This document shows positions 1-62,280 of a stretch of 62,280 bases of DNA, piece after piece (position 1 is the stretch's first letter; every line of letters begins with the position of its first letter). Location of the stretch: positions 1 through 62,280 of IMG/VR virus record IMGVR_UViG_3300030106_001081; one strand, 5' to 3'. A program made the position numbers and the translations under genes. A model generated the notes under the pieces. The model worked only from the letters and a program-made list of their open reading frames with translations, was not told the DNA's origin and did not search any database. This DNA is from a virus.

Positions 1-2
1 AT

Positions 3-188
3 AGAAAAGAGGTTCACCTAATCCAAGCCGTAGATGACGCATACGAAAATCCTTTTACTTTATTTTCAGAAGACGACAGTTGGGGTGGACAATCAGTGGA
101 CATGCCCATGAGTATCGAAGACATCAAGAGTTTACATAAGGTTCTTGGTGACACGTTAACACAAATCAAGAAGGGAGAAACCAAATGA
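3..188 (+). CDS. C-terminal part of a small protein that probably begins at the right end of the window
   Basis: The frame is open from base 3 to a TGA at 186-188 with no convincing internal start. It encodes about 61 acidic residues, including a Phe-Ser-Glu-Asp-Asp-Ser-Trp stretch and a C-terminus ending in Gly-Glu-Thr-Lys. The stop overlaps the ATG of the next gene (ATGA), which is normal coupling here. The start of this protein is most simply the ATG at 62243, which runs off the right edge; joining needs one base fewer at the junction. No family is recognised. It could instead be an independent gene truncated by the window edge. Confidence 0.55.
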   Translation, partial: RKEVHLIQAVDDAYENPFTLFSEDDSWGGQSVDMPMSIEDIKSLHKVLGDTLTQIKKGETK

Positions 189-1066
189 ACGAACAACTAC
201 TAACCACAACATCAATAACTGCACCAAGCCTTGCATCAAGCTCCATGCTTGTAGTCTTCTCAGTAAAGTTTTGGACAGGACGCAGTATGGACAGGCAAGC
301 AGGTGCAGAGATAGCAGCCATAAACAAAGCCCACCCCGACATGGCGAATGTTCACAAGAACTTATTACCAACATGCAAGGAACTTGTAGAACTTCAACAT
401 TTTGCAAGGAACGCTCGCAACAGAATACACTACCACCTGACCCTACCTTGGACGGACGCAGGGTTACGTGTTATCCCAACAACCTTATATTTTGAATACC
501 ATAAACAGATGACCGAGGCGAGCATGATCTATGACAAACTCGTTGAGAAGTTTTTCGATGTGTACGAGTGGTCTGTCATACAAGCAGAGACAGAGTATGA
601 GGCACTCGGTAAGTTATTCAAGAAAGAAGAGTATCCTTCTGTTGACACGTTACGAGGTAAGTTTAGTTGGACGCATACATACTTGCCTATGCCTGACGCA
701 GGAGATTTTCGTGTCGATATTGGTAACGAGCAAGCAGACGCAATAAGGGAACAATGCGCAGAATACTATAGCACCATGTTCCATCAAGCAATCCAAGAGA
801 TAGCCGAACCGCTAAAGAATATGTCGGAACGGTTAGACTACAGTAATGGCGAAGATAAGAAAGTGTTTCGTGACACGTTAGTATCCAATGTCGTTACTGC
901 CATCGATCTTCTCGGTGTAACAACTGACCCTAAGTTTGTTAAGATCAAGCAAGAGTTAGACCATGCGTTTGTGGGTGTTACCCCTGACGCATTACGAGAA
1001 GACCCAATTCTACGGAAGACCACAAAGCAAGCCGTAGACAATGCAATCGCATCACTAGACTTCTAA
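185..1066 (+). CDS. DUF3150-like protein, first gene of a MoxR/VWA trio
   Basis: A 293-residue soluble protein. The N-terminal part has a Ser-rich stretch followed by a Phe-Trp-Thr-Gly-Arg segment that resembles DUF3150 proteins, which in phages and bacteria lie beside MoxR-type ATPases and VWA proteins. The next genes are exactly such an ATPase and a VWA protein. The remainder looks helical, with many Glu, Lys and aromatic residues and no membrane segment. The start has a good ribosome site (GGGAG, 8 nt upstream) and overlaps the previous stop. I infer a subunit or adaptor of the neighbouring AAA+ complex; its biochemical role is unknown. The family assignment is by pattern and needs a profile search. 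Confidence 0.7.
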   Translation: MNEQLLTTTSITAPSLASSSMLVVFSVKFWTGRSMDRQAGAEIAAINKAHPDMANVHKNLLPTCKELVELQHFARNARNRIHYHLTLPWTDAGLRVIPTTLYFEYHKQMTEASMIYDKLVEKFFDVYEWSVIQAETEYEALGKLFKKEEYPSVDTLRGKFSWTHTYLPMPDAGDFRVDIGNEQADAIREQCAEYYSTMFHQAIQEIAEPLKNMSERLDYSNGEDKKVFRDTLVSNVVTAIDLLGVTTDPKFVKIKQELDHAFVGVTPDALREDPILRKTTKQAVDNAIASLDF

Positions 1067-1073
1067 TGAAACC

Positions 1074-1091
1074 GATAAGTAAATACTTATC
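1074..1091. repeat. 18-bp palindrome, copy 1 (one mismatch)
   Basis: GATAAGTAAATACTTATC, one base off the perfect palindrome at its centre. It lies 8 nt after the stop of the DUF3150-like gene and before the ribosome site of the ATPase gene, preceded by ACC and followed by AAAA like most other copies. Confidence 0.9.
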
Positions 1092-1112
1092 AAAACCGAA
1101 AGGAAAATTAAA

Positions 1113-2207
1113 ATGAGTAATTCAGCAATACAAATGTACGCACTATCACTTGACCAAGTGACCAACGCAATCAAGCAAGGTGGTAACAAGAGAACCATAC
1201 TTGTGCAAGGTGACATGGGTACAGGTAAATCCTCAATCCTTAAGAGGTTAGCAGAAGAACTACCAACACACACCCCCTGTTACTTTGATTGTACTACAAA
1301 AGACCTCGGTGATATTATGATCCCAAAGATGGCAGACGAAGATGGTAAGAACTATGTGACCTACGCAACCAACGAAGAACTTGGTGTTCATCTCAACAAG
1401 CCGATTATACTAATGTTTGATGAATGGTTGAAGAGTAATCGTTCTGTTATGAACGCAACCTTGTGTCCTATACTAGAGCGTAAGATTGCTAGTTATACGT
1501 TGCACCCTGACAGTATTGTGTTCTGTACGTCAAACAAAGGTAGCGAAGGTGTCGGTGATGTACTGCCACCCCACGCACGTAATCGTGTTACTGTGATAGA
1601 GACACGCAAGCCAAGTCAAGAAGAGTGGATAGATTGGGGTGTCAACAACAAGGTCGATGCTACAATACTTGGTTGGGCAAAAGACAACCCACAGTTATTT
1701 CATTCCTTTGAAGATGTGAAGAACCCCGAAGACAACCCATACATCTATCACCCGAACCAACAGCGTAATGCGTTTGTGACCCCACGATCCTTGGAAGGTG
1801 CAAGCGACTGGGTGAAACTGCGGGGTACTATGGATGATACTACCTTAACAGGTTTACTCATGGGTACTATAGGTGAACGCGGAGCTATGGACTTGATGGC
1901 ATTTGTAAAACTTGCAGACCAGATGCCCAAGCGTGATGATATTATCAATGACCCGAAGAACGCCAAGATACCGACAAGTGCAAGTGCAGTTGTCATGGTT
2001 GTGTTCCGATCACTCGCATCCATGAGCAAAGACTACATCAATCCGTTCATGGAATATTTGGTGCGACTAGACCAAGAGGCACAGGGTATGTTCGCCAACG
2101 GGGTGCGCAACCCGAAGTATCATGCACAGCAACTTGTTATGACAAACAAGAAGTTTACCGACTGGGCCATGAACAACAACTACATGTTCTCAGCAGATAA
2201 GAAGTGA
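1113..2207 (+). CDS. MoxR-like AAA+ ATPase
   Basis: A 364-residue ATPase. Walker A is GDMGTGKS at 33-40, Walker B is the hydrophobic run ending in Asp103-Glu104, a sensor-1-like Thr-Ser-Asn follows at 139-141, and candidate arginine fingers are at Arg156/Arg158. MoxR ATPases form hexameric rings and work with VWA-domain partners to remodel proteins or insert metals or cofactors; known pairs are RavA-ViaA, CbbQ-CbbO and NorQ-NorD. The partner here is very likely the VWA protein at 2590-3825. The ATG lies just after palindrome copy 1 with an AAAGGA ribosome site. Target and substrate are unknown. Confidence in the ATPase class is high. Confidence 0.88.
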   Translation: MSNSAIQMYALSLDQVTNAIKQGGNKRTILVQGDMGTGKSSILKRLAEELPTHTPCYFDCTTKDLGDIMIPKMADEDGKNYVTYATNEELGVHLNKPIILMFDEWLKSNRSVMNATLCPILERKIASYTLHPDSIVFCTSNKGSEGVGDVLPPHARNRVTVIETRKPSQEEWIDWGVNNKVDATILGWAKDNPQLFHSFEDVKNPEDNPYIYHPNQQRNAFVTPRSLEGASDWVKLRGTMDDTTLTGLLMGTIGERGAMDLMAFVKLADQMPKRDDIINDPKNAKIPTSASAVVMVVFRSLASMSKDYINPFMEYLVRLDQEAQGMFANGVRNPKYHAQQLVMTNKKFTDWAMNNNYMFSADKK

Positions 2208-2215
2208 GGTGAGTG

Positions 2216-2329
2216 ATGATAAGTAGTGATAAACATGAAAAGATCATGGAGTGGATCAAGAACATATTGGCAGGGTTAATCACCCTTGCCATTGTGGTGT
2301 TAATAATAATTTTCTTTTGTGCGATGTAA
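2216..2329 (+). CDS. small single-pass membrane protein
   Basis: A 37-residue ORF. A polar, charged N-terminus of about 15 residues is followed by one long hydrophobic helix from about residue 18 to the end, rich in Leu, Ile, Val and Phe. A GAGGTGAG ribosome site lies just upstream, and the gene fits snugly between the ATPase and the next small gene, whose ribosome site directly follows its stop. No family is recognised. It could anchor the MoxR/VWA system or act as a small membrane effector; both ideas are inference. Confidence 0.6.
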   Translation: MISSDKHEKIMEWIKNILAGLITLAIVVLIIIFFCAM

Positions 2330-2339
2330 GGAGGATAAC

Positions 2340-2597
2340 ATGCGAGGACTAGCATACAGAAGAGCTATGGCACATAGAGCCAGAGTGAAAGCGAGAAAGT
2401 CAAAGATGGTAAATTCGATAAGTAATTACTTATCAAAGTCAGACAGGGAAAGGATGGTTAATAAACTAGCCGATAACTTAGCTCAATGTTCTTGCTTTCT
2501 ATGTAAGGGTGAGAAAAAGTTAAACATCCCAACCAAGCAAGAACTTATCGCAATAGACGTAACCAAACTTAATAGAGGAGAACTACATAATGCTTAG
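2340..2597 (+). CDS. small basic protein with a Cys-x-Cys-x2-Cys cluster
   Basis: An 85-residue protein starting at the ATG preceded by AAGGAGG; the upstream GTG at 2319 lacks a ribosome site. The N-terminus is very basic (Arg-Gly-Leu-Ala-Tyr-Arg-Arg type). The second half has Cys-Ser-Cys-Phe-Leu-Cys followed by Lys-Gly. This architecture matches a widespread short phage/bacterial family of unknown function with a basic head and a Cys-rich metal-binding-like patch. Palindrome copy 2 lies inside the gene and is read in frame as Ile-Ser-Asn-Tyr-Leu-Ser between the two parts. It overlaps the start of the VWA gene by 8 nt. Confidence 0.72.
   Translation: MRGLAYRRAMAHRARVKARKSKMVNSISNYLSKSDRERMVNKLADNLAQCSCFLCKGEKKLNIPTKQELIAIDVTKLNRGELHNA
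2417..2434. repeat. 18-bp palindrome, copy 2 (inside a coding sequence)
   Basis: Perfect GATAAGTAATTACTTATC within the 85-residue basic protein gene, translated in frame as part of Ile-Ser-Asn-Tyr-Leu-Ser-Lys. The left flank differs from the usual AACC. Confidence 0.95.
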
Positions 2598-3825
2598 CAT
2601 AGGTAAACAACTTACGGCAGAACAACGGTTGAACAAAGCAACCGTAGATATTATGGCGAACCCAAAGTATGTGGCGTTGGCAGGTATCTTGATGATTGGT
2701 GATAGGGGTGTCAAAGATGACATCCCGACTGCTTGCACGAATGGTCGAGACGAGTGGTATGGTCGAGCGTTTGTCGATAAGCTCAACGATGCAGAACTAC
2801 GGTTTCTTGTATTGCATGAGAGCTACCACAAGTTATACCGACATCTTATCACATGGAAACATTTACACGATGACGATGCGGAACTCGCAAACATATCGTG
2901 TGACTATGTTATCAATGTCAAACTTGTGGATGACAACAAGGATGGTTTTGCTACCATGACAGGAGAACTATCTAAGGGTTGCTTTGACGAGAAGTACCGT
3001 AATTGGGATAGTGCGCAAGTGTTCCATGACCTCAAGAAGAAAGGTCGAAGTGGTGGACAAGGCAACCCCAACGGTCCTGGTAATGGTAATGGTACAGGTG
3101 GTAACACGTCAGGTGGTGTTCCCTTTGACGAGCATGATTGGGAGGGGGCAAAGGAAATGACCCCCGAAGAGAAACGTGAACTTGCCAAAGATATTGACGA
3201 GAACATACGTCAAGGTGCAACTATGGCAGGGAAGATAGGTAGTGGTGGAGATCGTGACCTTGACGAACTGCTTGAACCTCAAGTGAATTGGCGAGAGAAA
3301 TTGCGTGACTTCATTACCGAAACATGTGCAGGGAAAGACTACTCTACATGGAACAGACCTAACCGAAGATATATTGGTATGGACATCTACATGCCGAGCG
3401 GTGTGTCAGAGAAGGTCGAAGAACTAGTATTAGCTATCGACACATCTGGTTCTATTGGACAGCAAGAACTCTCAGTGTTCCTCAGTGAAGTCGGTTCGAT
3501 ATGTGACACAGTAACACCTTCATGTGTGAGGATACTCTACTGGGACACCAAGGTGTGTCGTGAGGAAAAGTACGAGATGCACGAACTTGATAATATTACC
3601 AAGTCAACAAAACCAAGTGGAGGTGGTGGTACTATGATCGAGTGTGTTCCAGAGTACATGGCGATATATGGTATCAAGCCACAGGCTACTATCATATTGA
3701 CCGATGGTTACTTGGGTGGCTCATGGGGTTCTTGGGTATGCCCTACACTATGGTGCATCTTGGACAACAAGAGTGCCAAACCAAATGTCGGCAAGACGGT
3801 ACACGTCAAGTCGAGAGATATGTAA
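2590..3825 (+). CDS. putative metallopeptidase fused to a VWA-like domain (DUF2201 type)
   Basis: A 411-residue two-domain protein. The N-terminal part has a zincin motif His-Glu-Ser-Tyr-His at 76-80, with a downstream Asn/Asp-rich helix (about 98-110) likely to complete the metal site. A Gly/Asn-rich linker covers about 152-176. The C-terminal half is VWA-like, with a MIDAS motif Asp-Thr-Ser-Gly-Ser at 284-288 and further Gly-rich and Thr-Asp-Gly segments. This matches the DUF2201 arrangement of a putative metallopeptidase plus VWA-like domain. Proteins of this kind accompany MoxR ATPases, and such a gene lies upstream. The Gly-rich linker suggests two mobile halves. Whether it cleaves a target or handles metals is unknown. 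Confidence 0.85.
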   Translation: MLSIGKQLTAEQRLNKATVDIMANPKYVALAGILMIGDRGVKDDIPTACTNGRDEWYGRAFVDKLNDAELRFLVLHESYHKLYRHLITWKHLHDDDAELANISCDYVINVKLVDDNKDGFATMTGELSKGCFDEKYRNWDSAQVFHDLKKKGRSGGQGNPNGPGNGNGTGGNTSGGVPFDEHDWEGAKEMTPEEKRELAKDIDENIRQGATMAGKIGSGGDRDLDELLEPQVNWREKLRDFITETCAGKDYSTWNRPNRRYIGMDIYMPSGVSEKVEELVLAIDTSGSIGQQELSVFLSEVGSICDTVTPSCVRILYWDTKVCREEKYEMHELDNITKSTKPSGGGGTMIECVPEYMAIYGIKPQATIILTDGYLGGSWGSWVCPTLWCILDNKSAKPNVGKTVHVKSRDM

Positions 3826-3828
3826 ACC

Positions 3829-3846
3829 GATAAGTAATTACTTATC
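3829..3846. repeat. 18-bp palindrome, copy 3
   Basis: Perfect GATAAGTAATTACTTATC with AACC before and AAAA after. It lies 3 nt after the VWA gene stop and just upstream of the AAGGAG ribosome site of the next gene. Confidence 0.95.
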
Positions 3847-3865
3847 AAAATTAAGGAGAGAGAGT

Positions 3866-4954
3866 ATGAACTATAGATATAAAAATTATGTAATCGAAGA
3901 CTTTGCAGAGATGACAGAGAGGTACAACACAACCAAACCTGTTATCAGCAAGAACCACACAAGGGAAGATAACATCAAACCTGTGGGTAGACGGTCACGC
4001 AAGTGGGAACATATGATAAAAGTGTCGGCACGTAAGTACATGATCTATGATGGCTATTGTGAGGGCGACCCGAAATTCAGAGCTTGGTGGAACAGACAGG
4101 GCGAAAATCAGATAACAGAGAAAGAAACTCTAGCCCTTGCACCGATCATGTGGACGCTATCACCGCAGGGTGACATTGAGACTATACGAATACGCAATGG
4201 GTCAGGTGACTACGCACACTGCGCTCGGTATACTTTTCTTGAGAACACGTTACCACTTGGGCTACGGTTTATTGTTCACAATGGTAAGCAGTATATCGAA
4301 ATGGGTAGAGACAAACAAATGTACCTCTTACCCAAGAGCCGATACGCTCCAGTGCGATACGTAAACATGCGAGCATACAAACGGAAAAGTGAGTCTTATT
4401 CTGACAAAGACGACAAGAAGTATCTAACCTTTGCTCGCAAAGTTGGTGGTGACAGATACAGTTGGGAAGTCATTGGTGATACGTGGGATGTACGTGGCGC
4501 ACGTAAACAGGTTAACAAGAAAGCCAAAGCAGAGATCAAACCCTATGCAGATGCGTTCTATGAGTGGGTCACTACAATGTATAGGCTCATACCGTTCACA
4601 GATCACGAATATGCTAGTAAGCAACATCGAGAGTTAAGTGAGTGGGCATTCGAGCAAGGTTTGATAAAAAACACATGGGAACTTAACTCGTATGGGGATA
4701 GTGAGAAATGGCGACATATTGCCGATGAAGTATTCCGTGACGATCAACACCCTATGAGATTGCACCTTGCCGTTAACTTCTTATCACAAAGCAATCTTAA
4801 CGCTTATCGTTATGACCGTGACAATGTAATCAACGAGCCAACGACTAAGGAAGATGTAAGCAGACTACGTTCACAGTGGAACAGATACGTCAACAACAAA
4901 CTTGGGCTTGTTAAAAAGATTGCGCCAGAAAAAATTGTGAAAGGAGAAAAGTAA
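3866..4954 (+). CDS. conserved-looking protein of unknown function
   Basis: A 362-residue protein rich in Tyr, Trp, Lys and Arg. The start is the ATG preceded by AAGGAG; a longer frame from 3704 would read through palindrome copy 3 and overlap the VWA gene and has no ribosome site. No signal peptide, membrane segment or catalytic motif is evident. It lies directly behind the MoxR/VWA genes and is coupled by a TAATG overlap to the next gene, so it may belong to the same functional block. No family is recognised. Confidence 0.75.
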   Translation: MNYRYKNYVIEDFAEMTERYNTTKPVISKNHTREDNIKPVGRRSRKWEHMIKVSARKYMIYDGYCEGDPKFRAWWNRQGENQITEKETLALAPIMWTLSPQGDIETIRIRNGSGDYAHCARYTFLENTLPLGLRFIVHNGKQYIEMGRDKQMYLLPKSRYAPVRYVNMRAYKRKSESYSDKDDKKYLTFARKVGGDRYSWEVIGDTWDVRGARKQVNKKAKAEIKPYADAFYEWVTTMYRLIPFTDHEYASKQHRELSEWAFEQGLIKNTWELNSYGDSEKWRHIADEVFRDDQHPMRLHLAVNFLSQSNLNAYRYDRDNVINEPTTKEDVSRLRSQWNRYVNNKLGLVKKIAPEKIVKGEK

Positions 4955-5802
4955 TGAGTATATTTAGAAGAGTCAGCCAGTTAACACCTTACGAAGATTG
5001 TAATTCTGGGGGAACTTACGAGTTTGCCTGTGCGATACAAAAGGCCATACGTGGCGTTAAGTTTGGTAAGATTGGTAATGATAGTAACAGGGTACATGTC
5101 TACACCGAAGGGCAACCGTTCACTATGGGTTATATTGGTTACGGCGATTGGCGAGAGAGTGGGTATGAGAATATAGATTATTACAATGTTGTCAGTCCGA
5201 ATATAACCAACGAGAAGTATTCTTATGGTGATGCGAGGTTTAGGAAGATGTCCACCAAACTTAACGTTGCCCTCAAGACTGCCAAGCGTTACTTCCGTAA
5301 TCTCACGCCCGAACAGATGGCACAGAATGAGGCCGAGGGTATACGAGATAGTTACAATAGTATTAGGTATAAACTTAGAGAGGATAAAGAAAAAAAGCAC
5401 AGTAACATATTAGGAGGCGATGCAGTGATCTCGGAGTTTCGTCACATGTTACAACAGGGCTACGAGTTTGTTGACAAGAACTTTGGTGCGGAGGTTCAGG
5501 CATACATAACGTCAATAGATGAACATGCCGAGGCCAAAGCGAAAGGATTGAATGTTGCCTTTGTGCGTGTGTTTGAGAAGTTGGGTGAACAGACATTTCA
5601 AGTTGTTAAGATGCACGGACTTCACAATATGAGTAGACCTTCAAGTGCGTATGTAGATGATGATGCCGTTGAGTATACAGACAAGACGCTACCTGAAGAG
5701 TTAAGGGGTAAGTTATCAATCCTTAACATGTTAGAGAAAGATGGGTATGTCGAAGATGTGGGTTTCAATTCGGGAGACGGACTATTTTATGTCACTCTCT
5801 GA
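4954..5802 (+). CDS. protein of unknown function
   Basis: A 282-residue soluble protein. The N-terminal third is rich in Gly and Tyr, the middle (about 100-150) is Lys/Arg/Glu-rich and probably helical, and the C-terminal part is acidic. Its ATG overlaps the upstream TAA and is preceded by AAGGAG, so translation is coupled to the 362-residue gene. No recognisable domain. The last 14 nt overlap the next gene. A role with the MoxR/VWA neighbours is inferred only from position. Confidence 0.72.
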   Translation: MSIFRRVSQLTPYEDCNSGGTYEFACAIQKAIRGVKFGKIGNDSNRVHVYTEGQPFTMGYIGYGDWRESGYENIDYYNVVSPNITNEKYSYGDARFRKMSTKLNVALKTAKRYFRNLTPEQMAQNEAEGIRDSYNSIRYKLREDKEKKHSNILGGDAVISEFRHMLQQGYEFVDKNFGAEVQAYITSIDEHAEAKAKGLNVAFVRVFEKLGEQTFQVVKMHGLHNMSRPSSAYVDDDAVEYTDKTLPEELRGKLSILNMLEKDGYVEDVGFNSGDGLFYVTL

Positions 5803-6028
5803 CACGTTATACAGCGTTACTGTATCAAAACACACAAAAAAGGTTCATGTGACATGTATTGGTATGGAATGTGTTGACAACGAATTAAAAGACGTGTATA
5901 ACTCTGTAGATGATTTGCCGACATGGGTAAAAGATAAGATAGCATTACTCATGTTGGTGGACAAAGGACAAGGTATTGGCTACAGAGTTGGAGATGAAAA
6001 ATTTTACATCTATAAAACCGATAAGTAA
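5789..6028 (+). CDS. small protein of unknown function ending inside a palindrome
   Basis: A 79-residue protein. The chosen ATG has GGGAGA about 9 nt upstream; a longer frame from 5741 lies inside the previous gene. It is Val/Lys/Asp-rich with no recognisable motif. Its last codons and stop (Thr-Asp-Lys-stop) are encoded by the left half of palindrome copy 4, the same ending as the gene at 59601-60419. That shared ending suggests the repeat replaced or capped the original C-terminus. Confidence 0.65.
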   Translation: MSLSDTLYSVTVSKHTKKVHVTCIGMECVDNELKDVYNSVDDLPTWVKDKIALLMLVDKGQGIGYRVGDEKFYIYKTDK

Positions 6029-6037
6029 TTACTTATC
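6020..6037. repeat. 18-bp palindrome, copy 4 (supplies a stop codon)
   Basis: Perfect GATAAGTAATTACTTATC flanked by AACC and AAAA. The left half encodes Asp-Lys-stop of the upstream gene. An ATG begins 4 nt after the right edge, as at copy 6. Confidence 0.95.
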
Positions 6038-6041
6038 AAAA

Positions 6042-6287
6042 ATGGTGAGGGGTCTTCGGACTCCTCATAAACGTCGCCAGTTTTTGAAGCCAGTGCCTGA
6101 CGTAGTAGATTTAGAGATAAAGATAACAATTAGAGATCAACTAACGCATAGAACAAAAGAGGTAATGTTTGACGGTGCATTGTCCGATGAAACAATACTT
6201 ATGATATACAAGGACGTGGAGAGGGAATTAAAAAATGGTAATGAAACCAGAAGCAAAAGTAAAAAAGGTAGTGGTAAGACAGCTTAA
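6042..6287 (+). CDS. small basic protein of unknown function
   Basis: An 81-residue protein from the ATG lying 4 nt after palindrome copy 4. That ATG has no Shine-Dalgarno sequence. The frame is open further upstream, and an ATG at 5994 would add Ile-Ser-Asn-Tyr-Leu-Ser-Lys from the palindrome, so the start is uncertain. The N-terminus is Arg/Lys/Pro-rich, a short beta-like segment with Asp/Glu/Ile/Lys follows, and the tail is Lys/Ser/Gly-rich. It overlaps the VRR-NUC gene by about 50 nt. No family recognised. Confidence 0.5.
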   Translation: MVRGLRTPHKRRQFLKPVPDVVDLEIKITIRDQLTHRTKEVMFDGALSDETILMIYKDVERELKNGNETRSKSKKGSGKTA

Positions 6288-6555
6288 GCTGTTAGGAGCA
6301 TACTACTTCTATCCTGTAACAGGTGGCTACGGTATGTCAGGTGTTCCCGATATTGTCGGGTGCTACAAAGGTACTTTTTTTGGCATTGAATGTAAAGCAG
6401 GTAGCAATAAGCCTACAGCACTACAGCTTAAAAACCTAAAAGATATTGAATTAGCAGGGGGCATAGCCGTTGTTTGTAATGAGAAGAATATGAATATCGT
6501 TGAAGATTTATTGAATTGGTCGGGGGATAGACAGTTGGAGTTTGAGTTTAACTAG
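6235..6555 (+). CDS. VRR-NUC family nuclease
   Basis: A 106-residue single-domain PD-(D/E)XK nuclease of the VRR-NUC type. The signature is Gly-Val-Pro-Asp39 followed by Glu52-Cys-Lys54, then a helix with Gln (Thr-Ala-Leu-Gln). The length is typical for stand-alone phage VRR-NUC enzymes. Family members are structure-selective or nicking nucleases encoded beside phage replication genes, and the polymerase, SNF2 helicase and PrimPol genes follow downstream. It probably acts in DNA processing or recombination. Its TAG lies at the base of a T-rich stem-loop. Confidence 0.85.
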   Translation: MVMKPEAKVKKVVVRQLKLLGAYYFYPVTGGYGMSGVPDIVGCYKGTFFGIECKAGSNKPTALQLKNLKDIELAGGIAVVCNEKNMNIVEDLLNWSGDRQLEFEFN

Positions 6556-6590
6556 TGGGGGTTTTTTGTTTTATTTGTTTGACCCACTAG
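6552..6590. other. stem-loop at the end of the VRR-NUC gene
   Basis: CTAGTGGG (6552-6559) pairs with CCCACTAG (6583-6590) around a 23-nt T-rich loop. No T-tract follows the stem, so this is not a classical terminator. It may protect the 3' end of an mRNA. Confidence 0.4.
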
Positions 6591-6767
6591 GGCGTAAGCA
6601 GTGAGAGCGTCGGTTTTTAACATGTGACCATTATCCGCTGCAACAAGGGCAGACCAATCCTTTCTGTTTTTCTCGGTTCTGTGACTTTGTGATGGTAAGA
6701 CATCTAAAAATCTAGCCCCTGCAAACGTGTGTAGAAGCCACGTTGATTTCAGTGCAGGGGCGACCAT
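6552..6767 (-). CDS. doubtful antisense ORF filling the gap before the SleB gene
   Basis: A 71-residue ORF on the minus strand whose stop overlaps the VRR-NUC stop tail to tail and whose length exactly fills the gap. It reads as an ordinary protein composition but has no ribosome site before its ATG, and it would be the only minus-strand gene in the left 17 kb. It also covers a strong stem-loop at 6715-6761. I list it because nothing else explains the gap; a structured RNA is at least as likely. Confidence 0.25.
   Translation of the reverse strand: MVAPALKSTWLLHTFAGARFLDVLPSQSHRTEKNRKDWSALVAADNGHMLKTDALTAYALVGQTNKTKNPH
6715..6761. other. two-helix stem-loop, possible structured RNA
   Basis: GCCCCTGC (6715-6722) pairs with GCAGGGGC (6754-6761). 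Inside it AACGTG (6724-6729) pairs with CACGTT (6739-6744). This makes an 8-bp and a 6-bp helix separated by an asymmetric internal loop and capped by a 9-nt loop, about 25 nt upstream of the SleB gene. It is too short for a tRNA. It could be a leader RNA element or attenuator; no known class is recognised. Confidence 0.45.
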
Positions 6768-6787
6768 AAAAATAAAAGGAGAGGGAT

Positions 6788-7240
6788 ATGATAGTTGAAG
6801 CGTTGCTATGTATGAGTTTGAATATATATTTTGAGGCGAGGTCTGAACCGATACAAGGGCAGATTGCCGTAGCAGAAGTTACGTTAAATAGAGTAAAATC
6901 ACCTGACTATCCTGACACCGTATGTGGTGTCGTGTTACAGGAAAACGAAGAAGGTTGTCAGTTTTCATGGTGGTGTGATGGTTTAAGCGATGAGCCAAAA
7001 GAATACAATTCTTTTCAGACAGCAAAAACACTAGCAAAACTTATGATAGAAGATGGAGATTATATTTCTGTTGTAGGAAAACATGTCACTCATTACCACA
7101 CAAAAGACATAACTCCTTATTGGATAAAAGATTTTGAATATGCAAGCACCGTAGGTAAACATATTTTTTACAGACCACTTGCGAGTAGCATAGAGCCTCT
7201 GCCAAGACCAAAAATAATAAGCGGATTATACAATGAGTAA
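6788..7240 (+). CDS. SleB-type cell wall hydrolase
   Basis: A 150-residue Hydrolase_2/SleB domain. The hallmark Asn-Ile-Tyr-Phe-Glu16-Ala-Arg motif is near the N-terminus with Glu16 as probable catalytic acid. It is followed by a Gln-Ile-Ala-Val-Ala-Glu-Val helix, an Asn-Arg-Val motif and a Cys-Gln-Phe-Ser-Trp-Trp-Cys-Asp-Gly segment, all typical of the family. SleB enzymes cut glycan strands of peptidoglycan. No signal peptide is visible, so it needs a holin or virion delivery. It stands at the head of the replication module, far from the GH108 lysis cassette, so this phage carries two cell wall enzymes. The ribosome site is AAAGGAGAGGG. Confidence 0.88.
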   Translation: MIVEALLCMSLNIYFEARSEPIQGQIAVAEVTLNRVKSPDYPDTVCGVVLQENEEGCQFSWWCDGLSDEPKEYNSFQTAKTLAKLMIEDGDYISVVGKHVTHYHTKDITPYWIKDFEYASTVGKHIFYRPLASSIEPLPRPKIISGLYNE

Positions 7241-7430
7241 TGGTGATTATGTTTTACACCGTCTCGTAAAAGTCGGTCTCAAAAGAGGTAATGTGTATAA
7301 ACACATTGATATAAAAACTTTTAATTGGCTCATTGATAAAACAATTAAAATTAAAGCCGACAATTTAGGCACAACGATAGCGTCGATGTTAAAAGATGCG
7401 TACCACGAAGAAAAGGGAGAAGAGAGATGA
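7233..7430 (+). CDS. small protein of unknown function
   Basis: A 65-residue Lys/Ile-rich protein whose ATG overlaps the end of the SleB gene and whose end overlaps the next start by 4 nt (ATGA). No motif or membrane helix. Position in a tightly coupled operon supports it being real. Confidence 0.6.
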   Translation: MSNGDYVLHRLVKVGLKRGNVYKHIDIKTFNWLIDKTIKIKADNLGTTIASMLKDAYHEEKGEER

Positions 7431-7867
7431 GAAAATCTAAAAAAGCAGATAAGGTATGGAGATATTTATTAAAAAATAAAACCGCTACTGCGTCAGAAGT
7501 AGCAAAGGCGTGTAAGGTATCTTATGGATATGCCCATAAACTAATGGGTAAAATTGCTACACCTAAAGAGGTATTTGAAAAGGAAGCTAACAAGGTAGAC
7601 CGTTGCGACTTATTGCGTGAAGCAGTGAGCCTCACAGGTGGAGATAGATTAAACGACTATGGTAGTCCTGTTGATAACCACCAACACATTGCCCGTATTT
7701 TTACGGCTATCACAGGTAAACACGTTACAGGTAGAGACATAGCTATAATGCACCAAGCAACCAAGTTGGCACGTAGGCAAACAACCCCCTTAGAAAAAGA
7801 TCACTATATAGACAACATGGCGTATGTTGGGATTGAGTACGAGTGTGCCGTAGCGGAGGAAGAGTAA
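7427..7867 (+). CDS. HTH plus DUF6378-like domain protein
   Basis: A 146-residue protein. Residues about 5-45 look like a winged-helix or HTH segment (Ala-Ser-Glu-Val-Ala-Lys-Ala then Ser-Tyr-Gly-Tyr-Ala-His). The C-terminal part (about 65-140) has Asp-Tyr-Gly, Asn-His-Gln-His-Ile-Ala and a late Asp-x-x-Asp-x-x-Ala-Tyr motif resembling DUF6378 domains common in phages. That domain is all-helical and reminiscent of nucleotide pyrophosphohydrolase-like folds, but its activity is not established. Located directly before the DNA polymerase with a 1-nt overlap. The family call is by pattern. Confidence 0.65.
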   Translation: MRKSKKADKVWRYLLKNKTATASEVAKACKVSYGYAHKLMGKIATPKEVFEKEANKVDRCDLLREAVSLTGGDRLNDYGSPVDNHQHIARIFTAITGKHVTGRDIAIMHQATKLARRQTTPLEKDHYIDNMAYVGIEYECAVAEEE

Positions 7868-9744
7868 TGGACTTAATTACTCTAGATTTTGAAACATACT
7901 ACGATAAGGACGTATCTTTACGTAAGATGACAACAGAGGAATATGTACGTGACCCATCGTTTGAAGTTATAGGCGTATGTGTTAAGGTAAACAACGAAGC
8001 AACGGAGTGGGCGAGTGGTACACACGAACAGATCAAGGAGTATTTACATACTTTTAAATGGACAGAAGCTATGGTCCTTGCTCACAACACGATGTTTGAC
8101 GGTGCTATACTTAATTGGCATTTTGGCATTAGTCCTCGTGTATATACCGATACTCTTTGTATTGGTCGTGCTATTCATGGAGTTGAACATAGTGTAAGTC
8201 TCAAAGCCTTGGCTGAACGCTATAACCTTGGAGTTAAAGGAGATGAAGTCCTTAATACTTTAGGGAAGAGACGTGAACAGTTTACAGACGAAGAACTAGA
8301 ACGGTTCGGTGACTATTGCGTCAACGATGTGGAGTTGACATACAAGCTGTTTATGAAAATGGCTAAAGGGTTTCCTAAGAAAGAACTTAAACTTATTGAT
8401 ACGACATTGCGTATGTTTGTAGAGCCTGTACTACGTCTAGATTTACAGCTGTTGGAAGAACATCTTACAGTAACACGTCAACGTAAAGAACACTTACTTT
8501 CCCTGGCGGGCGCTGAACGTGATGATTTGATGAGCAACCCCAAGTTTGCAGAACTACTAAAAGGTCTTGGTGTTGAGCCACCCACAAAGATAAGTCCTAC
8601 AACAGGAAAAGAAACTCTTGCTTTGGCAAAGTCAGACGAAGGGTTTAAGGCACTTGAAAGTCACCCAGACGAGAGGGTGCAACAGCTTGTAGCAGCAAGG
8701 CTTGGCAACAAAAGCACGTTGGAAGAAACAAGAACTCAACGGTTTATTGATATATCTAATCGTGGGTTATTGCCCGTGCCTGTTCGGTATTATGCAGCGC
8801 ACACGGGTCGTTGGGGTGGTGACGACAAGATCAATCTACAAAACCTACCTAGCCGTGGGGTCAACGGTAAGAAGTTAAAGCAGAGTATACTTGCACCCGA
8901 AGGACACACATTGATAGACGCTGACTCGGCACAGATCGAAGCAAGAGTATTGGCGTGGCTTGCAGAGCAAGATGATTTGACGCAAGCTTTCGAGGATGGC
9001 GAGGATGTATATAAGAAGATGGCATCACGCATCTATGGGGTCAAAGAAGAAGATGTTACTAAAGATCAAAGGTTCGTTGGTAAGACAACTATCTTGGGTG
9101 CAGGGTATGGTATGGGGGCGCAGAAGTTTCAGAACCAACTGCAAACATTTGGGTTTGATATGGAGTTGGATGAAGCGAGGCGTGTTATAAAGATATATCG
9201 TGAAGCTAACTATAAGATTAGCGGTCTATGGAAAACTTGTCAGAACATGTTAGTAGATATGTCACGAGGTGATGCGCAGGGTCCCTCACATAGTTTTGGT
9301 ACAAATGGTTTGATTAAATACGGTGCATCAGGTGATTATGTACGTAATGAAAAACATTTATATGCTTGTGATGCGTGGATGCGCTTGCCCTCTGAACTTT
9401 TATTACGATACGAAGACTTACAGTTCGACCAGACTGACAAGGGTGTAGAGTTTCATTACAAAGTTCGTCGTGGACGTAACAGGATATACGGCGGTAAGAT
9501 TATAGAGAACGTATGTCAAGCCATAGCACGTTGTATTATTGGCGAACAAATGTTAAAGATAGCTAAGAAACACAGGGTCGTTTTGACAGTCCATGACTCT
9601 GTGGTATGCTGTGTAAGAGATGAGGACGTAGCAGAAGCGCAAGAATACGTCGAAGAATGTATGCGTTGGACACCCGATTGGGCAAAAGGTTTACCGATTA
9701 ATTGTGAGTCGGGAACAGGCAAATCATATGGAGATTGTGAATGA
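7867..9744 (+). CDS. family A DNA polymerase with 3'-5' exonuclease domain
   Basis: A 625-residue replicative polymerase. The N-terminal exonuclease has the ExoI Asp7-x-Glu9 pair, an ExoII-like His-Asn-Thr-x-Phe-Asp78 segment and an ExoIII-like Asn-Asp154 segment. The polymerase domain has motif A with Asp351-Ala-Asp353 plus Gln-Ile-Glu-Ala-Arg, a motif B region with Lys-Thr-Thr...Gly-Tyr-Gly-Met-Gly, and motif C His576-Asp577. The chosen ATG overlaps the upstream TAA; the longer frame from 7843 lies in the previous gene. No 5'-3' exonuclease domain is present, as usual for phage enzymes. It is the phage replicase, working with the primase-helicase at 14409. Confidence 0.95.
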   Translation: MDLITLDFETYYDKDVSLRKMTTEEYVRDPSFEVIGVCVKVNNEATEWASGTHEQIKEYLHTFKWTEAMVLAHNTMFDGAILNWHFGISPRVYTDTLCIGRAIHGVEHSVSLKALAERYNLGVKGDEVLNTLGKRREQFTDEELERFGDYCVNDVELTYKLFMKMAKGFPKKELKLIDTTLRMFVEPVLRLDLQLLEEHLTVTRQRKEHLLSLAGAERDDLMSNPKFAELLKGLGVEPPTKISPTTGKETLALAKSDEGFKALESHPDERVQQLVAARLGNKSTLEETRTQRFIDISNRGLLPVPVRYYAAHTGRWGGDDKINLQNLPSRGVNGKKLKQSILAPEGHTLIDADSAQIEARVLAWLAEQDDLTQAFEDGEDVYKKMASRIYGVKEEDVTKDQRFVGKTTILGAGYGMGAQKFQNQLQTFGFDMELDEARRVIKIYREANYKISGLWKTCQNMLVDMSRGDAQGPSHSFGTNGLIKYGASGDYVRNEKHLYACDAWMRLPSELLLRYEDLQFDQTDKGVEFHYKVRRGRNRIYGGKIIENVCQAIARCIIGEQMLKIAKKHRVVLTVHDSVVCCVRDEDVAEAQEYVEECMRWTPDWAKGLPINCESGTGKSYGDCE

Positions 9745-9977
9745 CAGATGAAGAGGAAAAAGAAGAAGTTAAAAAACTTTTTAGGAGAAGGAGATGGGCT
9801 GACTTACAACATGCAATTCACGATCCTAATTATGTTGATAATTCTATTTTAGATAAAGATGCAGACAAATGGTTGGTTCGTTTAAATAGTTATCAATATC
9901 CATTAGAAAGAAGCCCTCAAGAAATGGAACGAAGGTATGTTGCAAATAAAAAAAGAGAGAAAAAATATGAGAAATAA
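9741..9977 (+). CDS. small charged protein of unknown function
   Basis: A 78-residue protein whose ATG overlaps the polymerase stop by 4 nt. It has an acidic N-terminus, then an Arg cluster and a Lys/Arg-rich C-terminal tail. It is markedly A+T-rich compared with the polymerase. No recognisable domain. Confidence 0.6.
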   Translation: MTDEEEKEEVKKLFRRRRWADLQHAIHDPNYVDNSILDKDADKWLVRLNSYQYPLERSPQEMERRYVANKKREKKYEK

Positions 9978-10197
9978 AGAAGAATTTGATGAACTTTGTC
10001 TTAAAGCATGGGAAGAAACAAAAGAACGAATAAAAGATTCTGCTCCAGAAGATTTTAAACGATTAAACAAAATGTCCTACAAATTATTTAAGCAAGGTTT
10101 ATGGCACGGTTGGAACTCTGGATCACGAAGTGTGGTAAATGAATTAATAAGGGAAGGTGTGTTAAAAGTTCCCAAAGAGGTTGAAGTTTTTCAATGA
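9967..10197 (+). CDS. small helical protein of unknown function
   Basis: A 76-residue Lys/Glu-rich protein. The ATG at 9967 is preferred over the upstream in-frame start at 9937, which lies inside the previous gene; neither has a strong ribosome site. It ends with an ATGA overlap with the PD-(D/E)XK nuclease gene. No family recognised. Confidence 0.55.
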   Translation: MRNKEEFDELCLKAWEETKERIKDSAPEDFKRLNKMSYKLFKQGLWHGWNSGSRSVVNELIREGVLKVPKEVEVFQ

Positions 10198-10859
10198 GCA
10201 TAGCACCGTGGTCATTTAGTAGAATAAAAAGCTTTGAGCAATGCCCGAAGCAGTTCTACCATATGAAGATAGCCAAGGATTACAAAGAACCATACACCGA
10301 AGCTATGCGTTATGGAACAGAGGCCCACCTCGTTGCTGAAGAATTTATACGTGATGGAAAACCCGTGCCTGATAAGTTTGCTTACATGAGAGGCCCCCTG
10401 GAGTCCCTACGTAACAGACGTGGTAACAAGTTAACAGAAATACGTATGGGTTTGACATCAGATTTAGAACCTTGTGGATTTAGAGATGAGAACGTGTGGT
10501 GGCGTGGTATCGCTGATCTTGTTATTATGGATGGAGCAAAGGCATGGGTGGTAGACTATAAAACAAGCAAGTCTGCTAAATATGCAGATAAAGGTCAGCT
10601 TGAGTTAATGGCTATGGCGACCTTCAAACATTTCCCAGAAGTAACACAAGTTAATGCAGGGTTGATGTTTGTTATAGCTAAAAAGTTTGTTAAAGAGAAA
10701 TATACAGATGACATGCTACCTGCTTTGTGGGATAAATGGTTAGCGAGTTACAAACAGATGGAGATTGCATACGAAGAGGATGTTTGGAACGCAAGACCAA
10801 GTGGACTGTGCAGAAAACACTGTGCAGTAATCGAATGTGTATACAATGGGAGTAATTGA
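10194..10859 (+). CDS. PD-(D/E)XK nuclease, RecB/Cas4-like
   Basis: A 221-residue nuclease. It begins with the Ser-x-Ser-Arg-Ile-x-x-Phe-x-x-Cys-Pro motif typical of RecB/Cas4-type proteins and continues with Gly-x-x-x-His45, Gly-Ile-Ala-Asp108, Asp121-Tyr-Lys123 and a Gln in the helix after it, giving a complete active site. Near the C-terminus a Cys-x3-Cys-x4-Cys cluster with the N-terminal Cys could hold an Fe-S cluster as in Cas4/AddB relatives, but this is uncertain. Probable role: processing of DNA ends in replication or recombination. It overlaps both neighbours by 1-4 nt. Confidence 0.85.
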   Translation: MSIAPWSFSRIKSFEQCPKQFYHMKIAKDYKEPYTEAMRYGTEAHLVAEEFIRDGKPVPDKFAYMRGPLESLRNRRGNKLTEIRMGLTSDLEPCGFRDENVWWRGIADLVIMDGAKAWVVDYKTSKSAKYADKGQLELMAMATFKHFPEVTQVNAGLMFVIAKKFVKEKYTDDMLPALWDKWLASYKQMEIAYEEDVWNARPSGLCRKHCAVIECVYNGSN

Positions 10860-11113
10860 TGCCATATACAAAATCACCTAGACCATACAAACGTGAATAT
10901 CAACTACAAAAAAGACGTGGGGAAAATCCAGAAAGAGCAGAGCGACAACGTGCTAGACGTGCCTATGATAAAAAAGGCATCAACCGCAGAGGTAAAGACA
11001 TATCACACAATAAGATGTTAAGCAAAGGTGGGTCTAACAAGGACGGTACGAGATTAGAAAGCCCTTCAAAGAACCGTGCAAGAAACGGACAAAAAAAGAA
11101 AGGTAAGAAATGA
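10859..11113 (+). CDS. small basic HNH-like protein
   Basis: An 84-residue, extremely Lys/Arg-rich protein. The C-terminal half resembles the short HNH-like phage family with an Asp-His...Lys-Gly-Gly-Ser-Asn...Asn-Arg pattern: here Ile-Ser-His-Asn-Lys-Met, then Ser-Lys-Gly-Gly-Ser-Asn and Ser-Lys-Asn-Arg. The Asp expected before the first His is Ser, so nuclease activity may be reduced or absent. The ATG overlaps the upstream TGA. It could be a degenerate HNH nuclease or a DNA-binding protein. Confidence 0.6.
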   Translation: MPYTKSPRPYKREYQLQKRRGENPERAERQRARRAYDKKGINRRGKDISHNKMLSKGGSNKDGTRLESPSKNRARNGQKKKGKK

Positions 11114-11397
11114 AAAAGAAAGACCCAAAAACAGGAACAGGTAAAAAACCGAAGGGGTCAGGGCGTAGGCTATATACAGACGAGAACCCTAAAGATACTG
11201 TTCCTATTAAGTTTGCTACCGTTGCTGATGCTAGAGCTACAGCCAACAAGGTTAAAAAAATTAATAAACCTTTTGCTAGGAAGATACAGATACTTACCGT
11301 GGTAGAACAAAGAGCCAAAGTAGCAGGTAAACCAGAACAAGCCGCAATCGCTCGTAGAGCAAAAGAACAACTAAGAGCAAAACATAAAAAGAAATAG
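11110..11397 (+). CDS. small basic protein of unknown function
   Basis: A 95-residue, Lys/Arg/Ala-rich protein with a Gly-Thr-Gly-Lys-Lys-Pro-Lys-Gly-Ser-Gly N-terminus and a helical C-terminus ending in poly-Lys. I recognise this only as a type often found beside phage polymerase and helicase genes. Composition suggests nucleic-acid binding. ATGA overlap with the preceding gene. Confidence 0.6.
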   Translation: MKKKDPKTGTGKKPKGSGRRLYTDENPKDTVPIKFATVADARATANKVKKINKPFARKIQILTVVEQRAKVAGKPEQAAIARRAKEQLRAKHKKK

Positions 11398-11415
11398 ATA
11401 ACTTGGGAGAGTTAA

Positions 11416-12951
11416 ATGGAAATAATAAACGACAAGGCGTTGTTGTTACGTCTACGTGACCCTGATAAAGTAACGAGTGTTATACCCAAAAGTAAAGACG
11501 TTGGAGATAACAGGGTCGTTGTGCATTGGGGGTTGCAAGAAGCAGTGAGCCTCAACTTGCTTGACATAAAAGCTCCGTCACCCATAGAAAAACTGTATCA
11601 ATGGACAGGTAAGCACAAACCGTTCAAGCACCAAATAGCAACAGCATCTTTTCTTACATTAAATAAGAAAGCGTTTTGTTTTAATGAACAAGGCACAGGT
11701 AAGACAGCAAGTGCTATTTGGGCATCAGATTATTTACTTAAACACAAAATCATAAACCGTGTATTAGTTATCTGCCCGCTCTCGATTATGGATAGTGCAT
11801 GGCGTGATGACTTGTTTACATTTGCTACACACAGGACAGTATCTGTAGCACATGGTGCATCACAAAAGAGAAAGAAGATAGTCAACGAGGGTTCTGAATA
11901 TGTTATAATAAACTATGATGGTGTAGCCATAGTGTTAGATGAAATACGAAAAGGCGGATTTGACCTTATTATTGTAGACGAGGCAACGCACTATAAGAAC
12001 GCACAAACTACACGTTGGAAAACATTGAGACAGTTAATAGGTGAAAGTACGTGGCTGTGGATGATGACAGGAACTCCCGCAGCGCAAAATCCTACAGATG
12101 CTTACGGGCTTGCAAAACTTGTAAACCCTAATGGAGTGCCAAGATTTTTTGGGTCCTTCAAAGACCAACTTATGTATAAAGTATCACAGTTTACATGGAA
12201 AGTCCGAGAATCTGCTACAGACACTGTTTACAGGGCGTTACAACCTGCAATACGATTTACAAAAGAAGAATGTCTTGATCTCCCCGAAATGGTATTTACC
12301 AAACGTGCTGTGGAAATGACCGCACAACAAAAGAAATACTACAAACAACTCAAAGATCAAATGGTCATGGACATAACAGGCGAACAAGTTACCGCCATGA
12401 ATGCAGCAGTGAGCCTTAACAAGTTATTACAAATATCTGCGGGTGCTGTATACACGGATGGAGGTGATGCACTAGAGTTTGATATTAGACACCGATACAA
12501 AGTTTTGCGGGAAGTCATTGATGAATCAAGTCAAAAGATATTAATATTTGTACCATTCAAGCACGTCATTGATATATTGACAGACAAGCTAAGAGGTGAA
12601 GGCATAACCACAGAAATTATACGTGGTGATGTTCCTGCACATAAAAGGACAAGTATATTTAAAGCTTTTCAAGAGTCCGTAGACCCGAAAGTTCTAGTGA
12701 TACAACCACAAGCTGCGTCGCACGGTGTCACGTTAACAGCCGCTAACACAGTGGTGTGGTGGGGGCCTACAAGTTCATTAGAGACATACGACCAAGCGAA
12801 TGCAAGGGTACATAGATCAGGGCAGAAGCATAAATCTACGGTAATACAACTACAAGGCTCTGCCGCAGAAAAACACGTTTATAGACTATTAGATAAAAGA
12901 ATAAACGTACACGCAAAACTTACAGATTTATACAAAGAAATACTTGACTAA
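11416..12951 (+). CDS. SNF2-family (superfamily 2) helicase/ATPase
   Basis: A 511-residue SF2 ATPase. Motif I is Gly93-Thr-Gly-Lys96-Thr, motif Ia is in Ile-Cys-Pro-Leu, motif II is Asp188-Glu-Ala-Thr191, motif III is Met-Thr-Gly-Thr-Pro. The C-terminal lobe has Gly-Val-Thr-Leu-Thr-Ala-Ala-Asn and motif VI Gln-Ala-Asn-Ala-Arg-Val-His-Arg-Ser-Gly-Gln, diagnostic of SNF2 enzymes. The short length without extra domains is typical of phage SNF2 proteins next to polymerase and VRR-NUC genes. Such proteins translocate on duplex DNA; a role in replication restart or recombination is probable. Ribosome site GGGAG before the ATG. Confidence 0.92.
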   Translation: MEIINDKALLLRLRDPDKVTSVIPKSKDVGDNRVVVHWGLQEAVSLNLLDIKAPSPIEKLYQWTGKHKPFKHQIATASFLTLNKKAFCFNEQGTGKTASAIWASDYLLKHKIINRVLVICPLSIMDSAWRDDLFTFATHRTVSVAHGASQKRKKIVNEGSEYVIINYDGVAIVLDEIRKGGFDLIIVDEATHYKNAQTTRWKTLRQLIGESTWLWMMTGTPAAQNPTDAYGLAKLVNPNGVPRFFGSFKDQLMYKVSQFTWKVRESATDTVYRALQPAIRFTKEECLDLPEMVFTKRAVEMTAQQKKYYKQLKDQMVMDITGEQVTAMNAAVSLNKLLQISAGAVYTDGGDALEFDIRHRYKVLREVIDESSQKILIFVPFKHVIDILTDKLRGEGITTEIIRGDVPAHKRTSIFKAFQESVDPKVLVIQPQAASHGVTLTAANTVVWWGPTSSLETYDQANARVHRSGQKHKSTVIQLQGSAAEKHVYRLLDKRINVHAKLTDLYKEILD

Positions 12952-12972
12952 CGTATTATTAGTTATTATATG
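12944..12972 (+). promoter_or_regulatory. candidate sigma70 promoter at the end of the helicase gene
   Basis: TTGACT (12944-12949), a 17-bp spacer and TATATG (12967-12972), overlapping the helicase stop codon. A short inverted repeat ACTAT-ACG-ATAGT follows at 12977-12989 and could be an operator. It would drive the 13004-17373 gene group. The -10 match is only moderate. Confidence 0.45.
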
Positions 12973-13003
12973 TAACTATACGATAGTTGAGAGGGAGAAT
13001 TAA

Positions 13004-13396
13004 ATGAGTGATATAACACCAGATAAGCTGACAAAAGCTTACATAAATATAAGAGCAGAACGGTCTGCGCTTTCCGCAGACTATAAAGAAAAAGATGGGG
13101 AGTTAGCAAGGCAACTTGACCGTCTTAAACAGGCTATGCTTGACCATTGTGAACGCCACAATGCGGAAAGTGTTAGAACTTCAGAAGGATTGTTTTTTAG
13201 GTCTAAGAGAACAAAGTATTGGGTAAAAGATTGGGATGCCATGCACAACTTTATAAAAGAGCATGATGTTCCAGAACTACTTGATAAGCGTATAAACCAG
13301 ACCAATACAAGACAATTCTTAGAAGAAAACCCTACCCTAATTCCAGACGGTTTAGATACTGAAACGGAATTAGTAATTTCTGTGAGGAAAAAATGA
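13004..13396 (+). CDS. conserved phage protein with N-terminal coiled coil
   Basis: A 130-residue protein of a common phage type: an N-terminal helical, Lys/Glu-rich coiled-coil-like region (about 10-55), then a segment with Thr-Ser-Glu-Gly-Leu-Phe-Phe and Tyr-Trp-Val-Lys-Asp-Trp, and a C-terminus with Asn-Pro...Pro-x-Gly-Leu-x-Thr and a Val-Arg-Lys-Lys end. Function is unestablished; it regularly sits among replication genes. It starts after a GAGAGGGAG ribosome site and overlaps the next gene by 4 nt. Confidence 0.7.
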   Translation: MSDITPDKLTKAYINIRAERSALSADYKEKDGELARQLDRLKQAMLDHCERHNAESVRTSEGLFFRSKRTKYWVKDWDAMHNFIKEHDVPELLDKRINQTNTRQFLEENPTLIPDGLDTETELVISVRKK

Positions 13397-13656
13397 ATGA
13401 ACCTTTTGTGTCAATAGAAGATGTAGCCAAACATTTTAGTGTGTCTATATCGACTGTGCGTTCTTGGGTGCGTCAAAAACGTATTCCTGAAAACACCTAT
13501 ATTAAAATAGGTAACACTCAGCGATTTCGTATTAGAGACGTAGCCGATGCACTAACTAATGCTAAAAAAGAAACAATACATGTGATTGATTCGATCAAGA
13601 ATATGCACAAAATCAACGACGATCTAGACTTCAACGATCTAGACGAAGATATATAA
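13393..13656 (+). CDS. MerR/excisionase-like helix-turn-helix protein
   Basis: An 87-residue protein. Residues about 5-55 form a typical excisionase/MerR-like DNA-binding domain: Val-Ser-Ile-Glu-Asp-Val-Ala-Lys-His-Phe-Ser-Val-Ser, then Ser-Thr-Val-Arg-Ser-Trp-Val and Arg-Phe-Arg-Ile. The C-terminal tail is very acidic with repeated Asp-Leu. No integrase is present, so it is more likely a transcription or replication regulator than an excisionase. It lies in the single-strand-binding/primase operon. Confidence 0.75.
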   Translation: MNEPFVSIEDVAKHFSVSISTVRSWVRQKRIPENTYIKIGNTQRFRIRDVADALTNAKKETIHVIDSIKNMHKINDDLDFNDLDEDI

Positions 13657-13677
13657 ATAGGAAGTGGAGAAGCGAAT

Positions 13678-14337
13678 ATGGAAACATATATAATAAAAAA
13701 TGTAGAGGCTTTATGGCCTAAAATTAATACTACCTATCACTTTGATAGTAAGGTAAACAAGTCAATGCCCTGCGGTGCATTAGACGACGGTGCAGAATAT
13801 TCTATACAATTTCGTATGAACGATGCGACTGCAAAAGCTTTGTATATAGCTATGGCTAAGTCTTACCAAGCAAACAGGAAAGACAAATGGGCAGAAAAAC
13901 TAGAGCGTCCGTTTGTTAAAGACGATGACGGTATGTTTACCCACAAGGCTAACTTGAAGGGTGCATACAGCAACAACAAAACAACTAAGCCTTTACAGGT
14001 TGATGCACAAAATACGAAGTTACCAGATGACTTCTTGCTTACAACAGGTAGTACAGTAAATATTGCTGTAACATTTAACCCTTATGATTTTGGGGGTAAA
14101 CAGAATGTAAACCTACGTTTGAAAGCCGTGCAAGTTGTTAAGTACGTACCTATGGAAGATAGAAATCCTTTTGAATCTGTCGAAGGATTTACTATAGGAG
14201 ATGACCCAAACCCTTTTATTGAAGAACCAAAAGAAGAGGTTGTCGAAGAGCCAAAGAAGGTCGTTAAAAAATCATCTCCTCCACCCAAAGATGACGATGA
14301 CGGGCTGAGTGATATTGTTGATAATTGGGACGACTAA
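13678..14337 (+). CDS. DUF2815-like protein, probable single-stranded DNA-binding protein
   Basis: A 219-residue protein. The first about 160 residues form a beta-rich domain with Leu-Trp-Pro-Lys, aromatic and Asn-Pro-Tyr-Asp-Phe segments as in DUF2815 proteins. The last about 50 residues are a Pro/Glu/Lys linker and a strongly acidic tip ending in Asp-Asn-Trp-Asp-Asp. An acidic C-terminal tail is characteristic of SSB and T7 gp2.5-type proteins, where it recruits the replisome. Position between helicase and primase genes supports this role. Ribosome site GGAGAAG before the ATG. Confidence 0.8.
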   Translation: METYIIKNVEALWPKINTTYHFDSKVNKSMPCGALDDGAEYSIQFRMNDATAKALYIAMAKSYQANRKDKWAEKLERPFVKDDDGMFTHKANLKGAYSNNKTTKPLQVDAQNTKLPDDFLLTTGSTVNIAVTFNPYDFGGKQNVNLRLKAVQVVKYVPMEDRNPFESVEGFTIGDDPNPFIEEPKEEVVEEPKKVVKKSSPPPKDDDDGLSDIVDNWDD

Positions 14338-14352
14338 TTATAATATCATTCC

Positions 14353-14391
14353 ACTACGGCAGAAATCATGTACCTCTGCCGTAGTGTCTTT
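14353..14391 (+). terminator. strong hairpin after the single-strand-binding gene (partial terminator)
   Basis: A perfect 11-bp stem, ACTACGGCAGA (14353-14363) with TCTGCCGTAGT (14375-14385), an 11-nt loop and a weak TCTTT tract. It lies between the binding protein and the primase gene. The poor T-tract suggests partial termination, lowering primase relative to binding protein. Confidence 0.6.
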
Positions 14392-14408
14392 AAATATGGG
14401 TGGAGATT

Positions 14409-17174
14409 ATGGAAGCAAAAACATTTTTAGAAAATGTATTGGGGAGTGACGGTTATTACAGCGTATTAGCATTAAATGCCAATAAACGGATACAAAAAAT
14501 ATATAACTCTGTTGAGGCTGTATTACACGAAACAAATACCCTAGATACACAAGGATTTAATACTTTTTATGGGTTGGCTACTTTAGAAGATGGTAGCAGT
14601 CGTAAAAGTGAAAACGTAAAACATCTTAAGTCATTCTTTTTAGATTTAGACTGTGGAGAGGGTAAAGACTACCCAAACCAAACAGAAGCGATCAACGCTC
14701 TACGCGTATTTGTAAAGACGTTATCTTTACCTAAACCTGTTATGGTGAGTTCTGGATATGGAGTGCATGTCTATTGGATGTTAGAAGATACCGTGCATCC
14801 TGACGAGTGGATTCCCGTAGCAATGCGCCTTAAGAAACTGTGTGTAGAGCATGGGTTGAGGGCCGATCCTGCGGTTACGGCTGACACGGCTAGAGTATTA
14901 CGTGTGCCAGGGACCCACAACCATAAGGGTGACACACCTAAACAAGTTAAGGTGTTAGGTATAGAACCACCAACACTCGTGAACTTTGAAGGTTTTAAAG
15001 AATTGTTGGGCGGAGGTATAACACCTGTACCTGTAAAGGTAGGTTCTTTTAAGAGTGCGATAAGAGAACATGAGAGAGAAAATTCTCAGTACAGTTTTAA
15101 AACTATAATAATTAAGACTAAAGAAGGCACAGGATGCGACCAGATTAAATACATACTGCAGAATAAAAAGAGTATTAGTGAACCGCTATGGAGAGGAGGT
15201 ATATCCGTAGCAAACGAATGTAAGGACTCCGTTAAAGCTATAAAAATTATATCTGAAGGACATGAAGGGTATTCAGAAGAAGCAACGCAAAGAAAAGCAG
15301 ACGGTATAGCAGGGGATTACAAATGCACAACATTTGATGAACTTAACCCTGGAGTTTGTGAGGGTTGTTACAATTTTCGTAAAATAGAGCGTCCGTTAGT
15401 TTTAGGTAAAGAGATAAAGAAAGCACCTCTAGAACATAATGAGATACCTAAATACCCAGAGCCTTACTTCAGAGGTGTAAATGGTGGGGTGTATGTAAGA
15501 TTTCGTAATGCAGATGGCGATCCAGAGGATAAACTTATATATCATAACGACTTATATGTTATTAAACGTATACGTGATGTGGAGATTGGAGAAGCTATTG
15601 TAATGAAGCTCCACTTGCCAAGAGATGGGGTAAGAGAGTTTACAGTACCATTAACTTCTGTAACATCAAAAGAAGAATTAAGAAAACAACTATCTATGCA
15701 GGGCATAGCAGTAACAAGAATGGATGAACTTATGCAATATACAACGACGTGGGTAAATGAACTACAGATGCAAAGCGAAGCTGATGAAGCACGAAGGCAG
15801 TTTGGTTGGACAGATGATGAATTTAGTGGGTTTGTTCTTGGTAATGAAGAGGTTCGAAAAGACGAAATAAAATTTAACCCTCCTGCTACACCAACATTAC
15901 CATTGTTTCATTTGTTTAAACCTAAAGGTACATTAGAGGGTTGGAAGGATGCGGCTAATTTTTACAACCGTGACACCTTTGAACTGCATCAATTTATAGT
16001 CGGTACGTCTTTTGGTTCTCCACTTATGGCTTTAGCTCCTATAAACTGCGCAGGGTTGCATCTGCAAGGTATTACAGGTGTGGGTAAAACAACTGCTATG
16101 AAAGCAGGTTTAGCTATATGGGGAAACCCATCCGAATTAATTTTAGAAGAAGAGGATACAAAGGCTTTTAGTATGAACAGGGGGGAATTATACCATAGTC
16201 TACCTTTTTATTTAGATGAAATTACAAATATGTCAGGTAAAGAAATGTCTGTTTTGGCTTATCAAATTACAGGTGGTAAACAGCGTGGGCGTATGTCAGC
16301 AAACAGTAATGTAGAACGGGCTAGGGGTAAACCTTGGAAATTAATTTGTATTACATCAGGCAATACAAGCATGATAGAAAAAATAAGTTTATATAAAGCA
16401 ATACCTAAAGCAGAGGCACAAAGAGTATTGGAGTGTAGAGTGGCAGGAAAAGTTTTTGATACTAAAAAAGAAACTGATGACCTTTTAGCCGCTATAGATA
16501 ATAACTACGGTCATGCAGGTAAAATATATATACAACATGTTATGAATAATTTAGACGAAATTAAAAAACTTCTTATAGATGTGCAGACAAAAGTTGATAA
16601 AGCCGCAGGATTAAAAGCTGAAAATAGGTTTTGGTCTATACTTGTTTCTTGTACGCTAACAGGAATATTACTGGCAAACCGATTGGGACTTATTAATTAC
16701 GATACAAAGAAAGTATTTGCGTGGGCAATAGGTTTATTAAAAACTAACAAAAACCAAGTTGAAGATATGAGCATGTCTGTAGAAGAAACTCTTAATAACT
16801 ACATACACGAACATTGGAGCAACGTGCTATGGATAAAAAGCACAGATGATTTACGTAAGCAAGATGGTGAGGTCGATGACGATGTTTCGGACCTTATTAT
16901 ACCTGAAGCTAACGCTAGAATTAAATTTATTGCACGATATGAGACAGATTTAAAACGTGCGTATCTTATTCCCAAACCATTAAAGACTTGGTGCGGAGAA
17001 CAACAGATAAATTATAGTTCATTTGTGCATGACCTCAAAACGAAGTTAGGGGCTAAAAGAGCAAAAGTAAGATTAAGTAAAGGCACAAAGTTGCAACTTC
17101 CCGCAACAGATGTACTAGTAGTGGATTGTTCTATAGAAAATGAGACTAAGACAAGGAATACTGAGGACTTATGA
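14409..17174 (+). CDS. PrimPol-DUF927 primase-helicase
   Basis: A 921-residue fusion. The N-terminal archaeo-eukaryotic-type primase/polymerase domain has Phe-Leu-Asp79-Leu-Asp81-Cys-Gly (metal site), Ser-Gly-Tyr-Gly-Val-His120 (motif II) and a motif III region with Ala-Asp-Pro-Ala and Arg-Val-Pro-Gly-Thr-His-Asn-His. A Cys-rich segment follows around residue 310-325. The C-terminal half is a DUF927-type helicase with Walker A Gly554-Ile-Thr-Gly-Val-Gly-Lys560-Thr and a downstream Phe-Tyr-Leu-Asp-Glu-Ile Walker B. It would both prime and unwind DNA for the family A polymerase. The ATG at 14409 is chosen (GGTGGAG upstream) over GTG at 14400. Confidence 0.9.
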   Translation: MEAKTFLENVLGSDGYYSVLALNANKRIQKIYNSVEAVLHETNTLDTQGFNTFYGLATLEDGSSRKSENVKHLKSFFLDLDCGEGKDYPNQTEAINALRVFVKTLSLPKPVMVSSGYGVHVYWMLEDTVHPDEWIPVAMRLKKLCVEHGLRADPAVTADTARVLRVPGTHNHKGDTPKQVKVLGIEPPTLVNFEGFKELLGGGITPVPVKVGSFKSAIREHERENSQYSFKTIIIKTKEGTGCDQIKYILQNKKSISEPLWRGGISVANECKDSVKAIKIISEGHEGYSEEATQRKADGIAGDYKCTTFDELNPGVCEGCYNFRKIERPLVLGKEIKKAPLEHNEIPKYPEPYFRGVNGGVYVRFRNADGDPEDKLIYHNDLYVIKRIRDVEIGEAIVMKLHLPRDGVREFTVPLTSVTSKEELRKQLSMQGIAVTRMDELMQYTTTWVNELQMQSEADEARRQFGWTDDEFSGFVLGNEEVRKDEIKFNPPATPTLPLFHLFKPKGTLEGWKDAANFYNRDTFELHQFIVGTSFGSPLMALAPINCAGLHLQGITGVGKTTAMKAGLAIWGNPSELILEEEDTKAFSMNRGELYHSLPFYLDEITNMSGKEMSVLAYQITGGKQRGRMSANSNVERARGKPWKLICITSGNTSMIEKISLYKAIPKAEAQRVLECRVAGKVFDTKKETDDLLAAIDNNYGHAGKIYIQHVMNNLDEIKKLLIDVQTKVDKAAGLKAENRFWSILVSCTLTGILLANRLGLINYDTKKVFAWAIGLLKTNKNQVEDMSMSVEETLNNYIHEHWSNVLWIKSTDDLRKQDGEVDDDVSDLIIPEANARIKFIARYETDLKRAYLIPKPLKTWCGEQQINYSSFVHDLKTKLGAKRAKVRLSKGTKLQLPATDVLVVDCSIENETKTRNTEDL

Positions 17175-17373
17175 TCTTTGCCCTGACGGAGTGCGGGTTA
17201 TAGTAAACTGGGAACGTATGGTAACAGGTTCTTCTGTGTTCATCCAATGTATCAACACCCAGGCGGCACTACATAGCTTGGTAAAGATAGCAAGAGATAG
17301 GAAATGGGAAATAAAAACAGAAATTCGTATAGAAAATAACAAATTGGGGGTTCGCATGTGGAGAATTGTGTGA
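17140..17373 (+). CDS. small conserved-looking protein
   Basis: A 77-residue protein that overlaps the primase end by 35 nt. The core Trp-Glu-Arg-Met...Gly-Ser-Ser-Val-Phe-Ile-Gln-Cys-Ile-Asn-Thr and the C-terminal Leu-Gly-Val-Arg-Met-Trp-Arg look like a short phage family with a compact alpha/beta fold, found near replication genes; function unknown. The start is uncertain because no good ribosome site precedes the ATG at 17140. It is the last gene before the terminator. Confidence 0.65.
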   Translation: MRLRQGILRTYDLCPDGVRVIVNWERMVTGSSVFIQCINTQAALHSLVKIARDRKWEIKTEIRIENNKLGVRMWRIV

Positions 17374-17420
17374 TATGGGTGACGAGACAGATACATTTCT
17401 GTCACTCTCCCTCCCATACT

Positions 17421-17446
17421 AGACCGCCTTCGGGCGGTCTTTTTTA
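17421..17446 (+). terminator. intrinsic terminator of the rightward operon
   Basis: Perfect 8-bp GC-rich stem AGACCGCC / GGCGGTCT with a TTCG tetraloop (17421-17440) followed by a run of T. It ends the plus-strand replication operon where it meets the minus-strand operon. On the minus strand no T-tract follows the hairpin, so it is directional; the last minus-strand gene stops at the edge of the T-tract. Confidence 0.93.
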
Positions 17447-17686
17447 AAACCTTTTTGAGTTGAACCCCATATAAGCACCAACAATTCCTGCGCCACTGAG
17501 ATAAAATAAATTTGAAATATCCGACAAAGCATTTACTCTTTCGACAGGTACAAAAAACATTGCTGCTGTGAAAACTCCCATAGACATCAGGGTGTATCTT
17601 GCCATTCTAAGTTGTGCAAGTTGTCTTCTTAAAGCCGCCTTGTCTTCGTTCTTAAAATCTTCTTCTGTTTTATTTTCTTCTTTCAT
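17444..17686 (-). CDS. small two-helix membrane protein
   Basis: An 80-residue protein with an acidic/basic N-terminal coiled segment (about 1-28) and two hydrophobic helices (about 31-46 and 56-74). It resembles the C-terminal part of the lysis-cassette membrane protein at 36804-37172: both share Phe-Thr-Ala-Ala-Met-Phe in helix 1 and Phe-Tyr-x-Ser in helix 2. The ATG at 17686 is chosen because the longer frame lies inside the giant gene; its ribosome site is weak. It is the last gene of the late operon and could be a holin-related or virion membrane protein. Confidence 0.65.
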   Translation of the reverse strand: MKEENKTEEDFKNEDKAALRRQLAQLRMARYTLMSMGVFTAAMFFVPVERVNALSDISNLFYLSGAGIVGAYMGFNSKRF

Positions 17687-17697
17687 GTAAAAATTTT

Positions 17698-20600
17698 TTA
17701 ATCTTCTTGGTAAGGAGAAACAAAAGCATCTATGGTAGACATTATTATGTTTGGAGGAGGTCCCCAATCTGCTCCGCTAAGTTGTAACCTACGTTTTGTA
17801 GCTTCGTTAAGTATAGCCCCATGATGTGCGTCCGCAGATATTTTAAAACTATTTATTAAAGACCTTTCAATGCCATCATAGTCTATTGCAAATTCAGGAT
17901 ATTTTTTATTATATTTTGTAATTTCTTTAAATATTTCAGGTAATTCATCTTGTTGTTGAAATCTTATCGCAGCAAATATTTTTCTATACAGACTGGTCCG
18001 TTTAGTTCTAATAGCCTTATCTATTTTTTTAAGTTGAGCATTTTCTTGTATTTGTCTAGAGTAATTAGAAGATGAAAAACCTAAAAACTGGGCAAGCACT
18101 CCCCCTGCACTAATATCTTCTACAATCTTATCCCCTCTTCTTGTTATAGCCGTGCCGTCACCAAAATCAGAAAAACGATATGCTTTAAGGGCATTCCTTA
18201 TAGCAGCGGGCAACATAGCCTCAAGACCTCTCATTTTAGCTCCTTCTTGAAAAAATAACTCGTTAGCCCCCCGAACAAAGCTATCAGATATACCCATGAC
18301 AGGTCCCCCTACTGCCATAAATGCTTGATATATTAATGGATTTTCACTTTGGTATATGTTCTTTCGGAAAAGTAAATTAGATAATCCAATACGTGTTGAC
18401 ACGTCAATACCAAGCAATGCGTTAGGTAAACCTCCGTACATACCTTCCTTTACATATTTACGAACAGTTGTTTCAAAATCATCCTCATCGTCGTCCTTAA
18501 AAAACGTATTCATAAAAGTAGCAAGTGTGCCAAATAATGGTACTCCTTGAACACCTGCTAATAACGCTGCAGAACCATAAGTCCCCGCAAGTTTCATTCT
18601 TGCAGAACGTCTTACCTCTTTACTTGCTCCTCTAAGAGCGTCATCTAAATTTTTACCAAGTATATACATCATGGATATACCAAATCGTTTAAATAAAAAT
18701 GCTACTTTACCAATGCCCTTTTGTGCAAATCTTGGAGCAGTTGTGGCTATGTTGCCACCATGAGTAAGTTCGGTTAAATACAAAGCTTTATCTGCAGAGT
18801 CTCGAATCATTTTGTTTGTAATTTTATCTTTTGCGTAGGCTTCTCCTAATTTAGCAGGGTCAATTTTTAATTTTTTTGCTAATTCTAATTCAAAAGCAGT
18901 CATCAATGTAACTTGTCTGTTATATCTTTCTGCATGATGAAATACAAACCCACTAATTTTGTTTATAAGTTCAAAGGGAATATATCCTCCTTCAGGGGGG
19001 CTTTCATAATCTAAAATATCTCCTGTTATACTTCTGTTTAAAGCCCCATTCTCTCTCCAATATTGCACAGCTACTCCAAGATGAGCTATGTCTTTGTTTT
19101 CTTTTGCAGAATAGTCTATATTATCTATAGAAAAACCACCTTCAACTTCTTTATCTTGATATTTTCCATCAGGACCCATTACAGTCACGGTTCTTTTAGA
19201 ACCTATGCTGCGAGTAAAAACTCTACTAGCTCTCCCTAAACTAGTGGTTACTCGCCCAACACCTCCATAATCAGGAGCAAATTGTGGCACTACAACTAAT
19301 GGTATCTGTGATAAGTTTACTACGGCAGAAGACACGTTTGCACCTAATGTAAAAGCAAAACCTGTGCTTGTAGCTACTTTTGCCCAATTTTGAACATATG
19401 GGTCTTGCATAAATTTAGCTCGTAGAGCCAATTCATCTCGTAGAATATAAATATTTTCGCTAACTCTAGCGTCACTCGCACCTTTTGGTATGGTTTCTTT
19501 TATATGTTTTTCTATTCTATCTACTACCTTTTGCACGTCTGCGGCATATTTTATTTGAGTGTATTGGCGAGCCATAGATTTAGCTTTATCTCTGAACCCT
19601 GCTATACCTGCTTCTACTACAGTGGCTTCTTTTACTTTTTGTAGTTTAGATAATGGAGTTGTATCATTAATAAACCCTCTAACACCTTCTCTAGAGCGGA
19701 AAGCTTGTAGTACAGATTGTTCTGGTAAAGCGTCTAAAAACATCTCAATTAATTTATCTTGCACGTCTGTTTCTACGCCTTCTTTTTTTAACATTTTTAA
19801 AACGTCGTTTACAAAAGACCCAGACGGAGCCTTTCTGTACGCATCACCTATTGTTTTACGTTCAAAGTTTTCTGTTTTAATACCATTAGCTTCTAACAAT
19901 TTAGCAGCTTTAGCTCGTTCTGCAGCACTTTCAAATAAATGCACAAACCGTTCATTTTTGTTGTCAGATAGTGGGTCTTTACCACTGTAAGATAGCCAGT
20001 AAGAACCTTTCCGTTGTAAAGAAAAATACGGGTCAATTATACCGCTTTCTTCTATTAATTTTTTATATATTTGACTTACTTTCTTTTTAACGGCCTCACC
20101 GTTTTTACCCACCTCATCTTTAACTCTATTGAGAAATAAGTCTTTTATTCTATTAAAACCTTCAGTGTTAATATTTTTCATTATGTTGTAAATATCTTGA
20201 CCTTTAGATTTTTCTATAGAATCCCAATCTTTTTGCATGTCATCCCACACCTGCAACTTTTCTTTAGAATTTTTAACTTTATTAGTTGGGGTGCTTATAT
20301 AATTTTGTCTGGGTTTACTTGGGTCCACTTGATTTAAAGTTGCTTTTGCTTGCAACCGTAAAATTTTAACCATGTCTTCTTTGTTAGTTCGACCCCATTT
20401 TGTTATATCTTTTATGGTTTGGTCTAGACCACTTGTTATAGTGTCATATTCACCTGTTTGTTTTCTTGCTATTTTATTTAATTCATTAGCTAGATTAACA
20501 CCTTTCCTAGTAAAATATTTTTTTACCATTCTTGTATCAGCAAGCATATTTAATGCCCACAAACCTAACCACCCAGATTTAACTTTACTCGGTACTCGTT

Positions 20601-23600
20601 GAGCCATTAAATTGTCTAATATACTACTGGATTGTTCAGCGGTAATTTCTATTAATTCTGGCGAAGCATCATCAAATTCTTTTTTAGCTTTTTTGGGAGA
20701 AGCCATATAAAACTCTCCTGCATCTCTAAACTTTGGCGCAGGGGCTAGTAAGCTATTAATGAGTCTATCAGTTTTATATTCAGTCCAAGGTATTGTTGGT
20801 TTGTTAGATATTTGCGCAGTGCGACCAAGAACTCTTAACAAGTTATCAATTATATGTTTAATTCTATCAAGCGCCGTTCTTATAACAGATTCTTTTTGGT
20901 CTATGACCTGTGCAACTTTTGCTTGAAAATCTGGGTTACTAAATATTTCAGATACAAACTCATCTAAAGAAGTTGTGCCATATTCAGAATCTATGTTCTT
21001 TTTTATATAATTATATTGTTTAGTAAGTGCTTTTGTTGTTTGACTTGATTTGTTTTTTAACTGTGCCGATACAGCAGCATGTGTCATTTCATGCAATATG
21101 GTATGAGTATTAAGACCGTAGTTTGCGTTTAATTTTATAGTATTTGTTTTAGGGTCAAACGACCCCGCAGCATCTAAATTTTTAACAATTTGAAATTTAG
21201 TAGTGCCAACCACAGTGGCTAATGTTTCTGCGATCCTAGCTACTCTTTCGTTTTTATTTGTAGCTCCTATAGCGAGTAATGTATTTTTTAAATTGCCTGA
21301 AGATAAAGCTCTTAACACCATGTTATGTAACGGTATATCGATACCAGTTATCTCGTCTATTGGTAGGTCTAATTCTTGTTTCCTTGCTGCTTCTATCGCT
21401 GCATCATCATATTCTGTTGCTATTTGTTCTGCATCTTCCGCAGCTTGTATATCTGCTCTATCCCTCTTTACTACACCTCTTGTAATTATTCTATTACCTG
21501 CTTTAGCAGACTGTACTGCACCTTCAAACCAAGTTTGTACTTCCTTACTAAGATTTTTGTTAACCCACTCTTGTACTTGTTTTCCTAAGTTAGAACCCGT
21601 GCCTTTATATATCTCAAGCTCAAGATCACCGTAAAGTGGTACACCATTCTTAGTGGTGTTTATTGTTGGAGGGCTAAGAGCTATATCTTGCGCAGCCGAT
21701 AGTAATCTCTCTAACACAGAAGGAGTTCTGCTAAAAAACTCTTGTACTTTTTTCTCGTAGTTTACATCAGACTTTTTCTTTGGGTCTTTAGATGGAACAC
21801 GTTCAGGTAATTTTTTTCCTATAAGTTGAGTAACTTTATCTATATCTTTTGCGGTTAATGGGTCAGCTTCTAGTGTTTCAGCTTCTTTCTTTTCAAACTC
21901 TAATTGTTTTTTAGTTTCATTAAGATTTTGTTTTAACGTTTTTATACGTCTAAGGTCTAATTGAGCTTCATCTTTTTGACGTTCTGTTAAATTTTTACCT
22001 TCAGTTTGTTTTTTTGCTATTTCTTTTTCTTGAACTTCTATGTTTTTATTAAGTGTATTTATTTTATTTTGTAGAAGTCTAGACTTTTGCACAGGAGTAC
22101 CTAAACCCTCCATATCGTCCCCATACTTACGAGTAAAATCTTTTAATGTTTTTATCCTAGGAGTTGTTTCAGGAGTATTGAAGAATTGCGCTGTACGAGC
22201 AATAATGCTATCTGCTTTTTGTCTTGTTTTTCTTTCTTTAATACGTGCATCTATAGCACCCACTTCAACACCCTCTACCGCACTTATAATTTTACTTGAT
22301 AATTTAGCAGTGTCGTCACCGCCTTTTAATTTTTTAGTTGTCTCTGTACGGGCATCGACTTCTTGAACACTTTCTGCTAACGGGACAGGTTTTCCTTTTG
22401 TAATTATTTTTTTCTTACCTTTTACGACTGCAGGTACTACTTTTGTTTCTTTGAGCAAAGATTTTAAAGGCTTCGGGTAAACAGAAGTTACGGCGGGTTC
22501 TTTTTTCTCCGTAGGTTTTTTCTGGTCAAGATTATAGAAAGAACGAACTTCATCTATTAAATCTTGTCGAGCTTTTGTTTCTTCTTCAAGGGTTGCATCC
22601 ATTCTTCCAGAGGCAAGATATCCTGGTTGGCTTTGATTAAAATCTTCTGGAGTTTTTATTTCTTCATCTCTTATTCTATTTGTTATAGTAGACTCCATTC
22701 TTAAATTAAAATCTACAGCCCCAGTTCTAGGAGTTTTTAAAACTCTACCTTTAAGGTTAGAAACGTCAACAAGCACTTCTTGTTGTTCTTTGATTAAGTT
22801 CTTTGCACGATCTACAGGATTTTTTACTTCGCTACTAGATGGTGTGGCTTTCCCTATACCAAGCTCTTTAACTTTTTTATTGTGTTTTTGTTCTAAACTA
22901 TCTGAGAGTGCAGGCATATAGGCTTTAATATCTTTTCTTGGAACATCATACCTAATTACTCTTTGAAAATCGCCGACTCTATTTTTTGTAGCCTCCATAG
23001 TGGATTGTGTTGCTAGTTTAACAAAAGCGGCACTTCCTTTAGGAGTCAAAGAAGCAGAGACAAGCTTTTCTTGTTTAGGTTTTGTTTTTTTGTCGTATGC
23101 AATAAATCTATATACAGGTATTGTATCTCCTTCAGGTAAACCTGTTACAGCACGTTTAGATAATTCAGGACTTTCTTCTATTTTTTTAACTACAGTGTCT
23201 CTACCTGTTCTTTCATCGTTAACATAAGCTACTACTGTTTCTTCTGGCGATAACGTATCTGTGTTTAATGCACTGTCGTCTCCGACTTCTCTATCATCAA
23301 CTCCTCCAGTAACTGACTTATCTTCTTCCACTCCTTCGGTTTCAGATGCTCTAATTCTTTTGGGATCAACAAGTTCTTCTTCGGTCTCCTCGACAACATC
23401 ACTCTTTGTATCATCTTGAACGCCAACTCTAGCTCCTGCTGTGTCAATAATTGCATTTTTCTCTCCTACTGGTATTGTTGTTACACCTTCTTCTGTTGTG
23501 TACGCAAGTAATTCTTTTTCTGCTTTAGCTTTTGCACCTTCTGCTTTAATTTGTTCTTTTCGTACTCTTTCTAACTCTGTTGTTAAATCTGTTACATCTT

Positions 23601-24813
23601 TTGCAAGACTATCTTCATCTGTTTTGCCCTCTATAGGGTCATCTGGAAAAAACATTTTATCAATAGCAGCTTCGTCTCTTTCCCTCATTCTTTTTTGAGT
23701 TACATCTATTGGTTCTGTTTCAGGAGTAATAATACCCGTGAATTTTTGTAACTCATCAGCTAATTCTTTGTCAGCTTTTCTTTTTTGTTTTTCTAATCTT
23801 CTTAACTCGTTGCTCTCTAATTCATCTACAGTTCTCTCGTCATCTCCAATAGTTGCATCGCCTTGAAGTATATTAGTAGCACCTCTTACTGTACCACCTA
23901 CAAGTGCCGCTGCCCTACCCGCTTCTACATACTCACTTATAGCTTCATCACTAAATAAATCTAACCCCGCCTGCGCTCTTTCAATTACTTGTTGCCCTAT
24001 TTCTGTAGGAACTTCTGCTACTGCACCTACACCTACACCTTTAACTGCCCTAGTAAATAAACCCCCACCCCGTAACATTTTAGGAGTAATAAACTTACCA
24101 AACAATAATTTGTCAGCTATACCTTCTAAAGCTGCTTGCGGTATAGATGAGAAAAACGCCGCACCTTCGTTTACTTCTGTTCTAAGTCCTTGATCTATAG
24201 CTTCTTTTTGTCGTTCTCTATTAAGACCATAAAAAAGAGGAATTTGTGTAAGTGCGGCTGCCCCCGCTGCTATAATAAAGGCAGGTACTGCACCGACTAC
24301 GGCTGCAGGTGCGGCTAATGCTGCTATTCCTAGCCCCGCTGCACCGATAGCAAGTTGAGGAGCTTGTTCTCCAAGCACTTGTGCATAATAACCTAAAGCC
24401 CCTTCACCTCTAGCTCTACTTTGAGCCTCTAACCTGTTACGCTCTGCAACCTCTGCGCCATATTCTTCTAGCCCCTCTGCACCTGTAATTCTTCCAATGC
24501 CTTCAAGAGTAGAACCTGTAGCTTGTTGTATTACGTCAATACCAGATTTAACTCCTCCAACAAAAGCGCTATCGTCTTGTTGTTGTGCTACTCCTAATTC
24601 TTCTAATATAGATTGTTTTAAAGCTTCTCTATCTTCAAGATCAGTGGTTAAAGGAGTATCTACTTCAGGAGTTGTAGTTGAAGGAATAAGTTGTTGTTCT
24701 GCAAGTATGCCTTGTAAAGCCCCTATTATTTGAGACTCACTAGCTCCTCTAGGTCCTTTAAGCCTGTATATTTGTCCATCAGGACCTTGAACTCTATATA
24801 TTTGTTCAGACAC
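17698..24813 (-). CDS. giant virion protein (2371 aa) with zincin motif; polyvalent-protein type
   Basis: The largest gene in the window, with a GTG start. The N-terminus has a Tyr-Arg-Val-Gln-Gly-Pro-Asp-Gly motif, a hydrophobic Ala/Gly-rich region at about 150-200, and long charged, coiled-coil segments at about 330-1010. A zinc metalloprotease motif His1241-Glu-Met-Thr-His1245 lies near the middle. The C-terminal 600 residues resemble the large polyvalent protein-associated domains (LPD38-like) of phage megaproteins. By size, position after other virion genes and mixed architecture I infer an internal virion/ejection protein entering the host with DNA, possibly with protease activity. Domain edges need profile searches. 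Confidence 0.8.
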   Translation of the reverse strand: MSEQIYRVQGPDGQIYRLKGPRGASESQIIGALQGILAEQQLIPSTTTPEVDTPLTTDLEDREALKQSILEELGVAQQQDDSAFVGGVKSGIDVIQQATGSTLEGIGRITGAEGLEEYGAEVAERNRLEAQSRARGEGALGYYAQVLGEQAPQLAIGAAGLGIAALAAPAAVVGAVPAFIIAAGAAALTQIPLFYGLNRERQKEAIDQGLRTEVNEGAAFFSSIPQAALEGIADKLLFGKFITPKMLRGGGLFTRAVKGVGVGAVAEVPTEIGQQVIERAQAGLDLFSDEAISEYVEAGRAAALVGGTVRGATNILQGDATIGDDERTVDELESNELRRLEKQKRKADKELADELQKFTGIITPETEPIDVTQKRMRERDEAAIDKMFFPDDPIEGKTDEDSLAKDVTDLTTELERVRKEQIKAEGAKAKAEKELLAYTTEEGVTTIPVGEKNAIIDTAGARVGVQDDTKSDVVEETEEELVDPKRIRASETEGVEEDKSVTGGVDDREVGDDSALNTDTLSPEETVVAYVNDERTGRDTVVKKIEESPELSKRAVTGLPEGDTIPVYRFIAYDKKTKPKQEKLVSASLTPKGSAAFVKLATQSTMEATKNRVGDFQRVIRYDVPRKDIKAYMPALSDSLEQKHNKKVKELGIGKATPSSSEVKNPVDRAKNLIKEQQEVLVDVSNLKGRVLKTPRTGAVDFNLRMESTITNRIRDEEIKTPEDFNQSQPGYLASGRMDATLEEETKARQDLIDEVRSFYNLDQKKPTEKKEPAVTSVYPKPLKSLLKETKVVPAVVKGKKKIITKGKPVPLAESVQEVDARTETTKKLKGGDDTAKLSSKIISAVEGVEVGAIDARIKERKTRQKADSIIARTAQFFNTPETTPRIKTLKDFTRKYGDDMEGLGTPVQKSRLLQNKINTLNKNIEVQEKEIAKKQTEGKNLTERQKDEAQLDLRRIKTLKQNLNETKKQLEFEKKEAETLEADPLTAKDIDKVTQLIGKKLPERVPSKDPKKKSDVNYEKKVQEFFSRTPSVLERLLSAAQDIALSPPTINTTKNGVPLYGDLELEIYKGTGSNLGKQVQEWVNKNLSKEVQTWFEGAVQSAKAGNRIITRGVVKRDRADIQAAEDAEQIATEYDDAAIEAARKQELDLPIDEITGIDIPLHNMVLRALSSGNLKNTLLAIGATNKNERVARIAETLATVVGTTKFQIVKNLDAAGSFDPKTNTIKLNANYGLNTHTILHEMTHAAVSAQLKNKSSQTTKALTKQYNYIKKNIDSEYGTTSLDEFVSEIFSNPDFQAKVAQVIDQKESVIRTALDRIKHIIDNLLRVLGRTAQISNKPTIPWTEYKTDRLINSLLAPAPKFRDAGEFYMASPKKAKKEFDDASPELIEITAEQSSSILDNLMAQRVPSKVKSGWLGLWALNMLADTRMVKKYFTRKGVNLANELNKIARKQTGEYDTITSGLDQTIKDITKWGRTNKEDMVKILRLQAKATLNQVDPSKPRQNYISTPTNKVKNSKEKLQVWDDMQKDWDSIEKSKGQDIYNIMKNINTEGFNRIKDLFLNRVKDEVGKNGEAVKKKVSQIYKKLIEESGIIDPYFSLQRKGSYWLSYSGKDPLSDNKNERFVHLFESAAERAKAAKLLEANGIKTENFERKTIGDAYRKAPSGSFVNDVLKMLKKEGVETDVQDKLIEMFLDALPEQSVLQAFRSREGVRGFINDTTPLSKLQKVKEATVVEAGIAGFRDKAKSMARQYTQIKYAADVQKVVDRIEKHIKETIPKGASDARVSENIYILRDELALRAKFMQDPYVQNWAKVATSTGFAFTLGANVSSAVVNLSQIPLVVVPQFAPDYGGVGRVTTSLGRASRVFTRSIGSKRTVTVMGPDGKYQDKEVEGGFSIDNIDYSAKENKDIAHLGVAVQYWRENGALNRSITGDILDYESPPEGGYIPFELINKISGFVFHHAERYNRQVTLMTAFELELAKKLKIDPAKLGEAYAKDKITNKMIRDSADKALYLTELTHGGNIATTAPRFAQKGIGKVAFLFKRFGISMMYILGKNLDDALRGASKEVRRSARMKLAGTYGSAALLAGVQGVPLFGTLATFMNTFFKDDDEDDFETTVRKYVKEGMYGGLPNALLGIDVSTRIGLSNLLFRKNIYQSENPLIYQAFMAVGGPVMGISDSFVRGANELFFQEGAKMRGLEAMLPAAIRNALKAYRFSDFGDGTAITRRGDKIVEDISAGGVLAQFLGFSSSNYSRQIQENAQLKKIDKAIRTKRTSLYRKIFAAIRFQQQDELPEIFKEITKYNKKYPEFAIDYDGIERSLINSFKISADAHHGAILNEATKRRLQLSGADWGPPPNIIMSTIDAFVSPYQED

Positions 24814-24822
24814 ATTTAACCC

Positions 24823-26652
24823 CTAGCGAGATGGAAGAAGAGTAAAACCGCCGAAGCTACCACCGTATTTAATTCCACCCAATGCTGCAAGTTTACTATC
24901 TATTTGCGCTAGTAACGCATCATTCTCGTCTTTAAGCTTTTTCATATAATCTAGAGCTTTCTTTCTAACATCTCTTTTATTCATTATAGCATCTGCTTTT
25001 CTTTCCTTATCAAACGAGGTAGTGTCGCTCATAAAAGATATTTCTTGTTCAAGCTTTGCAAGAGTCTCTCCCATAGTTTTCTCAAGTCTAGCAATATTAG
25101 CAGCTGTTTGTGCTTTTGCGCTTGATTTTAAAGTAACCAAAGTATTAAAATCATTAGAACGGTTTAACTCTCGTCTAAGTTTTGTGTTTGCGTCTATCTG
25201 CAATAGTGTTGCTTGAAACGTTTGATTTACTATGTCAGCTTTTAATTTGTTATCAACATTCTTTAAACCTATTTCTACGAAAGTCTTAAAATTTGTCGCC
25301 GCATTTGCTAAATCTGCATCTATATCTTTCCAATCTGCTGCTATAAACAATTTAGCATTATTATTTATTTGCCCTAATACATCTTTGTTTAATCCTACGC
25401 TCATTCCTGCAGCTTGGAATTTTTTATTTACCTCGTCTCGATACCTTTCCGCACCTGCTTGAAATACTTCTTTTCGTATACCCATAGCATCACGTACCGC
25501 TTGGTTATTTAAATTAAAATACTGTTGGCTTAACCCTCTTTCAACTTCGCCCCTCGCTGCTTTTGAAGTTTCTTCTTTTCCCTCTTGTCTTGATAAAGCT
25601 CTAATACCTCCACCAATTCCACCTAAAGCGCCTCCAGTTATTAAAGCATTAAGTCGTCTTTTTCTTTCCTCTTCAGGAGAATACATACGAGCGGATTCAG
25701 CTTGGTAATCAGTTAAATTTTTTAGTATTCTAGCTCTTTCTCCCGCCATTAACTCTTGTTCACTAGGAGACATACCAATATATTTTTGAGCCTCTTCCAT
25801 GTAACTTTTTCTAAATGCGTCTTCGTCTCTCCCCATTTGCGCCTCAAGAAAAGCGCCAACGCCCCCTTCTCCTAATATCTTTCGTGCCTCATCCTTACCG
25901 ATAATGTTACCGATTAAAGCTGTAGAATAGTCAGTGCCTTCAGGGCGTTTAAATTCTGGGACATCTATTTTATCTTCAGTTACAGTCTGCCGTAGCATAG
26001 CTTGTTTTGCGTTATATTTGTCTATCAAAGATTGTTTTGCTATTTCTATAGGATTACCTTTAGTTAAGCCAGGATTATTGGCGGCATTAAGTCTTGCTAT
26101 TTCAGCTTGAATCTCTTCTGCTGTAAATTCTGGTACAGAGCTACCTGTTTGAAATTTTGGCATTATACCGCCCGATTTAGCGGCTAGTGTAGTACCTTGT
26201 AGAGTTCCAAGACCTTGTTTTTTAGTTGCAGGTCTAGACATAGCCGCAGGTATACCCATAGGTCGTCTTGCGGCATTGGTTGCAAGTTTGTTCATCGCTG
26301 CTTTTTTTCGCTTGTTCATATTTGCATACGCACCGCCAATTTGACTTGCCATCTCTTGTGTTTTTGTGCCAACAACAGTTTGTGCTAGTTTATCTTTAAC
26401 TGTCATGTTAGCTTCAGGATTCATGTTTGCTTGTTTTATTGCTAAATCTCTTGATATTGCATCTTGTTCACTTTTAATTTGTTGGAGCGCCAAAAGATCA
26501 AGTAACTCCCTAGACATCTGATACCGTTCTTGTAACTTTTTTGGATTACTTTTGTATGTTCGCACCCTATCAGAAACTTCTTTATTAAGATCAACTCCCA
26601 TAGTCCTTTGAGCCGTAATAGGATTAGATAAATTTTCTGCTATGCCTGCCAT
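24823..26652 (-). CDS. probable internal virion protein
   Basis: A 609-residue protein rich in Ala, Lys, Gln and Glu, with long helical and coiled-coil stretches (especially about 300-590) and a Gly-rich segment at about 340-350. No catalytic motif is seen. It is located directly upstream of the giant protein with a 10-nt gap. The composition resembles podovirus ejection or internal-core proteins. Function is inferred from context. Confidence 0.65.
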   Translation of the reverse strand: MAGIAENLSNPITAQRTMGVDLNKEVSDRVRTYKSNPKKLQERYQMSRELLDLLALQQIKSEQDAISRDLAIKQANMNPEANMTVKDKLAQTVVGTKTQEMASQIGGAYANMNKRKKAAMNKLATNAARRPMGIPAAMSRPATKKQGLGTLQGTTLAAKSGGIMPKFQTGSSVPEFTAEEIQAEIARLNAANNPGLTKGNPIEIAKQSLIDKYNAKQAMLRQTVTEDKIDVPEFKRPEGTDYSTALIGNIIGKDEARKILGEGGVGAFLEAQMGRDEDAFRKSYMEEAQKYIGMSPSEQELMAGERARILKNLTDYQAESARMYSPEEERKRRLNALITGGALGGIGGGIRALSRQEGKEETSKAARGEVERGLSQQYFNLNNQAVRDAMGIRKEVFQAGAERYRDEVNKKFQAAGMSVGLNKDVLGQINNNAKLFIAADWKDIDADLANAATNFKTFVEIGLKNVDNKLKADIVNQTFQATLLQIDANTKLRRELNRSNDFNTLVTLKSSAKAQTAANIARLEKTMGETLAKLEQEISFMSDTTSFDKERKADAIMNKRDVRKKALDYMKKLKDENDALLAQIDSKLAALGGIKYGGSFGGFTLLPSR

Positions 26653-27504
26653 TTACCCACCTCCACTAGTTGGACTAAATAAATTCAATAATTCAGTAAT
26701 AGTTTTCGCTGCTCCAAGTCCTGATTGATAAGCAGAAGGTTGTGAATAACTATAACTTTCTGTGGCAATAGGTAATCCTTGTAACAATGATTGCGCATAT
26801 TGTAGCTGCTTATACGGATAATCACGTTCTTCTTCAAACTGTAACTTGTCAGCAGTTATACCCTCAGACTCTATACCTCTTTGCACACCGCCCGCTCCTA
26901 ACTGCGCTGCTAAAGCATCTAATCCAAATCTATCTCTCCTTGTGCTTGCGTCTAACCCTCTATCTTGCTGTACGTTAAATTGATCCACCGCTCTATCATA
27001 AGCATCCCTGTACCCCGTGCCTGTAATGCCCGCTAGGTTACGTAATAAAGCTTCTTGATTTGCTGCCTCCATCACAGCTTGGCGACCTCCGCCAAAAGAC
27101 CCCGCCTGCATTAATCGGCTTGCAGTTCTTTGTCTTTCTAGATCAGATTGCCGTCTTGCCTCCTCTAGTTGAGGATTTAATGCAGCCATAAGGTAAGGGT
27201 TCATAAGTCCTTGTGCTGCTGTAGCCGTAAGCTCTTCAGGTGCATATGTTCCCATTGTATCTGTTGGTATAGTTAAACCCGCAAGTCCGCCAAAAGCTGT
27301 TTCCTGTAAACCCGAAGCGCCTGCGGTCAAAGGGCCTGTATAAGCTTCATAAGGAGTATCAGCAAGTGCTGCTCCTTTACCCAACATATCTGTAACATAA
27401 GGACCAACGTAAGGAGACAGCGAGGATTCAACTCCTGTTCTAGTCCCTACAGCGGGATCATCAATATCAGCAAGATCAGCTATTGGGTTTGTTTCTTCAA
27501 CCAT
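26653..27504 (-). CDS. probable virion protein, Ala/Gly-rich
   Basis: A 283-residue protein. After a Pro/Asp-rich N-terminus it has a motif region Asn-Pro-Tyr-Leu-Met-Ala-Ala-Leu-Asn-Pro-Gln-Leu with Arg/Gln-rich helices and Gly-Ser-Phe-Gly-Gly-Gly-Arg, a pattern I have seen in virion proteins of marine podovirus-like phages. Immediately abuts the 609-residue gene, so both are co-translated. Probably part of the ejection complex. Confidence 0.6.
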   Translation of the reverse strand: MVEETNPIADLADIDDPAVGTRTGVESSLSPYVGPYVTDMLGKGAALADTPYEAYTGPLTAGASGLQETAFGGLAGLTIPTDTMGTYAPEELTATAAQGLMNPYLMAALNPQLEEARRQSDLERQRTASRLMQAGSFGGGRQAVMEAANQEALLRNLAGITGTGYRDAYDRAVDQFNVQQDRGLDASTRRDRFGLDALAAQLGAGGVQRGIESEGITADKLQFEEERDYPYKQLQYAQSLLQGLPIATESYSYSQPSAYQSGLGAAKTITELLNLFSPTSGGG

Positions 27505-27513
27505 ATCTATCTC

Positions 27514-28296
27514 CTATGCGGGTAGTAACTTGTTAGGGTCTATCTCTTTACCCTGCTTACCGTTTCCAGTACGTGCTTTGCGTATACGCTCCATCATTTT
27601 ATCTAATATCTTAGCCCCTGCATCTGAATTACCGTTACCCAAATGACTTACAACATCTGCAGGAATTACATATTCCCCACCACTTAAAGCAGCGGGTTGT
27701 GTTTTGTCTATTGTTGCGGGTATTTTATCTGCCATACCATCACTGGACGACCTCAAGTATCGCCCTTTTGCAAGCCCTGCTAAACCACCTGTTGCCATAG
27801 TTTGAGTTTCTTCTACAGGAAATTCGTCTGCCATTGTGTATGTTGGCACAGGTAGTAAATTAGCTACTCCAGAAGCAGGTAAAGTTACTTTTGGACCTGT
27901 AAGTGACGGTATTGCTATTTTATTCTCTATTTCTTCTCTTGCAGGGTTAGCCCTGTTAAGATTAGCTAGTCCATATGCTTGTTCTGCTGCATTTAATTGA
28001 ACTTGAGACAATGGTGTTTGTTTATTAGGGTCAGTCTCATCTAAATTTACAAATCTAGTATCTGTAAAATATCGTTGCCCACTACTCCCTGGACGACGTG
28101 CAGGATCATATGTGCCTTGAACACGATCACGTACAACCCTGTAATTGGGGATGCTACCTTGATACCCCCTTGGACCTGTATTTCTAGCACCTGTAAGATT
28201 ATCAAGAAGTCCTGTCATACCTGCAAGGCCCGTTAACGCAATAGCTTCCGATTTATTATCTTGTAAATACTTTAACGCTGTGTCTAACCAACTCAT
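27514..28296 (-). CDS. probable virion protein with a Gly-Gly-Glu-Tyr-Val-Ile-Pro motif
   Basis: A 260-residue protein. The C-terminal 100 residues contain a Met-Ala-Thr-Gly-Gly-Leu-Ala segment, Asp-Gly-Met-Ala-Asp, and a Gly-Gly-Glu-Tyr-Val-Ile-Pro-Ala-Asp-Val-Val-Ser-His-Leu-Gly-Asn-Gly motif, which recurs in phage structural proteins, with a short amphipathic helix near the N-terminus. It overlaps the 1456-residue gene start/stop by 1 nt. Function is unknown; context implies virion. Confidence 0.65.
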   Translation of the reverse strand: MSWLDTALKYLQDNKSEAIALTGLAGMTGLLDNLTGARNTGPRGYQGSIPNYRVVRDRVQGTYDPARRPGSSGQRYFTDTRFVNLDETDPNKQTPLSQVQLNAAEQAYGLANLNRANPAREEIENKIAIPSLTGPKVTLPASGVANLLPVPTYTMADEFPVEETQTMATGGLAGLAKGRYLRSSSDGMADKIPATIDKTQPAALSGGEYVIPADVVSHLGNGNSDAGAKILDKMMERIRKARTGNGKQGKEIDPNKLLPA

Positions 28297-31200
28297 TACG
28301 CCTTACCTCCAAGTAATCTTATTAATTCGTTTGTTCGCTCATTATAGTTCATTGGTTTATTTTCTGCGAACATATTACTAAAATTATCTATATCTGTATA
28401 GTCTGAATATGGAGTAATAAACCTTTTCTCTTGTTCTGGATTAGCAAATATACTTGAAAAATCATACAAATAGTCAATATCTGCTATAAACGGTGTTTTT
28501 ATTGTAGTGTCCATAGCTGTTTGCGTAGGACTTTCTTCCTCCTTTTCTTCCTCTTTTTCTTCTTCAGGCACATCTACGTTTATATTTGCATCTACTTCAA
28601 CTTCTGTTTCAGCCTCAACTTCTGGTTCTACTTCAACTTCTGTTTCAGCCTCAACTTCTGGTTCTACTTCAACTTCTGTTTCAGCCTCAACTTCTGGTTC
28701 TACATCTGGTTCTACATCTGGTTCTACTTCAGCTTCTGTTTCAGCCTCAACTTCTGGTTCTACATCTGGTTCTACATCTGGTTCTACATCTGGTTCTACA
28801 TCTGGTTCTACATCTGGTTCTACATCTGGTTCTACATCTAACGAACTATCTGGATCAACAGAACCTACTATAGATATTAAATCTACGGTAGAATCTATAT
28901 CTGTATTAAGAGTATCAGCTAAATCTGTAATAATTTCTTCGTTTGGGTCCACAGGTGCTGTTTCTGTTGTATCTACTGCGGTATCATCAACAACATCCCC
29001 ACCAGAAGTGGTTAAATATGGAGGTATTGTCAGCGTTCCTGTTGTATCTACTGCGGTATCATCAACATCTACAGGTGCTGTATCCACTGTTTCTGTTGTA
29101 TCATCAACATCTACAGGTGCTGTATCCACTGTTTCTGTTGTATCATCAACATCTATAGGCGTTGTATCCACTGTTTCTGTTGTATCATCAACTATTACAG
29201 GCGCTGTCTCTGCTGTAGTAAGTAAATCTTCTAAAATAGTAGCGGTATCATCAACATCTACAGGCGTTGTATCTACTGTTTCTGTTGTATCTAATATGGT
29301 AGAAATAGCATCTGGGGGTCTTTGTATAATACCCGCTTCTTGTAAAACATTGTCTACCAATTCGGGGTCAAGACCTGCTTCAATCAAAGCATTACTTGTT
29401 AATTCTATTTCTTCCGATTTAGTAAATCCAGAATTTACAGCTGTAGTGTTCATATTTGACACTATTTGCCCAACTTCACTACTTGGCAAAGCTCCTGTGG
29501 TAGTAAATGTTGTGCCTGTAACATTAATTGGCTCAGCCATGCCTGTAGTAACAGGAGTTGTAGGCACTTCGTCATAAGTAGGTCCACCAAACGGATCAAC
29601 CGCACTTGCTGTCGAAATAGCTGCAACTGCACTAGAGCCGCTTTCTAAAGCACCGTTGAGGATAGATGATATAACTGAGTCTCCGCCTTCGGCTAAATCC
29701 ACGTTTTCAAGTGCTTGATTTACTATTTCTTCTTGATACCCCTCACCCAAAGCATCTACAGCAGTATCTGCTACAAAACCTGTGGCTATTTTAGCCGCTA
29801 TTAGAAGTGGATTTTTACCTTTATAATCTGCTAAAGACCTACCTAAACTACCTGTAAACGCTCCACTAGCACTTTCTCCTAAAGCTGCTAAATCTTTATA
29901 CCCGTTAGCTACGTGATCTGTAAGCATAACGAGTGCATTTTGGTCACTTCCCGTCGCATTACGATAGTCTTCCCACAATGGAGATTCTTGCAATGTGCCA
30001 TTTTGGTAAGCCGCTAACATAGTATCTTCGATATTTTGAGCTGATTCTCCAACACCTTCAAGGTATCCTGCTAAAAGATTTATAGGTAATCCCCATTTTT
30101 TAAATATTGCTCCCGTTAAAAATTCTGTAGCTGCGTCGCCCCCTCCTTTTGCTTGTGTTCCTAAAAGTCCTTTGACAGTAGTGTCTCCCCCAGTTACAGG
30201 AGATGTTTGTTCAAACCTAATCCCAAACGGTGAATCAGGGTCGTCTACAACAGTAACATCTCCACCACCAAACATTTGTGCGTCAATAGCAGCTTTAACT
30301 TCAGGCGAAACATTATCGTCATATATGCCTTTTCCTAAAGCTATAGAAGCGCTTATAAAATCAGCAAACAATCCTTTTTTAGACGTATATAAATCTACAT
30401 ATTCATCTAATAGTTTTTGTTTTATTTCAGGAGAAACATCCATATTTGAAATGTCTTGCATCATGTCCATTGGGTCTACAAAAGCTCCAGTGCCATATTT
30501 TGCGAGTCGCTCTGCATAGAGATCATTTATTTTTTCTGCTAAACCTTTTGTTATATAAGGCACATTTTCCTTTAAAATCTCACTTACCAGAACCGCAGGA
30601 TAAGACGTTACCATTTGACCCATCAATTTAGCGGCTTCAGGATTGTTTATTTTCCACAACGCATCTTCAAAATCTTCATTTGTAGGTCCAAGAGTATCAG
30701 GAAAATCTGGCATGGCCCCTGACGCTTCCAAAGCTTCTAATTCTAATTGTTTTTCATAAGCTATTTTTGTTTCTTCATTTGTTGGACCTACATAACCTTC
30801 TTTATCTTTATTTGGATCATTACCTGCATTTGCAGCATCTCTTAATTCTTCAGTAGCATGAGATACCCCGCTTGCGTCTAAAAATCTTGTTGCATCATCT
30901 GATATAGGCGGTTTAGTTCCATCTCCTAACGCATTAATAGCATCTATGACATCCTGTTCTCCTCCTGCAGGGGGTGTATATCCCGACTCTGGGTAAATAT
31001 CACTAGGCTCATCGAATACGGGAGGCTTGTCTGATATTACTGGAGGGTCATCAGATGCAGGGGCAGTAGGGGGAACAGAAGGTGGATCACCCACAGGTTG
31101 AGAGAGAGGGGTAGTGTCAATATCAGGACCAATAATATCTCCTAGATCACCTACATTAGTTAAACCTGCTTCCTCCAAAGATTCAGCAAGGTCTTGATAA

Positions 31201-32666
31201 GCTTCAACATCAACAGTGGCCTCTGCTCCTGTTTCTGCTTCTGCCATAGCATCAAGAGTTTCAGCATCTACTATCATAGCAGTGCCGTCTTCACCCTCTG
31301 GAGGTTTATATGTTGCAGTTGTTACAAGTCCTCCCCCTATGGCTGCGTCTAGTGCGCTAACTGCGTCTGACCCTTGAAGTAGTTGATTGCCCCCTGTAAC
31401 AAAAGTGGTTACAATACCTTCTGCTGCAGCATCAGAAAGATCGGGGTACGCCTCTTTTATTACGTTTGCTATGTCTTTTCCTATAGTCTCAAGAGCGTCA
31501 CCTGCAAACGTATCTATTGCAATTCCAGTTAAATTTTTTCCTTCACCTGCGGCTTTAATAGCATTAACCACTGTGCTTGACGGAGCTTTACCTGTTGCTT
31601 CTGTTATTGAATTAATTACGGAGTTTGTTAAGGGCGCAAGCGCCCCTGAAGCAGCTAATGCTTGAAAAGCGTTTAAATTCCCGTCAGCCACACCTTTGAC
31701 TATTGATGCTGCTGTTGTGTAAGGTATAGAAGCTCCACCTGTAGCAAGTGCAAGAAGTCCTTTGGCAATATTACTCTCAAGAAATTTGTTAATAAAACCT
31801 CCAAGGCCCTCACGTCTTTCACCCTCTGCGCCTTTTTCCCAATCTACAGCGTGTTCAAATTTCTTTCTGCCTGTATCTTTTTCTACCGCCTCTCCATCTT
31901 CATTTACGTAAACTTGCGCCCAAGTATCCCCAATGTCTTTAAAGACCGTACCATCTTCACTAAACCTGTAACCTTTTTTGGGTTCGCCATCTTCATCTAC
32001 ATACGCACTCGTGTCTGTCAAAGGAGTTAAATTTTCATTAACAACTTCTTCATAGTTATCTAAAAGTTCTTTAGCTCTATCCTCATCACGAACACCTATG
32101 TCAATCTCATTACCATCTTCATCTCTGTAATACCAATACCCGTCACTTTTTTCATAAATATCAACATCATATGGAGGAGGTGAGGGAGGTAAAGGAGGTG
32201 GAGCAATAGCGGGAGTTTGGTTTGCAGCTGCAAAAGCCTTGGTGTCAAAATTGGTAAAAGTTTTACCGTCTATAGTTACCGTATCGGTTCCACCTGTACC
32301 TACAAAATCATTAAGGTTAGATGTATTAATACCTGTGTACTGTTCTTCAGGACCATCTCCAATTTTAACACTAGTAAACGTAGGAGCAGGTGGAGCAGGA
32401 GTGGTAGGGGGGGCAGGAGTGGGGGTGGGATAACCAGTATTTGCCGCCGCTGCCATTTGCTCGGCTACTTGAGCTTCAAATGCTGCTTGTGCAGCTGCTG
32501 CTTCAGCATTCGCTTTTTCTATTGCCGCTGCTTTCGCCTCCGCCGCTGCCGCTCGCTCAGCTAGTAGACGTTCACGTTCCATATTCGCTTTTTCCGTCGC
32601 TGCTTTTGCTGCTGCTATTGCTTCGTTTATACGTTCAATTTCTTTTAACATTTCCGCTCTTGTCAT
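28296..32666 (-). CDS. large virion protein with coiled-coil head and acidic repeat tail (1456 aa)
   Basis: N-terminal about 75 residues are Ala/Glu/Lys coiled coil, followed by a Pro/Thr-rich linker (about 76-97). A long central region with alternating helical and Gly-rich segments follows (about 250-1050), including hydrophobic stretches that could insert in a membrane. The tail has Val-Asp-Asp-Thr-Thr-Glu-Thr type repeats (about 1130-1240) and then Glu-Pro-Asp-Val and Glu-Val-Glu-Ala-Glu-Thr repeats (about 1275-1365), extremely acidic. I infer an internal virion/ejection protein or tail-associated scaffold. No enzymatic motif is evident. Repeat number is likely variable between relatives. 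Confidence 0.65.
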   Translation of the reverse strand: MTRAEMLKEIERINEAIAAAKAATEKANMERERLLAERAAAAEAKAAAIEKANAEAAAAQAAFEAQVAEQMAAAANTGYPTPTPAPPTTPAPPAPTFTSVKIGDGPEEQYTGINTSNLNDFVGTGGTDTVTIDGKTFTNFDTKAFAAANQTPAIAPPPLPPSPPPYDVDIYEKSDGYWYYRDEDGNEIDIGVRDEDRAKELLDNYEEVVNENLTPLTDTSAYVDEDGEPKKGYRFSEDGTVFKDIGDTWAQVYVNEDGEAVEKDTGRKKFEHAVDWEKGAEGERREGLGGFINKFLESNIAKGLLALATGGASIPYTTAASIVKGVADGNLNAFQALAASGALAPLTNSVINSITEATGKAPSSTVVNAIKAAGEGKNLTGIAIDTFAGDALETIGKDIANVIKEAYPDLSDAAAEGIVTTFVTGGNQLLQGSDAVSALDAAIGGGLVTTATYKPPEGEDGTAMIVDAETLDAMAEAETGAEATVDVEAYQDLAESLEEAGLTNVGDLGDIIGPDIDTTPLSQPVGDPPSVPPTAPASDDPPVISDKPPVFDEPSDIYPESGYTPPAGGEQDVIDAINALGDGTKPPISDDATRFLDASGVSHATEELRDAANAGNDPNKDKEGYVGPTNEETKIAYEKQLELEALEASGAMPDFPDTLGPTNEDFEDALWKINNPEAAKLMGQMVTSYPAVLVSEILKENVPYITKGLAEKINDLYAERLAKYGTGAFVDPMDMMQDISNMDVSPEIKQKLLDEYVDLYTSKKGLFADFISASIALGKGIYDDNVSPEVKAAIDAQMFGGGDVTVVDDPDSPFGIRFEQTSPVTGGDTTVKGLLGTQAKGGGDAATEFLTGAIFKKWGLPINLLAGYLEGVGESAQNIEDTMLAAYQNGTLQESPLWEDYRNATGSDQNALVMLTDHVANGYKDLAALGESASGAFTGSLGRSLADYKGKNPLLIAAKIATGFVADTAVDALGEGYQEEIVNQALENVDLAEGGDSVISSILNGALESGSSAVAAISTASAVDPFGGPTYDEVPTTPVTTGMAEPINVTGTTFTTTGALPSSEVGQIVSNMNTTAVNSGFTKSEEIELTSNALIEAGLDPELVDNVLQEAGIIQRPPDAISTILDTTETVDTTPVDVDDTATILEDLLTTAETAPVIVDDTTETVDTTPIDVDDTTETVDTAPVDVDDTTETVDTAPVDVDDTAVDTTGTLTIPPYLTTSGGDVVDDTAVDTTETAPVDPNEEIITDLADTLNTDIDSTVDLISIVGSVDPDSSLDVEPDVEPDVEPDVEPDVEPDVEPDVEPEVEAETEAEVEPDVEPDVEPEVEAETEVEVEPEVEAETEVEVEPEVEAETEVEVDANINVDVPEEEKEEEKEEESPTQTAMDTTIKTPFIADIDYLYDFSSIFANPEQEKRFITPYSDYTDIDNFSNMFAENKPMNYNERTNELIRLLGGKA
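28590..28842. repeat. 12-bp-unit minisatellite coding an acidic Pro-Glu-Val-Asp tail
   Basis: On the plus strand GGTTCTACATCT-type 12-bp units recur in tandem, most regularly at 28698-28720 and 28758-28842, interspersed with longer units containing TCTGTTTCAGCC. They encode Asp-Val-Glu-Pro and Glu-Val-Glu-Ala-Glu-Thr repeats in the 1456-residue protein. Slippage in this tract would change tail length in multiples of four residues without frameshift. Confidence 0.9.
28960..29290. repeat. about 42-bp coding repeats (Val-Asp-Asp-Thr-Thr-Glu-Thr)
   Basis: Four to five imperfect copies of a unit containing GTTGTATCATCAACATCTAC on the plus strand, encoding Pro-Val-Asp-Val-Asp-Asp-Thr-Thr-Glu-Thr-Val-Asp-Thr-Ala in the 1456-residue protein. 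They are distinct from the downstream 12-bp units. Confidence 0.85.
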
Positions 32667-32986
32667 TATGTTATCTCCAATATACTAGCAACGACATGGA
32701 GCCTATTAGCGGTAGCAGCGGTTACTTTTAATATTTCTGATGCCTGAACAACTAAGGGAGATGTTAGTAATTCTGTGGTAGCATTTGCACTTATAGACTT
32801 TGTTTTATACAAACTAAATACATCAGAACCACTAGTTAATGTAACAGTTATAGTGTCTGCATTACCTGAATCTTCAGATACAAGAATAGATTTAACTATG
32901 GCAGTCGTAGACGTAGAACAAGTATATAAAGTGGTTACACTTGTTGAAGTTAAATCTACTTTTGCATTTACGTATTTATTAGCCAT
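32666..32986 (-). CDS. small beta-rich structural protein
   Basis: A 106-residue Thr/Ser/Val/Ile-rich protein with alternating residues typical of beta-sandwich virion proteins. The ATG at 32986 overlaps the upstream TAG region, and a longer start at 33001 lies inside that gene. It is 1 nt from the 1456-residue gene. Likely a decoration or tail-tip component; no family recognised. Confidence 0.6.
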   Translation of the reverse strand: MANKYVNAKVDLTSTSVTTLYTCSTSTTAIVKSILVSEDSGNADTITVTLTSGSDVFSLYKTKSISANATTELLTSPLVVQASEILKVTAATANRLHVVASILEIT

Positions 32987-33171
32987 TATCCTAAAAACCA
33001 CCCTTGTGCTTCAGATTTGTTTACAATAGACGTGTCACGTAATGTATTGTCTACTTGATTAAAGTATATACGTAATAATGCGTTAAACTGACTTACATAC
33101 ATCTTATCATACTCGTCAGGAGGAAAAGGTAGTGCAGGTGCGCGAAAATTTATAGCATACTCTTCAGCCAT
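32986..33171 (-). CDS. small protein between tail genes
   Basis: A 61-residue protein with Pro/Phe-rich N-terminus and an amphipathic helix containing Tyr-Val-Ser-Gln-Phe-Asn-Ala-Leu-Leu-Arg-Ile-Tyr-Phe. The ATG overlaps the stop of the 711-residue gene (ATGA). No domain recognised; the location suggests a virion or assembly role. Confidence 0.6.
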   Translation of the reverse strand: MAEEYAINFRAPALPFPPDEYDKMYVSQFNALLRIYFNQVDNTLRDTSIVNKSEAQGWFLG

Positions 33172-35306
33172 CAACGCCTCCCATCAGGACGTAGATCAAG
33201 TCTAGGAGCGCCCAACTGCCATTGCACTCCTGTGGTAGTTGATTCAATCTTCAAAGACATCTGCCTGCCTCGCACTCGTGTATGCACTTGTGTTGTATAG
33301 ACTTCGACAGGAGATGTAGCTGAACGTGTTATAGTGCCTGTATTAACGCCACTTGTTGACGCGGGATCGTTATAACCTGAACCTGAAGACCCTAAACCAA
33401 AGAAAGTCATTGCTACAGCAGGACTACCTGATGTGGACCCTTCAAAAGATACGTCAGGCACTACACGAGACATTAACATAAATTGATGCCCATCATCTAG
33501 ATCAAACTCTGAAGATGTTACAAAAGCAGATATGGCAGCTGTGGTGCTTGTCTCATTATCATCTATACCCTCCTCGTGGTTTACAAGCACCCCATTATAA
33601 GTGGCTGCAAGTGGAAAATTACGAAGCCCTGAATCTAACCAAGCAGAACGTGCCATAGACCCATAATACCATATATTCTCTAAATAATTATATACAATGT
33701 ATTTATCAATATTGGTGGCACTGCTAGAACAATAAAACCACCATATTTCATTGTATCCTTCGTTACTACCACCAAACACTTGAGTGTACTGTTCAGTATT
33801 AAAATCAGTAAAAACATGTTTACGCAAATCACATGGTAATGTTTGCACCCGCCCATCATATTTGTAAAACTTATCTTTACCCATCCAGTAGGTTGCGCCC
33901 CCTGCAGTAACCATAGCATTTTGTGAAGCTATAGATATTTTTTCACCAAGAAGTTGAGAACCCCACACACCTGAATCTATTCCTACATATTGTAAAGAAT
34001 ACAAAGCGGCATCAGTCCAAACAAGGATTTCTTGTCTACCTTGTTTTGCCCCAACTATCTCTGTTCCTTTAGATAACGTCAGAAACCCTGCTTGGCTAGT
34101 ATCAGCGACCTCCCAATTTACAGCACTTTCTATATCTGACCAACGTATAAGCATAGGATTTTGTGTAGTAGACCCGTATATATTAGCACCAAAACAAAAT
34201 ACAAAATTGCTTACATCAGAAACTAATATTCCATTTTGGACAGTAGGTACGTTAGATGCTCCTGAAAGAGTAGAAAGCTCAACAGCCCTTGTTTCTAAAG
34301 GAGCGTCTACACTTGCATCCCAATAATATAATCTACCTCCTCTTGGACCAAAAATTAAATCTTCTGAAAAATTACTTTGTGTCCATAAACGAAAATCTTC
34401 TGTGCTTGTTTCACCAGTACCAAAAGGACCCGATCCCCAAGCACCTGCGCCCCAACCTCTTACCTCTGTAGCAGATGCTGCGGTTGTACTTACTTGATAA
34501 GATGCAACAACACTACTACCACCGTTGCCAGAATCTGAACTAGTAGAAGCAACATTAGTAAACTTTAATGTGGTGTCACTAAAACTTTTAGCAAGTATTG
34601 TGTATGTATCTACGGTTTCTACAGCTTCTATTTGGTAGTTTCTGTTTAAAACACTAGCGGTAATATTGCCCCCCAATGACGCAGCGCCACTAAAAGTAAC
34701 AAAGTCATTTGCAACAACTCCATGCGCAGCATCAGTAACCAATATGGTAAAACATGTTACCGCAGCGCCAGAACTATGCGTTGCTGCCGTTGTGCTAGTG
34801 GCTACATTATCTATGAGTTTAGAAGCCCCTCGTGTGCAACCTGTCAACGTATTGTCGGTAATACCTGTATAATCTATTATTTCACTATCTATTAAAACTT
34901 TCCCTGCTATTGGAAACCCCGTAGCATCAGTCAATGCTATAGTTGTAGCACTTGTTGAACTTACAGCAGAACTTAAAGTAGTATTAGAAGCACTAAAAGT
35001 TACATCTCCTGATGAAGTTGTGCTACGCAAAGGTGTTATGTCGTTATAAGCACCTCCATTCTCAATAAGAAATTTAAGGTTAGTGCCTACACCTAACAAG
35101 TTTTGCCCTGATAAAGTTATCCAATTATGTAAAGAACGAGCGATCCCGTCAAAAGTTGAAGAGTTTATGCGAGTCCACCCACCAATTTTTTCAGGATTAC
35201 CTTGACGAAAACGTATGTTATTACACTCATGCCAACCCCCTTCAGTAGAGTAACGAGTGTTTTCTCTGTTAACCCCAGACTTAAATGTTAACTTCTTAAT
35301 AGGCAT
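33171..35306 (-). CDS. tail or neck structural protein (711 aa)
   Basis: The N-terminus has Phe-Lys-Ser-Gly-Val-Asn-Arg-Glu-Asn-Thr-Arg-Tyr, then Gly-Gly-Trp-His-Glu-Cys-Asn-Asn-Ile-Arg-Phe-Arg and Gly-Gly-Trp, a pattern I associate with stabilisation/tail-hub proteins of podovirus-like phages. The middle region (about 95-270) is Thr/Ser/Ala-rich and beta-repetitive, and the C-terminal half has Trp/Tyr-rich propeller-like segments. Preceded by the endolysin gene by 8 nt. Exact position in the virion is inferred, not shown. Confidence 0.65.
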   Translation of the reverse strand: MPIKKLTFKSGVNRENTRYSTEGGWHECNNIRFRQGNPEKIGGWTRINSSTFDGIARSLHNWITLSGQNLLGVGTNLKFLIENGGAYNDITPLRSTTSSGDVTFSASNTTLSSAVSSTSATTIALTDATGFPIAGKVLIDSEIIDYTGITDNTLTGCTRGASKLIDNVATSTTAATHSSGAAVTCFTILVTDAAHGVVANDFVTFSGAASLGGNITASVLNRNYQIEAVETVDTYTILAKSFSDTTLKFTNVASTSSDSGNGGSSVVASYQVSTTAASATEVRGWGAGAWGSGPFGTGETSTEDFRLWTQSNFSEDLIFGPRGGRLYYWDASVDAPLETRAVELSTLSGASNVPTVQNGILVSDVSNFVFCFGANIYGSTTQNPMLIRWSDIESAVNWEVADTSQAGFLTLSKGTEIVGAKQGRQEILVWTDAALYSLQYVGIDSGVWGSQLLGEKISIASQNAMVTAGGATYWMGKDKFYKYDGRVQTLPCDLRKHVFTDFNTEQYTQVFGGSNEGYNEIWWFYCSSSATNIDKYIVYNYLENIWYYGSMARSAWLDSGLRNFPLAATYNGVLVNHEEGIDDNETSTTAAISAFVTSSEFDLDDGHQFMLMSRVVPDVSFEGSTSGSPAVAMTFFGLGSSGSGYNDPASTSGVNTGTITRSATSPVEVYTTQVHTRVRGRQMSLKIESTTTGVQWQLGAPRLDLRPDGRR

Positions 35307-35314
35307 AGTGCTTC

Positions 35315-35827
35315 CTACTCTAGTAATTCTAACGCTTGCTCTAAAGCTTCCTTATTTCTCCTTGTCCAACCCTTACCAAACGTATCAAAAGTAGATAATC
35401 CTTCATAGAAATCTTGTCTTACACCGTGCATTTTGTGTAGAACTTCTTTTGTATCATGTTCTGCAAGAGTTTTTAAAGTTTTAGGTCCTATGCCACCGTC
35501 TTGTTTTGCACCAATAATACCTTGCAAAGCTTTCGCACTGCGCCCAGTCCCTGAATTAACACCCCAATCAAAGCAAAAAAAGTCTAAACCTGGGGGTAAG
35601 TCATCACATTTTAATCGTTGCCAATAACTTTTTTCGTATATCGGAGCTACATCTTCATGAGTAAGTTTTTTCATCTCTCCATCTTCTACAGGACGTTTAA
35701 CCCAATCTTCGTATACTTTACGAGTTACTCCGTGGTTAGTCTCGCCCCCAGGATCACGCTCGTGCCAAACGTAGCCGCCTTCATGTTTTAGAAGCATCTG
35801 TAGAGATTTTCCGAAATTTTCTTTCAT
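35315..35827 (-). CDS. GH108-type endolysin (muramidase)
   Basis: A 170-residue glycoside hydrolase family 108 enzyme. It has Lys-His-Glu16-Gly-Gly-Tyr with Glu16 as catalytic acid, Asp-Pro-Gly-Gly-Glu-Thr-Asn-His-Gly-Val-Thr, Phe-Asp-Trp-Gly-Val-Asn-Ser-Gly and a C-terminal peptidoglycan-binding-like helix bundle with Asp-Gly-Gly-Ile-Gly-Pro-Lys-Thr. It cleaves the MurNAc-GlcNAc bond in lysis. No signal peptide or N-terminal anchor is visible, so release should depend on the adjacent holin. The ATG follows AAGGAAGG and lies inside the zinc-ribbon ORF. Confidence 0.92.
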   Translation of the reverse strand: MKENFGKSLQMLLKHEGGYVWHERDPGGETNHGVTRKVYEDWVKRPVEDGEMKKLTHEDVAPIYEKSYWQRLKCDDLPPGLDFFCFDWGVNSGTGRSAKALQGIIGAKQDGGIGPKTLKTLAEHDTKEVLHKMHGVRQDFYEGLSTFDTFGKGWTRRNKEALEQALELLE

Positions 35828-35945
35828 CGTCCTTCCTTTGTTTGCAAATAAGGCAAACTTCTTTTATTTTCTTCCATTTTTTATCAACAGTATACACTTG
35901 ATACACATTTATTTTATTACCGCAAGCAGTGCAAACATCTTTTAT
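35781..35945 (-). CDS. zinc-ribbon protein with a probable ATA start codon
   Basis: An open frame of 54 codons between the holin-like and endolysin genes. It encodes two Cys-x2-Cys knuckles about 24 residues apart (Cys-Thr-Ala-Cys and Cys-Leu-Ile-Cys) with a Lys-rich linker, a convincing zinc ribbon. No ATG, GTG or TTG precedes the first knuckle in this frame. The only placed start is ATA at 35945-35943, overlapping the upstream TAA exactly as an ATGA-type junction would (ATAA), with AAAGG about 9 nt upstream. Either ATA is used, or an ancestral ATG mutated and the gene is decaying. Its 3' end overlaps the endolysin start. Confidence 0.5.
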   Translation of the reverse strand: MKDVCTACGNKINVYQVYTVDKKWKKIKEVCLICKQRKDDERKFRKISTDASKT

Positions 35946-36343
35946 TTTGTTAAACCTTTCTGCTTCTCATATGTTCTAAGCCCACCAATTCCGAGCATTC
36001 CACCTAAAACCGTGAGGAGAGTAGACATATCAAACTCTGGTAAGTCTGGTATTTCAACTCCAATAAGAGCCACTATAAAAATAATAACTGGCTGAACAAC
36101 AAAATGATACCCAAAAGCAATCCCGCACACCCAACCAATGCAAGGTCGCCAACCACCTTTAAAAAGGCTTCCCGAAGCAGCTTCTGCCTTATTAACTTCG
36201 ATTTGTGCAAGTTGTTGTTCATGGGATAATTTATCAGCCATCGTAGCTAATTCGTGGGCTAACTTGGCTTTTTGATCCTTGTCCTCTATGACTTTATCTA
36301 GGATACCAGTTACTGGACCTATAAGACTGTTTAATAAACTCAT
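35942..36343 (-). CDS. holin (3-TM type)
   Basis: A 133-residue protein. The N-terminal about 60 residues are amphipathic and charged (Lys-Ala-Lys-Leu-Ala-His-Glu-Leu type). Then come Gly-Gly-Trp-Arg-Pro and hydrophobic helices at about 67-95 and 108-125. This matches the Holin_3TMs family (gene-transfer-agent-release type), where Trp-Arg-Pro precedes the membrane helices. It probably forms the lysis pore for the GH108 enzyme encoded just downstream. It overlaps the preceding Pro-rich protein gene by 4 nt. Confidence 0.82.
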   Translation of the reverse strand: MSLLNSLIGPVTGILDKVIEDKDQKAKLAHELATMADKLSHEQQLAQIEVNKAEAASGSLFKGGWRPCIGWVCGIAFGYHFVVQPVIIFIVALIGVEIPDLPEFDMSTLLTVLGGMLGIGGLRTYEKQKGLTK

Positions 36344-36807
36344 CTTGTCCCCATGATTTGTTTATTATATCTATCAAGAAAATCAAATAAAGAATCTGAT
36401 TGGGGTGTTGATAACGTGGTCGCACGATCAGTGATTGGAGATGGTCCGAATAAAGAATTTGAATAATCTAAATCTGGAAAAGTTCTATCCGTTATTTCAG
36501 TAACTTCATTTATATAAGTTGGTATCTTATCCTGATGCACTGCTGCATGTTGTCGCCCTGCCATATTAATAATTGGTTGTAATAAAGAAGCTATCCCTGT
36601 ATGGGGGAATACCTGTGGAGATGCTATAATGTGTGGTTCTTGAGGGTCGTAAGGAGGATCAGGTGCTATTTCTCTTCCTGTGCCAACAGGAGAAAGTTCA
36701 GGGATAGGTGGAGCTGAAGCAGAGGGGGGTTGTTGAAAATCAGAAATATTAACACTAGGACTTATACTAGATATTAAATCATTAATATAGTTAGGATCGG
36801 GTCTCAT
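36340..36807 (-). CDS. Pro/Ser-rich protein of unknown function
   Basis: A 155-residue, probably unstructured protein with many Pro, Ser and Ile residues (about 25-65) and no membrane helix. It sits between two membrane protein genes with 4-nt overlaps on both sides. It could be a spanin-like periplasmic or regulatory lysis protein, but no lipobox or anchor is visible; function unknown. Confidence 0.6.
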   Translation of the reverse strand: MRPDPNYINDLISSISPSVNISDFQQPPSASAPPIPELSPVGTGREIAPDPPYDPQEPHIIASPQVFPHTGIASLLQPIINMAGRQHAAVHQDKIPTYINEVTEITDRTFPDLDYSNSLFGPSPITDRATTLSTPQSDSLFDFLDRYNKQIMGTR

Positions 36808-37172
36808 TTGCTCTCTCCATTACCATTCCCATTTTTGCCCTTGCTATACGCTGTTGCACCCATAAACACACTTACTACAGCAGCTTGACTAACATAGAAT
36901 GTGTTTAAAATTCCAGAAAATGTAGTAACCTTAGATTCAGCAACAAACGGTAAAAACATAGCTGCTGTAAACAAAACCATTGACCCCATTGCAACCCACG
37001 CCATCATACGTTGTTGGTCCATCATACGGTCTAAATTTTCATTCATTTCTCTTTGATGTTGCAGTTGCTCCATTTTTGAAGCCATAGCAAGCTCACCATC
37101 TGTTATGGTCCCATCACCATCCAGATCAGCTTGTTCCCATGCACTACCTTTCTGAAGTTTTTTTTGAGCCAT
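36804..37172 (-). CDS. EF-hand-bearing small membrane protein
   Basis: A 122-residue protein. The start at 37172 has AGGAGA at correct spacing; a longer frame to 37199 does not. Residues 16-27 form a perfect EF-hand calcium loop (Asp-Leu-Asp-Gly-Asp-Gly-Thr-Ile-Thr-Asp-Gly-Glu). A Gln/Met/Arg-rich helix (about 35-52) and two membrane helices (about 54-75 and 88-108) follow, with a Gly/Asn-rich tail. The C-terminal half is paralogous to the protein at 17444-17686. It is in the lysis cassette, so a holin-like or lysis-timing role is possible. Confidence 0.72.
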   Translation of the reverse strand: MAQKKLQKGSAWEQADLDGDGTITDGELAMASKMEQLQHQREMNENLDRMMDQQRMMAWVAMGSMVLFTAAMFLPFVAESKVTTFSGILNTFYVSQAAVVSVFMGATAYSKGKNGNGNGESK

Positions 37173-37180
37173 GCTATCTC

Positions 37181-37288
37181 CTATTTTATAAGTAGCCACA
37201 TAGGCTGTGTTCTATACAACGACGAAAAGTATGCGTAAACAAAACATATTAACGTCAATAATACAAGTATTTTCGGGTCATTCAACAT
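37181..37288 (-). CDS. tiny single-pass membrane protein
   Basis: A 35-residue ORF filling the gap between two lysis-cassette genes. The ATG lies 1 nt after the upstream TAG. The hydrophobic helix (about 7-25) is Leu/Val/Phe/Tyr-rich, followed by an Arg/Trp-containing tail. Its stop overlaps the ribosome site of the next gene. The size fits a small holin, antiholin or pinholin-like protein; this is inference, and the ribosome site is weak. Confidence 0.5.
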   Translation of the reverse strand: MLNDPKILVLLTLICFVYAYFSSLYRTQPMWLLIK

Positions 37289-37289
37289 T

Positions 37290-37766
37290 CTACCACGTTC
37301 TTGATAAAATATACAACAATAACATTCCAAGTCCACAAACAGCTAATATAACTAATGTTATCCCAACAACTTCCATAATTTCATCCCGTTTTTGTTTTGC
37401 TATCTTTGCTTGCTCTTTTGCATGTTCCTTTGCTTCTTGAAGCCGTCTAGCACGTTCATCTACAATAGATTTCCAAGTCCCATTACCAAAACGATGATCT
37501 ATTAATAATGACATTTCATACCTTTTCTCAGCAGCAAGTTTAGCATCAATAATCTCTGTAGCTACAGTTTTTAGACCAAATTGATCGGCAATACCCATCT
37601 TAGCTTTTTTAGAACGGCCTTTTTGTATTTGGTCTTCAGCATCTAAAATACTACTAATAGATTCAGCAAAGGAGCTAATGTCCTTGGCGGTATTAATATT
37701 TGTTTTAATAAAATCTACGGACTTGTTCAACAGAGCCAAGCCAGTAAGGACTTCAGCAACTACCAA
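37290..37766 (-). CDS. membrane-anchored protein with C-terminal TM helix (TTG start)
   Basis: A 158-residue protein. The start is TTG at 37766 with AGGAG at good spacing; no in-frame ATG is nearby. It has an N-terminal hydrophobic/helical part, a central charged region (about 45-130) with Arg/Lys/Glu/Ala-rich coiled coil, and one membrane helix near the C-terminus (about 134-154). It lies in the lysis cassette. It could be an i-spanin-like or holin-associated protein, but the topology (C-terminal anchor) does not fit a classic spanin. Confidence 0.65.
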   Translation of the reverse strand: MVVAEVLTGLALLNKSVDFIKTNINTAKDISSFAESISSILDAEDQIQKGRSKKAKMGIADQFGLKTVATEIIDAKLAAEKRYEMSLLIDHRFGNGTWKSIVDERARRLQEAKEHAKEQAKIAKQKRDEIMEVVGITLVILAVCGLGMLLLYILSRTW

Positions 37767-37801
37767 TTATTTCTCCTAACACGTTTACGTGAGTATATTT
37801 A

Positions 37802-37972
37802 CTACGCTCTAACGACTAAAGATAGTAGTAGGACAATGGTTGTCCCCGCAGTGCCGATTAAGACCATTTCCAGTCTTTTAACACGTCCTAATATTTCAAG
37901 CCACCGTTCTTCAGATACAGCTTTATGAGTTTGCAAATCTGCAGATACTGAATGTACGGTGGTCTTATTCAT
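37802..37972 (-). CDS. small membrane protein, XhlA/holin-like
   Basis: A 56-residue ORF: a polar N-terminus (about 1-20), an amphipathic segment with Glu-Glu-Arg-Trp-Leu-Glu-Ile-Leu-Gly-Arg-Val-Lys-Arg-Leu-Glu, and one membrane helix (about 36-54). This charged-helix-then-TM layout resembles haemolysin XhlA-type phage lysis proteins. It overlaps the end of the 121-residue gene by 8 nt. First of several membrane proteins in the lysis cassette. Confidence 0.62.
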   Translation of the reverse strand: MNKTTVHSVSADLQTHKAVSEERWLEILGRVKRLEMVLIGTAGTTIVLLLSLVVRA

Positions 37973-38330
37973 CTAAATTATTTTCCTTTTTCCAATCTTC
38001 ATAAGTCATATATGGCGCTCCAGATGCCATTTCTGCTCCGTATTTTCGATGATTTATTTCATCTTCGGTGCAGTCTTCAACAGTCACTTTAATTGTCCAT
38101 ACACCATTTACTAACACAGGTACAGTAGCATGAGTGTACTTTTGAATTTCATGATTGCAAGTGTAACTTTCTTCATACACAGGATAAATATTAAACTTTG
38201 CAAATGTTTCATTCGATATATCTGCTTCAAACGTTACATTTGGATATGCCTTTCGTAAATCATCTCCAAAATAAGGAAACTTTTCTATATTATTATTTCC
38301 ATCTGTTTTTACATGTCCGCAAAAAGACAT
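37965..38330 (-). CDS. small fibre-associated or assembly-like protein
   Basis: A 121-residue soluble protein with a Gly-His-Val-Lys start, a Tyr/Phe-rich core and an acidic C-terminus. Located immediately after the second tail fibre, the usual place for a fibre chaperone or cap. No family is recognised with certainty. Confidence 0.55.
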   Translation of the reverse strand: MSFCGHVKTDGNNNIEKFPYFGDDLRKAYPNVTFEADISNETFAKFNIYPVYEESYTCNHEIQKYTHATVPVLVNGVWTIKVTVEDCTEDEINHRKYGAEMASGAPYMTYEDWKKENNLDE

Positions 38331-38340
38331 ATTATTCTCC

Positions 38341-39978
38341 TTAATCAGAAACTGTTACTTTAGCTTCATCTATACCACCTGCTGATATAGTACCACCATC
38401 ATCAGCAGAACCACCAACATCTAACCTATCTTTAAAGTCAGGGCTTGAGCTTGCTGTGTAGGATATTGCCGTTGCTTCTGAAGACGTTCTATTTGTAATA
38501 GTTCTTGAAGCCCCTTGAATCGACCAATTTGTAGGTGTTTGATTAGATGTTGAACCATCACCATGTATAGCGATTGCTCCACTTCTATAGGCTAAAACAA
38601 CACTATCAGAAGGACCAAGACACATGCAGCTTCTTTGATAAAAAGTTCCTTGATTTGCCCCTTTCCAGGACATCCTGGTTTGTTTTGTGCTAGTTGTGTT
38701 TAGCTCGTAAAATACATGTTTTTGCCACTGAATCGTGCCACTACTATTAAAGGCTGCAACCCACATGCCTTGAGCGGAATTTGAAAAGTTTGTTTCAACA
38801 CCTGCAACAATAATATTACCACCAGATTGTATAGCAATACTTCCTAGTTTTAAATAATAACCACTTGTAATGCTTACTTCTCTGGCCCACTGAAAAGCAT
38901 TCGACGAATTAAATTTTGCTACGATACCTGTGTTTCCTTCAGACATCCCTGCACAGTATCTGTTCCCACTTCCATCTACCGCAATGCAACACAAACGTGT
39001 CATCGTACCACCAGAAAAAGTATGCCTTACTCCGCTCCAAGATTGTGCTGTATTATTAGCGGCTCCTCCTAGTGTGAAATTACCAACAACGCCTTTATCG
39101 TTGTCCGTTGTATGACCACAAATTGCATAACTATTCGTTCCTATCTTTGCCACATCCTGCAAGCGAAGAGGATCGCCATCACTATCACTGCAATCAAACG
39201 TGCTATGATCCCCATTACCAAAATCTGTATCAAAGCACTCAATCCAACAAAAGCCGTTACCAGACGTAGAAGCACTATGTTTTCCAAAATGAATGATCTT
39301 GCTGTCAATTATTTTTAAACCACCGTAATCGTGATCGCCACCCACAATATCTGCTGCGTTGCCCAAGTCTGTTACATAATGACCTCCTGATGGAACAGTC
39401 CAATCGCTTGAACCACTATGGTCCATCAACATCATTGTCGTTGCTCTAGCTGTAGCAGCCGTAGTATTTGCTCCATATATGTCCATCGTTGTTATTAAAG
39501 TGTCGCTATCAATAATTCCTAAATTATTGCCATGAGCCATTGTGCTGTTTGGTCTAAAATTACCAGTAGAATAATTGTGAGTACCCCATCGCCCTGTAGA
39601 GCCATCTGACAAATCTAATTCTATTATACCCGCTCCATATTTGAAACTTCCACTTGATGGTTCGGTAAAAACAAAGACATATAGCTTGTTGTTTGTCGAA
39701 TCATAGACAGGATTGCCACCGCCATATCTATTACTGCCATGAAAATATGGATACTGATTTGTCGTTGCTGTTACACCATGTCCATCGGCCCAAACCACTC
39801 CCCAGTAAGCAACGCTGCTTGCTCCGTACCATTCGTTAAAAGACATTTGCGCCTCTGATGACTTACCAATCAACCCACGAATATCTGAATCGTTAATAGA
39901 ACAATTTGTACCTGAAGACCCTCCTGCTTCTACATGAAAGTCATTTAAAGATATTGTGCCACTACTTGCTACGGGCAT
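38341..39978 (-). CDS. second tail fibre / receptor-binding candidate
   Basis: A 545-residue protein. The N-terminal 50 residues (Ile-Ser-Leu-Asn-Asp-Phe, Ile-Asn-Asp-Ser-Asp-Ile-Arg) resemble the attachment module of phage tail-fibre proteins. The rest is rich in Gly, Ser, Asn and Trp with repeating short beta strands (Trp-Val, Tyr-Ala-Gly-Val type), like a beta-propeller. The ATG overlaps the stop of the 1492-residue fibre by 17 nt, and GGAGG lies upstream. Likely host recognition; no enzymatic site seen. Confidence 0.72.
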   Translation of the reverse strand: MPVASSGTISLNDFHVEAGGSSGTNCSINDSDIRGLIGKSSEAQMSFNEWYGASSVAYWGVVWADGHGVTATTNQYPYFHGSNRYGGGNPVYDSTNNKLYVFVFTEPSSGSFKYGAGIIELDLSDGSTGRWGTHNYSTGNFRPNSTMAHGNNLGIIDSDTLITTMDIYGANTTAATARATTMMLMDHSGSSDWTVPSGGHYVTDLGNAADIVGGDHDYGGLKIIDSKIIHFGKHSASTSGNGFCWIECFDTDFGNGDHSTFDCSDSDGDPLRLQDVAKIGTNSYAICGHTTDNDKGVVGNFTLGGAANNTAQSWSGVRHTFSGGTMTRLCCIAVDGSGNRYCAGMSEGNTGIVAKFNSSNAFQWAREVSITSGYYLKLGSIAIQSGGNIIVAGVETNFSNSAQGMWVAAFNSSGTIQWQKHVFYELNTTSTKQTRMSWKGANQGTFYQRSCMCLGPSDSVVLAYRSGAIAIHGDGSTSNQTPTNWSIQGASRTITNRTSSEATAISYTASSSPDFKDRLDVGGSADDGGTISAGGIDEAKVTVSD

Positions 39979-42900
39979 CTAATTTTTCCTCCAAATCCTT
40001 AACTTTAGCTGATAATTCTTTGACGGCTTCAATTAAGTATCCTGTAATATTACCATAGGATACAGATTTGTATTCTTGTGAACTATCTACGAGTTCAGGA
40101 GCAATTTTTTCCAACTCTTGTGCGATAACACCAGAACCTGCTTTAGCGTCTCTTTCATAGTGAACACCACGCATGGCTTCTACTTTAGCCAAAGCTTCTG
40201 GTATAGTGATAATATTATCTTTTAGTCGTTCATCTGAATAAGCAGTTACATTACCTACTGCAGTTACGTTATTAGACTTATCAATCGTAAAAGCAAGACT
40301 TTCATTAGTAAGAAATTTTATATCAGCAGGAACTGTTCCACTTTCTGCTCCATTTTGTACTACCTGTATTTCAGCACCAATGTCAGAAACAGTAGAAGTA
40401 TTTACACCTCTAAACTTAATTGAGCCTAGTGATTCACCATCGACTGTCGCTGCAAAGTTACCAGAATTAGTAGAAGATTTTTGCATTATAATTTCACACT
40501 GATGTGCGTCTGTTGTACTTCTAGTTAAAAGAGATAAAGCTGCGCCCGCAGCAGACGTAGCAATAGATAACTTACCACCATTTACTTGACTCGTCTCACC
40601 AATAGCAACAAAATCACTACCTGCATCGCATACCAAAAGTTGCTCATCCCCAGTTCCTTCAACCCTAAAGTCTACGTCAGCACCACTTTCATTAAAGACT
40701 ACTCCACCGTTGGCTGTAAGAACTCCTGTTTGTGTTAATGTACCTGTTACAGTAAGATTGTCAGCAACTGTAGTTTCAGAAGTAGAATGCCCAAGCGTAA
40801 TAGCTGTGCCAGATATGCCTGTACCTATAGATACAGACTCACTACTATTTGCTGTATCTATAATAAGGTAAGCGTCTGAACCTTGTTTAATTGTAAGAGC
40901 AGTTGCAGAGTTATCAGTTACAGCTACATTTATATCTGTATCATCAGCACTAATAGAATCTAATTTAATATCACCTACGTTAGTAATATTACCATCACCA
41001 AAACTAGTAGAACTACTAGCACTAAGATTAATAATATTACCTGATATAGTTAAATCTGTACCATCACCTTCAATCTTTTCACCATCATCACCAAAAGTTA
41101 AACCTATATTAGCAGGTATATTTATGTCGCCACCTGAACCTACTGTAATTGAAAGATCAGTTCCATCCGATTCAATTTTTTCTGCAGTAGCAAAAGTAAG
41201 TCCAACTCCTGACGGTATATTTACATCAGCTGTAGCTGTTAAATTTATATTGTTACCTGATATAGTTAAATCTGTACCGTCACCTTCAATCTTTTCACCA
41301 TCATCACCGAAAGTTAAACCTATATTAGCAGGTATATTAATATCATTCCCTGAAACAATGTGTAAATCTGTCCCATCACCATAAATATACTCCCCACCTT
41401 TATCAAAGAAATATAAACGTCTATCATCAGCAATACGAACTACTTCATTACCATCATACTGTTGAAACACTAGATCGTCAGAATCTACTTCTAATTTAAT
41501 TAATTGTACGCCTCCCGTACCGTCCATATCTAAGGTTAATTGTAACGTGCCACCATCTTTAAATTCAATATTACCCCCTGCAGCATCTAAAACAATATCG
41601 TCCCCAGAATCTATTGTAATATCAGCGCTTGTACTTCCATTTCCTATTGTAACAGCAGCATCTCCTGCGACTATATCATCTGCGGCGATTGAAGAGGCAG
41701 TAACGTTACTTTGAAAATATGTTTTCATTCTTGATGCAGTTGTTTTTCTGTTTGTGCCGCCTGCACCATCGTCCACAATAAATAAGTCAGCATCAACAAT
41801 CGCAGCGCCAATATCTGTTCCACCATCAATATCTAGGTCTGCAATGTTTATAGAACCGTCTGGAAAAACAGGAGCTTGAGTAAATGTTACAACCCCACTA
41901 CTACTAATTGCCATAGAATCAGAGTCACCTGCGGACCCAATATTACCATCATTGGCAACTTTAATACCCCCACTAAAAAGCGAAGCATCATCTGCCGTAA
42001 GCGCCCCTACACGAAGATTAGCGTAATCGTCAAGGTCTACGTTACCTGTAGTCGTTCCCGCTTCATCATTAGTATTTGCAACCACAAAAGTATCTGCAGA
42101 TTCATCCCAAAGAAAACCTACGTTTTGTGTATTAGAAGAAGACCCATCACCTCTAGTAAAAATAATACCTTGATCGTTAGCACTACCTGTATACCCTTGA
42201 CCTAATTTAATAAGATGGTCAGATACAGTTGTATTAGTTGTAGCTACTGTAGTGGTTGTTCCATTAATTGTAAGATCACCTGTTACAGTAAGATTATCGT
42301 TTATGGTGGTTTCAGACGTACCATGTCCAATAGATATAGGAACACCAGAAGTTGCAGTACCAATAGTAATACCGTTTGATGTATTTGAATTGTCAATATT
42401 TAACGTAGTTGTACTATCTAATGATATGTTAGACCCATCAACAACAAGTGTACCATCTATATCTGTATTATCTAAGTTAGCAGTGCCGCCCACACTTAAA
42501 TCTGTGCCAACATATAATTTTTTAGCTATACTCGCCCCACCTTCAAGACGTAAAGCTCCTGTATCTCCTGTAGCATCACTAGAGTCAGTGGTATCAGTTA
42601 TATCAATTACACCTGAAACGGTTACTGTGGACGTAGGACTTAAATTTATATTGTTACCTGATATAGTTAAATCTGTACCGTCACCTTCAATCTTCTCACC
42701 ATCATTACCGAAAGTTACTCCTATATCAGCGGGTATATTAATGTCTCCTCCTGAACCTACTGTAATTGAAAGGTCAGTTCCGTCTGACTCAATTTTTTCT
42801 GTAGTTGCAAAAGTAAGCCCAACTCCTGATGGTATATTTACATCAGCCGTAGCTGTTAGATTTATATTATTACCTGATATAGTTAAATCTGTACCGTTAC

Positions 42901-44440
42901 CTTCTATCTTCTCTCCATCATCACCAAAAGTTAGACCAACATTGGCAGGGATATTAATATCTGTAGTAGCAGTAAGATTAAGATCGGCTGAAGCACTAAT
43001 AGTTAAATCTGTACCATCACCTTCAATTTTTTCACCATCATCACCGAAAGTTAACCCTATACTAGCAGGTATATTTATGTCCCCACCTGAACCTACACTG
43101 ATGCTAATATCTGTTCCATCTGATTCTATCTTCTCATTTCCAGAGCCATCAAGAACTAAACCTACACCTGAAGGAATAATAACGTCTGAGGTAGCAGCTA
43201 AATTTATTTTACCCCCAGAAGTAATCGTTAAATCTGTGTTATCACCTTCTATTTTTTCACCAGTACCAAATGTAATACCTACATCAGCAGGAACAACTAC
43301 ATCAGCCGTAGCTGTTAAATTTATATTGTTACCTGATATAGTTAAATCTGTACCGTCACCTTCAATTTTCTCAGCATCATCGCCGAAAGTTAAACCAACA
43401 TTAGCAGGGATATTGATGTCTGTAGTAGCGGTAAGATTAAGATCATTAGAAGAATTAATAGTTAAATCTGTACCATTACCCTCTATCTTCTCCCCATCAT
43501 CACCAAAAGTAACTCCAATATTAGCGGGTATATTTATGTCCCCACCTGAACCCACAGTTATAGAAAGATCAGTACCATCAGACTCTATTTTTTCCGCAGT
43601 AGCAAAAGTAAGCCCAACACCTGATGGTATGTTTACATCTGCAACGGCAGTTAGATTTATATTATTACCTGATATAGTTAAGTCAGTACCATCACCTTCA
43701 ATCTTCTCCCCATCATCACCAAAAGTTAAACCTATATTGGCGGGTATGTTAACATCTCCATTTGCTGCTGCTTCAAGTTCTATATCTCCGCCAGAGTCTA
43801 GAGTTATTGTTGTTCCTACAGCTTCAAATGTACCATCTGCGGTTATAGTTATATTTGCCGCCGCCGCCGCTGTATCAGTGGTTGTAATAGCTAGAGTGCC
43901 GTTAGTGCCTACAGTCATTACAGCCGTGTCATCCGTAGAACCTGTCATGGTAATAACTTTACCATCTATGGCTACATCATCTACAGTAAGTGCAGTGGCG
44001 ACAGTTGTACCCGCAAGATTTACATCTGTTAATAAATCATAAACAGCAGCGCCAGAACCTTGTCCATCAGTAGCTATCATCTTAACTTGCCCTGCTGCAA
44101 TATCTACAGTTGCTCCAGTGCCTTGTTTCATTGTAAGCGTATAACTTGTAGTATTTTCTATTAACCAAACTTTGCTAAGATCGTTTGGTTTTAAAGTTAC
44201 CGTACAAGCTTGACCACCGCCTGTAAGTTTTAAGTATAAAGACCTTGCTTGGTCAGAAGCCCCATCAGCAACTGTTATATCATGAGTAGAAGCATTAGCC
44301 ACTGCTTCCCCAGTAAAACTATAACTAAAAGCTTCAGCGATTAACTCTAAATTTGTATTAGTCGTTGCCCCCCAGTCACCCGACTGTTCACCTGTTCCTA
44401 TCTCTTCTAATCTAAGATGATTTGTATATACACTTGCCAT
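39962..44440 (-). CDS. tail fibre with repeat shaft and S74 intramolecular chaperone domain (1492 aa)
   Basis: The N-terminal part (about 1-120) is a likely virion-attachment domain (Asn-His-Leu-Arg-Leu-Glu-Glu-Ile-Gly-Thr-Gly-Glu-Gln...Trp-Gly-Thr). The shaft consists of near-identical repeats with Asp-Gly-Glu-Lys-Ile-Glu-Gly-Asp-Gly-Thr-Asp-Leu-Thr-Ile-Ser and Asn-Ile-Pro-Ala-Asn-Ile-Gly-Leu-Thr-Phe (about 220-600 and 1015-1150). The C-terminus has a peptidase S74 chaperone domain with the Ser1402...Lys1407 dyad (Ser-Asp-Glu-Arg-Leu-Lys), which trimerises and self-cleaves. Ends in a Lys/Glu coiled coil. The longest fibre, probably the main adhesin. Confidence 0.9.
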   Translation of the reverse strand: MASVYTNHLRLEEIGTGEQSGDWGATTNTNLELIAEAFSYSFTGEAVANASTHDITVADGASDQARSLYLKLTGGGQACTVTLKPNDLSKVWLIENTTSYTLTMKQGTGATVDIAAGQVKMIATDGQGSGAAVYDLLTDVNLAGTTVATALTVDDVAIDGKVITMTGSTDDTAVMTVGTNGTLAITTTDTAAAAANITITADGTFEAVGTTITLDSGGDIELEAAANGDVNIPANIGLTFGDDGEKIEGDGTDLTISGNNINLTAVADVNIPSGVGLTFATAEKIESDGTDLSITVGSGGDINIPANIGVTFGDDGEKIEGNGTDLTINSSNDLNLTATTDINIPANVGLTFGDDAEKIEGDGTDLTISGNNINLTATADVVVPADVGITFGTGEKIEGDNTDLTITSGGKINLAATSDVIIPSGVGLVLDGSGNEKIESDGTDISISVGSGGDINIPASIGLTFGDDGEKIEGDGTDLTISASADLNLTATTDINIPANVGLTFGDDGEKIEGNGTDLTISGNNINLTATADVNIPSGVGLTFATTEKIESDGTDLSITVGSGGDINIPADIGVTFGNDGEKIEGDGTDLTISGNNINLSPTSTVTVSGVIDITDTTDSSDATGDTGALRLEGGASIAKKLYVGTDLSVGGTANLDNTDIDGTLVVDGSNISLDSTTTLNIDNSNTSNGITIGTATSGVPISIGHGTSETTINDNLTVTGDLTINGTTTTVATTNTTVSDHLIKLGQGYTGSANDQGIIFTRGDGSSSNTQNVGFLWDESADTFVVANTNDEAGTTTGNVDLDDYANLRVGALTADDASLFSGGIKVANDGNIGSAGDSDSMAISSSGVVTFTQAPVFPDGSINIADLDIDGGTDIGAAIVDADLFIVDDGAGGTNRKTTASRMKTYFQSNVTASSIAADDIVAGDAAVTIGNGSTSADITIDSGDDIVLDAAGGNIEFKDGGTLQLTLDMDGTGGVQLIKLEVDSDDLVFQQYDGNEVVRIADDRRLYFFDKGGEYIYGDGTDLHIVSGNDINIPANIGLTFGDDGEKIEGDGTDLTISGNNINLTATADVNIPSGVGLTFATAEKIESDGTDLSITVGSGGDINIPANIGLTFGDDGEKIEGDGTDLTISGNIINLSASSSTSFGDGNITNVGDIKLDSISADDTDINVAVTDNSATALTIKQGSDAYLIIDTANSSESVSIGTGISGTAITLGHSTSETTVADNLTVTGTLTQTGVLTANGGVVFNESGADVDFRVEGTGDEQLLVCDAGSDFVAIGETSQVNGGKLSIATSAAGAALSLLTRSTTDAHQCEIIMQKSSTNSGNFAATVDGESLGSIKFRGVNTSTVSDIGAEIQVVQNGAESGTVPADIKFLTNESLAFTIDKSNNVTAVGNVTAYSDERLKDNIITIPEALAKVEAMRGVHYERDAKAGSGVIAQELEKIAPELVDSSQEYKSVSYGNITGYLIEAVKELSAKVKDLEEKLDARSK
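41000..41390. repeat. tail-fibre coding repeats, second block
   Basis: About 390 bp of direct repeats near-identical to those at 42640-43760, with units around AAATCTGTACC(A/G)TCACC, encoding Lys-Ile-Glu-Gly-Asp-Gly-Thr-Asp-Leu-Thr-Ile. They are separated from the first block by non-repetitive fibre sequence. Confidence 0.85.
42640..43760. repeat. tail-fibre coding repeats, first block
   Basis: Roughly a dozen imperfect direct repeats of about 100-120 bp coding the fibre shaft units. High nucleotide identity between copies suggests recent expansion or gene conversion and would favour length variation by recombination. Confidence 0.85.
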
Positions 44441-44451
44441 ATCTTAATCCT

Positions 44452-44892
44452 CTAACCGATTCTTATTATTGCAGTAGTAGCAGACGAAACGGGAAATGTA
44501 ACTGTAAAAGTTTCACTGCTTGTCGTTTTATCAGCCCCGAAGTCTAGCACAGCAACTGCAGGGTTTGTACCCCCAGACTTATATATTAACGCCCCTCTCG
44601 CTGTTATGGATGAACTTGTCCATGTCGTGTCAGAAAAATCTAAATATGCTACAGTCCCATCTGTATCATTTGTGGGATTAGTAGCTATTGTTAACGTGTT
44701 ACCACCCGCTGTATAACCTGTGCCTGAAATCTCATTGGTCGTTGAATATGCTGTAGTAGTGGCATCAAGAGTTGCATCTGAGGTATATAAAGCAATTTTA
44801 AAAGTTTGTGATGTGTCACTACTAAAGTCCATCTCTCCATTTAGAAGAGCAACTTTAAAAGACGTACACATGTAATTACCAGTAAAAGCCAT
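44452..44892 (-). CDS. small beta-rich structural protein
   Basis: A 146-residue Thr/Ser-rich protein with Phe-Lys-Val-Ala-Leu-Leu and beta-sandwich-like alternation, typical of small virion decoration or tail-associated proteins found next to fibres. TAATG overlap with the adaptor gene upstream. Family not certain. Confidence 0.62.
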   Translation of the reverse strand: MAFTGNYMCTSFKVALLNGEMDFSSDTSQTFKIALYTSDATLDATTTAYSTTNEISGTGYTAGGNTLTIATNPTNDTDGTVAYLDFSDTTWTSSSITARGALIYKSGGTNPAVAVLDFGADKTTSSETFTVTFPVSSATTAIIRIG

Positions 44893-45536
44893 TAAGTAGC
44901 ATCCTGCCTATATTGTCCAGAACGATAACTGTCCTGTCGTAGTTTACCATCTACAGTATTCTTTAGTAACCCCAAAGATAATGCGTATTGCTTTTCATAC
45001 ATTGCAACGACATCAGCCTCACCTTTTTGAAACCGTATAGCTTCCACCAAAGCACCATTTAACAACGCTGAGTCAAAATTATCTCCAAGATATGTACCTC
45101 CTGCGGTCACTATGGATGTGGGGTACTTAGCATATGTATGTTCAATTTCATAATTTTGATCTGGAGTTGGAGCTAACATTAAATTTACAGTTGACCCAGT
45201 GGTTTTATGGTAAGCATAAAACTTAGGGCGACCTTGTTTTGCACTTGTAGTTATAGGGTATGCGTCCCGCAAAAAGTTAACATCTTTATTTAATAAATAA
45301 TATATCGTGTTACTATCAATTATAGCAATACTGTAAGTATATAAAAACCCGCTTGGAGGAACATAAAACTTGTTTGTGGCTGTTAAAGGTCCACTATCTA
45401 CATTACGCATAGAAGGTAATTCTACAGCATTAAATATTTTTTGTTCTGCCTGTTGCGTAAACATAGCAAGTTGGTCATCTGTAAATGTCGTTTCGCAAAT
45501 GTCTGCTATATTTGTTTTAAGAGAAGTATAATTCAT
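44892..45536 (-). CDS. head-tail adaptor / neck protein
   Basis: A 214-residue protein beginning Met-Asn-Tyr-Thr-Ser-Leu-Lys followed by Phe-Thr-Asp-Asp-Gln-Leu...Gln-Gln-Ala-Glu-Gln-Lys-Ile, characteristic of small phage adaptor proteins (SU10/T7 gp11-like) with a helical N-terminus and beta core. It ends with a helix containing Glu-Lys-Gln-Tyr. Position after the gp4-like and Cys-rich genes supports a neck role. Exact family needs structure comparison. Confidence 0.72.
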   Translation of the reverse strand: MNYTSLKTNIADICETTFTDDQLAMFTQQAEQKIFNAVELPSMRNVDSGPLTATNKFYVPPSGFLYTYSIAIIDSNTIYYLLNKDVNFLRDAYPITTSAKQGRPKFYAYHKTTGSTVNLMLAPTPDQNYEIEHTYAKYPTSIVTAGGTYLGDNFDSALLNGALVEAIRFQKGEADVVAMYEKQYALSLGLLKNTVDGKLRQDSYRSGQYRQDAT

Positions 45537-45539
45537 ATA

Positions 45540-45893
45540 TTACCCCGTTGTTACCGTAACATCGCCCACTGCGCCTGTTGCTTGTAGATTATTGGGACTC
45601 AATCCGTAAATATTTTTAGCATCACCCACAGGGTCCCAACCCCATTGAATATTCCTACTACTACTTCGCCCTGCAAAATCAGGACGTGGGTTACGTATAG
45701 CCTGCGGGTCATTTACAGGGAACAACCCAAGTTTATTCTGTGGATGATCTGGACTCCAACACTCAATGCAAGCGAGTAAGTTTGTATCTCGTCCACGAAC
45801 AACTAAGTTTTTCAAGTTTTTCAGTTTATACTGAAAACCACAAATATCACATTCTGCTATTGCTCTTTTATTTGATGCAAAAGCTTTAGCCAT
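45540..45893 (-). CDS. Cys-rich small virion protein with two Cys-x2-Cys knuckles
   Basis: A 117-residue protein: Cys-Asp-Ile-Cys near residue 15 and Cys-Ile-Glu-Cys near residue 42 make a likely zinc ribbon. A Pro-rich segment, an Arg-Ser-Ser-Ser-Arg-Asn patch and a Gly/Thr C-terminus follow. I know similar zinc-ribbon proteins next to neck genes in podovirus-like phages. Function unknown; it could stabilise the head-tail joint. Confidence 0.7.
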   Translation of the reverse strand: MAKAFASNKRAIAECDICGFQYKLKNLKNLVVRGRDTNLLACIECWSPDHPQNKLGLFPVNDPQAIRNPRPDFAGRSSSRNIQWGWDPVGDAKNIYGLSPNNLQATGAVGDVTVTTG

Positions 45894-46582
45894 TATATCC
45901 TCCCTACACGGGGAACAAACCGTTCAGAAGTCTTTTCTCTATCTTCACCTGCTGCAAGTGCGTATTGTTCTTCATAAGCTGCTTTTAACATAGTCATACG
46001 ATCTGCAAGTTCAGGCACTTTCATAGCAATATGATAAGCCAAACCTGCTACAAGACAGGGTAAAAATCTAAAATTCATATCTGCGGTTTCAACACCATTA
46101 CCTGCATCTTCAACTCTACGGAGCCTCCAATATACAAAAGTATAAGTGGTGGAGTCATCAGGTACAGGCCATAGATTTATTCTAGGTGCAGCACGTAGTC
46201 GCTCAACCCACACCTGAATAGGTCTACCCCGTGTTAACTTGTTAGGGATAGATGCGTAAGTACTCACACCTATACGACTTATGGTGAGATCGGCTTGGGT
46301 AGTTGTATTACCTGCGTCAGTCCTAATTACATGGTCAAGCAGATCAATAGTATCAGCAGGTAATGTATATTGAGCGGTTCCTGCAGTTAAAGTTTGAGTT
46401 CCGCTATCTATAGTCCAAAGATTTAAACCCCTGTTCTGCCACTCAATAGTCATTAAATTCATAGACCTACGAGCAGTTCTCAAATCGTAACCAGAACGCA
46501 TTTCACGACCTGCACGTTCCCACGCTTCTTCAGCGATCTCCGTGAAGTCCATATCAAAGGCAGTAGTCCCTGAAGTAGCCAT
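45893..46582 (-). CDS. neck protein, P22 gp4-like
   Basis: A 229-residue protein with Ile-Ala-Glu-Glu-Ala-Trp-Glu-Arg-Ala-Gly...Ser-Gly-Tyr-Asp-Leu-Arg-Thr-Ala-Arg-Arg-Ser, then Glu-Trp-Gln-Asn-Arg-Gly-Leu-Asn-Leu-Trp-Thr. This is the signature I associate with gp4-like head-completion proteins that bind under the portal. A helical C-terminus (Glu-Glu-Gln-Tyr-Ala-Leu-Ala) follows. It couples to the next gene with a 1-nt overlap. Confidence 0.8.
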   Translation of the reverse strand: MATSGTTAFDMDFTEIAEEAWERAGREMRSGYDLRTARRSMNLMTIEWQNRGLNLWTIDSGTQTLTAGTAQYTLPADTIDLLDHVIRTDAGNTTTQADLTISRIGVSTYASIPNKLTRGRPIQVWVERLRAAPRINLWPVPDDSTTYTFVYWRLRRVEDAGNGVETADMNFRFLPCLVAGLAYHIAMKVPELADRMTMLKAAYEEQYALAAGEDREKTSERFVPRVGRI

Positions 46583-46585
46583 ATA

Positions 46586-46861
46586 TTACTCCTTAAAGAA
46601 GTCTTCCACTTCTACTAATAATTCTTTCTTGCTCTTTCGCCTGTCAAGCTCAACACCATGTTCTCGCATCATTGCTTCTAATTCTAACTTTGACATAGAT
46701 TTGTAACTAGAAGTTGATCCACCGTTAACTAGTGCTTCTGCCTCTGATAGACTTAAAGCCTTCTCGACAACAAGCTCACCGCCCTTACTATTGTCACGGA
46801 CATTATACAAAGAATTACCATCTTTATCCGTGCCTATTTCTACCATCTTTAAATCTGCCAT
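46586..46861 (-). CDS. small protein with SAP-like helical C-terminus
   Basis: A 91-residue protein. The N-terminal half is beta-like with Asp/Gly, and the C-terminal 35 residues (Met-Ser-Lys-Leu-Glu-Leu-Glu-Ala-Met-Met-Arg, then Arg-Arg-Lys-Ser-Lys-Lys-Glu-Leu) look like a SAP/HeH-type helix-extension-helix nucleic-acid-binding motif. Possibly an internal or assembly protein. Confidence 0.65.
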   Translation of the reverse strand: MADLKMVEIGTDKDGNSLYNVRDNSKGGELVVEKALSLSEAEALVNGGSTSSYKSMSKLELEAMMREHGVELDRRKSKKELLVEVEDFFKE

Positions 46862-46870
46862 ACTCGTCTC

Positions 46871-47083
46871 CTAAGTATATAAAGTTTTCTTACGTTTATT
46901 CTCCATGATAGCGCCACAACCTCGTGCTATACTTCTCTTTCTTCTAGCAAGACCTCCGTTTTTAAAACCTTCTTCTTCAGTTATTCTTTTATAAGCAGCG
47001 GGATACTCTTTAAATAAATCTGATAAAGCTTCTGCGTCGCCGTCTCTTGCTAAAGATATTAATTGTTGTTGTCTGGTACTCAT
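46871..47083 (-). CDS. small basic protein of unknown function
   Basis: A 70-residue protein with an N-terminal helix (Arg-Gln-Gln-Gln-Leu-Ile-Ser-Leu-Ala-Arg) and a Lys/Arg-rich C-terminus with one Cys. ATGA overlap with the next upstream gene. Part of a cluster of small basic proteins between the head and neck genes. Confidence 0.58.
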   Translation of the reverse strand: MSTRQQQLISLARDGDAEALSDLFKEYPAAYKRITEEEGFKNGGLARRKRSIARGCGAIMENKRKKTLYT

Positions 47084-47349
47084 CTTCGTCTCCTAGCTAA
47101 CCCGCCTTGTCGCATTTTCACTGTAGCAGGTTTTGTGTTTTTTACTACAGTTTTTCCCTTTGAACCTTCTCGCTTCTTTTTCTTAGCTGTTGCAGCTCTT
47201 TGAGATTGGCTTAAACTACTGGCCTTGCTTCTTGGTAAGCATCTATCGGGGTTCTTCTTATCTTTAGAAGTACCGCACTTACCTTTTATTTTTCCGTCCG
47301 TACCAATACGGACCCAATCTTGTTTAACCCAATCTTTAAGAGCGCCCAT
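47080..47349 (-). CDS. small Lys-rich protein (DUF5872/DUF6321-like type)
   Basis: An 89-residue protein: Trp-Val-Lys-Gln-Asp-Trp-Val-Arg-Ile, then Cys-Gly-Thr...Cys-Leu-Pro-Arg-Ser-Lys-Ala, then poly-basic repeats ending in Arg-Arg-Arg-Arg. It resembles a short conserved phage/algal-virus type with Trp...Cys-Gly...Cys-x-Pro...Lys-Ala, whose function is unknown. The ATG overlaps the upstream TAA. Confidence 0.62.
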   Translation of the reverse strand: MGALKDWVKQDWVRIGTDGKIKGKCGTSKDKKNPDRCLPRSKASSLSQSQRAATAKKKKREGSKGKTVVKNTKPATVKMRQGGLARRRR

Positions 47350-47489
47350 TACTTTTTCTTCTTCTTCTTTTTAGTGGCAGAACTTACAACCTTTTCAAGT
47401 TTTTTAGCCTGCCCTGCATGTGAACGAGAAGCTTTCTTTAATGCCCGTGCAACACGTTTAACAGTTGATTTTTTTCTTGCACTTAACAT
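47349..47489 (-). CDS. tiny Lys-rich protein (46 aa)
   Basis: A 46-residue very basic protein (Lys-Arg-Val-Ala-Arg-Ala-Leu-Lys-Lys-Ala-Ser, ending in seven Lys). The TAATG overlaps at both ends (47489 and 47349) show an unbroken chain of translational coupling. Probably DNA-binding or capsid-associated. Confidence 0.6.
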   Translation of the reverse strand: MLSARKKSTVKRVARALKKASRSHAGQAKKLEKVVSSATKKKKKKK

Positions 47490-47656
47490 TATTTCTTCTT
47501 CTTTTTGCCCTTACTACCTTTTGCATAGTTAGGGTCTTTACAATATTTAGAAGCAGCCATATTAGCATAAGCGCTTGGATAAGTATCAAAGGTTCGTTTT
47601 GCCCAAGCTTTACCTTTTGGACAAATCTTACCTCCAGATTTATAATATCTACGCAT
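47489..47656 (-). CDS. tiny basic protein (55 aa) with two Cys
   Basis: A 55-residue protein: Met-Arg-Arg-Tyr-Tyr-Lys-Ser-Gly-Gly-Lys-Ile-Cys-Pro-Lys-Gly-Lys-Ala-Trp-Ala-Lys-type start, Tyr-Pro-Ser-Ala-Tyr-Ala-Asn, then Cys-Lys-Asp-Pro and poly-Lys end. It resembles the 103-residue protein at 49089-49400 (Met-Arg-Glu-Tyr-Tyr-Lys-Arg-Gly start). TAATG coupling to the next gene. Confidence 0.62.
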   Translation of the reverse strand: MRRYYKSGGKICPKGKAWAKRTFDTYPSAYANMAASKYCKDPNYAKGSKGKKKKK

Positions 47657-47658
47657 GA

Positions 47659-47985
47659 CTACCTCATTTTAACAGGACGTACACCTTTTTTAGCTATACC
47701 TGATCCACGTACCTTAGACTTCTTGCCACCGTTAGCTGCGCCTTTGGTTTTGCCGCCCGCCATCATTTTCTTAACCATTTTGCCCTTGGCATAACCCTTC
47801 TTCATCATGCCGCCTGCTTTCATCATTTTAAAATCATCACCAGATATTTTTCCATCGTTATTTTTATCTAGTTTTTTCTGCCCACCAACAAGTTTACCTG
47901 CAGCCATCATTTTCTTGGCTTTGCCACCTGCCATCATCTTCTTGACCATTTTGCCTTTAGCCATCATTTTCTTTTTCATCTTCAT
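47659..47985 (-). CDS. Met/Lys/Gly-repeat protein with EF-hand-like loop
   Basis: A 108-residue protein. The start at 47985 has AAGGA at proper spacing; the longer frame lies in the previous gene. It has repeats of Lys-Met-Val-Lys-Lys-Met-Met-Ala-Gly-Gly-Lys and an EF-hand-like loop at 40-51 (Asp-Lys-Asn-Asn-Asp-Gly-Lys-Ile-Ser-Gly-Asp-Asp), ending in a basic tail. A high positive charge suggests DNA or capsid-interior contact. The repeats are visible as CATCATTTTCTT-type DNA repeats at 47760-47970. Confidence 0.65.
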   Translation of the reverse strand: MKMKKKMMAKGKMVKKMMAGGKAKKMMAAGKLVGGQKKLDKNNDGKISGDDFKMMKAGGMMKKGYAKGKMVKKMMAGGKTKGAANGGKKSKVRGSGIAKKGVRPVKMR

Positions 47986-48661
47986 CTTCTTCTTCCTTAT
48001 ACAAGTTGTTGAAAACACGTTGAGTATCCCACACATATTCATGATTTTGTTTAGAATGAAAAATGTGTTGGTTTGGTCTAAAGTCTGGTGCGCCTTCACC
48101 AGTCTCAAACCACGCAGGGTGCGTGACCCGAACTCTATTATTGGGTAAAGCAACAATATTACCCGTATACTCACCTGCGTCTAACAACTCCAAAACATGG
48201 CTTTGTTTATGCTGTGCAGGGTCGTCCGCTACTTCACTGTTTGTATAATCCACAGTAAAATAGTATTTCGCAGGATAGAACTCTCCATCAACCTTTGCTA
48301 TCCAAGGTGCAGGGCTTGCTCTATTCAAGACATAGACTGAATGATCGTGAGACATACAATCCCAAGGTTGTGCTATGTAAGGTGGTAATTCTGTGGGCCA
48401 CTCTTCATAAGTCACATCAGCAACAAGAGCTGTTAACGGCATTCTTGCCCACATAGCCCCACCGTGTACGTTAGGCTCATCCGTATCATCAGTTTCACAC
48501 CCAGTAAATATTACTTGGAAACTAAGAGTCCTATTCGGCATTGTTGTTACTGCAACCACCATAGCGTGTAAAAATTCTCCGTGATACTCTATAAAATTCT
48601 TCGTGTACTCTCTTCTCACCCATGCTTTAAAATAAGGTATATTACTTTGTAGATATGCCAT
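47957..48661 (-). CDS. conserved-looking phage protein of unknown function (234 aa)
   Basis: The N-terminus Met-Ala-Tyr-Leu-Gln-Ser-Asn-Ile-Pro-Tyr-Phe-Lys-Ala-Trp-Val-Arg-Arg-Glu and later Trp-Ala-Arg-Met-Pro, Gln-Pro-Trp-Asp-Cys, His-Pro-Ala-Trp-Phe-Glu-Thr-Gly-Glu-Gly-Ala-Pro-Asp match a conserved protein type I have seen in marine tailed phages. It lies between the capsid and neck genes, has no membrane helix and ends in an acidic tail. Probably a structural or assembly protein; role unknown. Confidence 0.72.
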   Translation of the reverse strand: MAYLQSNIPYFKAWVRREYTKNFIEYHGEFLHAMVVAVTTMPNRTLSFQVIFTGCETDDTDEPNVHGGAMWARMPLTALVADVTYEEWPTELPPYIAQPWDCMSHDHSVYVLNRASPAPWIAKVDGEFYPAKYYFTVDYTNSEVADDPAQHKQSHVLELLDAGEYTGNIVALPNNRVRVTHPAWFETGEGAPDFRPNQHIFHSKQNHEYVWDTQRVFNNLYKEEEDEDEKENDG

Positions 48662-48779
48662 CCTTCTTTTTTCTCTCCTTCTCCGCTGCCTTTTTTCTCT
48701 TCTGCGAGAGTTTAGACATTTTATTTTTCATTGGTGGGTTCATTATTTGTTTACCCATTTGTGCGCGAGATATAGCCAT
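48642..48779 (-). CDS. small basic protein sharing the capsid N-terminal peptide
   Basis: A 45-residue ORF. It begins Met-Ala-Ile-Ser-Arg-Ala-Gln, identical to the start of the major capsid protein, then Met-Gly-Lys-Gln-Ile-Met-Asn-Pro-Pro, followed by Lys/Arg-rich helix. The first 21 nt are almost identical in the two genes. It overlaps the ends of both neighbours. Likely a small assembly or capsid-bound protein. Confidence 0.6.
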   Translation of the reverse strand: MAISRAQMGKQIMNPPMKNKMSKLSQKRKKAAEKERKKKDGISTK

Positions 48780-49087
48780 TAGCCATTCCTTGTAAATTTA
48801 CCACCTTGCGTAGCTGCACCCATACCACGAGCCATACCACCACCACTCATCCTTTGAGCGGGAAAACCAAAAGACTTACCTTTCATAGCATCATCTCCAT
48901 AATTATACATATTACTTATATTTTCCCCTGCTTTTTTAGTTGTGTCAGTCGTTTTATTTCTTTCACCTCTTTGTTCTGTTAGGGCATCTTTCACATCTCT
49001 ATTAAAAGACTCAAAATTACGCTTATACCTTCTAAAATCAGCTAAATCTTTATTTACCTTTGGTTTAGTTAGTTTTTTTCTTGACAT
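48779..49087 (-). CDS. small basic structural-region protein
   Basis: A 102-residue protein: a Lys/Arg-rich helical first half, a Thr/Lys middle, and a Gly/Met-rich C-terminus (Ser-Gly-Gly-Gly-Met-Ala-Arg-Gly-Met-Gly-Ala-Ala-Thr-Gln-Gly-Gly) that I have seen in small proteins of marine phages. It lies between the capsid and neck clusters. Function unknown. Confidence 0.6.
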   Translation of the reverse strand: MSRKKLTKPKVNKDLADFRRYKRNFESFNRDVKDALTEQRGERNKTTDTTKKAGENISNMYNYGDDAMKGKSFGFPAQRMSGGGMARGMGAATQGGKFTRNG

Positions 49088-49088
49088 A

Positions 49089-49400
49089 TTAACACTTCCA
49101 CCTTCTTCTTGCTTGCCGTAAACGGCTGTTAGGGTCTTTTGCTGCTTTAGGAAACTTCTTCATCTGCCCTGCTGAACGAGCGCAATATGATTTTCTACGG
49201 GCAGCTCTCTTACCTGTAGGTTTGTCTTCTGTAACAGCGGTCTTGAGTTTTGATCCAGGGTTGTTTCTTCTATACTTAGCAACGCCTTTAGCGGTCATAC
49301 CCGCACCAGACTTCGTGGGGCGCTTGTCCCCACTTTTGATGGACATGCCTTTCATGCCCTTGCCTTTTACTTTGCGCCCTCTTTTGTAATATTCACGCAT
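49089..49400 (-). CDS. small basic Cys-containing protein (DUF6321-like)
   Basis: A 103-residue protein with Gly-Met-Thr-Ala-Lys-Gly-Val-Ala-Lys-Tyr-Arg-Arg-Asn-Asn-Pro-Gly-Ser-Lys-Leu, then Arg-Arg-Lys-Ser-Tyr-Cys-Ala-Arg-Ser, and Lys-Asp-Pro-Asn-Ser-Arg-Leu...Trp-Lys-Cys. This is the pattern of short conserved phage proteins often annotated DUF6321. Strong positive charge suggests contact with DNA or the capsid interior. 8-nt overlap with the upstream gene. Confidence 0.68.
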   Translation of the reverse strand: MREYYKRGRKVKGKGMKGMSIKSGDKRPTKSGAGMTAKGVAKYRRNNPGSKLKTAVTEDKPTGKRAARRKSYCARSAGQMKKFPKAAKDPNSRLRQARRRWKC

Positions 49401-49995
49401 GAAATACAGTTATCATATCAGCAACATCTAAAGTGTATTTGATAGATAAACCACTCCTAAATATAACCCCCTCTGAAGGTATTGTTCTGTCAATAACTGT
49501 GTTTGCCGTGCCTATAGTCCGTGACTTAAATAAAGTCGTGCCATCTTCAGGTGCGCCGTCAATAAATTCTACGTCTCCTGCAGTGCCGCCAGATGTAATA
49601 GACATCCCTTTTAATCGTACTCTATTACTACCGTTTACAGCTTGAGCGCAGGTTGTTCCAGAACCAACTTTTATATTAGCTGCATACTGTTCAGAACACT
49701 CTACAGCGGTTACTGTTAAAAATAGTTTTGTACCTGCAACTGCTTCTGCAGAACCTGTAGAAGTAATAGTCTCTGTCATAGCGTCACCAAAAACATCAGT
49801 ACCTGTTATGGTACAAGTTTTTGAATTATCGCCAGTCCCTGTTGTTGTCACTATAACATTCCTAGCCGCACCTCCTGCAAAAGTGGTATTCGCCATCGTT
49901 GCTGAAGTATCTGGTCTGGCTGCTGTAACTAATCGGTCATCATCCGAAGCATTTTCGTCATTTATGGTGAGCGCTAGTACGTCTGAAAGTCCCAT
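49393..49995 (-). CDS. beta-rich structural protein (200 aa)
   Basis: A Thr/Ser/Ala/Gly-rich protein with Ile-Thr-Gly-Thr-Asp-Val-Phe-Gly-Asp-Ala-Met-Thr-Glu and short beta strands typical of head decoration or fibre proteins. Located directly downstream of the 243-residue structural gene. No family certain. Confidence 0.65.
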   Translation of the reverse strand: MGLSDVLALTINDENASDDDRLVTAARPDTSATMANTTFAGGAARNVIVTTTGTGDNSKTCTITGTDVFGDAMTETITSTGSAEAVAGTKLFLTVTAVECSEQYAANIKVGSGTTCAQAVNGSNRVRLKGMSITSGGTAGDVEFIDGAPEDGTTLFKSRTIGTANTVIDRTIPSEGVIFRSGLSIKYTLDVADMITVFHA

Positions 49996-50016
49996 ATTAA
50001 TCTCCTATTTTGGGTA

Positions 50017-50034
50017 GTGGGGCTTTCGCCCCAC
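50017..50034 (-). other. intergenic GNRA hairpin
   Basis: GTGGGGC pairs with GCCCCAC around a loop that reads GAAA on the transcribed (minus) strand. No T-tract follows, so it is not a normal terminator; the next gene's ribosome site (AGGAG) lies just beyond. It could protect or process the mRNA between two structural genes. Confidence 0.6.
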
Positions 50035-50042
50035 CTGATTAA

Positions 50043-50774
50043 TTAGCCGTTTGCATAATCAAACGCTGCACCATGTATCTTGATAACAAGTTTACCTGCG
50101 GTATACGCTGCGTCTGTCGCATCGCCGCAAGTTAGATAGAGATACTTTTTACTTAGAGCTGCTAAAGTAGAACCTGCATCTGCTTCGTTATGAAGACCTA
50201 ATGTTAAATCTCCATTGTTAAACAAGACTGTACCACTTGTTACAGCAGCGTTTTCAGCGCTAGTTCCAGTTGCGGAACAAACTAAGTTAATATCTGGATC
50301 ACCACCTGTTGGAACTTCTAAACAAATAAACTCTAACTTATAGGGGATACCGTTTACAGGACTTGTAAGCTCCGCAATGTAAGCATTTGCGGCTCCGCCA
50401 TCTGTACCAATAATGTCATCAGCTGCACCGCCAGAAGCTAAACCACCATGTAAATCAATTAAAATAGTTGTAACAATATCACCACCGATTTTATTTATAA
50501 AAGTATTGATTGCATCATCGGCTATACCAGAACCATGTGCGTTTGGAGTAATATTAAAGATCGTAGCTGCTGTACCAAGACTTGCATTGTTAGAACCTAC
50601 AGTTGTACCTGCGGCAACAATATTATCTCTACCAGAAGTTGCTACTTTTTGAACTTCTAAAACACCATCACTTGAAGCGACGATTTGTTCAGTAAAAGCA
50701 CCTATGGCACTTTTTGAAACTGTTTTAAACCCGTTTTCGGAGCGGACTGCACCGTTAAAAGTTGTATTAGCCAT
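50043..50774 (-). CDS. structural protein of unknown position (243 aa)
   Basis: Gly/Ala/Thr-rich protein that follows the major capsid gene. It starts Met-Ala-Asn-Thr-Thr-Phe-Asn-Gly-Ala-Val-Arg-Ser-Glu-Asn-Gly-Phe, which resembles a capsid-associated protein type, and has long beta-like segments. A terminator and candidate promoter lie between it and the capsid gene. Probably a head decoration protein. Confidence 0.68.
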   Translation of the reverse strand: MANTTFNGAVRSENGFKTVSKSAIGAFTEQIVASSDGVLEVQKVATSGRDNIVAAGTTVGSNNASLGTAATIFNITPNAHGSGIADDAINTFINKIGGDIVTTILIDLHGGLASGGAADDIIGTDGGAANAYIAELTSPVNGIPYKLEFICLEVPTGGDPDINLVCSATGTSAENAAVTSGTVLFNNGDLTLGLHNEADAGSTLAALSKKYLYLTCGDATDAAYTAGKLVIKIHGAAFDYANG

Positions 50775-50798
50775 ATGTCAAATCTCCTTGTCTTGGCT

Positions 50799-50826
50799 AT
50801 TGTCAGCCACACCATGCGACTGTCAA
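50799..50826 (-). promoter_or_regulatory. candidate internal promoter after the capsid terminator
   Basis: On the minus strand: TTGACA (50826-50821), a 16-bp spacer and GACAAT (50804-50799). The -35 is a perfect consensus; the -10 is 4 of 6. It stands between the capsid terminator and the 243-residue gene and could restart transcription. Confidence 0.42.
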
Positions 50827-50845
50827 GGTATTTGTAGTATAGAGT

Positions 50846-50877
50846 AAAAAGGGGCGACCTGCAAGCCACCCCTTTAA
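50846..50877 (-). terminator. intrinsic terminator after the major capsid gene
   Basis: On the minus strand an AAAGGGG...CCCCTTT-type stem with inner G/C pairs and a short loop is followed by a T-run (seen as AAAAA at 50846-50850). It follows the capsid stop immediately. It would make capsid mRNA more abundant than the downstream genes. Confidence 0.72.
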
Positions 50878-50882
50878 GTTTT

Positions 50883-51791
50883 TTAGGCTCCTGGGGAACC
50901 AAAGATTCCCAACGGATCGGATACACCAAAGGAGTATCTTTCTCTAGCCTTATAACGGCTGTTGCCTGTATCGAAATCAGCATCCATAGACGTTGCCATT
51001 GGGCTACGTGTAAAGTGCTTCAGACCATTAGGTACATCCGTCATCAAGAACCATGCGTCGGTATCAGTTAAATAGTGGTTGACTGCGAACCCTTCAGGGA
51101 CAGAACTCATGCTACGTATCGCATTGAGGTCATTATCTGCGGTTCCCACTCTTCCCTCAGTTTGAAGCAAACGAGTTGCAACAAATTGTAAATCTGAAGG
51201 AATAATCAACTTACGAGCTTTCGATGCGATGAGAAGTCCTCTTTCATCTGTCCACCCTGCGATCTGAATAATAGCCGCTTCTAAAGAAGTTTCATTAAGA
51301 TCAGCTGCAGTTGCAGGTTCGTTAGAGTTAGTTCCACCTGAAACTAATGGGTGTGCAGTAGAACAAAGCTCCACTCCATCTCCGTAAGTTGTGCCAGAAT
51401 CAAAAGCGTTGTTCAAAATAGAAGCTGCTTTGACCTGCTTTGTGTACGCCATAGCACGGGCAAGCGCTTTGGTATAACGAGATGATAAAGAATCATACAA
51501 GTTATCCTCAATAGCCTCTTCAGTAATTGAAAAGCCCATTGCGACTGTCTCGTGGTTATAGCGAGCTGTGAAAGCCTCTTGAGCATTGTCGTACTCGATG
51601 GCAGAGCCTTCGTCTTTGACTGGTGCTGCGGAGAAGCCTGATAGTTTAGTTTCTTCTTCGAAAGAACGATCAGAAGTTTCTGCTTCAAAAATTTCTGCAT
51701 GTTCCTCACCGTACTTAGCATACTCTAAACCGAAAAGTGCGTTAAGCCCAGGAAGTAGTTCTTTAAGAAGTTGTGCGCGAGATATTGCCAT
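50883..51791 (-). CDS. major capsid protein
   Basis: A 302-residue protein resembling the Mu gpT-type/HK97-fold major head subunit: an N-terminal helical arm (Gln-Leu-Leu-Lys-Glu-Leu-Leu-Pro-Gly-Leu-Asn-Ala-Leu-Phe), Glu-rich strands with Arg-Tyr-Asn-His-Glu-Thr-Val-Ala-Met-Gly-Phe-Ser-Ile-Thr-Glu, a helix with Ala-Arg-Ala-Met-Ala, Ser-Thr-Ala-His-Pro-Leu and a C-terminal Tyr-Ser-Phe-Gly. Its own terminator follows. Start preceded by AGGAG. Confidence 0.85.
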   Translation of the reverse strand: MAISRAQLLKELLPGLNALFGLEYAKYGEEHAEIFEAETSDRSFEEETKLSGFSAAPVKDEGSAIEYDNAQEAFTARYNHETVAMGFSITEEAIEDNLYDSLSSRYTKALARAMAYTKQVKAASILNNAFDSGTTYGDGVELCSTAHPLVSGGTNSNEPATAADLNETSLEAAIIQIAGWTDERGLLIASKARKLIIPSDLQFVATRLLQTEGRVGTADNDLNAIRSMSSVPEGFAVNHYLTDTDAWFLMTDVPNGLKHFTRSPMATSMDADFDTGNSRYKARERYSFGVSDPLGIFGSPGA

Positions 51792-51804
51792 TTTACATTA
51801 CTCC

Positions 51805-52440
51805 TTAAATGCCAACTGGGTTACGATAGGCATGTCCACCAATGAACACGTTACTACCATTATCAGTATGTGTGCTAAATATAACTAACAGTTCCTGAAA
51901 GGTATCACTTCCAGTCGCTGTGCTATCAACTACATCAATGATGTGAAGCGGTAGTGTTGAAGTTGTAGCCACACTATTGTTAGCGGCTAACTTCGACGCA
52001 CCATTAGTAGTATTGAGTGTATTACTAATGATAGCTGTTTTATTACCAATCACAGTTCTTCCCAATGTTGCCATTGTTGTACCTGAAGAGCATATAGCTA
52101 CTTTCATTATTAAGTCAGGATCATCAGCAACAAACGCATGAATATCACTAGCAACGATGCTACCAGGATATTGATTGTTAAATGTTAACTGATTAGTATT
52201 TGGGTCCGTATACTGACATCCCATAAAGACACCTAATGTGCCAGTAGCGGGAAGAGCAGATGTGCTTCCGTCACGGTCAATAGTACCATCGTTTACACGC
52301 TTCACTAGATCGCCTTTTCCAATAGCTGTACCATAGTTACTAGCTATTTTCATTTGTCGAGTAGCACCTGTGTAAGGACGACCACCAATTAAGCCAACGG
52401 GAACAAGCCCATAAGGGGCATCTATAGTAGGATAAGCCAT
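51805..52440 (-). CDS. head-associated protein (211 aa)
   Basis: Starts Met-Ala-Tyr-Pro-Thr-Ile-Asp-Ala-Pro-Tyr-Gly-Leu-Val-Pro-Val, followed by Gly-Gly-Arg-Pro-Tyr-Thr-Gly-Ala-Thr-Arg-Gln-Met, a pattern I know from structural proteins near capsid genes of marine phages. Gly/Ala/Thr-rich beta protein. The second ATG at 52440 is preferred (AGGAGA 8 nt upstream) over 52446, where spacing is too short. Probably a decoration or minor head protein. Confidence 0.7.
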   Translation of the reverse strand: MAYPTIDAPYGLVPVGLIGGRPYTGATRQMKIASNYGTAIGKGDLVKRVNDGTIDRDGSTSALPATGTLGVFMGCQYTDPNTNQLTFNNQYPGSIVASDIHAFVADDPDLIMKVAICSSGTTMATLGRTVIGNKTAIISNTLNTTNGASKLAANNSVATTSTLPLHIIDVVDSTATGSDTFQELLVIFSTHTDNGSNVFIGGHAYRNPVGI

Positions 52441-52459
52441 ATCCATTGTCTCCTATTAA

Positions 52460-52909
52460 TTAATTGCCTTTGCCAAAAGTGACCTTAGACTTCCGATCAT
52501 TAAATAACGGCATTCTAGGGTCGTTTTCTCGCATGAGGTTGTTGTCCACGGAATGTATTTGATTGTCCGCCTGCTGTTTATAATATTCAGTGCGTTCTTC
52601 TACTAATTCCTGGGGAGCCTTACACAGCATCAAACCACCAATAACAACATTATCTCTAAAGTTTTCATTCTCTATAGTAACCAATGTTATTTCTGGATGG
52701 TCGCTTGCTTTTACAGGTTCCCAACCTTCACGTAATTTTGAGGAAACATTAGTGGGGTCAATAGTTCCTTGATTGCTTGTCCGTATCCAACGATATGCGT
52801 ACCCTGGCTCTGGAGTCGGTGAAGGTAAAACTTCAGGACGTTGCCAAGACTTTTTGCGTACAGTCTTCTCACGAGTTTCAAGTTCTCTGTTAATTCTATT
52901 TTCAGCCAT
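52460..52909 (-). CDS. conserved-looking phage protein near the scaffold (149 aa)
   Basis: A Glu/Arg-rich protein with Pro-Glu-Pro-Gly-Tyr-Ala-Tyr-Arg-Trp-Ile-Arg, then Leu-Arg-Glu-Gly-Trp-Glu-Pro-Val and Gly-Gly-Leu-Met-Leu. It lies between scaffold and capsid genes and overlaps the scaffold stop. Likely involved in head assembly; function unproven. Confidence 0.65.
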   Translation of the reverse strand: MAENRINRELETREKTVRKKSWQRPEVLPSPTPEPGYAYRWIRTSNQGTIDPTNVSSKLREGWEPVKASDHPEITLVTIENENFRDNVVIGGLMLCKAPQELVEERTEYYKQQADNQIHSVDNNLMRENDPRMPLFNDRKSKVTFGKGN

Positions 52910-53978
52910 TAGCTTTCCTCATTTCTTCTGCAACCTTTTGGGCGTATAATTCAAGTGGCACTCCTAGCCGTTTCGCTATAGCAACTTGTGTTTGCGTTAA
53001 TTTTACCTTTTTAGGGGCCATGCTCCGTGTAGCGGGTGCAACCACATTTGCTTGTCGTTTCGGCTTTTCAGCCTCTGGTTCTGCAATGTCCTCAAAATTA
53101 TCTGGGAACACTTGCCGCATACGAGTATCTATTGCCTCGTAGTATTCATCACTCTGCAAATCAACACCTTGTTTTGCAAGTTTGTTATGTAGACCCAGTG
53201 CTAGACTTGTCATTTCTTCATCAGCACCAAACCAAGTATTCTTTTTAGCCCATTCTACTGCCCGCACGTCGGCAACGGGTCCTGGCGTAGGTTGACTAGC
53301 TACTTCTGGTTCTACAGAAGTTTTTTCCTCCTGTAAAGATGGTATTTTAAAATTATTTAACTTGTCGCTTTTAATCTTGACATTTGTTAAACTTTCTTGC
53401 GCTGCAAGAATAGCGTCTGAGTCCCCTGCTTCATAAGCAGTTTTATATGCTTTTTTAGCTTGTTCAAGCTCTACGGCTGTTGTCTTCTTAGCTTGCTCAA
53501 GTAAAGCTGTCTGGTTTTTGTTAACACTACCTTTTAATTTAGCATTTTCTTCTTGCAACGATTTAGCAAACTTCTCTAGCTCTTCCCTTTCCCTGAACGC
53601 CGTTTCTTTCGCCCGCCTTTCGTCGTGGTAGCCTTTACTGAAGTGTTGGATTCTTTTTCTGACTTTTTCGGAGTAGTCTTCAAGTTCTTCCTCCGTAACA
53701 TCTTCAGGGGGTTCAGAAGGTTTACGATTGCGGTCAGCTTTCGGCGTATCGTCAACAACTTCGATTTCAAGGTCACTTTTATCAGGAGAATCCTTCCTTG
53801 CAGCACGAGCATTTGTGTCTGCGTTAGATTTTTCCTTATTATCTTTGGACTCATTTGTTACCTCTTTTTTATCTTTACCTGAAATATCAATCTCTACTGC
53901 GCTAGAATCTTCGATTTCAATATCTGGTTTTTTCTTTTCTTCGTCGGGAAATGTGTACTCTACTTTTTGAAATGCCAT
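52902..53978 (-). CDS. scaffolding-like protein
   Basis: A 358-residue, highly charged protein with an acidic disordered first third (Glu, Asp, Lys, Ser), a coiled-coil middle (about 125-215) and a Lys-rich C-terminus with Thr-Gln-Thr-Gln-Val-Ala-Ile-Ala-Lys-Arg-Leu-Gly-Val. Position before the capsid gene and composition are typical of scaffold proteins. The ATG at 53978 has GAGGA upstream; the longer frame to 54011 does not. Confidence 0.75.
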   Translation of the reverse strand: MAFQKVEYTFPDEEKKKPDIEIEDSSAVEIDISGKDKKEVTNESKDNKEKSNADTNARAARKDSPDKSDLEIEVVDDTPKADRNRKPSEPPEDVTEEELEDYSEKVRKRIQHFSKGYHDERRAKETAFREREELEKFAKSLQEENAKLKGSVNKNQTALLEQAKKTTAVELEQAKKAYKTAYEAGDSDAILAAQESLTNVKIKSDKLNNFKIPSLQEEKTSVEPEVASQPTPGPVADVRAVEWAKKNTWFGADEEMTSLALGLHNKLAKQGVDLQSDEYYEAIDTRMRQVFPDNFEDIAEPEAEKPKRQANVVAPATRSMAPKKVKLTQTQVAIAKRLGVPLELYAQKVAEEMRKANG

Positions 53979-53988
53979 ATTAAGTTCC

Positions 53989-54369
53989 TCAAATTGCTCT
54001 CGTGACACCACGAGGGTCGGCTACAACGGCTTCTATGGAATCATCGTTCATTAAACGATACTCCTTACCATCTATTTTAAATCGTGTACCACTATTGGCA
54101 CGAAACATTACGAAATCACCTATTTTACACCAAGGAGTGTCTCCAAACCTATCTTTATCTTTATAAGCTTGGTCGCCCATATCAACGACTAACCCAATGA
54201 TAGACATAATATGTTCGTCTCTCATTTCTTTCGTTGTTTTTAGCACACTTGTATTTTCGTAATTTTCTTCTATTTCGGGTAGTGCTACTAACACTCTATA
54301 CCCCACAGGTTGCGGAAGTTGTATTTCTAACTCCGCATCCGTTAGTTTTACTGCTTCATTACTATTCAT
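53989..54369 (-). CDS. GroES-like co-chaperonin
   Basis: A 126-residue protein of the Cpn10/GroES type: Pro-Val-Gly-Tyr-Arg-Val-Leu-Val-Ala-Leu-Pro, a long mobile-loop-like segment, Ile-Gly-Leu-Val-Val-Asp-Met-Gly, and Trp-Cys-Lys-Ile-Gly-Asp-Phe-Val-Met-Phe-Arg-Ala. The true start is 54369 (GGAAGA upstream; the longer frame lies in the upstream gene). As with T4 gp31, it would cap host GroEL to fold the capsid protein; it is encoded between portal and scaffold, which fits. Confidence 0.85.
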   Translation of the reverse strand: MNSNEAVKLTDAELEIQLPQPVGYRVLVALPEIEENYENTSVLKTTKEMRDEHIMSIIGLVVDMGDQAYKDKDRFGDTPWCKIGDFVMFRANSGTRFKIDGKEYRLMNDDSIEAVVADPRGVTRAI

Positions 54370-54559
54370 CGTCGTCTTCCATATAGTTGCGCGAGAGGTC
54401 GGATATATGTGTGAGACTAGCATTTAGACCTCGGATCAGGCCAGTCACTTCCTTGTATTGGGCAAAGTCTTTTGCTCCACCATTACCAAGAAACTCTTGT
54501 GCAGAAACTTTATCAGCTTCGATTTTTTCTTTCAGCACGTCAAAGACGGTTTTAGCCAT
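54362..54559 (-). CDS. small helical protein between portal and GroES-like genes
   Basis: A 65-residue protein with Lys/Glu-rich helix and acidic end. It overlaps the GroES-like start by 8 nt and the portal stop by 1 nt. No family recognised; probably head-assembly related. Confidence 0.6.
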   Translation of the reverse strand: MAKTVFDVLKEKIEADKVSAQEFLGNGGAKDFAQYKEVTGLIRGLNASLTHISDLSRNYMEDDDE

Positions 54560-57006
54560 TAATTATTCCTATCTCTCCCCTTGTTTTGGTTTAAAATATC
54601 CATTTTCATTTTATCTTGCTCACTTTGTCTAGCATCATTTAATTTAATACCATCTTTTCTAGCTTCAAGAGTCAATTCTGCTTGCTCAAGTTCTAATTTT
54701 TTAACATCTATAGCTCCATCAGTCATATCTTTTTGTGCTTTACGTTGTTGTTCTGCTTGACGTAACTGTATATCAGCTTGATCTTTTTGCGCCTTTCTTT
54801 GAACTTCAGCCTGTTTGATCTGCAACTCTGCCTGCTGCATTTGAACAATTGGGTCTTGCGCTTTCTGTTGTGCCTGTTGTTGTGCAGCCTGTTGTTGATG
54901 GGCTTGTGTAAGTTGCTTACCTGCATCGGCGACAAGTCTAGCTAAATTAACTTCTACATCTTCTGCAAGAGGTTGATCTGGAGGTGGTAACTCTACACCA
55001 AGCCTCTCTTCTATATCTTTACGATACTTAAACCCAAGATGTTCAGCTATATGTGCTTGTAAGGATGCCATAATCTTTTTTGCCTGTGGATTCTGACCTA
55101 TCATCTGCATAATCATAGGGTCCTGCATAAATGACATATGCGTTGCAATATGAGCTTCCTGATCTTGATACAAAAATGCTTTCATGGGCTTACCCTGCAA
55201 TGCTGCCATGTTTTCACTTACAGGATCAACAGGAGTCATATCATCCTCTACAGGAACAAGTTTATCTGCGTTCTTTACCCCAAGAACTTCTATCATCTGT
55301 CTATGTAATTGAGGCAGGTCATATATTTGTGGTGCAGATTGAGACATCTGGAGAACTGCCTGATACTGCACCACTCTCTGTGCCATAGTGGAGCTATTTG
55401 GGTCTGACACAGGTATAACATCAACCATAGCGTAGTCGGCTTGCCGTGCGCTAACTTCCCCTCGTTGTGGTTGATATGCGTATTCAATCGGGGCATACTC
55501 CGCTAATAAAGTTCTTAAGAGTTTAAACTCCTGCTTCATAGCGTAGTGGACACGAGCCTGAACTGCCGCCATTGGTTTTAGAGTACGCTCTAACAGAGCA
55601 AGAGTTGTCCCCACAGGAGCATTAGCAGACATATCAGATATGTTCATATCGCTGATTGCGCCTAACCTTCTCCCTTCTTGAGTTATTTGATTCAACAAAG
55701 CCAACAAAGTTTGGCTCGGTTCTTTGTAAGGAAGGGGCATTATATTCTCACGAATACTGCCAGACGGCACATCTACATCTCTAAATGACCCAGGTTCTAT
55801 AGGAGTGTCATCTCCTTTTATGCGTAAGCCTCTTGTTTTTAACCCTCCTGGGAGGTTTGCTAATGTCCCTGCATCCACAAGCTGCCGTATGAGCGAGGTT
55901 CCCGCTTTAGCGTACCCCCCTATTATATGTATCAAACCTAACCCGTAAAACCCAAATCCTGGGACATATACATAATGTACGAAGTGTTGTCGTTTTAACA
56001 TCAACTCGTCATCAGAGTTCCAGTTTCTCCGTATCGCCAATACTTCATTAGAACCACGTTCTATAGTTACAACGTAAGGTTTAGCAATTTCATCTTCAGA
56101 ATCATCAATACCATCAATAACAAGGTCTGCATGTACCTCGTAAACACTATATCTATAGTCGTCCGTTAAAGAATACCCACCTTCTTCGGCTTTTCTTTTC
56201 TCAATGTCATTGTGGTATGGCTGCGGCTCTCCAAGTTCTACATCACGGTAAAACCCGTTAGCCTGTAACTTCTTCAACTCATTTTTTGTTTTTCGCATAA
56301 CATGGGTAACACGTTCTGCGGTTTCTACGTGTGAAGCTCCATAGGGTACAATAACATCTTCTGCGGGTATATAAACCGCCATCTGTCGTCCTAGATTTGG
56401 ATCATAATATACTTTCTTGAACGCCGACCCTGCTAAACCAAGACTATAGAGCAATCTCTCATGTTCTGGTCTGTATTCAACCATATTCTCGGTAAGCTCA
56501 TAATTCATATCCGCCTTAACACGAAGTGCAGCGGCTTCTTTTTCTTTAGTCTCTTCCCCAAGAATTTTTGTCTTTACAGGCCCTGCAGAAGGAAAAGTTT
56601 CACTCATTGTCTCTGCCTGAAACCGTATAGCGGCTTCGGCTAATACTGTAGAATACACCCCACAAGCTCCGTCCCATGGTTCAGTACGCTCTTCATACTT
56701 AAACCCTAACACGTCAAGACCCTTTACAAATGTATCAGCCCAGTCTTTACGACTATCTACATCTGAATCAATCGACCCCATAAGATCATCTGCCAACAAA
56801 GATAGTTCGTTCTCTTCCAATACTTCAGCAAGATTCTCGTCAAATGCACCTGTGGAAGCCATTTTATCTTCAGGAATAATAGTAATCTCCATACTACCAT
56901 CATCCAATGTTACCATATCAGGGTTGACTATCTCTACCTCCAGAGCAGAAGTGTCTTCACCGTTTATACCTTGAGGTGCTTGGTATAGTCCTTTTTCAAC
57001 TGCCAT
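54559..57006 (-). CDS. portal protein, P22-type
   Basis: An 815-residue portal. The N-terminal half has Trp-Ala-Asp-Thr-Phe-Val-Lys-Gly and Glu-Pro-Trp-Asp-Gly-Ala-Cys-Gly-Val-Tyr, then Leu-Ala-Glu-Ala-Ala-Ile-Arg-Phe-Gln-Ala-Glu and Gly-Leu-Ala-Gly-Ser-Ala-Phe-Lys-Lys-Val-Tyr-Tyr-Asp-Pro, characteristic of portals of this type. The last about 120 residues are Gln/Lys-rich coiled coil. It forms the dodecameric DNA channel and docks the terminase encoded just upstream. Confidence 0.88.
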   Translation of the reverse strand: MAVEKGLYQAPQGINGEDTSALEVEIVNPDMVTLDDGSMEITIIPEDKMASTGAFDENLAEVLEENELSLLADDLMGSIDSDVDSRKDWADTFVKGLDVLGFKYEERTEPWDGACGVYSTVLAEAAIRFQAETMSETFPSAGPVKTKILGEETKEKEAAALRVKADMNYELTENMVEYRPEHERLLYSLGLAGSAFKKVYYDPNLGRQMAVYIPAEDVIVPYGASHVETAERVTHVMRKTKNELKKLQANGFYRDVELGEPQPYHNDIEKRKAEEGGYSLTDDYRYSVYEVHADLVIDGIDDSEDEIAKPYVVTIERGSNEVLAIRRNWNSDDELMLKRQHFVHYVYVPGFGFYGLGLIHIIGGYAKAGTSLIRQLVDAGTLANLPGGLKTRGLRIKGDDTPIEPGSFRDVDVPSGSIRENIMPLPYKEPSQTLLALLNQITQEGRRLGAISDMNISDMSANAPVGTTLALLERTLKPMAAVQARVHYAMKQEFKLLRTLLAEYAPIEYAYQPQRGEVSARQADYAMVDVIPVSDPNSSTMAQRVVQYQAVLQMSQSAPQIYDLPQLHRQMIEVLGVKNADKLVPVEDDMTPVDPVSENMAALQGKPMKAFLYQDQEAHIATHMSFMQDPMIMQMIGQNPQAKKIMASLQAHIAEHLGFKYRKDIEERLGVELPPPDQPLAEDVEVNLARLVADAGKQLTQAHQQQAAQQQAQQKAQDPIVQMQQAELQIKQAEVQRKAQKDQADIQLRQAEQQRKAQKDMTDGAIDVKKLELEQAELTLEARKDGIKLNDARQSEQDKMKMDILNQNKGRDRNN

Positions 57007-58559
57007 TAGTAATATCCACTTCCTCTACGTTTAAAGTATTGAACCTCTTCAGGTTCATCGGTTGGTAGTCTTATAAAGCCGCCCTGTCTGAACCGCATAA
57101 GCGCCATCACAGTCGAATCTACAAGGTCATCGTGACTCATAAACGGAAATCCTGCAATCTCTTCTATTACCTCTTCTGCCCATCGTGTCTCTGGAACCCA
57201 TACAAGCCCAGAGGATACTATATCTGTTACGGAGTTCAGACGTGCTAACTTGTCACCAGAACCCCTATGCGGTGTATACTCCTGTATCGGAAGTCCCATT
57301 CGCCGCATCTCTTGGTAAAGAGCCGTACCTGCGCTCTTCTTCTCAACTATGAACGAATCAGGTTCCCACTCAGCATACTCATCCATCGCTAGTTGCTTAA
57401 GTTCTGGAAACTCCATTCGCTTTTTAATACTGTTTAACAGAATAATGTTATAGTTGTCCACCTCTTCGTTCAAAAATACACCCCAAGTCGTCAAAGCAGT
57501 GTAATCGGCACGATTGTGTGTCTCTGCTGCCGCATCAAGAGACATGATAATGTACTCACAGGCAGGAGGTTCCTCCTTCTTCCACATCTGCCACCACTCA
57601 CGTTTAACCAAAGCCGCCTCTTCAGCTGTCGGTTCTTGTTGATATTGAGCGTTCCACTGAAACACAGGCATAGAAGCTTTGGTACGTAGTAGTGCTTCAA
57701 GATCAAAGAACTCAGGCCAGAGAGGTTTTTGTACCGACTCCCCTGTTTTCTTACTGGTCGTATCTAAAATAGCAGGGAACTCCACAACCTCATACTGATC
57801 TGCCCTTTCATTCTGAGACATGTCCCTTACAACACGCCCCGTCAAGTCATCCATATGCCAACGTGTCTGTATTATGGCAACTCGACCTCCAGGCATAAGA
57901 CGGGTCCTCGCACCAAAGGTGAACCAGTCATAAGCTTTTTCGAACACTTCAAAGTTTCCGTTAATGACATCTTGTTCAGAATGGGGGTCATCGACGAGCA
58001 GGAGGTCAGCACCACGACCTGCAATAGAAGAACCAATACCACACGCATAATACTCACCTCCTACATTTGTGTTCCATCGACCTGCAGATTTTGAATCAAC
58101 AGCCAAAGATACCGTAGGAAATATCGCTTTGTATTCTTCTGTTGCAATTAAGTTACGCACTTTTCGTCCAAAATCTACCGCTAAGTCCGTGGTGTGTGAC
58201 ACCATCATAACCTTCTTATTCGGGTTCCTACCCAGAAACCAAGCAGGGAACATAATAGAAACAAGCTGTGATTTACCATGTCTGGGGGGTATATTAACAC
58301 AAATTCTGTCTTTTTTGCCTTGTTCTATGTCCATTAACATATCAGCAAGCAGTCTATGATGCCGCCCAACTATGTAATCAGGTTGCATATGCTTACAAAA
58401 CGCTATTAAATCGTCATAAGCCGCCTGATTATAGTTACGTGTTGCTAATTCTTCAACCATTCGGTCAATCTCAGCAACCTCTTCGGTACTATATTGGTCC
58501 AGATTATCCAACATTATCTGGATTTCAGCCTCTGTAAAATCTAACGTGTGTTTATTCAC
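57006..58559 (-). CDS. terL: terminase large subunit
   Basis: A 517-residue packaging ATPase/nuclease. Walker A-like Pro-Pro-Arg-His-Gly-Lys-Ser at 91-97, a Leu-Leu-Leu-Val-Asp190-Asp191-Pro-His motif and a C-terminal nuclease with Ser-Leu-Asp-Ala-Ala-Ala-Glu-Thr and a late Asp-Asp-Leu-Val-Asp-Ser cluster. The start is GTG with GAGGA upstream, overlapping the small-subunit gene by 8 nt. It translocates DNA into the prohead and cuts it. Confidence 0.93.
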   Translation of the reverse strand: MNKHTLDFTEAEIQIMLDNLDQYSTEEVAEIDRMVEELATRNYNQAAYDDLIAFCKHMQPDYIVGRHHRLLADMLMDIEQGKKDRICVNIPPRHGKSQLVSIMFPAWFLGRNPNKKVMMVSHTTDLAVDFGRKVRNLIATEEYKAIFPTVSLAVDSKSAGRWNTNVGGEYYACGIGSSIAGRGADLLLVDDPHSEQDVINGNFEVFEKAYDWFTFGARTRLMPGGRVAIIQTRWHMDDLTGRVVRDMSQNERADQYEVVEFPAILDTTSKKTGESVQKPLWPEFFDLEALLRTKASMPVFQWNAQYQQEPTAEEAALVKREWWQMWKKEEPPACEYIIMSLDAAAETHNRADYTALTTWGVFLNEEVDNYNIILLNSIKKRMEFPELKQLAMDEYAEWEPDSFIVEKKSAGTALYQEMRRMGLPIQEYTPHRGSGDKLARLNSVTDIVSSGLVWVPETRWAEEVIEEIAGFPFMSHDDLVDSTVMALMRFRQGGFIRLPTDEPEEVQYFKRRGSGYY

Positions 58560-59154
58560 CTTTTTCCTCGTCTAAACCTAGCTCTTTGTCCACATCTAAG
58601 GGTTCTCCGTCTATTACAACGGCGTTTTCTACATTTTCAGGTGGATTTACTAGTTTTGCGAGCTTAGAACGCAGTTTTTCACGTAGATCATCCGTAGACT
58701 GATGTGTTATGGTGACTTCAGACTTCTCTGCGAACAATCCTACGTCTGAAATTTTACCTAAAAGCTCCAAAGCACGGATTCTGACCCGTGGATCAGGGTT
58801 ATCTGTCTCCAATAATAGCTTATTTGTTACTAAATGGCGTATTTGCACCGAACTTTCGACCACAGAACGCCCAAATTCTTGCAAAATGCTGTTTGTCAGC
58901 ACCAAAGATGCGGGTGTGAGGGTTGCGAGATTCTTTTCAGAAGCTTTTTTAGAAGTTTTTTCAGGGTTATCAGCATAAGCCGTAACAAGTTTAGCTGCCA
59001 CATCTTTATCTTCCTTGGTCGGTTCCAGTTCTAAACCATGTTCTTCAAGTTCTTTAGCCGTATTTGCTGCTGCCTCTACACGATCTTTAAGGTCAACAGG
59101 AGGTTTACCCTCTGTCATAGGTACACCAAGTTCAGGTTCTACTACTATAGTCAT
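58552..59154 (-). CDS. probable terminase small subunit
   Basis: A 200-residue acidic, largely helical protein located directly upstream of terL. The central segment (Arg-Ile-Arg-Ala-Leu-Glu-Leu-Leu-Gly-Lys-Ile-Ser-Asp-Val-Gly-Leu-Phe) resembles phage small terminase proteins, and the C-terminus is strongly acidic. It would recognise the packaging site, likely in or near the adjacent non-coding region. The family is assigned by context and motif. First gene of the late operon. Confidence 0.72.
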   Translation of the reverse strand: MTIVVEPELGVPMTEGKPPVDLKDRVEAAANTAKELEEHGLELEPTKEDKDVAAKLVTAYADNPEKTSKKASEKNLATLTPASLVLTNSILQEFGRSVVESSVQIRHLVTNKLLLETDNPDPRVRIRALELLGKISDVGLFAEKSEVTITHQSTDDLREKLRSKLAKLVNPPENVENAVVIDGEPLDVDKELGLDEEKGE

Positions 59155-59260
59155 ATCTACTCGCAGGTTGCCAACCGAATATGGTGCGTAGCTGCAAGGT
59201 AATTAGTCAACAAAATGATTCTTAAAAAATAATGTTAAAATAACACAGCCACGCAAAAAC

Positions 59261-59290
59261 ATTATATAACGCAAAAAATTTTTTTGTAAA
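59261..59290 (-). promoter_or_regulatory. strong sigma70-like late promoter
   Basis: On the minus strand TTTACA (59290-59285), an 18-bp A/T-rich spacer and a perfect TATAAT (59266-59261). The start of transcription would be about 100 nt upstream of the small terminase ATG. The poly-A/poly-T spacer may act as bent DNA. It would be read by host RNA polymerase, fitting the lack of a phage enzyme. Confidence 0.7.
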
Positions 59291-59308
59291 GTAGTTTGGG
59301 ACTCCAAA

Positions 59309-59342
59309 GGGGGGGTGTTCCTATATAGAGGGGGGTGGGGGG
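59309..59342 (+). other. G-run block with quadruplex potential
   Basis: Runs of 7, 6 and 6 G (59309-59315, 59330-59335, 59337-59342), the 7-run able to supply two tracts. The run block sits just upstream of the -35 of the late promoter on the opposite strand. It could form a G-quadruplex and affect transcription or packaging. Confidence 0.55.
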
Positions 59343-59559
59343 TCCAATCTCAGAATTTTACGATTTATTTGAGTAAATTAATATATATACACCTGCGTAT
59401 AGCTATAACAGCATAGCGGGCCATGCCCTACCCGTACCCATTAAATACCACCAAAAAACACTATATGGTAATATATTTCATCTCATACCATTGTACGTGC
59501 TAACGTGTTTTGGTAGGTTTATCTTATCAGCAAGACAATAATGTTTTGTTGTTTTAACC

Positions 59560-59577
59560 GATAAGTAATTACTTATC
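59560..59577. repeat. 18-bp palindrome, copy 5
   Basis: Perfect GATAAGTAATTACTTATC preceded by AACC, just upstream of the GAAAGGA ribosome site of the first early gene. The right flank is CACA. Confidence 0.95.
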
Positions 59578-59600
59578 ACATTTTGAAAGGAAATAGCCAA

Positions 59601-60419
59601 ATGGCGAAATCAAATATAATTACTGAAGAGTTTGCGAAATCATTAGAAGAAAAGGGGATTGCAGAAATGCAAGGCTCTTTGGCAGTATATCAAGAATTAA
59701 ACTTGTTATGCGATCAATCCACTGATCCCGCAAAGGAAATTGCGAATGGGTACGACACAAACCGTAATTGGGATAAGGCTAAGACTAGGCTAAGTAAAAA
59801 AGTCTATGATAGTATTATCTTTCCTATGTTTTGCGCAATTGCTCATGGTGGTCGAAAGAGCGCGGCTTTTATAGCCATTCAAGAATTTACTGATAATTTT
59901 ACTACCTATGATAAAGATAAGATCAAAGATACTAGGTATGATAAAGTTATCGAAACTATTCATGGTAAAATGATAAGTTTGGATAGGGCGCTTGCTATGG
60001 TCGGCGACAAAAATAGAAAGTATGTCAAACGTGTTGCTGATATAGCTATGGCTAACAAAGTCGAGGCTTTTGAGGCTAAAGAAGATCAAGCTCTAGCTAA
60101 GAAGTTTGCAAGTATAGATGCTAACGAAAGTAAAACTGAAGATCAAAAGACTGATCTTAAGAATAAGGCTTTCGCAGCAAGTAAAGAAAGAGTTGCTGCA
60201 TATACTCGCAAGGCTAAAAATTCAACTAAGGATAACAATAAGTCTGACTATGCTAGTAAATTGGATAGGGCTTGGAAGGTTGTTATTGCCGAGTTAGCAA
60301 ATGTTGAAAAGTTAAATGCGAAGAGTAAGGTATTCGGGAAAGCTATGACGTGTAAGTTTGACACTCCTGAAGATCTACTTGAGCACGTTAAGTCGATCGC
60401 AACATTAACCGATAAGTAA
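59601..60419 (+). CDS. abundant-looking Lys/Ala-rich early protein of unknown function
   Basis: A 272-residue soluble protein, first gene of the early block. It is rich in Lys, Asp, Ala and Asn with several helical segments and a possible coiled coil at about 155-215. The ATG at 59601 has GAAAGGA upstream; a TTG at 59583 is less likely. Its C-terminal Thr-Asp-Lys-stop is encoded by palindrome copy 6. No family recognised. It lies between palindrome copies 5 and 6. Confidence 0.7.
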   Translation: MAKSNIITEEFAKSLEEKGIAEMQGSLAVYQELNLLCDQSTDPAKEIANGYDTNRNWDKAKTRLSKKVYDSIIFPMFCAIAHGGRKSAAFIAIQEFTDNFTTYDKDKIKDTRYDKVIETIHGKMISLDRALAMVGDKNRKYVKRVADIAMANKVEAFEAKEDQALAKKFASIDANESKTEDQKTDLKNKAFAASKERVAAYTRKAKNSTKDNNKSDYASKLDRAWKVVIAELANVEKLNAKSKVFGKAMTCKFDTPEDLLEHVKSIATLTDK

Positions 60420-60428
60420 TTACTTATC
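60411..60428. repeat. 18-bp palindrome, copy 6 (supplies a stop codon)
   Basis: Perfect GATAAGTAATTACTTATC with AACC before and AAAA after. The left half encodes Asp-Lys-stop of the 272-residue gene. An ATG starts 4 nt after the right edge, as at copy 4. Confidence 0.95.
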
Positions 60429-60434
60429 AAAAAT

Positions 60435-60456
60435 GGGATGCAAGAAATTGCATCCC
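60435..60456 (+). other. perfect hairpin with GAAA tetraloop, overlapping a 13-codon ORF
   Basis: GGGATGCAA pairs with TTGCATCCC around GAAA. No T-tract follows. A mini-ORF of 13 codons starts at 60433, 4 nt after palindrome copy 6, and ends at 60474, so the hairpin lies within it. Possible roles are mRNA stabilisation, processing or a leader peptide. Nothing in the sequence decides between them. Confidence 0.7.
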
Positions 60457-60479
60457 GACAACCCGAAAGGATAAAAACA

Positions 60480-60578
60480 ATGCAAGACGAACACGTTATG
60501 GCATGGGCAAGACTGCAGCCCAAACCAATGCCATTAATTCTAAAATTGTTATTGCAACGCAAAATTGCAAGAGATTAG
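60480..60578 (+). CDS. tiny ORF with good ribosome site (32 aa)
   Basis: Starts at ATG after AAAGGA at ideal spacing and ends 2 nt before an in-frame-shifted ATG at 60581. It encodes 32 residues, Leu- and Lys-rich, no motif. It overlaps the next ORF in another frame. It may be a leader that couples translation to the basic protein that follows. Confidence 0.4.
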   Translation: MQDEHVMAWARLQPKPMPLILKLLLQRKIARD

Positions 60579-60730
60579 ATATGGGAAAGAATATCTACAA
60601 GAAAGTAATTGAAGGCGTAAAGAAAGCACGTAAATTAAAAAGGGCCGCTCGTAGATCAAAAGACTTGCGGCGGCGTTTAAAATCGATGCAAGGTTATCAT
60701 GAGCTAATTGATAGTCTTACGCCACGCTAA
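60503..60730 (+). CDS. small very basic protein
   Basis: A 75-residue ORF from the ATG at 60503; an internal ATG at 60581 gives 49 residues and lies just after the upstream tiny ORF stop, which may be the real start. The C-terminal 45 residues are Lys/Arg-rich (Lys-Lys-Ala-Arg-Lys-Leu-Lys-Arg-Ala-Ala-Arg-Arg), typical of nucleic-acid binding. No strong ribosome site at either start. Last gene before the large non-coding region. Confidence 0.5.
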   Translation: MGKTAAQTNAINSKIVIATQNCKRLDMGKNIYKKVIEGVKKARKLKRAARRSKDLRRRLKSMQGYHELIDSLTPR

Positions 60731-60736
60731 AACTTT

Positions 60737-60752
60737 GGGAGCTACGGCTCCC
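60737..60752 (+). other. short GC hairpin with TACG tetraloop
   Basis: GGGAGC pairs with GCTCCC around TACG directly after the small basic gene. Downstream there is no T-tract. It could be the 3' end or a processing signal of the upstream mRNA. Confidence 0.5.
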
Positions 60753-60753
60753 A

Positions 60754-60874
60754 TCGTCGCCAGTGTTCTGACTAGCGTAGCGTCTTGACGTGTCACTCTA
60801 TATTACACAATCCCCCCCGTAATCTGATAAGTGATTACTTATCGTCGCCAGTGTTCTGACTAGCGTAGCGTCTT
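60754..60874. repeat. 33-bp direct repeat pair
   Basis: An identical 33-bp sequence at 60754-60786 and 60842-60874, each followed by a diverged copy of the same GAC/AAC-rich stretch and then a palindrome copy (60826 and 60892). It looks like a tandem duplication of about 70-88 bp that carried the palindrome. Confidence 0.85.
60826..60843. repeat. 18-bp palindrome, copy 7 (variant)
   Basis: GATAAGTGATTACTTATC, one change from the consensus (A to G). It lies inside the non-coding region, directly before the second 33-bp repeat. Confidence 0.9.
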
Positions 60875-60891
60875 AACATGTTACTATAAGT

Positions 60892-60909
60892 GATAAGTGA
60901 TTACTTATC
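60892..60909. repeat. 18-bp palindrome, copy 8 (variant)
   Basis: GATAAGTGATTACTTATC, the same variant as copy 7, after the second 33-bp repeat and before the iterons. Confidence 0.9.
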
Positions 60910-60916
60910 GAATTTG

Positions 60917-61260
60917 TAATGTTCGGTAATGTTCGGTAATGTTCGGTGAATGTTCGGTTTTTTTAGAGCAAAAACGAACAATATGTTTCGTGGTATCTAA
61001 TGGTATCTAATAGCAAGTAGTAATAAATAATATAGTAAAAATAGGTATATATATATATATATCTTATAATGTTCGTTTTCTAAAATTTATGCGGTGACAT
61101 TTTGCTTACCCCCCTAATGTTCGTTTTTCTACACTCTTCTCTCCCCCACATTTTGCCCTCTTCATAATTCCTGTAAAAAACGAACATTAGAACATTCCAA
61201 TCTTTTCAGATACTTGCAAGCCCTACTAACAGAACATTATGGAACATTACCGAACATTAC
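60917..61260. repeat. iteron-like TAATGTTCG repeats in both orientations
   Basis: Tandem TAATGTTCGG at 60917, 60927 and 60937, then GAATGTTCGG at 60948; single TAATGTTCG at 61067 and 61115; then the inverted form CGAACATTA at 61181 and GAACATTA-type copies at 61232, 61241 and 61250. The centre holds a TA repeat at about 61046-61062 and a direct repeat of TGGTATCTAA at 60991 and 61001. The arrangement suggests a binding array for an initiator or regulator. Confidence 0.8.
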
Positions 61261-61315
61261 ACTAAAACACACTATTTACTAAAACATACCACTTCTAAAT
61301 CTCACAAAATAGTTC

Positions 61316-61344
61316 TTGACATTTCGTGTTATTTGTGTTATACT
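61316..61344 (+). promoter_or_regulatory. near-consensus sigma70 early promoter
   Basis: Perfect TTGACA (61316-61321), 17-bp spacer and TATACT (61339-61344), 5 of 6. The start point near 61351 lies about 50 nt before the first ATG at 61402. It would drive the rightward early block through the junction. The end of the iteron array is about 55 bp upstream, so a protein bound there could regulate it. Confidence 0.85.
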
Positions 61345-61401
61345 GTAGGCATAATCGAAATATATCTAAAAAACAGGTCATTTACCACAGGAGAACATGT
61401 T

Positions 61402-61620
61402 ATGACACAGAAAAAACCGATAAGTAATTACTTATCAAAACCACGATGTAAGGAGTGTGGGGAAAGATACAATCCCAAGCGCAAAGCTTTGGGGTATACC
61501 ACTTGTCTAGATTGTGGATCACCTATCAAGCAATTTTGCACGGTAGTGTTTCACAAGCAAGCCCCGCAGGTCGTAACACGTTTAGAGCAACTGACCCAAA
61601 CAAACCAGAAAAACCGATAA
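61402..61620 (+). CDS. small zinc-ribbon protein
   Basis: A 72-residue protein with two Cys-x2-Cys knuckles (Cys-Lys-Glu-Cys and Cys-Leu-Asp-Cys), a basic linker and a third Cys. Its N-terminus contains Ile-Ser-Asn-Tyr-Leu-Ser-Lys encoded by palindrome copy 9 in frame, and its stop codon is supplied by palindrome copy 10. The ATG at 61402 has AGGAGA upstream; an in-frame TTG at 61333 lies in the promoter and cannot be used. First gene after the early promoter; a regulatory role is plausible but not shown. Confidence 0.75.
   Translation: MTQKKPISNYLSKPRCKECGERYNPKRKALGYTTCLDCGSPIKQFCTVVFHKQAPQVVTRLEQLTQTNQKNR
61419..61436. repeat. 18-bp palindrome, copy 9 (inside a coding sequence)
   Basis: Perfect GATAAGTAATTACTTATC with AACC/AAAA flanks, translated in frame as Ile-Ser-Asn-Tyr-Leu-Ser near the start of the zinc-ribbon gene. 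Confidence 0.95.
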
Positions 61621-61633
61621 GTAATTACTTATC
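61616..61633. repeat. 18-bp palindrome, copy 10 (supplies a stop codon)
   Basis: Perfect GATAAGTAATTACTTATC with AACC/AAAA flanks. Its first bases encode Arg-stop of the zinc-ribbon gene in a frame different from copies 4 and 6. It precedes the AAAGGAG ribosome site of the next gene. Confidence 0.95.
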
Positions 61634-61656
61634 AAAAACCAGAAAGGAGAAAGACT

Positions 61657-62250
61657 ATGAGTAAACAAAACGAAATGATGGCACAGGCACTCAAGGAGTA
61701 CATGCAAATGAGAGCCGACGATATCGCAGAGGTGTATGAGATAATGTCGATAGAAGATGTTAAGACCAGAAACGCACGGGAAGATAAATACATCGAAGAC
61801 ACACTCAATGACGTGTTCGCACGTAACATGCCAGAACTACAGGAAGAAGACATGGAGGTGGACGAGACAATATACCACCCAAGTGCAGAACCAAAGCCAT
61901 TCGTAAAACCACGAACTATAGAAGAAGTAAACAAACTGAAGGGAGAAACCAAAAGAAAAAAGAAGAGTATCCTTGTGTTGATGGACAAGTTACACCCACG
62001 AACTCAAGAGTATATCAAATGGGTGTTTAAATATGGGGTGGGTATTTTAATTCCAAATGACAGTCCCGAAATGAAACGTAATTGTATTGAAACTGCATTA
62101 CGGTTTGAGCAAAGCACAGGCAAAACATATGCCCCAAGTGAGCCTTGGATTAATGAACTTAACAGAGCGATAGATGCACAATACGGCAGTATTGCAGAAA
62201 GAAAAAGAAAATTTAAACTAAACAAACCAAAGGGAGAAACCAATGAGTAA
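61657..62250 (+). CDS. early protein of unknown function (197 aa)
   Basis: A Glu/Lys-rich protein: an acidic first half (about 1-75), a Pro-containing linker, a Lys-rich stretch (about 97-104) and a C-terminal domain with Trp-Val-Phe-Lys-Tyr-Gly-Val-Gly-Ile-Leu-Ile-Pro-Asn. AAAGGAG lies upstream of the ATG. It overlaps the next start by 8 nt. No family recognised. Confidence 0.7.
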   Translation: MSKQNEMMAQALKEYMQMRADDIAEVYEIMSIEDVKTRNAREDKYIEDTLNDVFARNMPELQEEDMEVDETIYHPSAEPKPFVKPRTIEEVNKLKGETKRKKKSILVLMDKLHPRTQEYIKWVFKYGVGILIPNDSPEMKRNCIETALRFEQSTGKTYAPSEPWINELNRAIDAQYGSIAERKRKFKLNKPKGETNE

Positions 62251-62280
62251 AGCAAAAGTAATATGGAGCATCGAAAAAGA
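62243..62280 (+). CDS. N-terminal start of a gene running off the window (joins the left end)
   Basis: An ATG preceded by GGGAG starts 8 nt before the upstream stop and is open for the remaining 12 codons: Met-Ser-Lys-Ala-Lys-Val-Ile-Trp-Ser-Ile-Glu-Lys. If the last base and base 1 were one and the same A, the frame would continue into the open frame at 3-188, giving a protein of about 74 residues. As written a direct join would give a TAG after one further codon. Confidence 0.55.
   Translation, partial: MSKAKVIWSIEK

Follow-up and report, generated by a model that had tools for sequence, protein, structure and literature searches.

We analyzed a 62,280-nt stretch of DNA, referred to here as the window, which is an IMG/VR virus record and represents a tailed phage. 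Late genes occupy about 59.15 to 17.7 kb in leftward orientation; the genes for early functions and replication point rightward, from 59.58 kb to the contig end and again from the contig start to about 17.4 kb. Gene direction switches between 59154, where the leftward genes end, and 59583, where the rightward genes begin, and again near 17.7 kb, where the leftward genes begin. The early and replication set comprises a MoxR-like ATPase, a DUF2201/VWA protein, a family A DNA polymerase, an SNF2 helicase, a Gp2.5-like single-stranded DNA-binding protein and a PrimPol-DUF927 protein. Both ends of the contig (1–184 and 62240–62280) carry what appear to be two halves of one small gene, offset by a base or two, and for this reason the genome is probably a near-complete circle, or circularly permuted, with a small assembly fault splitting one gene. 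The genes considered in this analysis are the following:

185–1066, plus strand: DUF3150 protein
7843–9744, plus strand: family A DNA polymerase
13393–13656, plus strand: HTH_17 (excisionase/MerR-like) protein of 87 aa
13678–14337, plus strand: Gp2.5-like single-stranded DNA-binding protein, adjoining the PrimPol gene
14400–17174, plus strand: PrimPol-DUF927 helicase of 924 aa, proposed initiator
54559–57006, leftward: portal, a late gene
57006–58559, leftward: terminase large subunit, a late gene
58552–59154: probable terminase small-subunit gene (weak PHROG match)

The DUF3150, MoxR-like ATPase and DUF2201/VWA genes (185–1066 and 1113–3825) form a conserved phage cassette, and a similar set is found in phage MinM2. 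Elsewhere in the window, GGTTCTAC is repeated 12 times at 28601–29050, inside a large leftward gene (28296–32666). A turn in GC skew had been put forward as a test for an origin in this genome. The cumulative skew reaches its minimum at 59176 and its maximum at 17386; both turns coincide with switches of the gene strand and, because the skew follows gene direction, it does not discriminate.

To the right of the first switch, in a non-coding segment that contains no listed ORF, we observed ten exact (A/G)AATGTTC sites and two near-copies within 345 bp, together with further elements:

60917–60957, plus strand: left iteron set A1–A4, TAATGTTCGG at 60917, 60927 and 60937 (10-bp steps) and GAATGTTCGG 11 bp further on, at 60948
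60975–60984, minus strand: site B, a single inverted near-copy, CGAACAATAT
61018–61097: A+T-rich tract with (TA)n, candidate melting region; the TA tract lies at about 61045–61063, before site C
61067–61076, plus strand: site C, TAATGTTCGT, bordering the A+T tract and strongly conserved
61115–61124, plus strand: site D, TAATGTTCGT, at a position poorly conserved among relatives
61181–61198, minus strand: site pair E1/E2, CGAACATTAGAACATTCC, 8 bp apart, with GAACATTA at 61182 and the imperfect GAACATTCC at 61190
61204–61216, plus strand: IHF-like site TTTCAGATACTTG, agreeing with 7 of 9 consensus positions
61231–61260, minus strand: right iteron set F1–F3, inverted GAACATTA at 61232, 61242 and 61252 (10-bp steps)
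61316–61344, plus strand: strong sigma-70 promoter, TTGACA (61316–61321) and TATACT (61339–61344) with a spacer of 17, 55 bp beyond the last iteron

The layout is symmetric, with four rightward sites on the left, a leftward trio on the right, the inner sites B, C, D and E1/E2, and the A+T tract between the two sets. The outer arms (60915–60947 and 61229–61261) form a 33-nt inverted repeat with 91% complementarity. The string AATGTTCG occurs nine times in the window compared to 1.69 expected, a number reached in none of 100 shuffles, and eight of the nine copies lie inside the array; likewise, 11 of the 14 AATGTTC copies in the window are found at 60910–61265. As in iteron origins, multiple short phased copies of one site are present, with an A+T-rich region beside or between them. 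The original prediction had described an iteron cluster around a TA tract and next to a promoter, and the repeats, the tract and the promoter all lie where it had placed them. It had missed the two imperfect inverted copies at 60975–60984 and 61190, and the cluster proved more ordered than described, with 12 site positions, the IHF-like site and the promoter in helical register. We rejected the array as an RNA element, an Rfam search near it having returned no match of weight. A 48-nt direct repeat with 92% identity is located at 60753–60800 and 60841–60888, and an element related to it (CCAGTT...GCGTTGAGCC) recurs upstream of the arrays in relatives.

For comparison we used 98 loci, namely 80 contigs chosen by the neighbouring ATPase gene alone and 18 chosen by the iteron string; the latter are not independent evidence, as they were picked by the iteron string itself. 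The array profile was complete in 81 of the 98 loci and partial in four. It was seeded from some of these loci, with strong matches also coming from loci outside the seed, and since the relatives share ancestry the counts are not independent trials. Conservation of the iterons in relatives was one of the tests that could have refuted the original prediction, and the outcome was strongly favourable: among the 80 ATPase-chosen loci 66 carry a complete array and three a partial one, ten end before the region and one (L083) is without an array. Dozens of uncultured aquatic viruses have retained the array. In every contig that includes both the probable terminase small-subunit gene and the DUF3150-ATPase-VWA genes, it is found between them.

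Next to its presence, the geometry of the array is fixed. The median identity of 38 non-redundant arrays to the window is 52%, and the information content in these arrays is 1.27 bits per position at the sites compared to 0.56 outside. The left sites are typically spaced by 10–11 bp. From A4 to B we measured 27 bp in 31 of the 38 relatives and 17 bp in four, from B to C 91–93, 102–104 or 113–114 bp, and from C to E1 mostly 114–115 bp. E1 and E2 are 8 bp apart in all 38 aligned rows, and the right trio, which advances in 10-bp steps, follows about 42 bp after E2. The iterons within one genome vary jointly, as AATGTTCG, its -TCC, -TTC and -TGC forms, or AATGTAAC. The window has AATGTTCG at nearly every site; L009, L051 and L221 have AATGTTCC, L012 has AATATTCG, L010 has AATGTTTC and related variants, L011 mostly AATGTAAC or AATGTTAC, and L035 AATGTTGC at several sites. 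Because all sites in a genome change together, the pattern of these sequences is best explained by one sequence-specific protein that would read every site in a given genome.

A search of annotated phage DNA with 59500–62280 gave no match. No close cultured relatives were found, the best terminase matches being HTVC027P, HTVC023P, DSL-LC04 and MinM2 at 42–46%, and inspection of HTVC023P, DSL-LC04 and MinM2 revealed no comparable array. Near their terminase genes, the Pelagibacter phage HTVC023P carries a CTAGGAAA repeat array (L114, 11670–11780) and the Synechococcus phage MinM2 a TGTCATAC repeat array (L116, 37200–37560). MinM2, Pag-Yong1 and Pra-JY27 (OQ594354, OL906435 and PP438419) are assigned to three cyanobacterial hosts; as their length (65014) and match scores are identical, some of these host labels may be wrong.

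We then considered the A+T tract, the IHF-like site and the promoter across the relatives. The A+T content peaks at 78–83% (20-nt windows, 61048 to 61097) at a conserved position beside site C. The full IHF consensus WATCAANNNNTTR (9/9) is found in 32 relatives at the same place as the site in the window, and at least 8 of 9 positions agree within the 42-bp gap between E2 and F1 in 45 of 69 rows compared to 4.7 expected from shuffling. Nearly all non-redundant relatives have a strong promoter after the array. The distance from E2 to the −35 element is 127 bp in the window and 97/98, 107/108, 117, 127, 137 or 147 bp in nearly all relatives, so that, divided by 10, it leaves a remainder of 7 or 8 in 36 of the 38 rows (period 10, R 0.90), while two control distances downstream of the promoter are non-periodic (R 0.23 and 0.31). 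The periodicity also holds when each distinct value is counted once, as a precaution against shared ancestry (Rayleigh p 0.003, period 10), and an alignment artefact was rejected as its cause, the quantised distance persisting when measured from the E2 anchor. The helical phasing may have been selected, or it may be partly mechanical, since repeats added or lost as 10-bp units could account for part of it.

With regard to the protein that might bind the array, the best PDB matches of the PrimPol-DUF927 protein, both by sequence and by fold, are 8tch, the replication initiator of SaPIbov1 (profile E 6e-17; Foldseek E 1e-13), and 5dgk, the SCCmec protein Cch. The phage encodes a helicase of the SaPI Rep initiator family (DUF927, 8tch, 5dgk), as expected of a PICI/SaPI-type origin. 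In SaPI Rep it is the C-terminal domain that recognises the iterons (PMC7581432). The C-terminus of the phage helicase (about 845–909) is predicted by AlphaFold, at low confidence (pLDDT about 47–74), to be winged-helix-like with the order strand-strand-helix-helix-strand-strand. Covariation between the iteron and this C-terminus was weak and at most suggestive (partial r 0.24, permutation p 0.062), with another peak at residues 376–445. The PrimPol-DUF927 protein is likely to be the initiator of the array, although the array (60917–61260) and the helicase gene (14400–17174) are about 15 kb apart even in a circular genome. The HTH_17 protein is a candidate alternative or additional binder: it is conserved in 78 of 80 PrimPol loci, and in L035, where the iteron is altered, its recognition helix is altered as well.

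The original prediction had sought the initiator close to the array, which was not borne out: the 272/278-residue, basic and zinc-ribbon proteins that it named were found in 0, 0 and 10 of the loci searched. None of the 98 loci has a relative of the array-side genes at 59583, 60503 and 61657, and ten have one of the zinc-ribbon gene; we rejected the neighbouring genes as initiator because they are not conserved with the array. The DUF3150 protein, a conserved neighbour of the array in 90 loci, was rejected as well: 32 of 36 members match Pfam DUF3150 and its model is mostly helical. It is a probable partner of the MoxR-like ATPase and VWA proteins.

As the layout agrees with the description of PICI-type origins and the phage encodes that initiator family, we consider the element at 60917–61344 to be probably a replication origin that is tied to an early promoter and functions in the manner of PICI origins. 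In this model, several molecules of the PrimPol-DUF927 helicase encoded by the phage would bind the two facing AATGTTC sets via the C-terminal winged-helix domain, and the array would be folded in its right half by a host IHF-type bending protein. Between the iteron sets, the A+T-rich tract would melt, two helicase rings would load there and the fused primase domain would prime synthesis for the phage family A polymerase. Because the promoter is held in helical register with the array, early transcription is probably also under the control of the bound complex, or else assists it. The earlier wording, 'origin or early switch', named the right short list, and apart from the nearby initiator that interpretation is in part supported. 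Several points speak against an origin: the HTH_17 protein, a second conserved DNA-binding protein, could be the array binder; the phased promoter would also fit a purely transcriptional role; the initiator gene is 15 kb away; the covariation between iteron and helicase C-terminus is weak, and that part of the model has low confidence; and the IHF site of the window reaches just 7 of 9 positions.

The first alternative is an array for early transcription control to which the HTH_17 protein or another regulator binds cooperatively, with replication starting elsewhere. Binding along one face of the DNA, together with bending by IHF, would then activate or repress the promoter at 61316–61344. The near-universal promoter after the array, its distance from E2 set against the non-periodic controls, and the conservation of HTH_17 with its altered helix in L035 all agree with such a role. 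However, an A+T tract within a two-sided array of about 350 bp exceeds what a promoter needs, the spacing could arise from gain or loss of 10-bp repeat units alone, and the phage has an initiator family whose known origins resemble this array. We regard regulation without replication as rather unlikely; given the phasing, the array may have a transcriptional role, be it in addition or instead.

A packaging site, at which the iterons would bind the terminase small subunit together with IHF and start DNA cutting, appears improbable. Lambda cosB pairs terminase sites with IHF in this manner, the IHF consensus is present in the relatives, the distance from the array to the probable terminase small-subunit gene, which is conserved together with it, is 1.8 kb, and the distant relatives HTVC023P and MinM2 have repeat arrays beside their terminase genes. 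Contig ends near the array, however, which provide an indirect test, lie dispersed over 70–2219 nt upstream of the gene for DUF3150 and do not coincide, and full-length relatives begin at many different map positions. Furthermore, the array stays with the early operon, with variable genes between it and the terminase gene, and packaging leaves the A+T tract and the promoter unexplained. That the array is a partition or copy-control (incompatibility) locus of a plasmid-like prophage, its iterons titrating an initiator or binding a partition protein, is hardly credible: plasmid iterons of such kind do also act as control loci, but no integrase or partition gene was recognised among the window proteins scanned, and the A+T tract better fits an origin.

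For the origin reading, the closest known systems are the PICI origins. In island origins, an A+T-rich region invariably lies between two iteron sets, an organisation described as shared by no other known bacterial replicon (PMC6092414). The array resembles the origins of SaPIbov1 and Gram-negative PICIs in its two sets of short iterons around A+T-rich DNA and in the family to which the initiator helicase belongs (DUF927, SaPIbov1 Rep); this phage has primase and helicase fused, as is sometimes the case in PICIs. It differs in belonging to an autonomous tailed phage, in its IHF-like site and helically phased sigma-70 promoter, and in having more sites in a fixed 12-position layout. Moreover, SaPI origins lie directly downstream of rep, whereas here the array is far from the initiator gene and not immediately 3' of it, and virion genes (terminase and portal), which satellites lack, are present in the window. 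On account of this distance between origin and initiator gene, and of its own virion genes, the element falls outside the PICI class.

In SCCmec the putative origin consists of three AAGTG iterons directly downstream of cch2 (PMC7581432). Cch and Cch2 share the helicase family (Cch has DUF927) and the use of short direct repeats as iterons, but the putative origin is without the layout of our array. Iteron plasmid origins of the pSC101 and R6K type have direct iterons, an A+T-rich melting region, an IHF site and a nearby promoter, all of which have counterparts here, whereas the initiator proposed here is a self-contained primase-helicase and not of the RepA/Pi type. The alpha protein of phage P4, which recognises short iterons, combines primase, helicase and origin binding, as we propose for the PrimPol-DUF927 protein; the helicase family and the iteron sequence differ, and P4 uses two separated sites (ori/crr).

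Pseudomonas phage Rollin (OR577172) encodes a PrimPol-DUF927 protein with 28% identity over 91%. Its non-coding region contains eight TTGCATA copies in about 420 bp (at about 260–680 of the record) compared to 1.07 expected in 12.1 kb: one trio, in 9-bp steps, adjoins an A+T tract, a second trio faces it in 22-bp steps, and the remaining two copies stand alone; the gene table of the record has nothing annotated at this array, including no origin. Common to both phages are the related helicase, facing trios of a 7-bp site, an A+T tract and genome-specific palindromes nearby, while Rollin differs in its site, in its spacings of 9 and 22 bp and in an A+T tract that lies beside one trio and not between the trios. 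Rhizobium phage RHph_TM27A has a similar gene order and an A+T-rich non-coding region with no clear iteron array. It is conceivable, and we suggest this tentatively, that these elements represent a class of phage origin not described before: an island-type primase-helicase, IHF and the RNA polymerase bound to a sigma-70 promoter would assemble into one helically locked complex and couple the firing of replication to early transcription. A large group of uncultured aquatic phages would possess it, and so, with other iterons, would cultured phages like Rollin.

The array provides a concrete origin candidate for widespread phages that are uncultured and have just distant cultured relatives, and links it to a family of initiators that has been encountered chiefly in pathogenicity islands and SCCmec. 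An organisation of two iteron sets that was called unique to PICIs, if it serves autonomous phages, bears on the source of satellite replicons: the PICI-type layout would be wider than described and may have been acquired from or by phages. In addition, the joint change of the iterons under a fixed layout represents a natural experiment on the co-evolution of initiator and origin.

Finally, we observed an 18-bp palindrome, GATAAGTAATTACTTATC, in ten places (1074, 2417, 3829, 6020, 59560, 60411, 60826, 60892, 61419 and 61616), seven of them exact and three with one changed base. It occurs only in the early region and near gene starts. In relatives, comparable positions are occupied by different palindromes (TTAGTGACTCACTAA, TTAGGGAATTCCCTAA, TTACGGAATTCCGTAA and others), each genome usually having a single family; that of Rollin is AAAAGGTAGYAASTTACTACCTTTT. 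These palindromes may be operators of a fast-diverging regulator. Comparable dispersed repeats have been described in Cluster A, K and O mycobacteriophages (PMC4351075). Some of the palindromes are in frame and immediately follow start codons.
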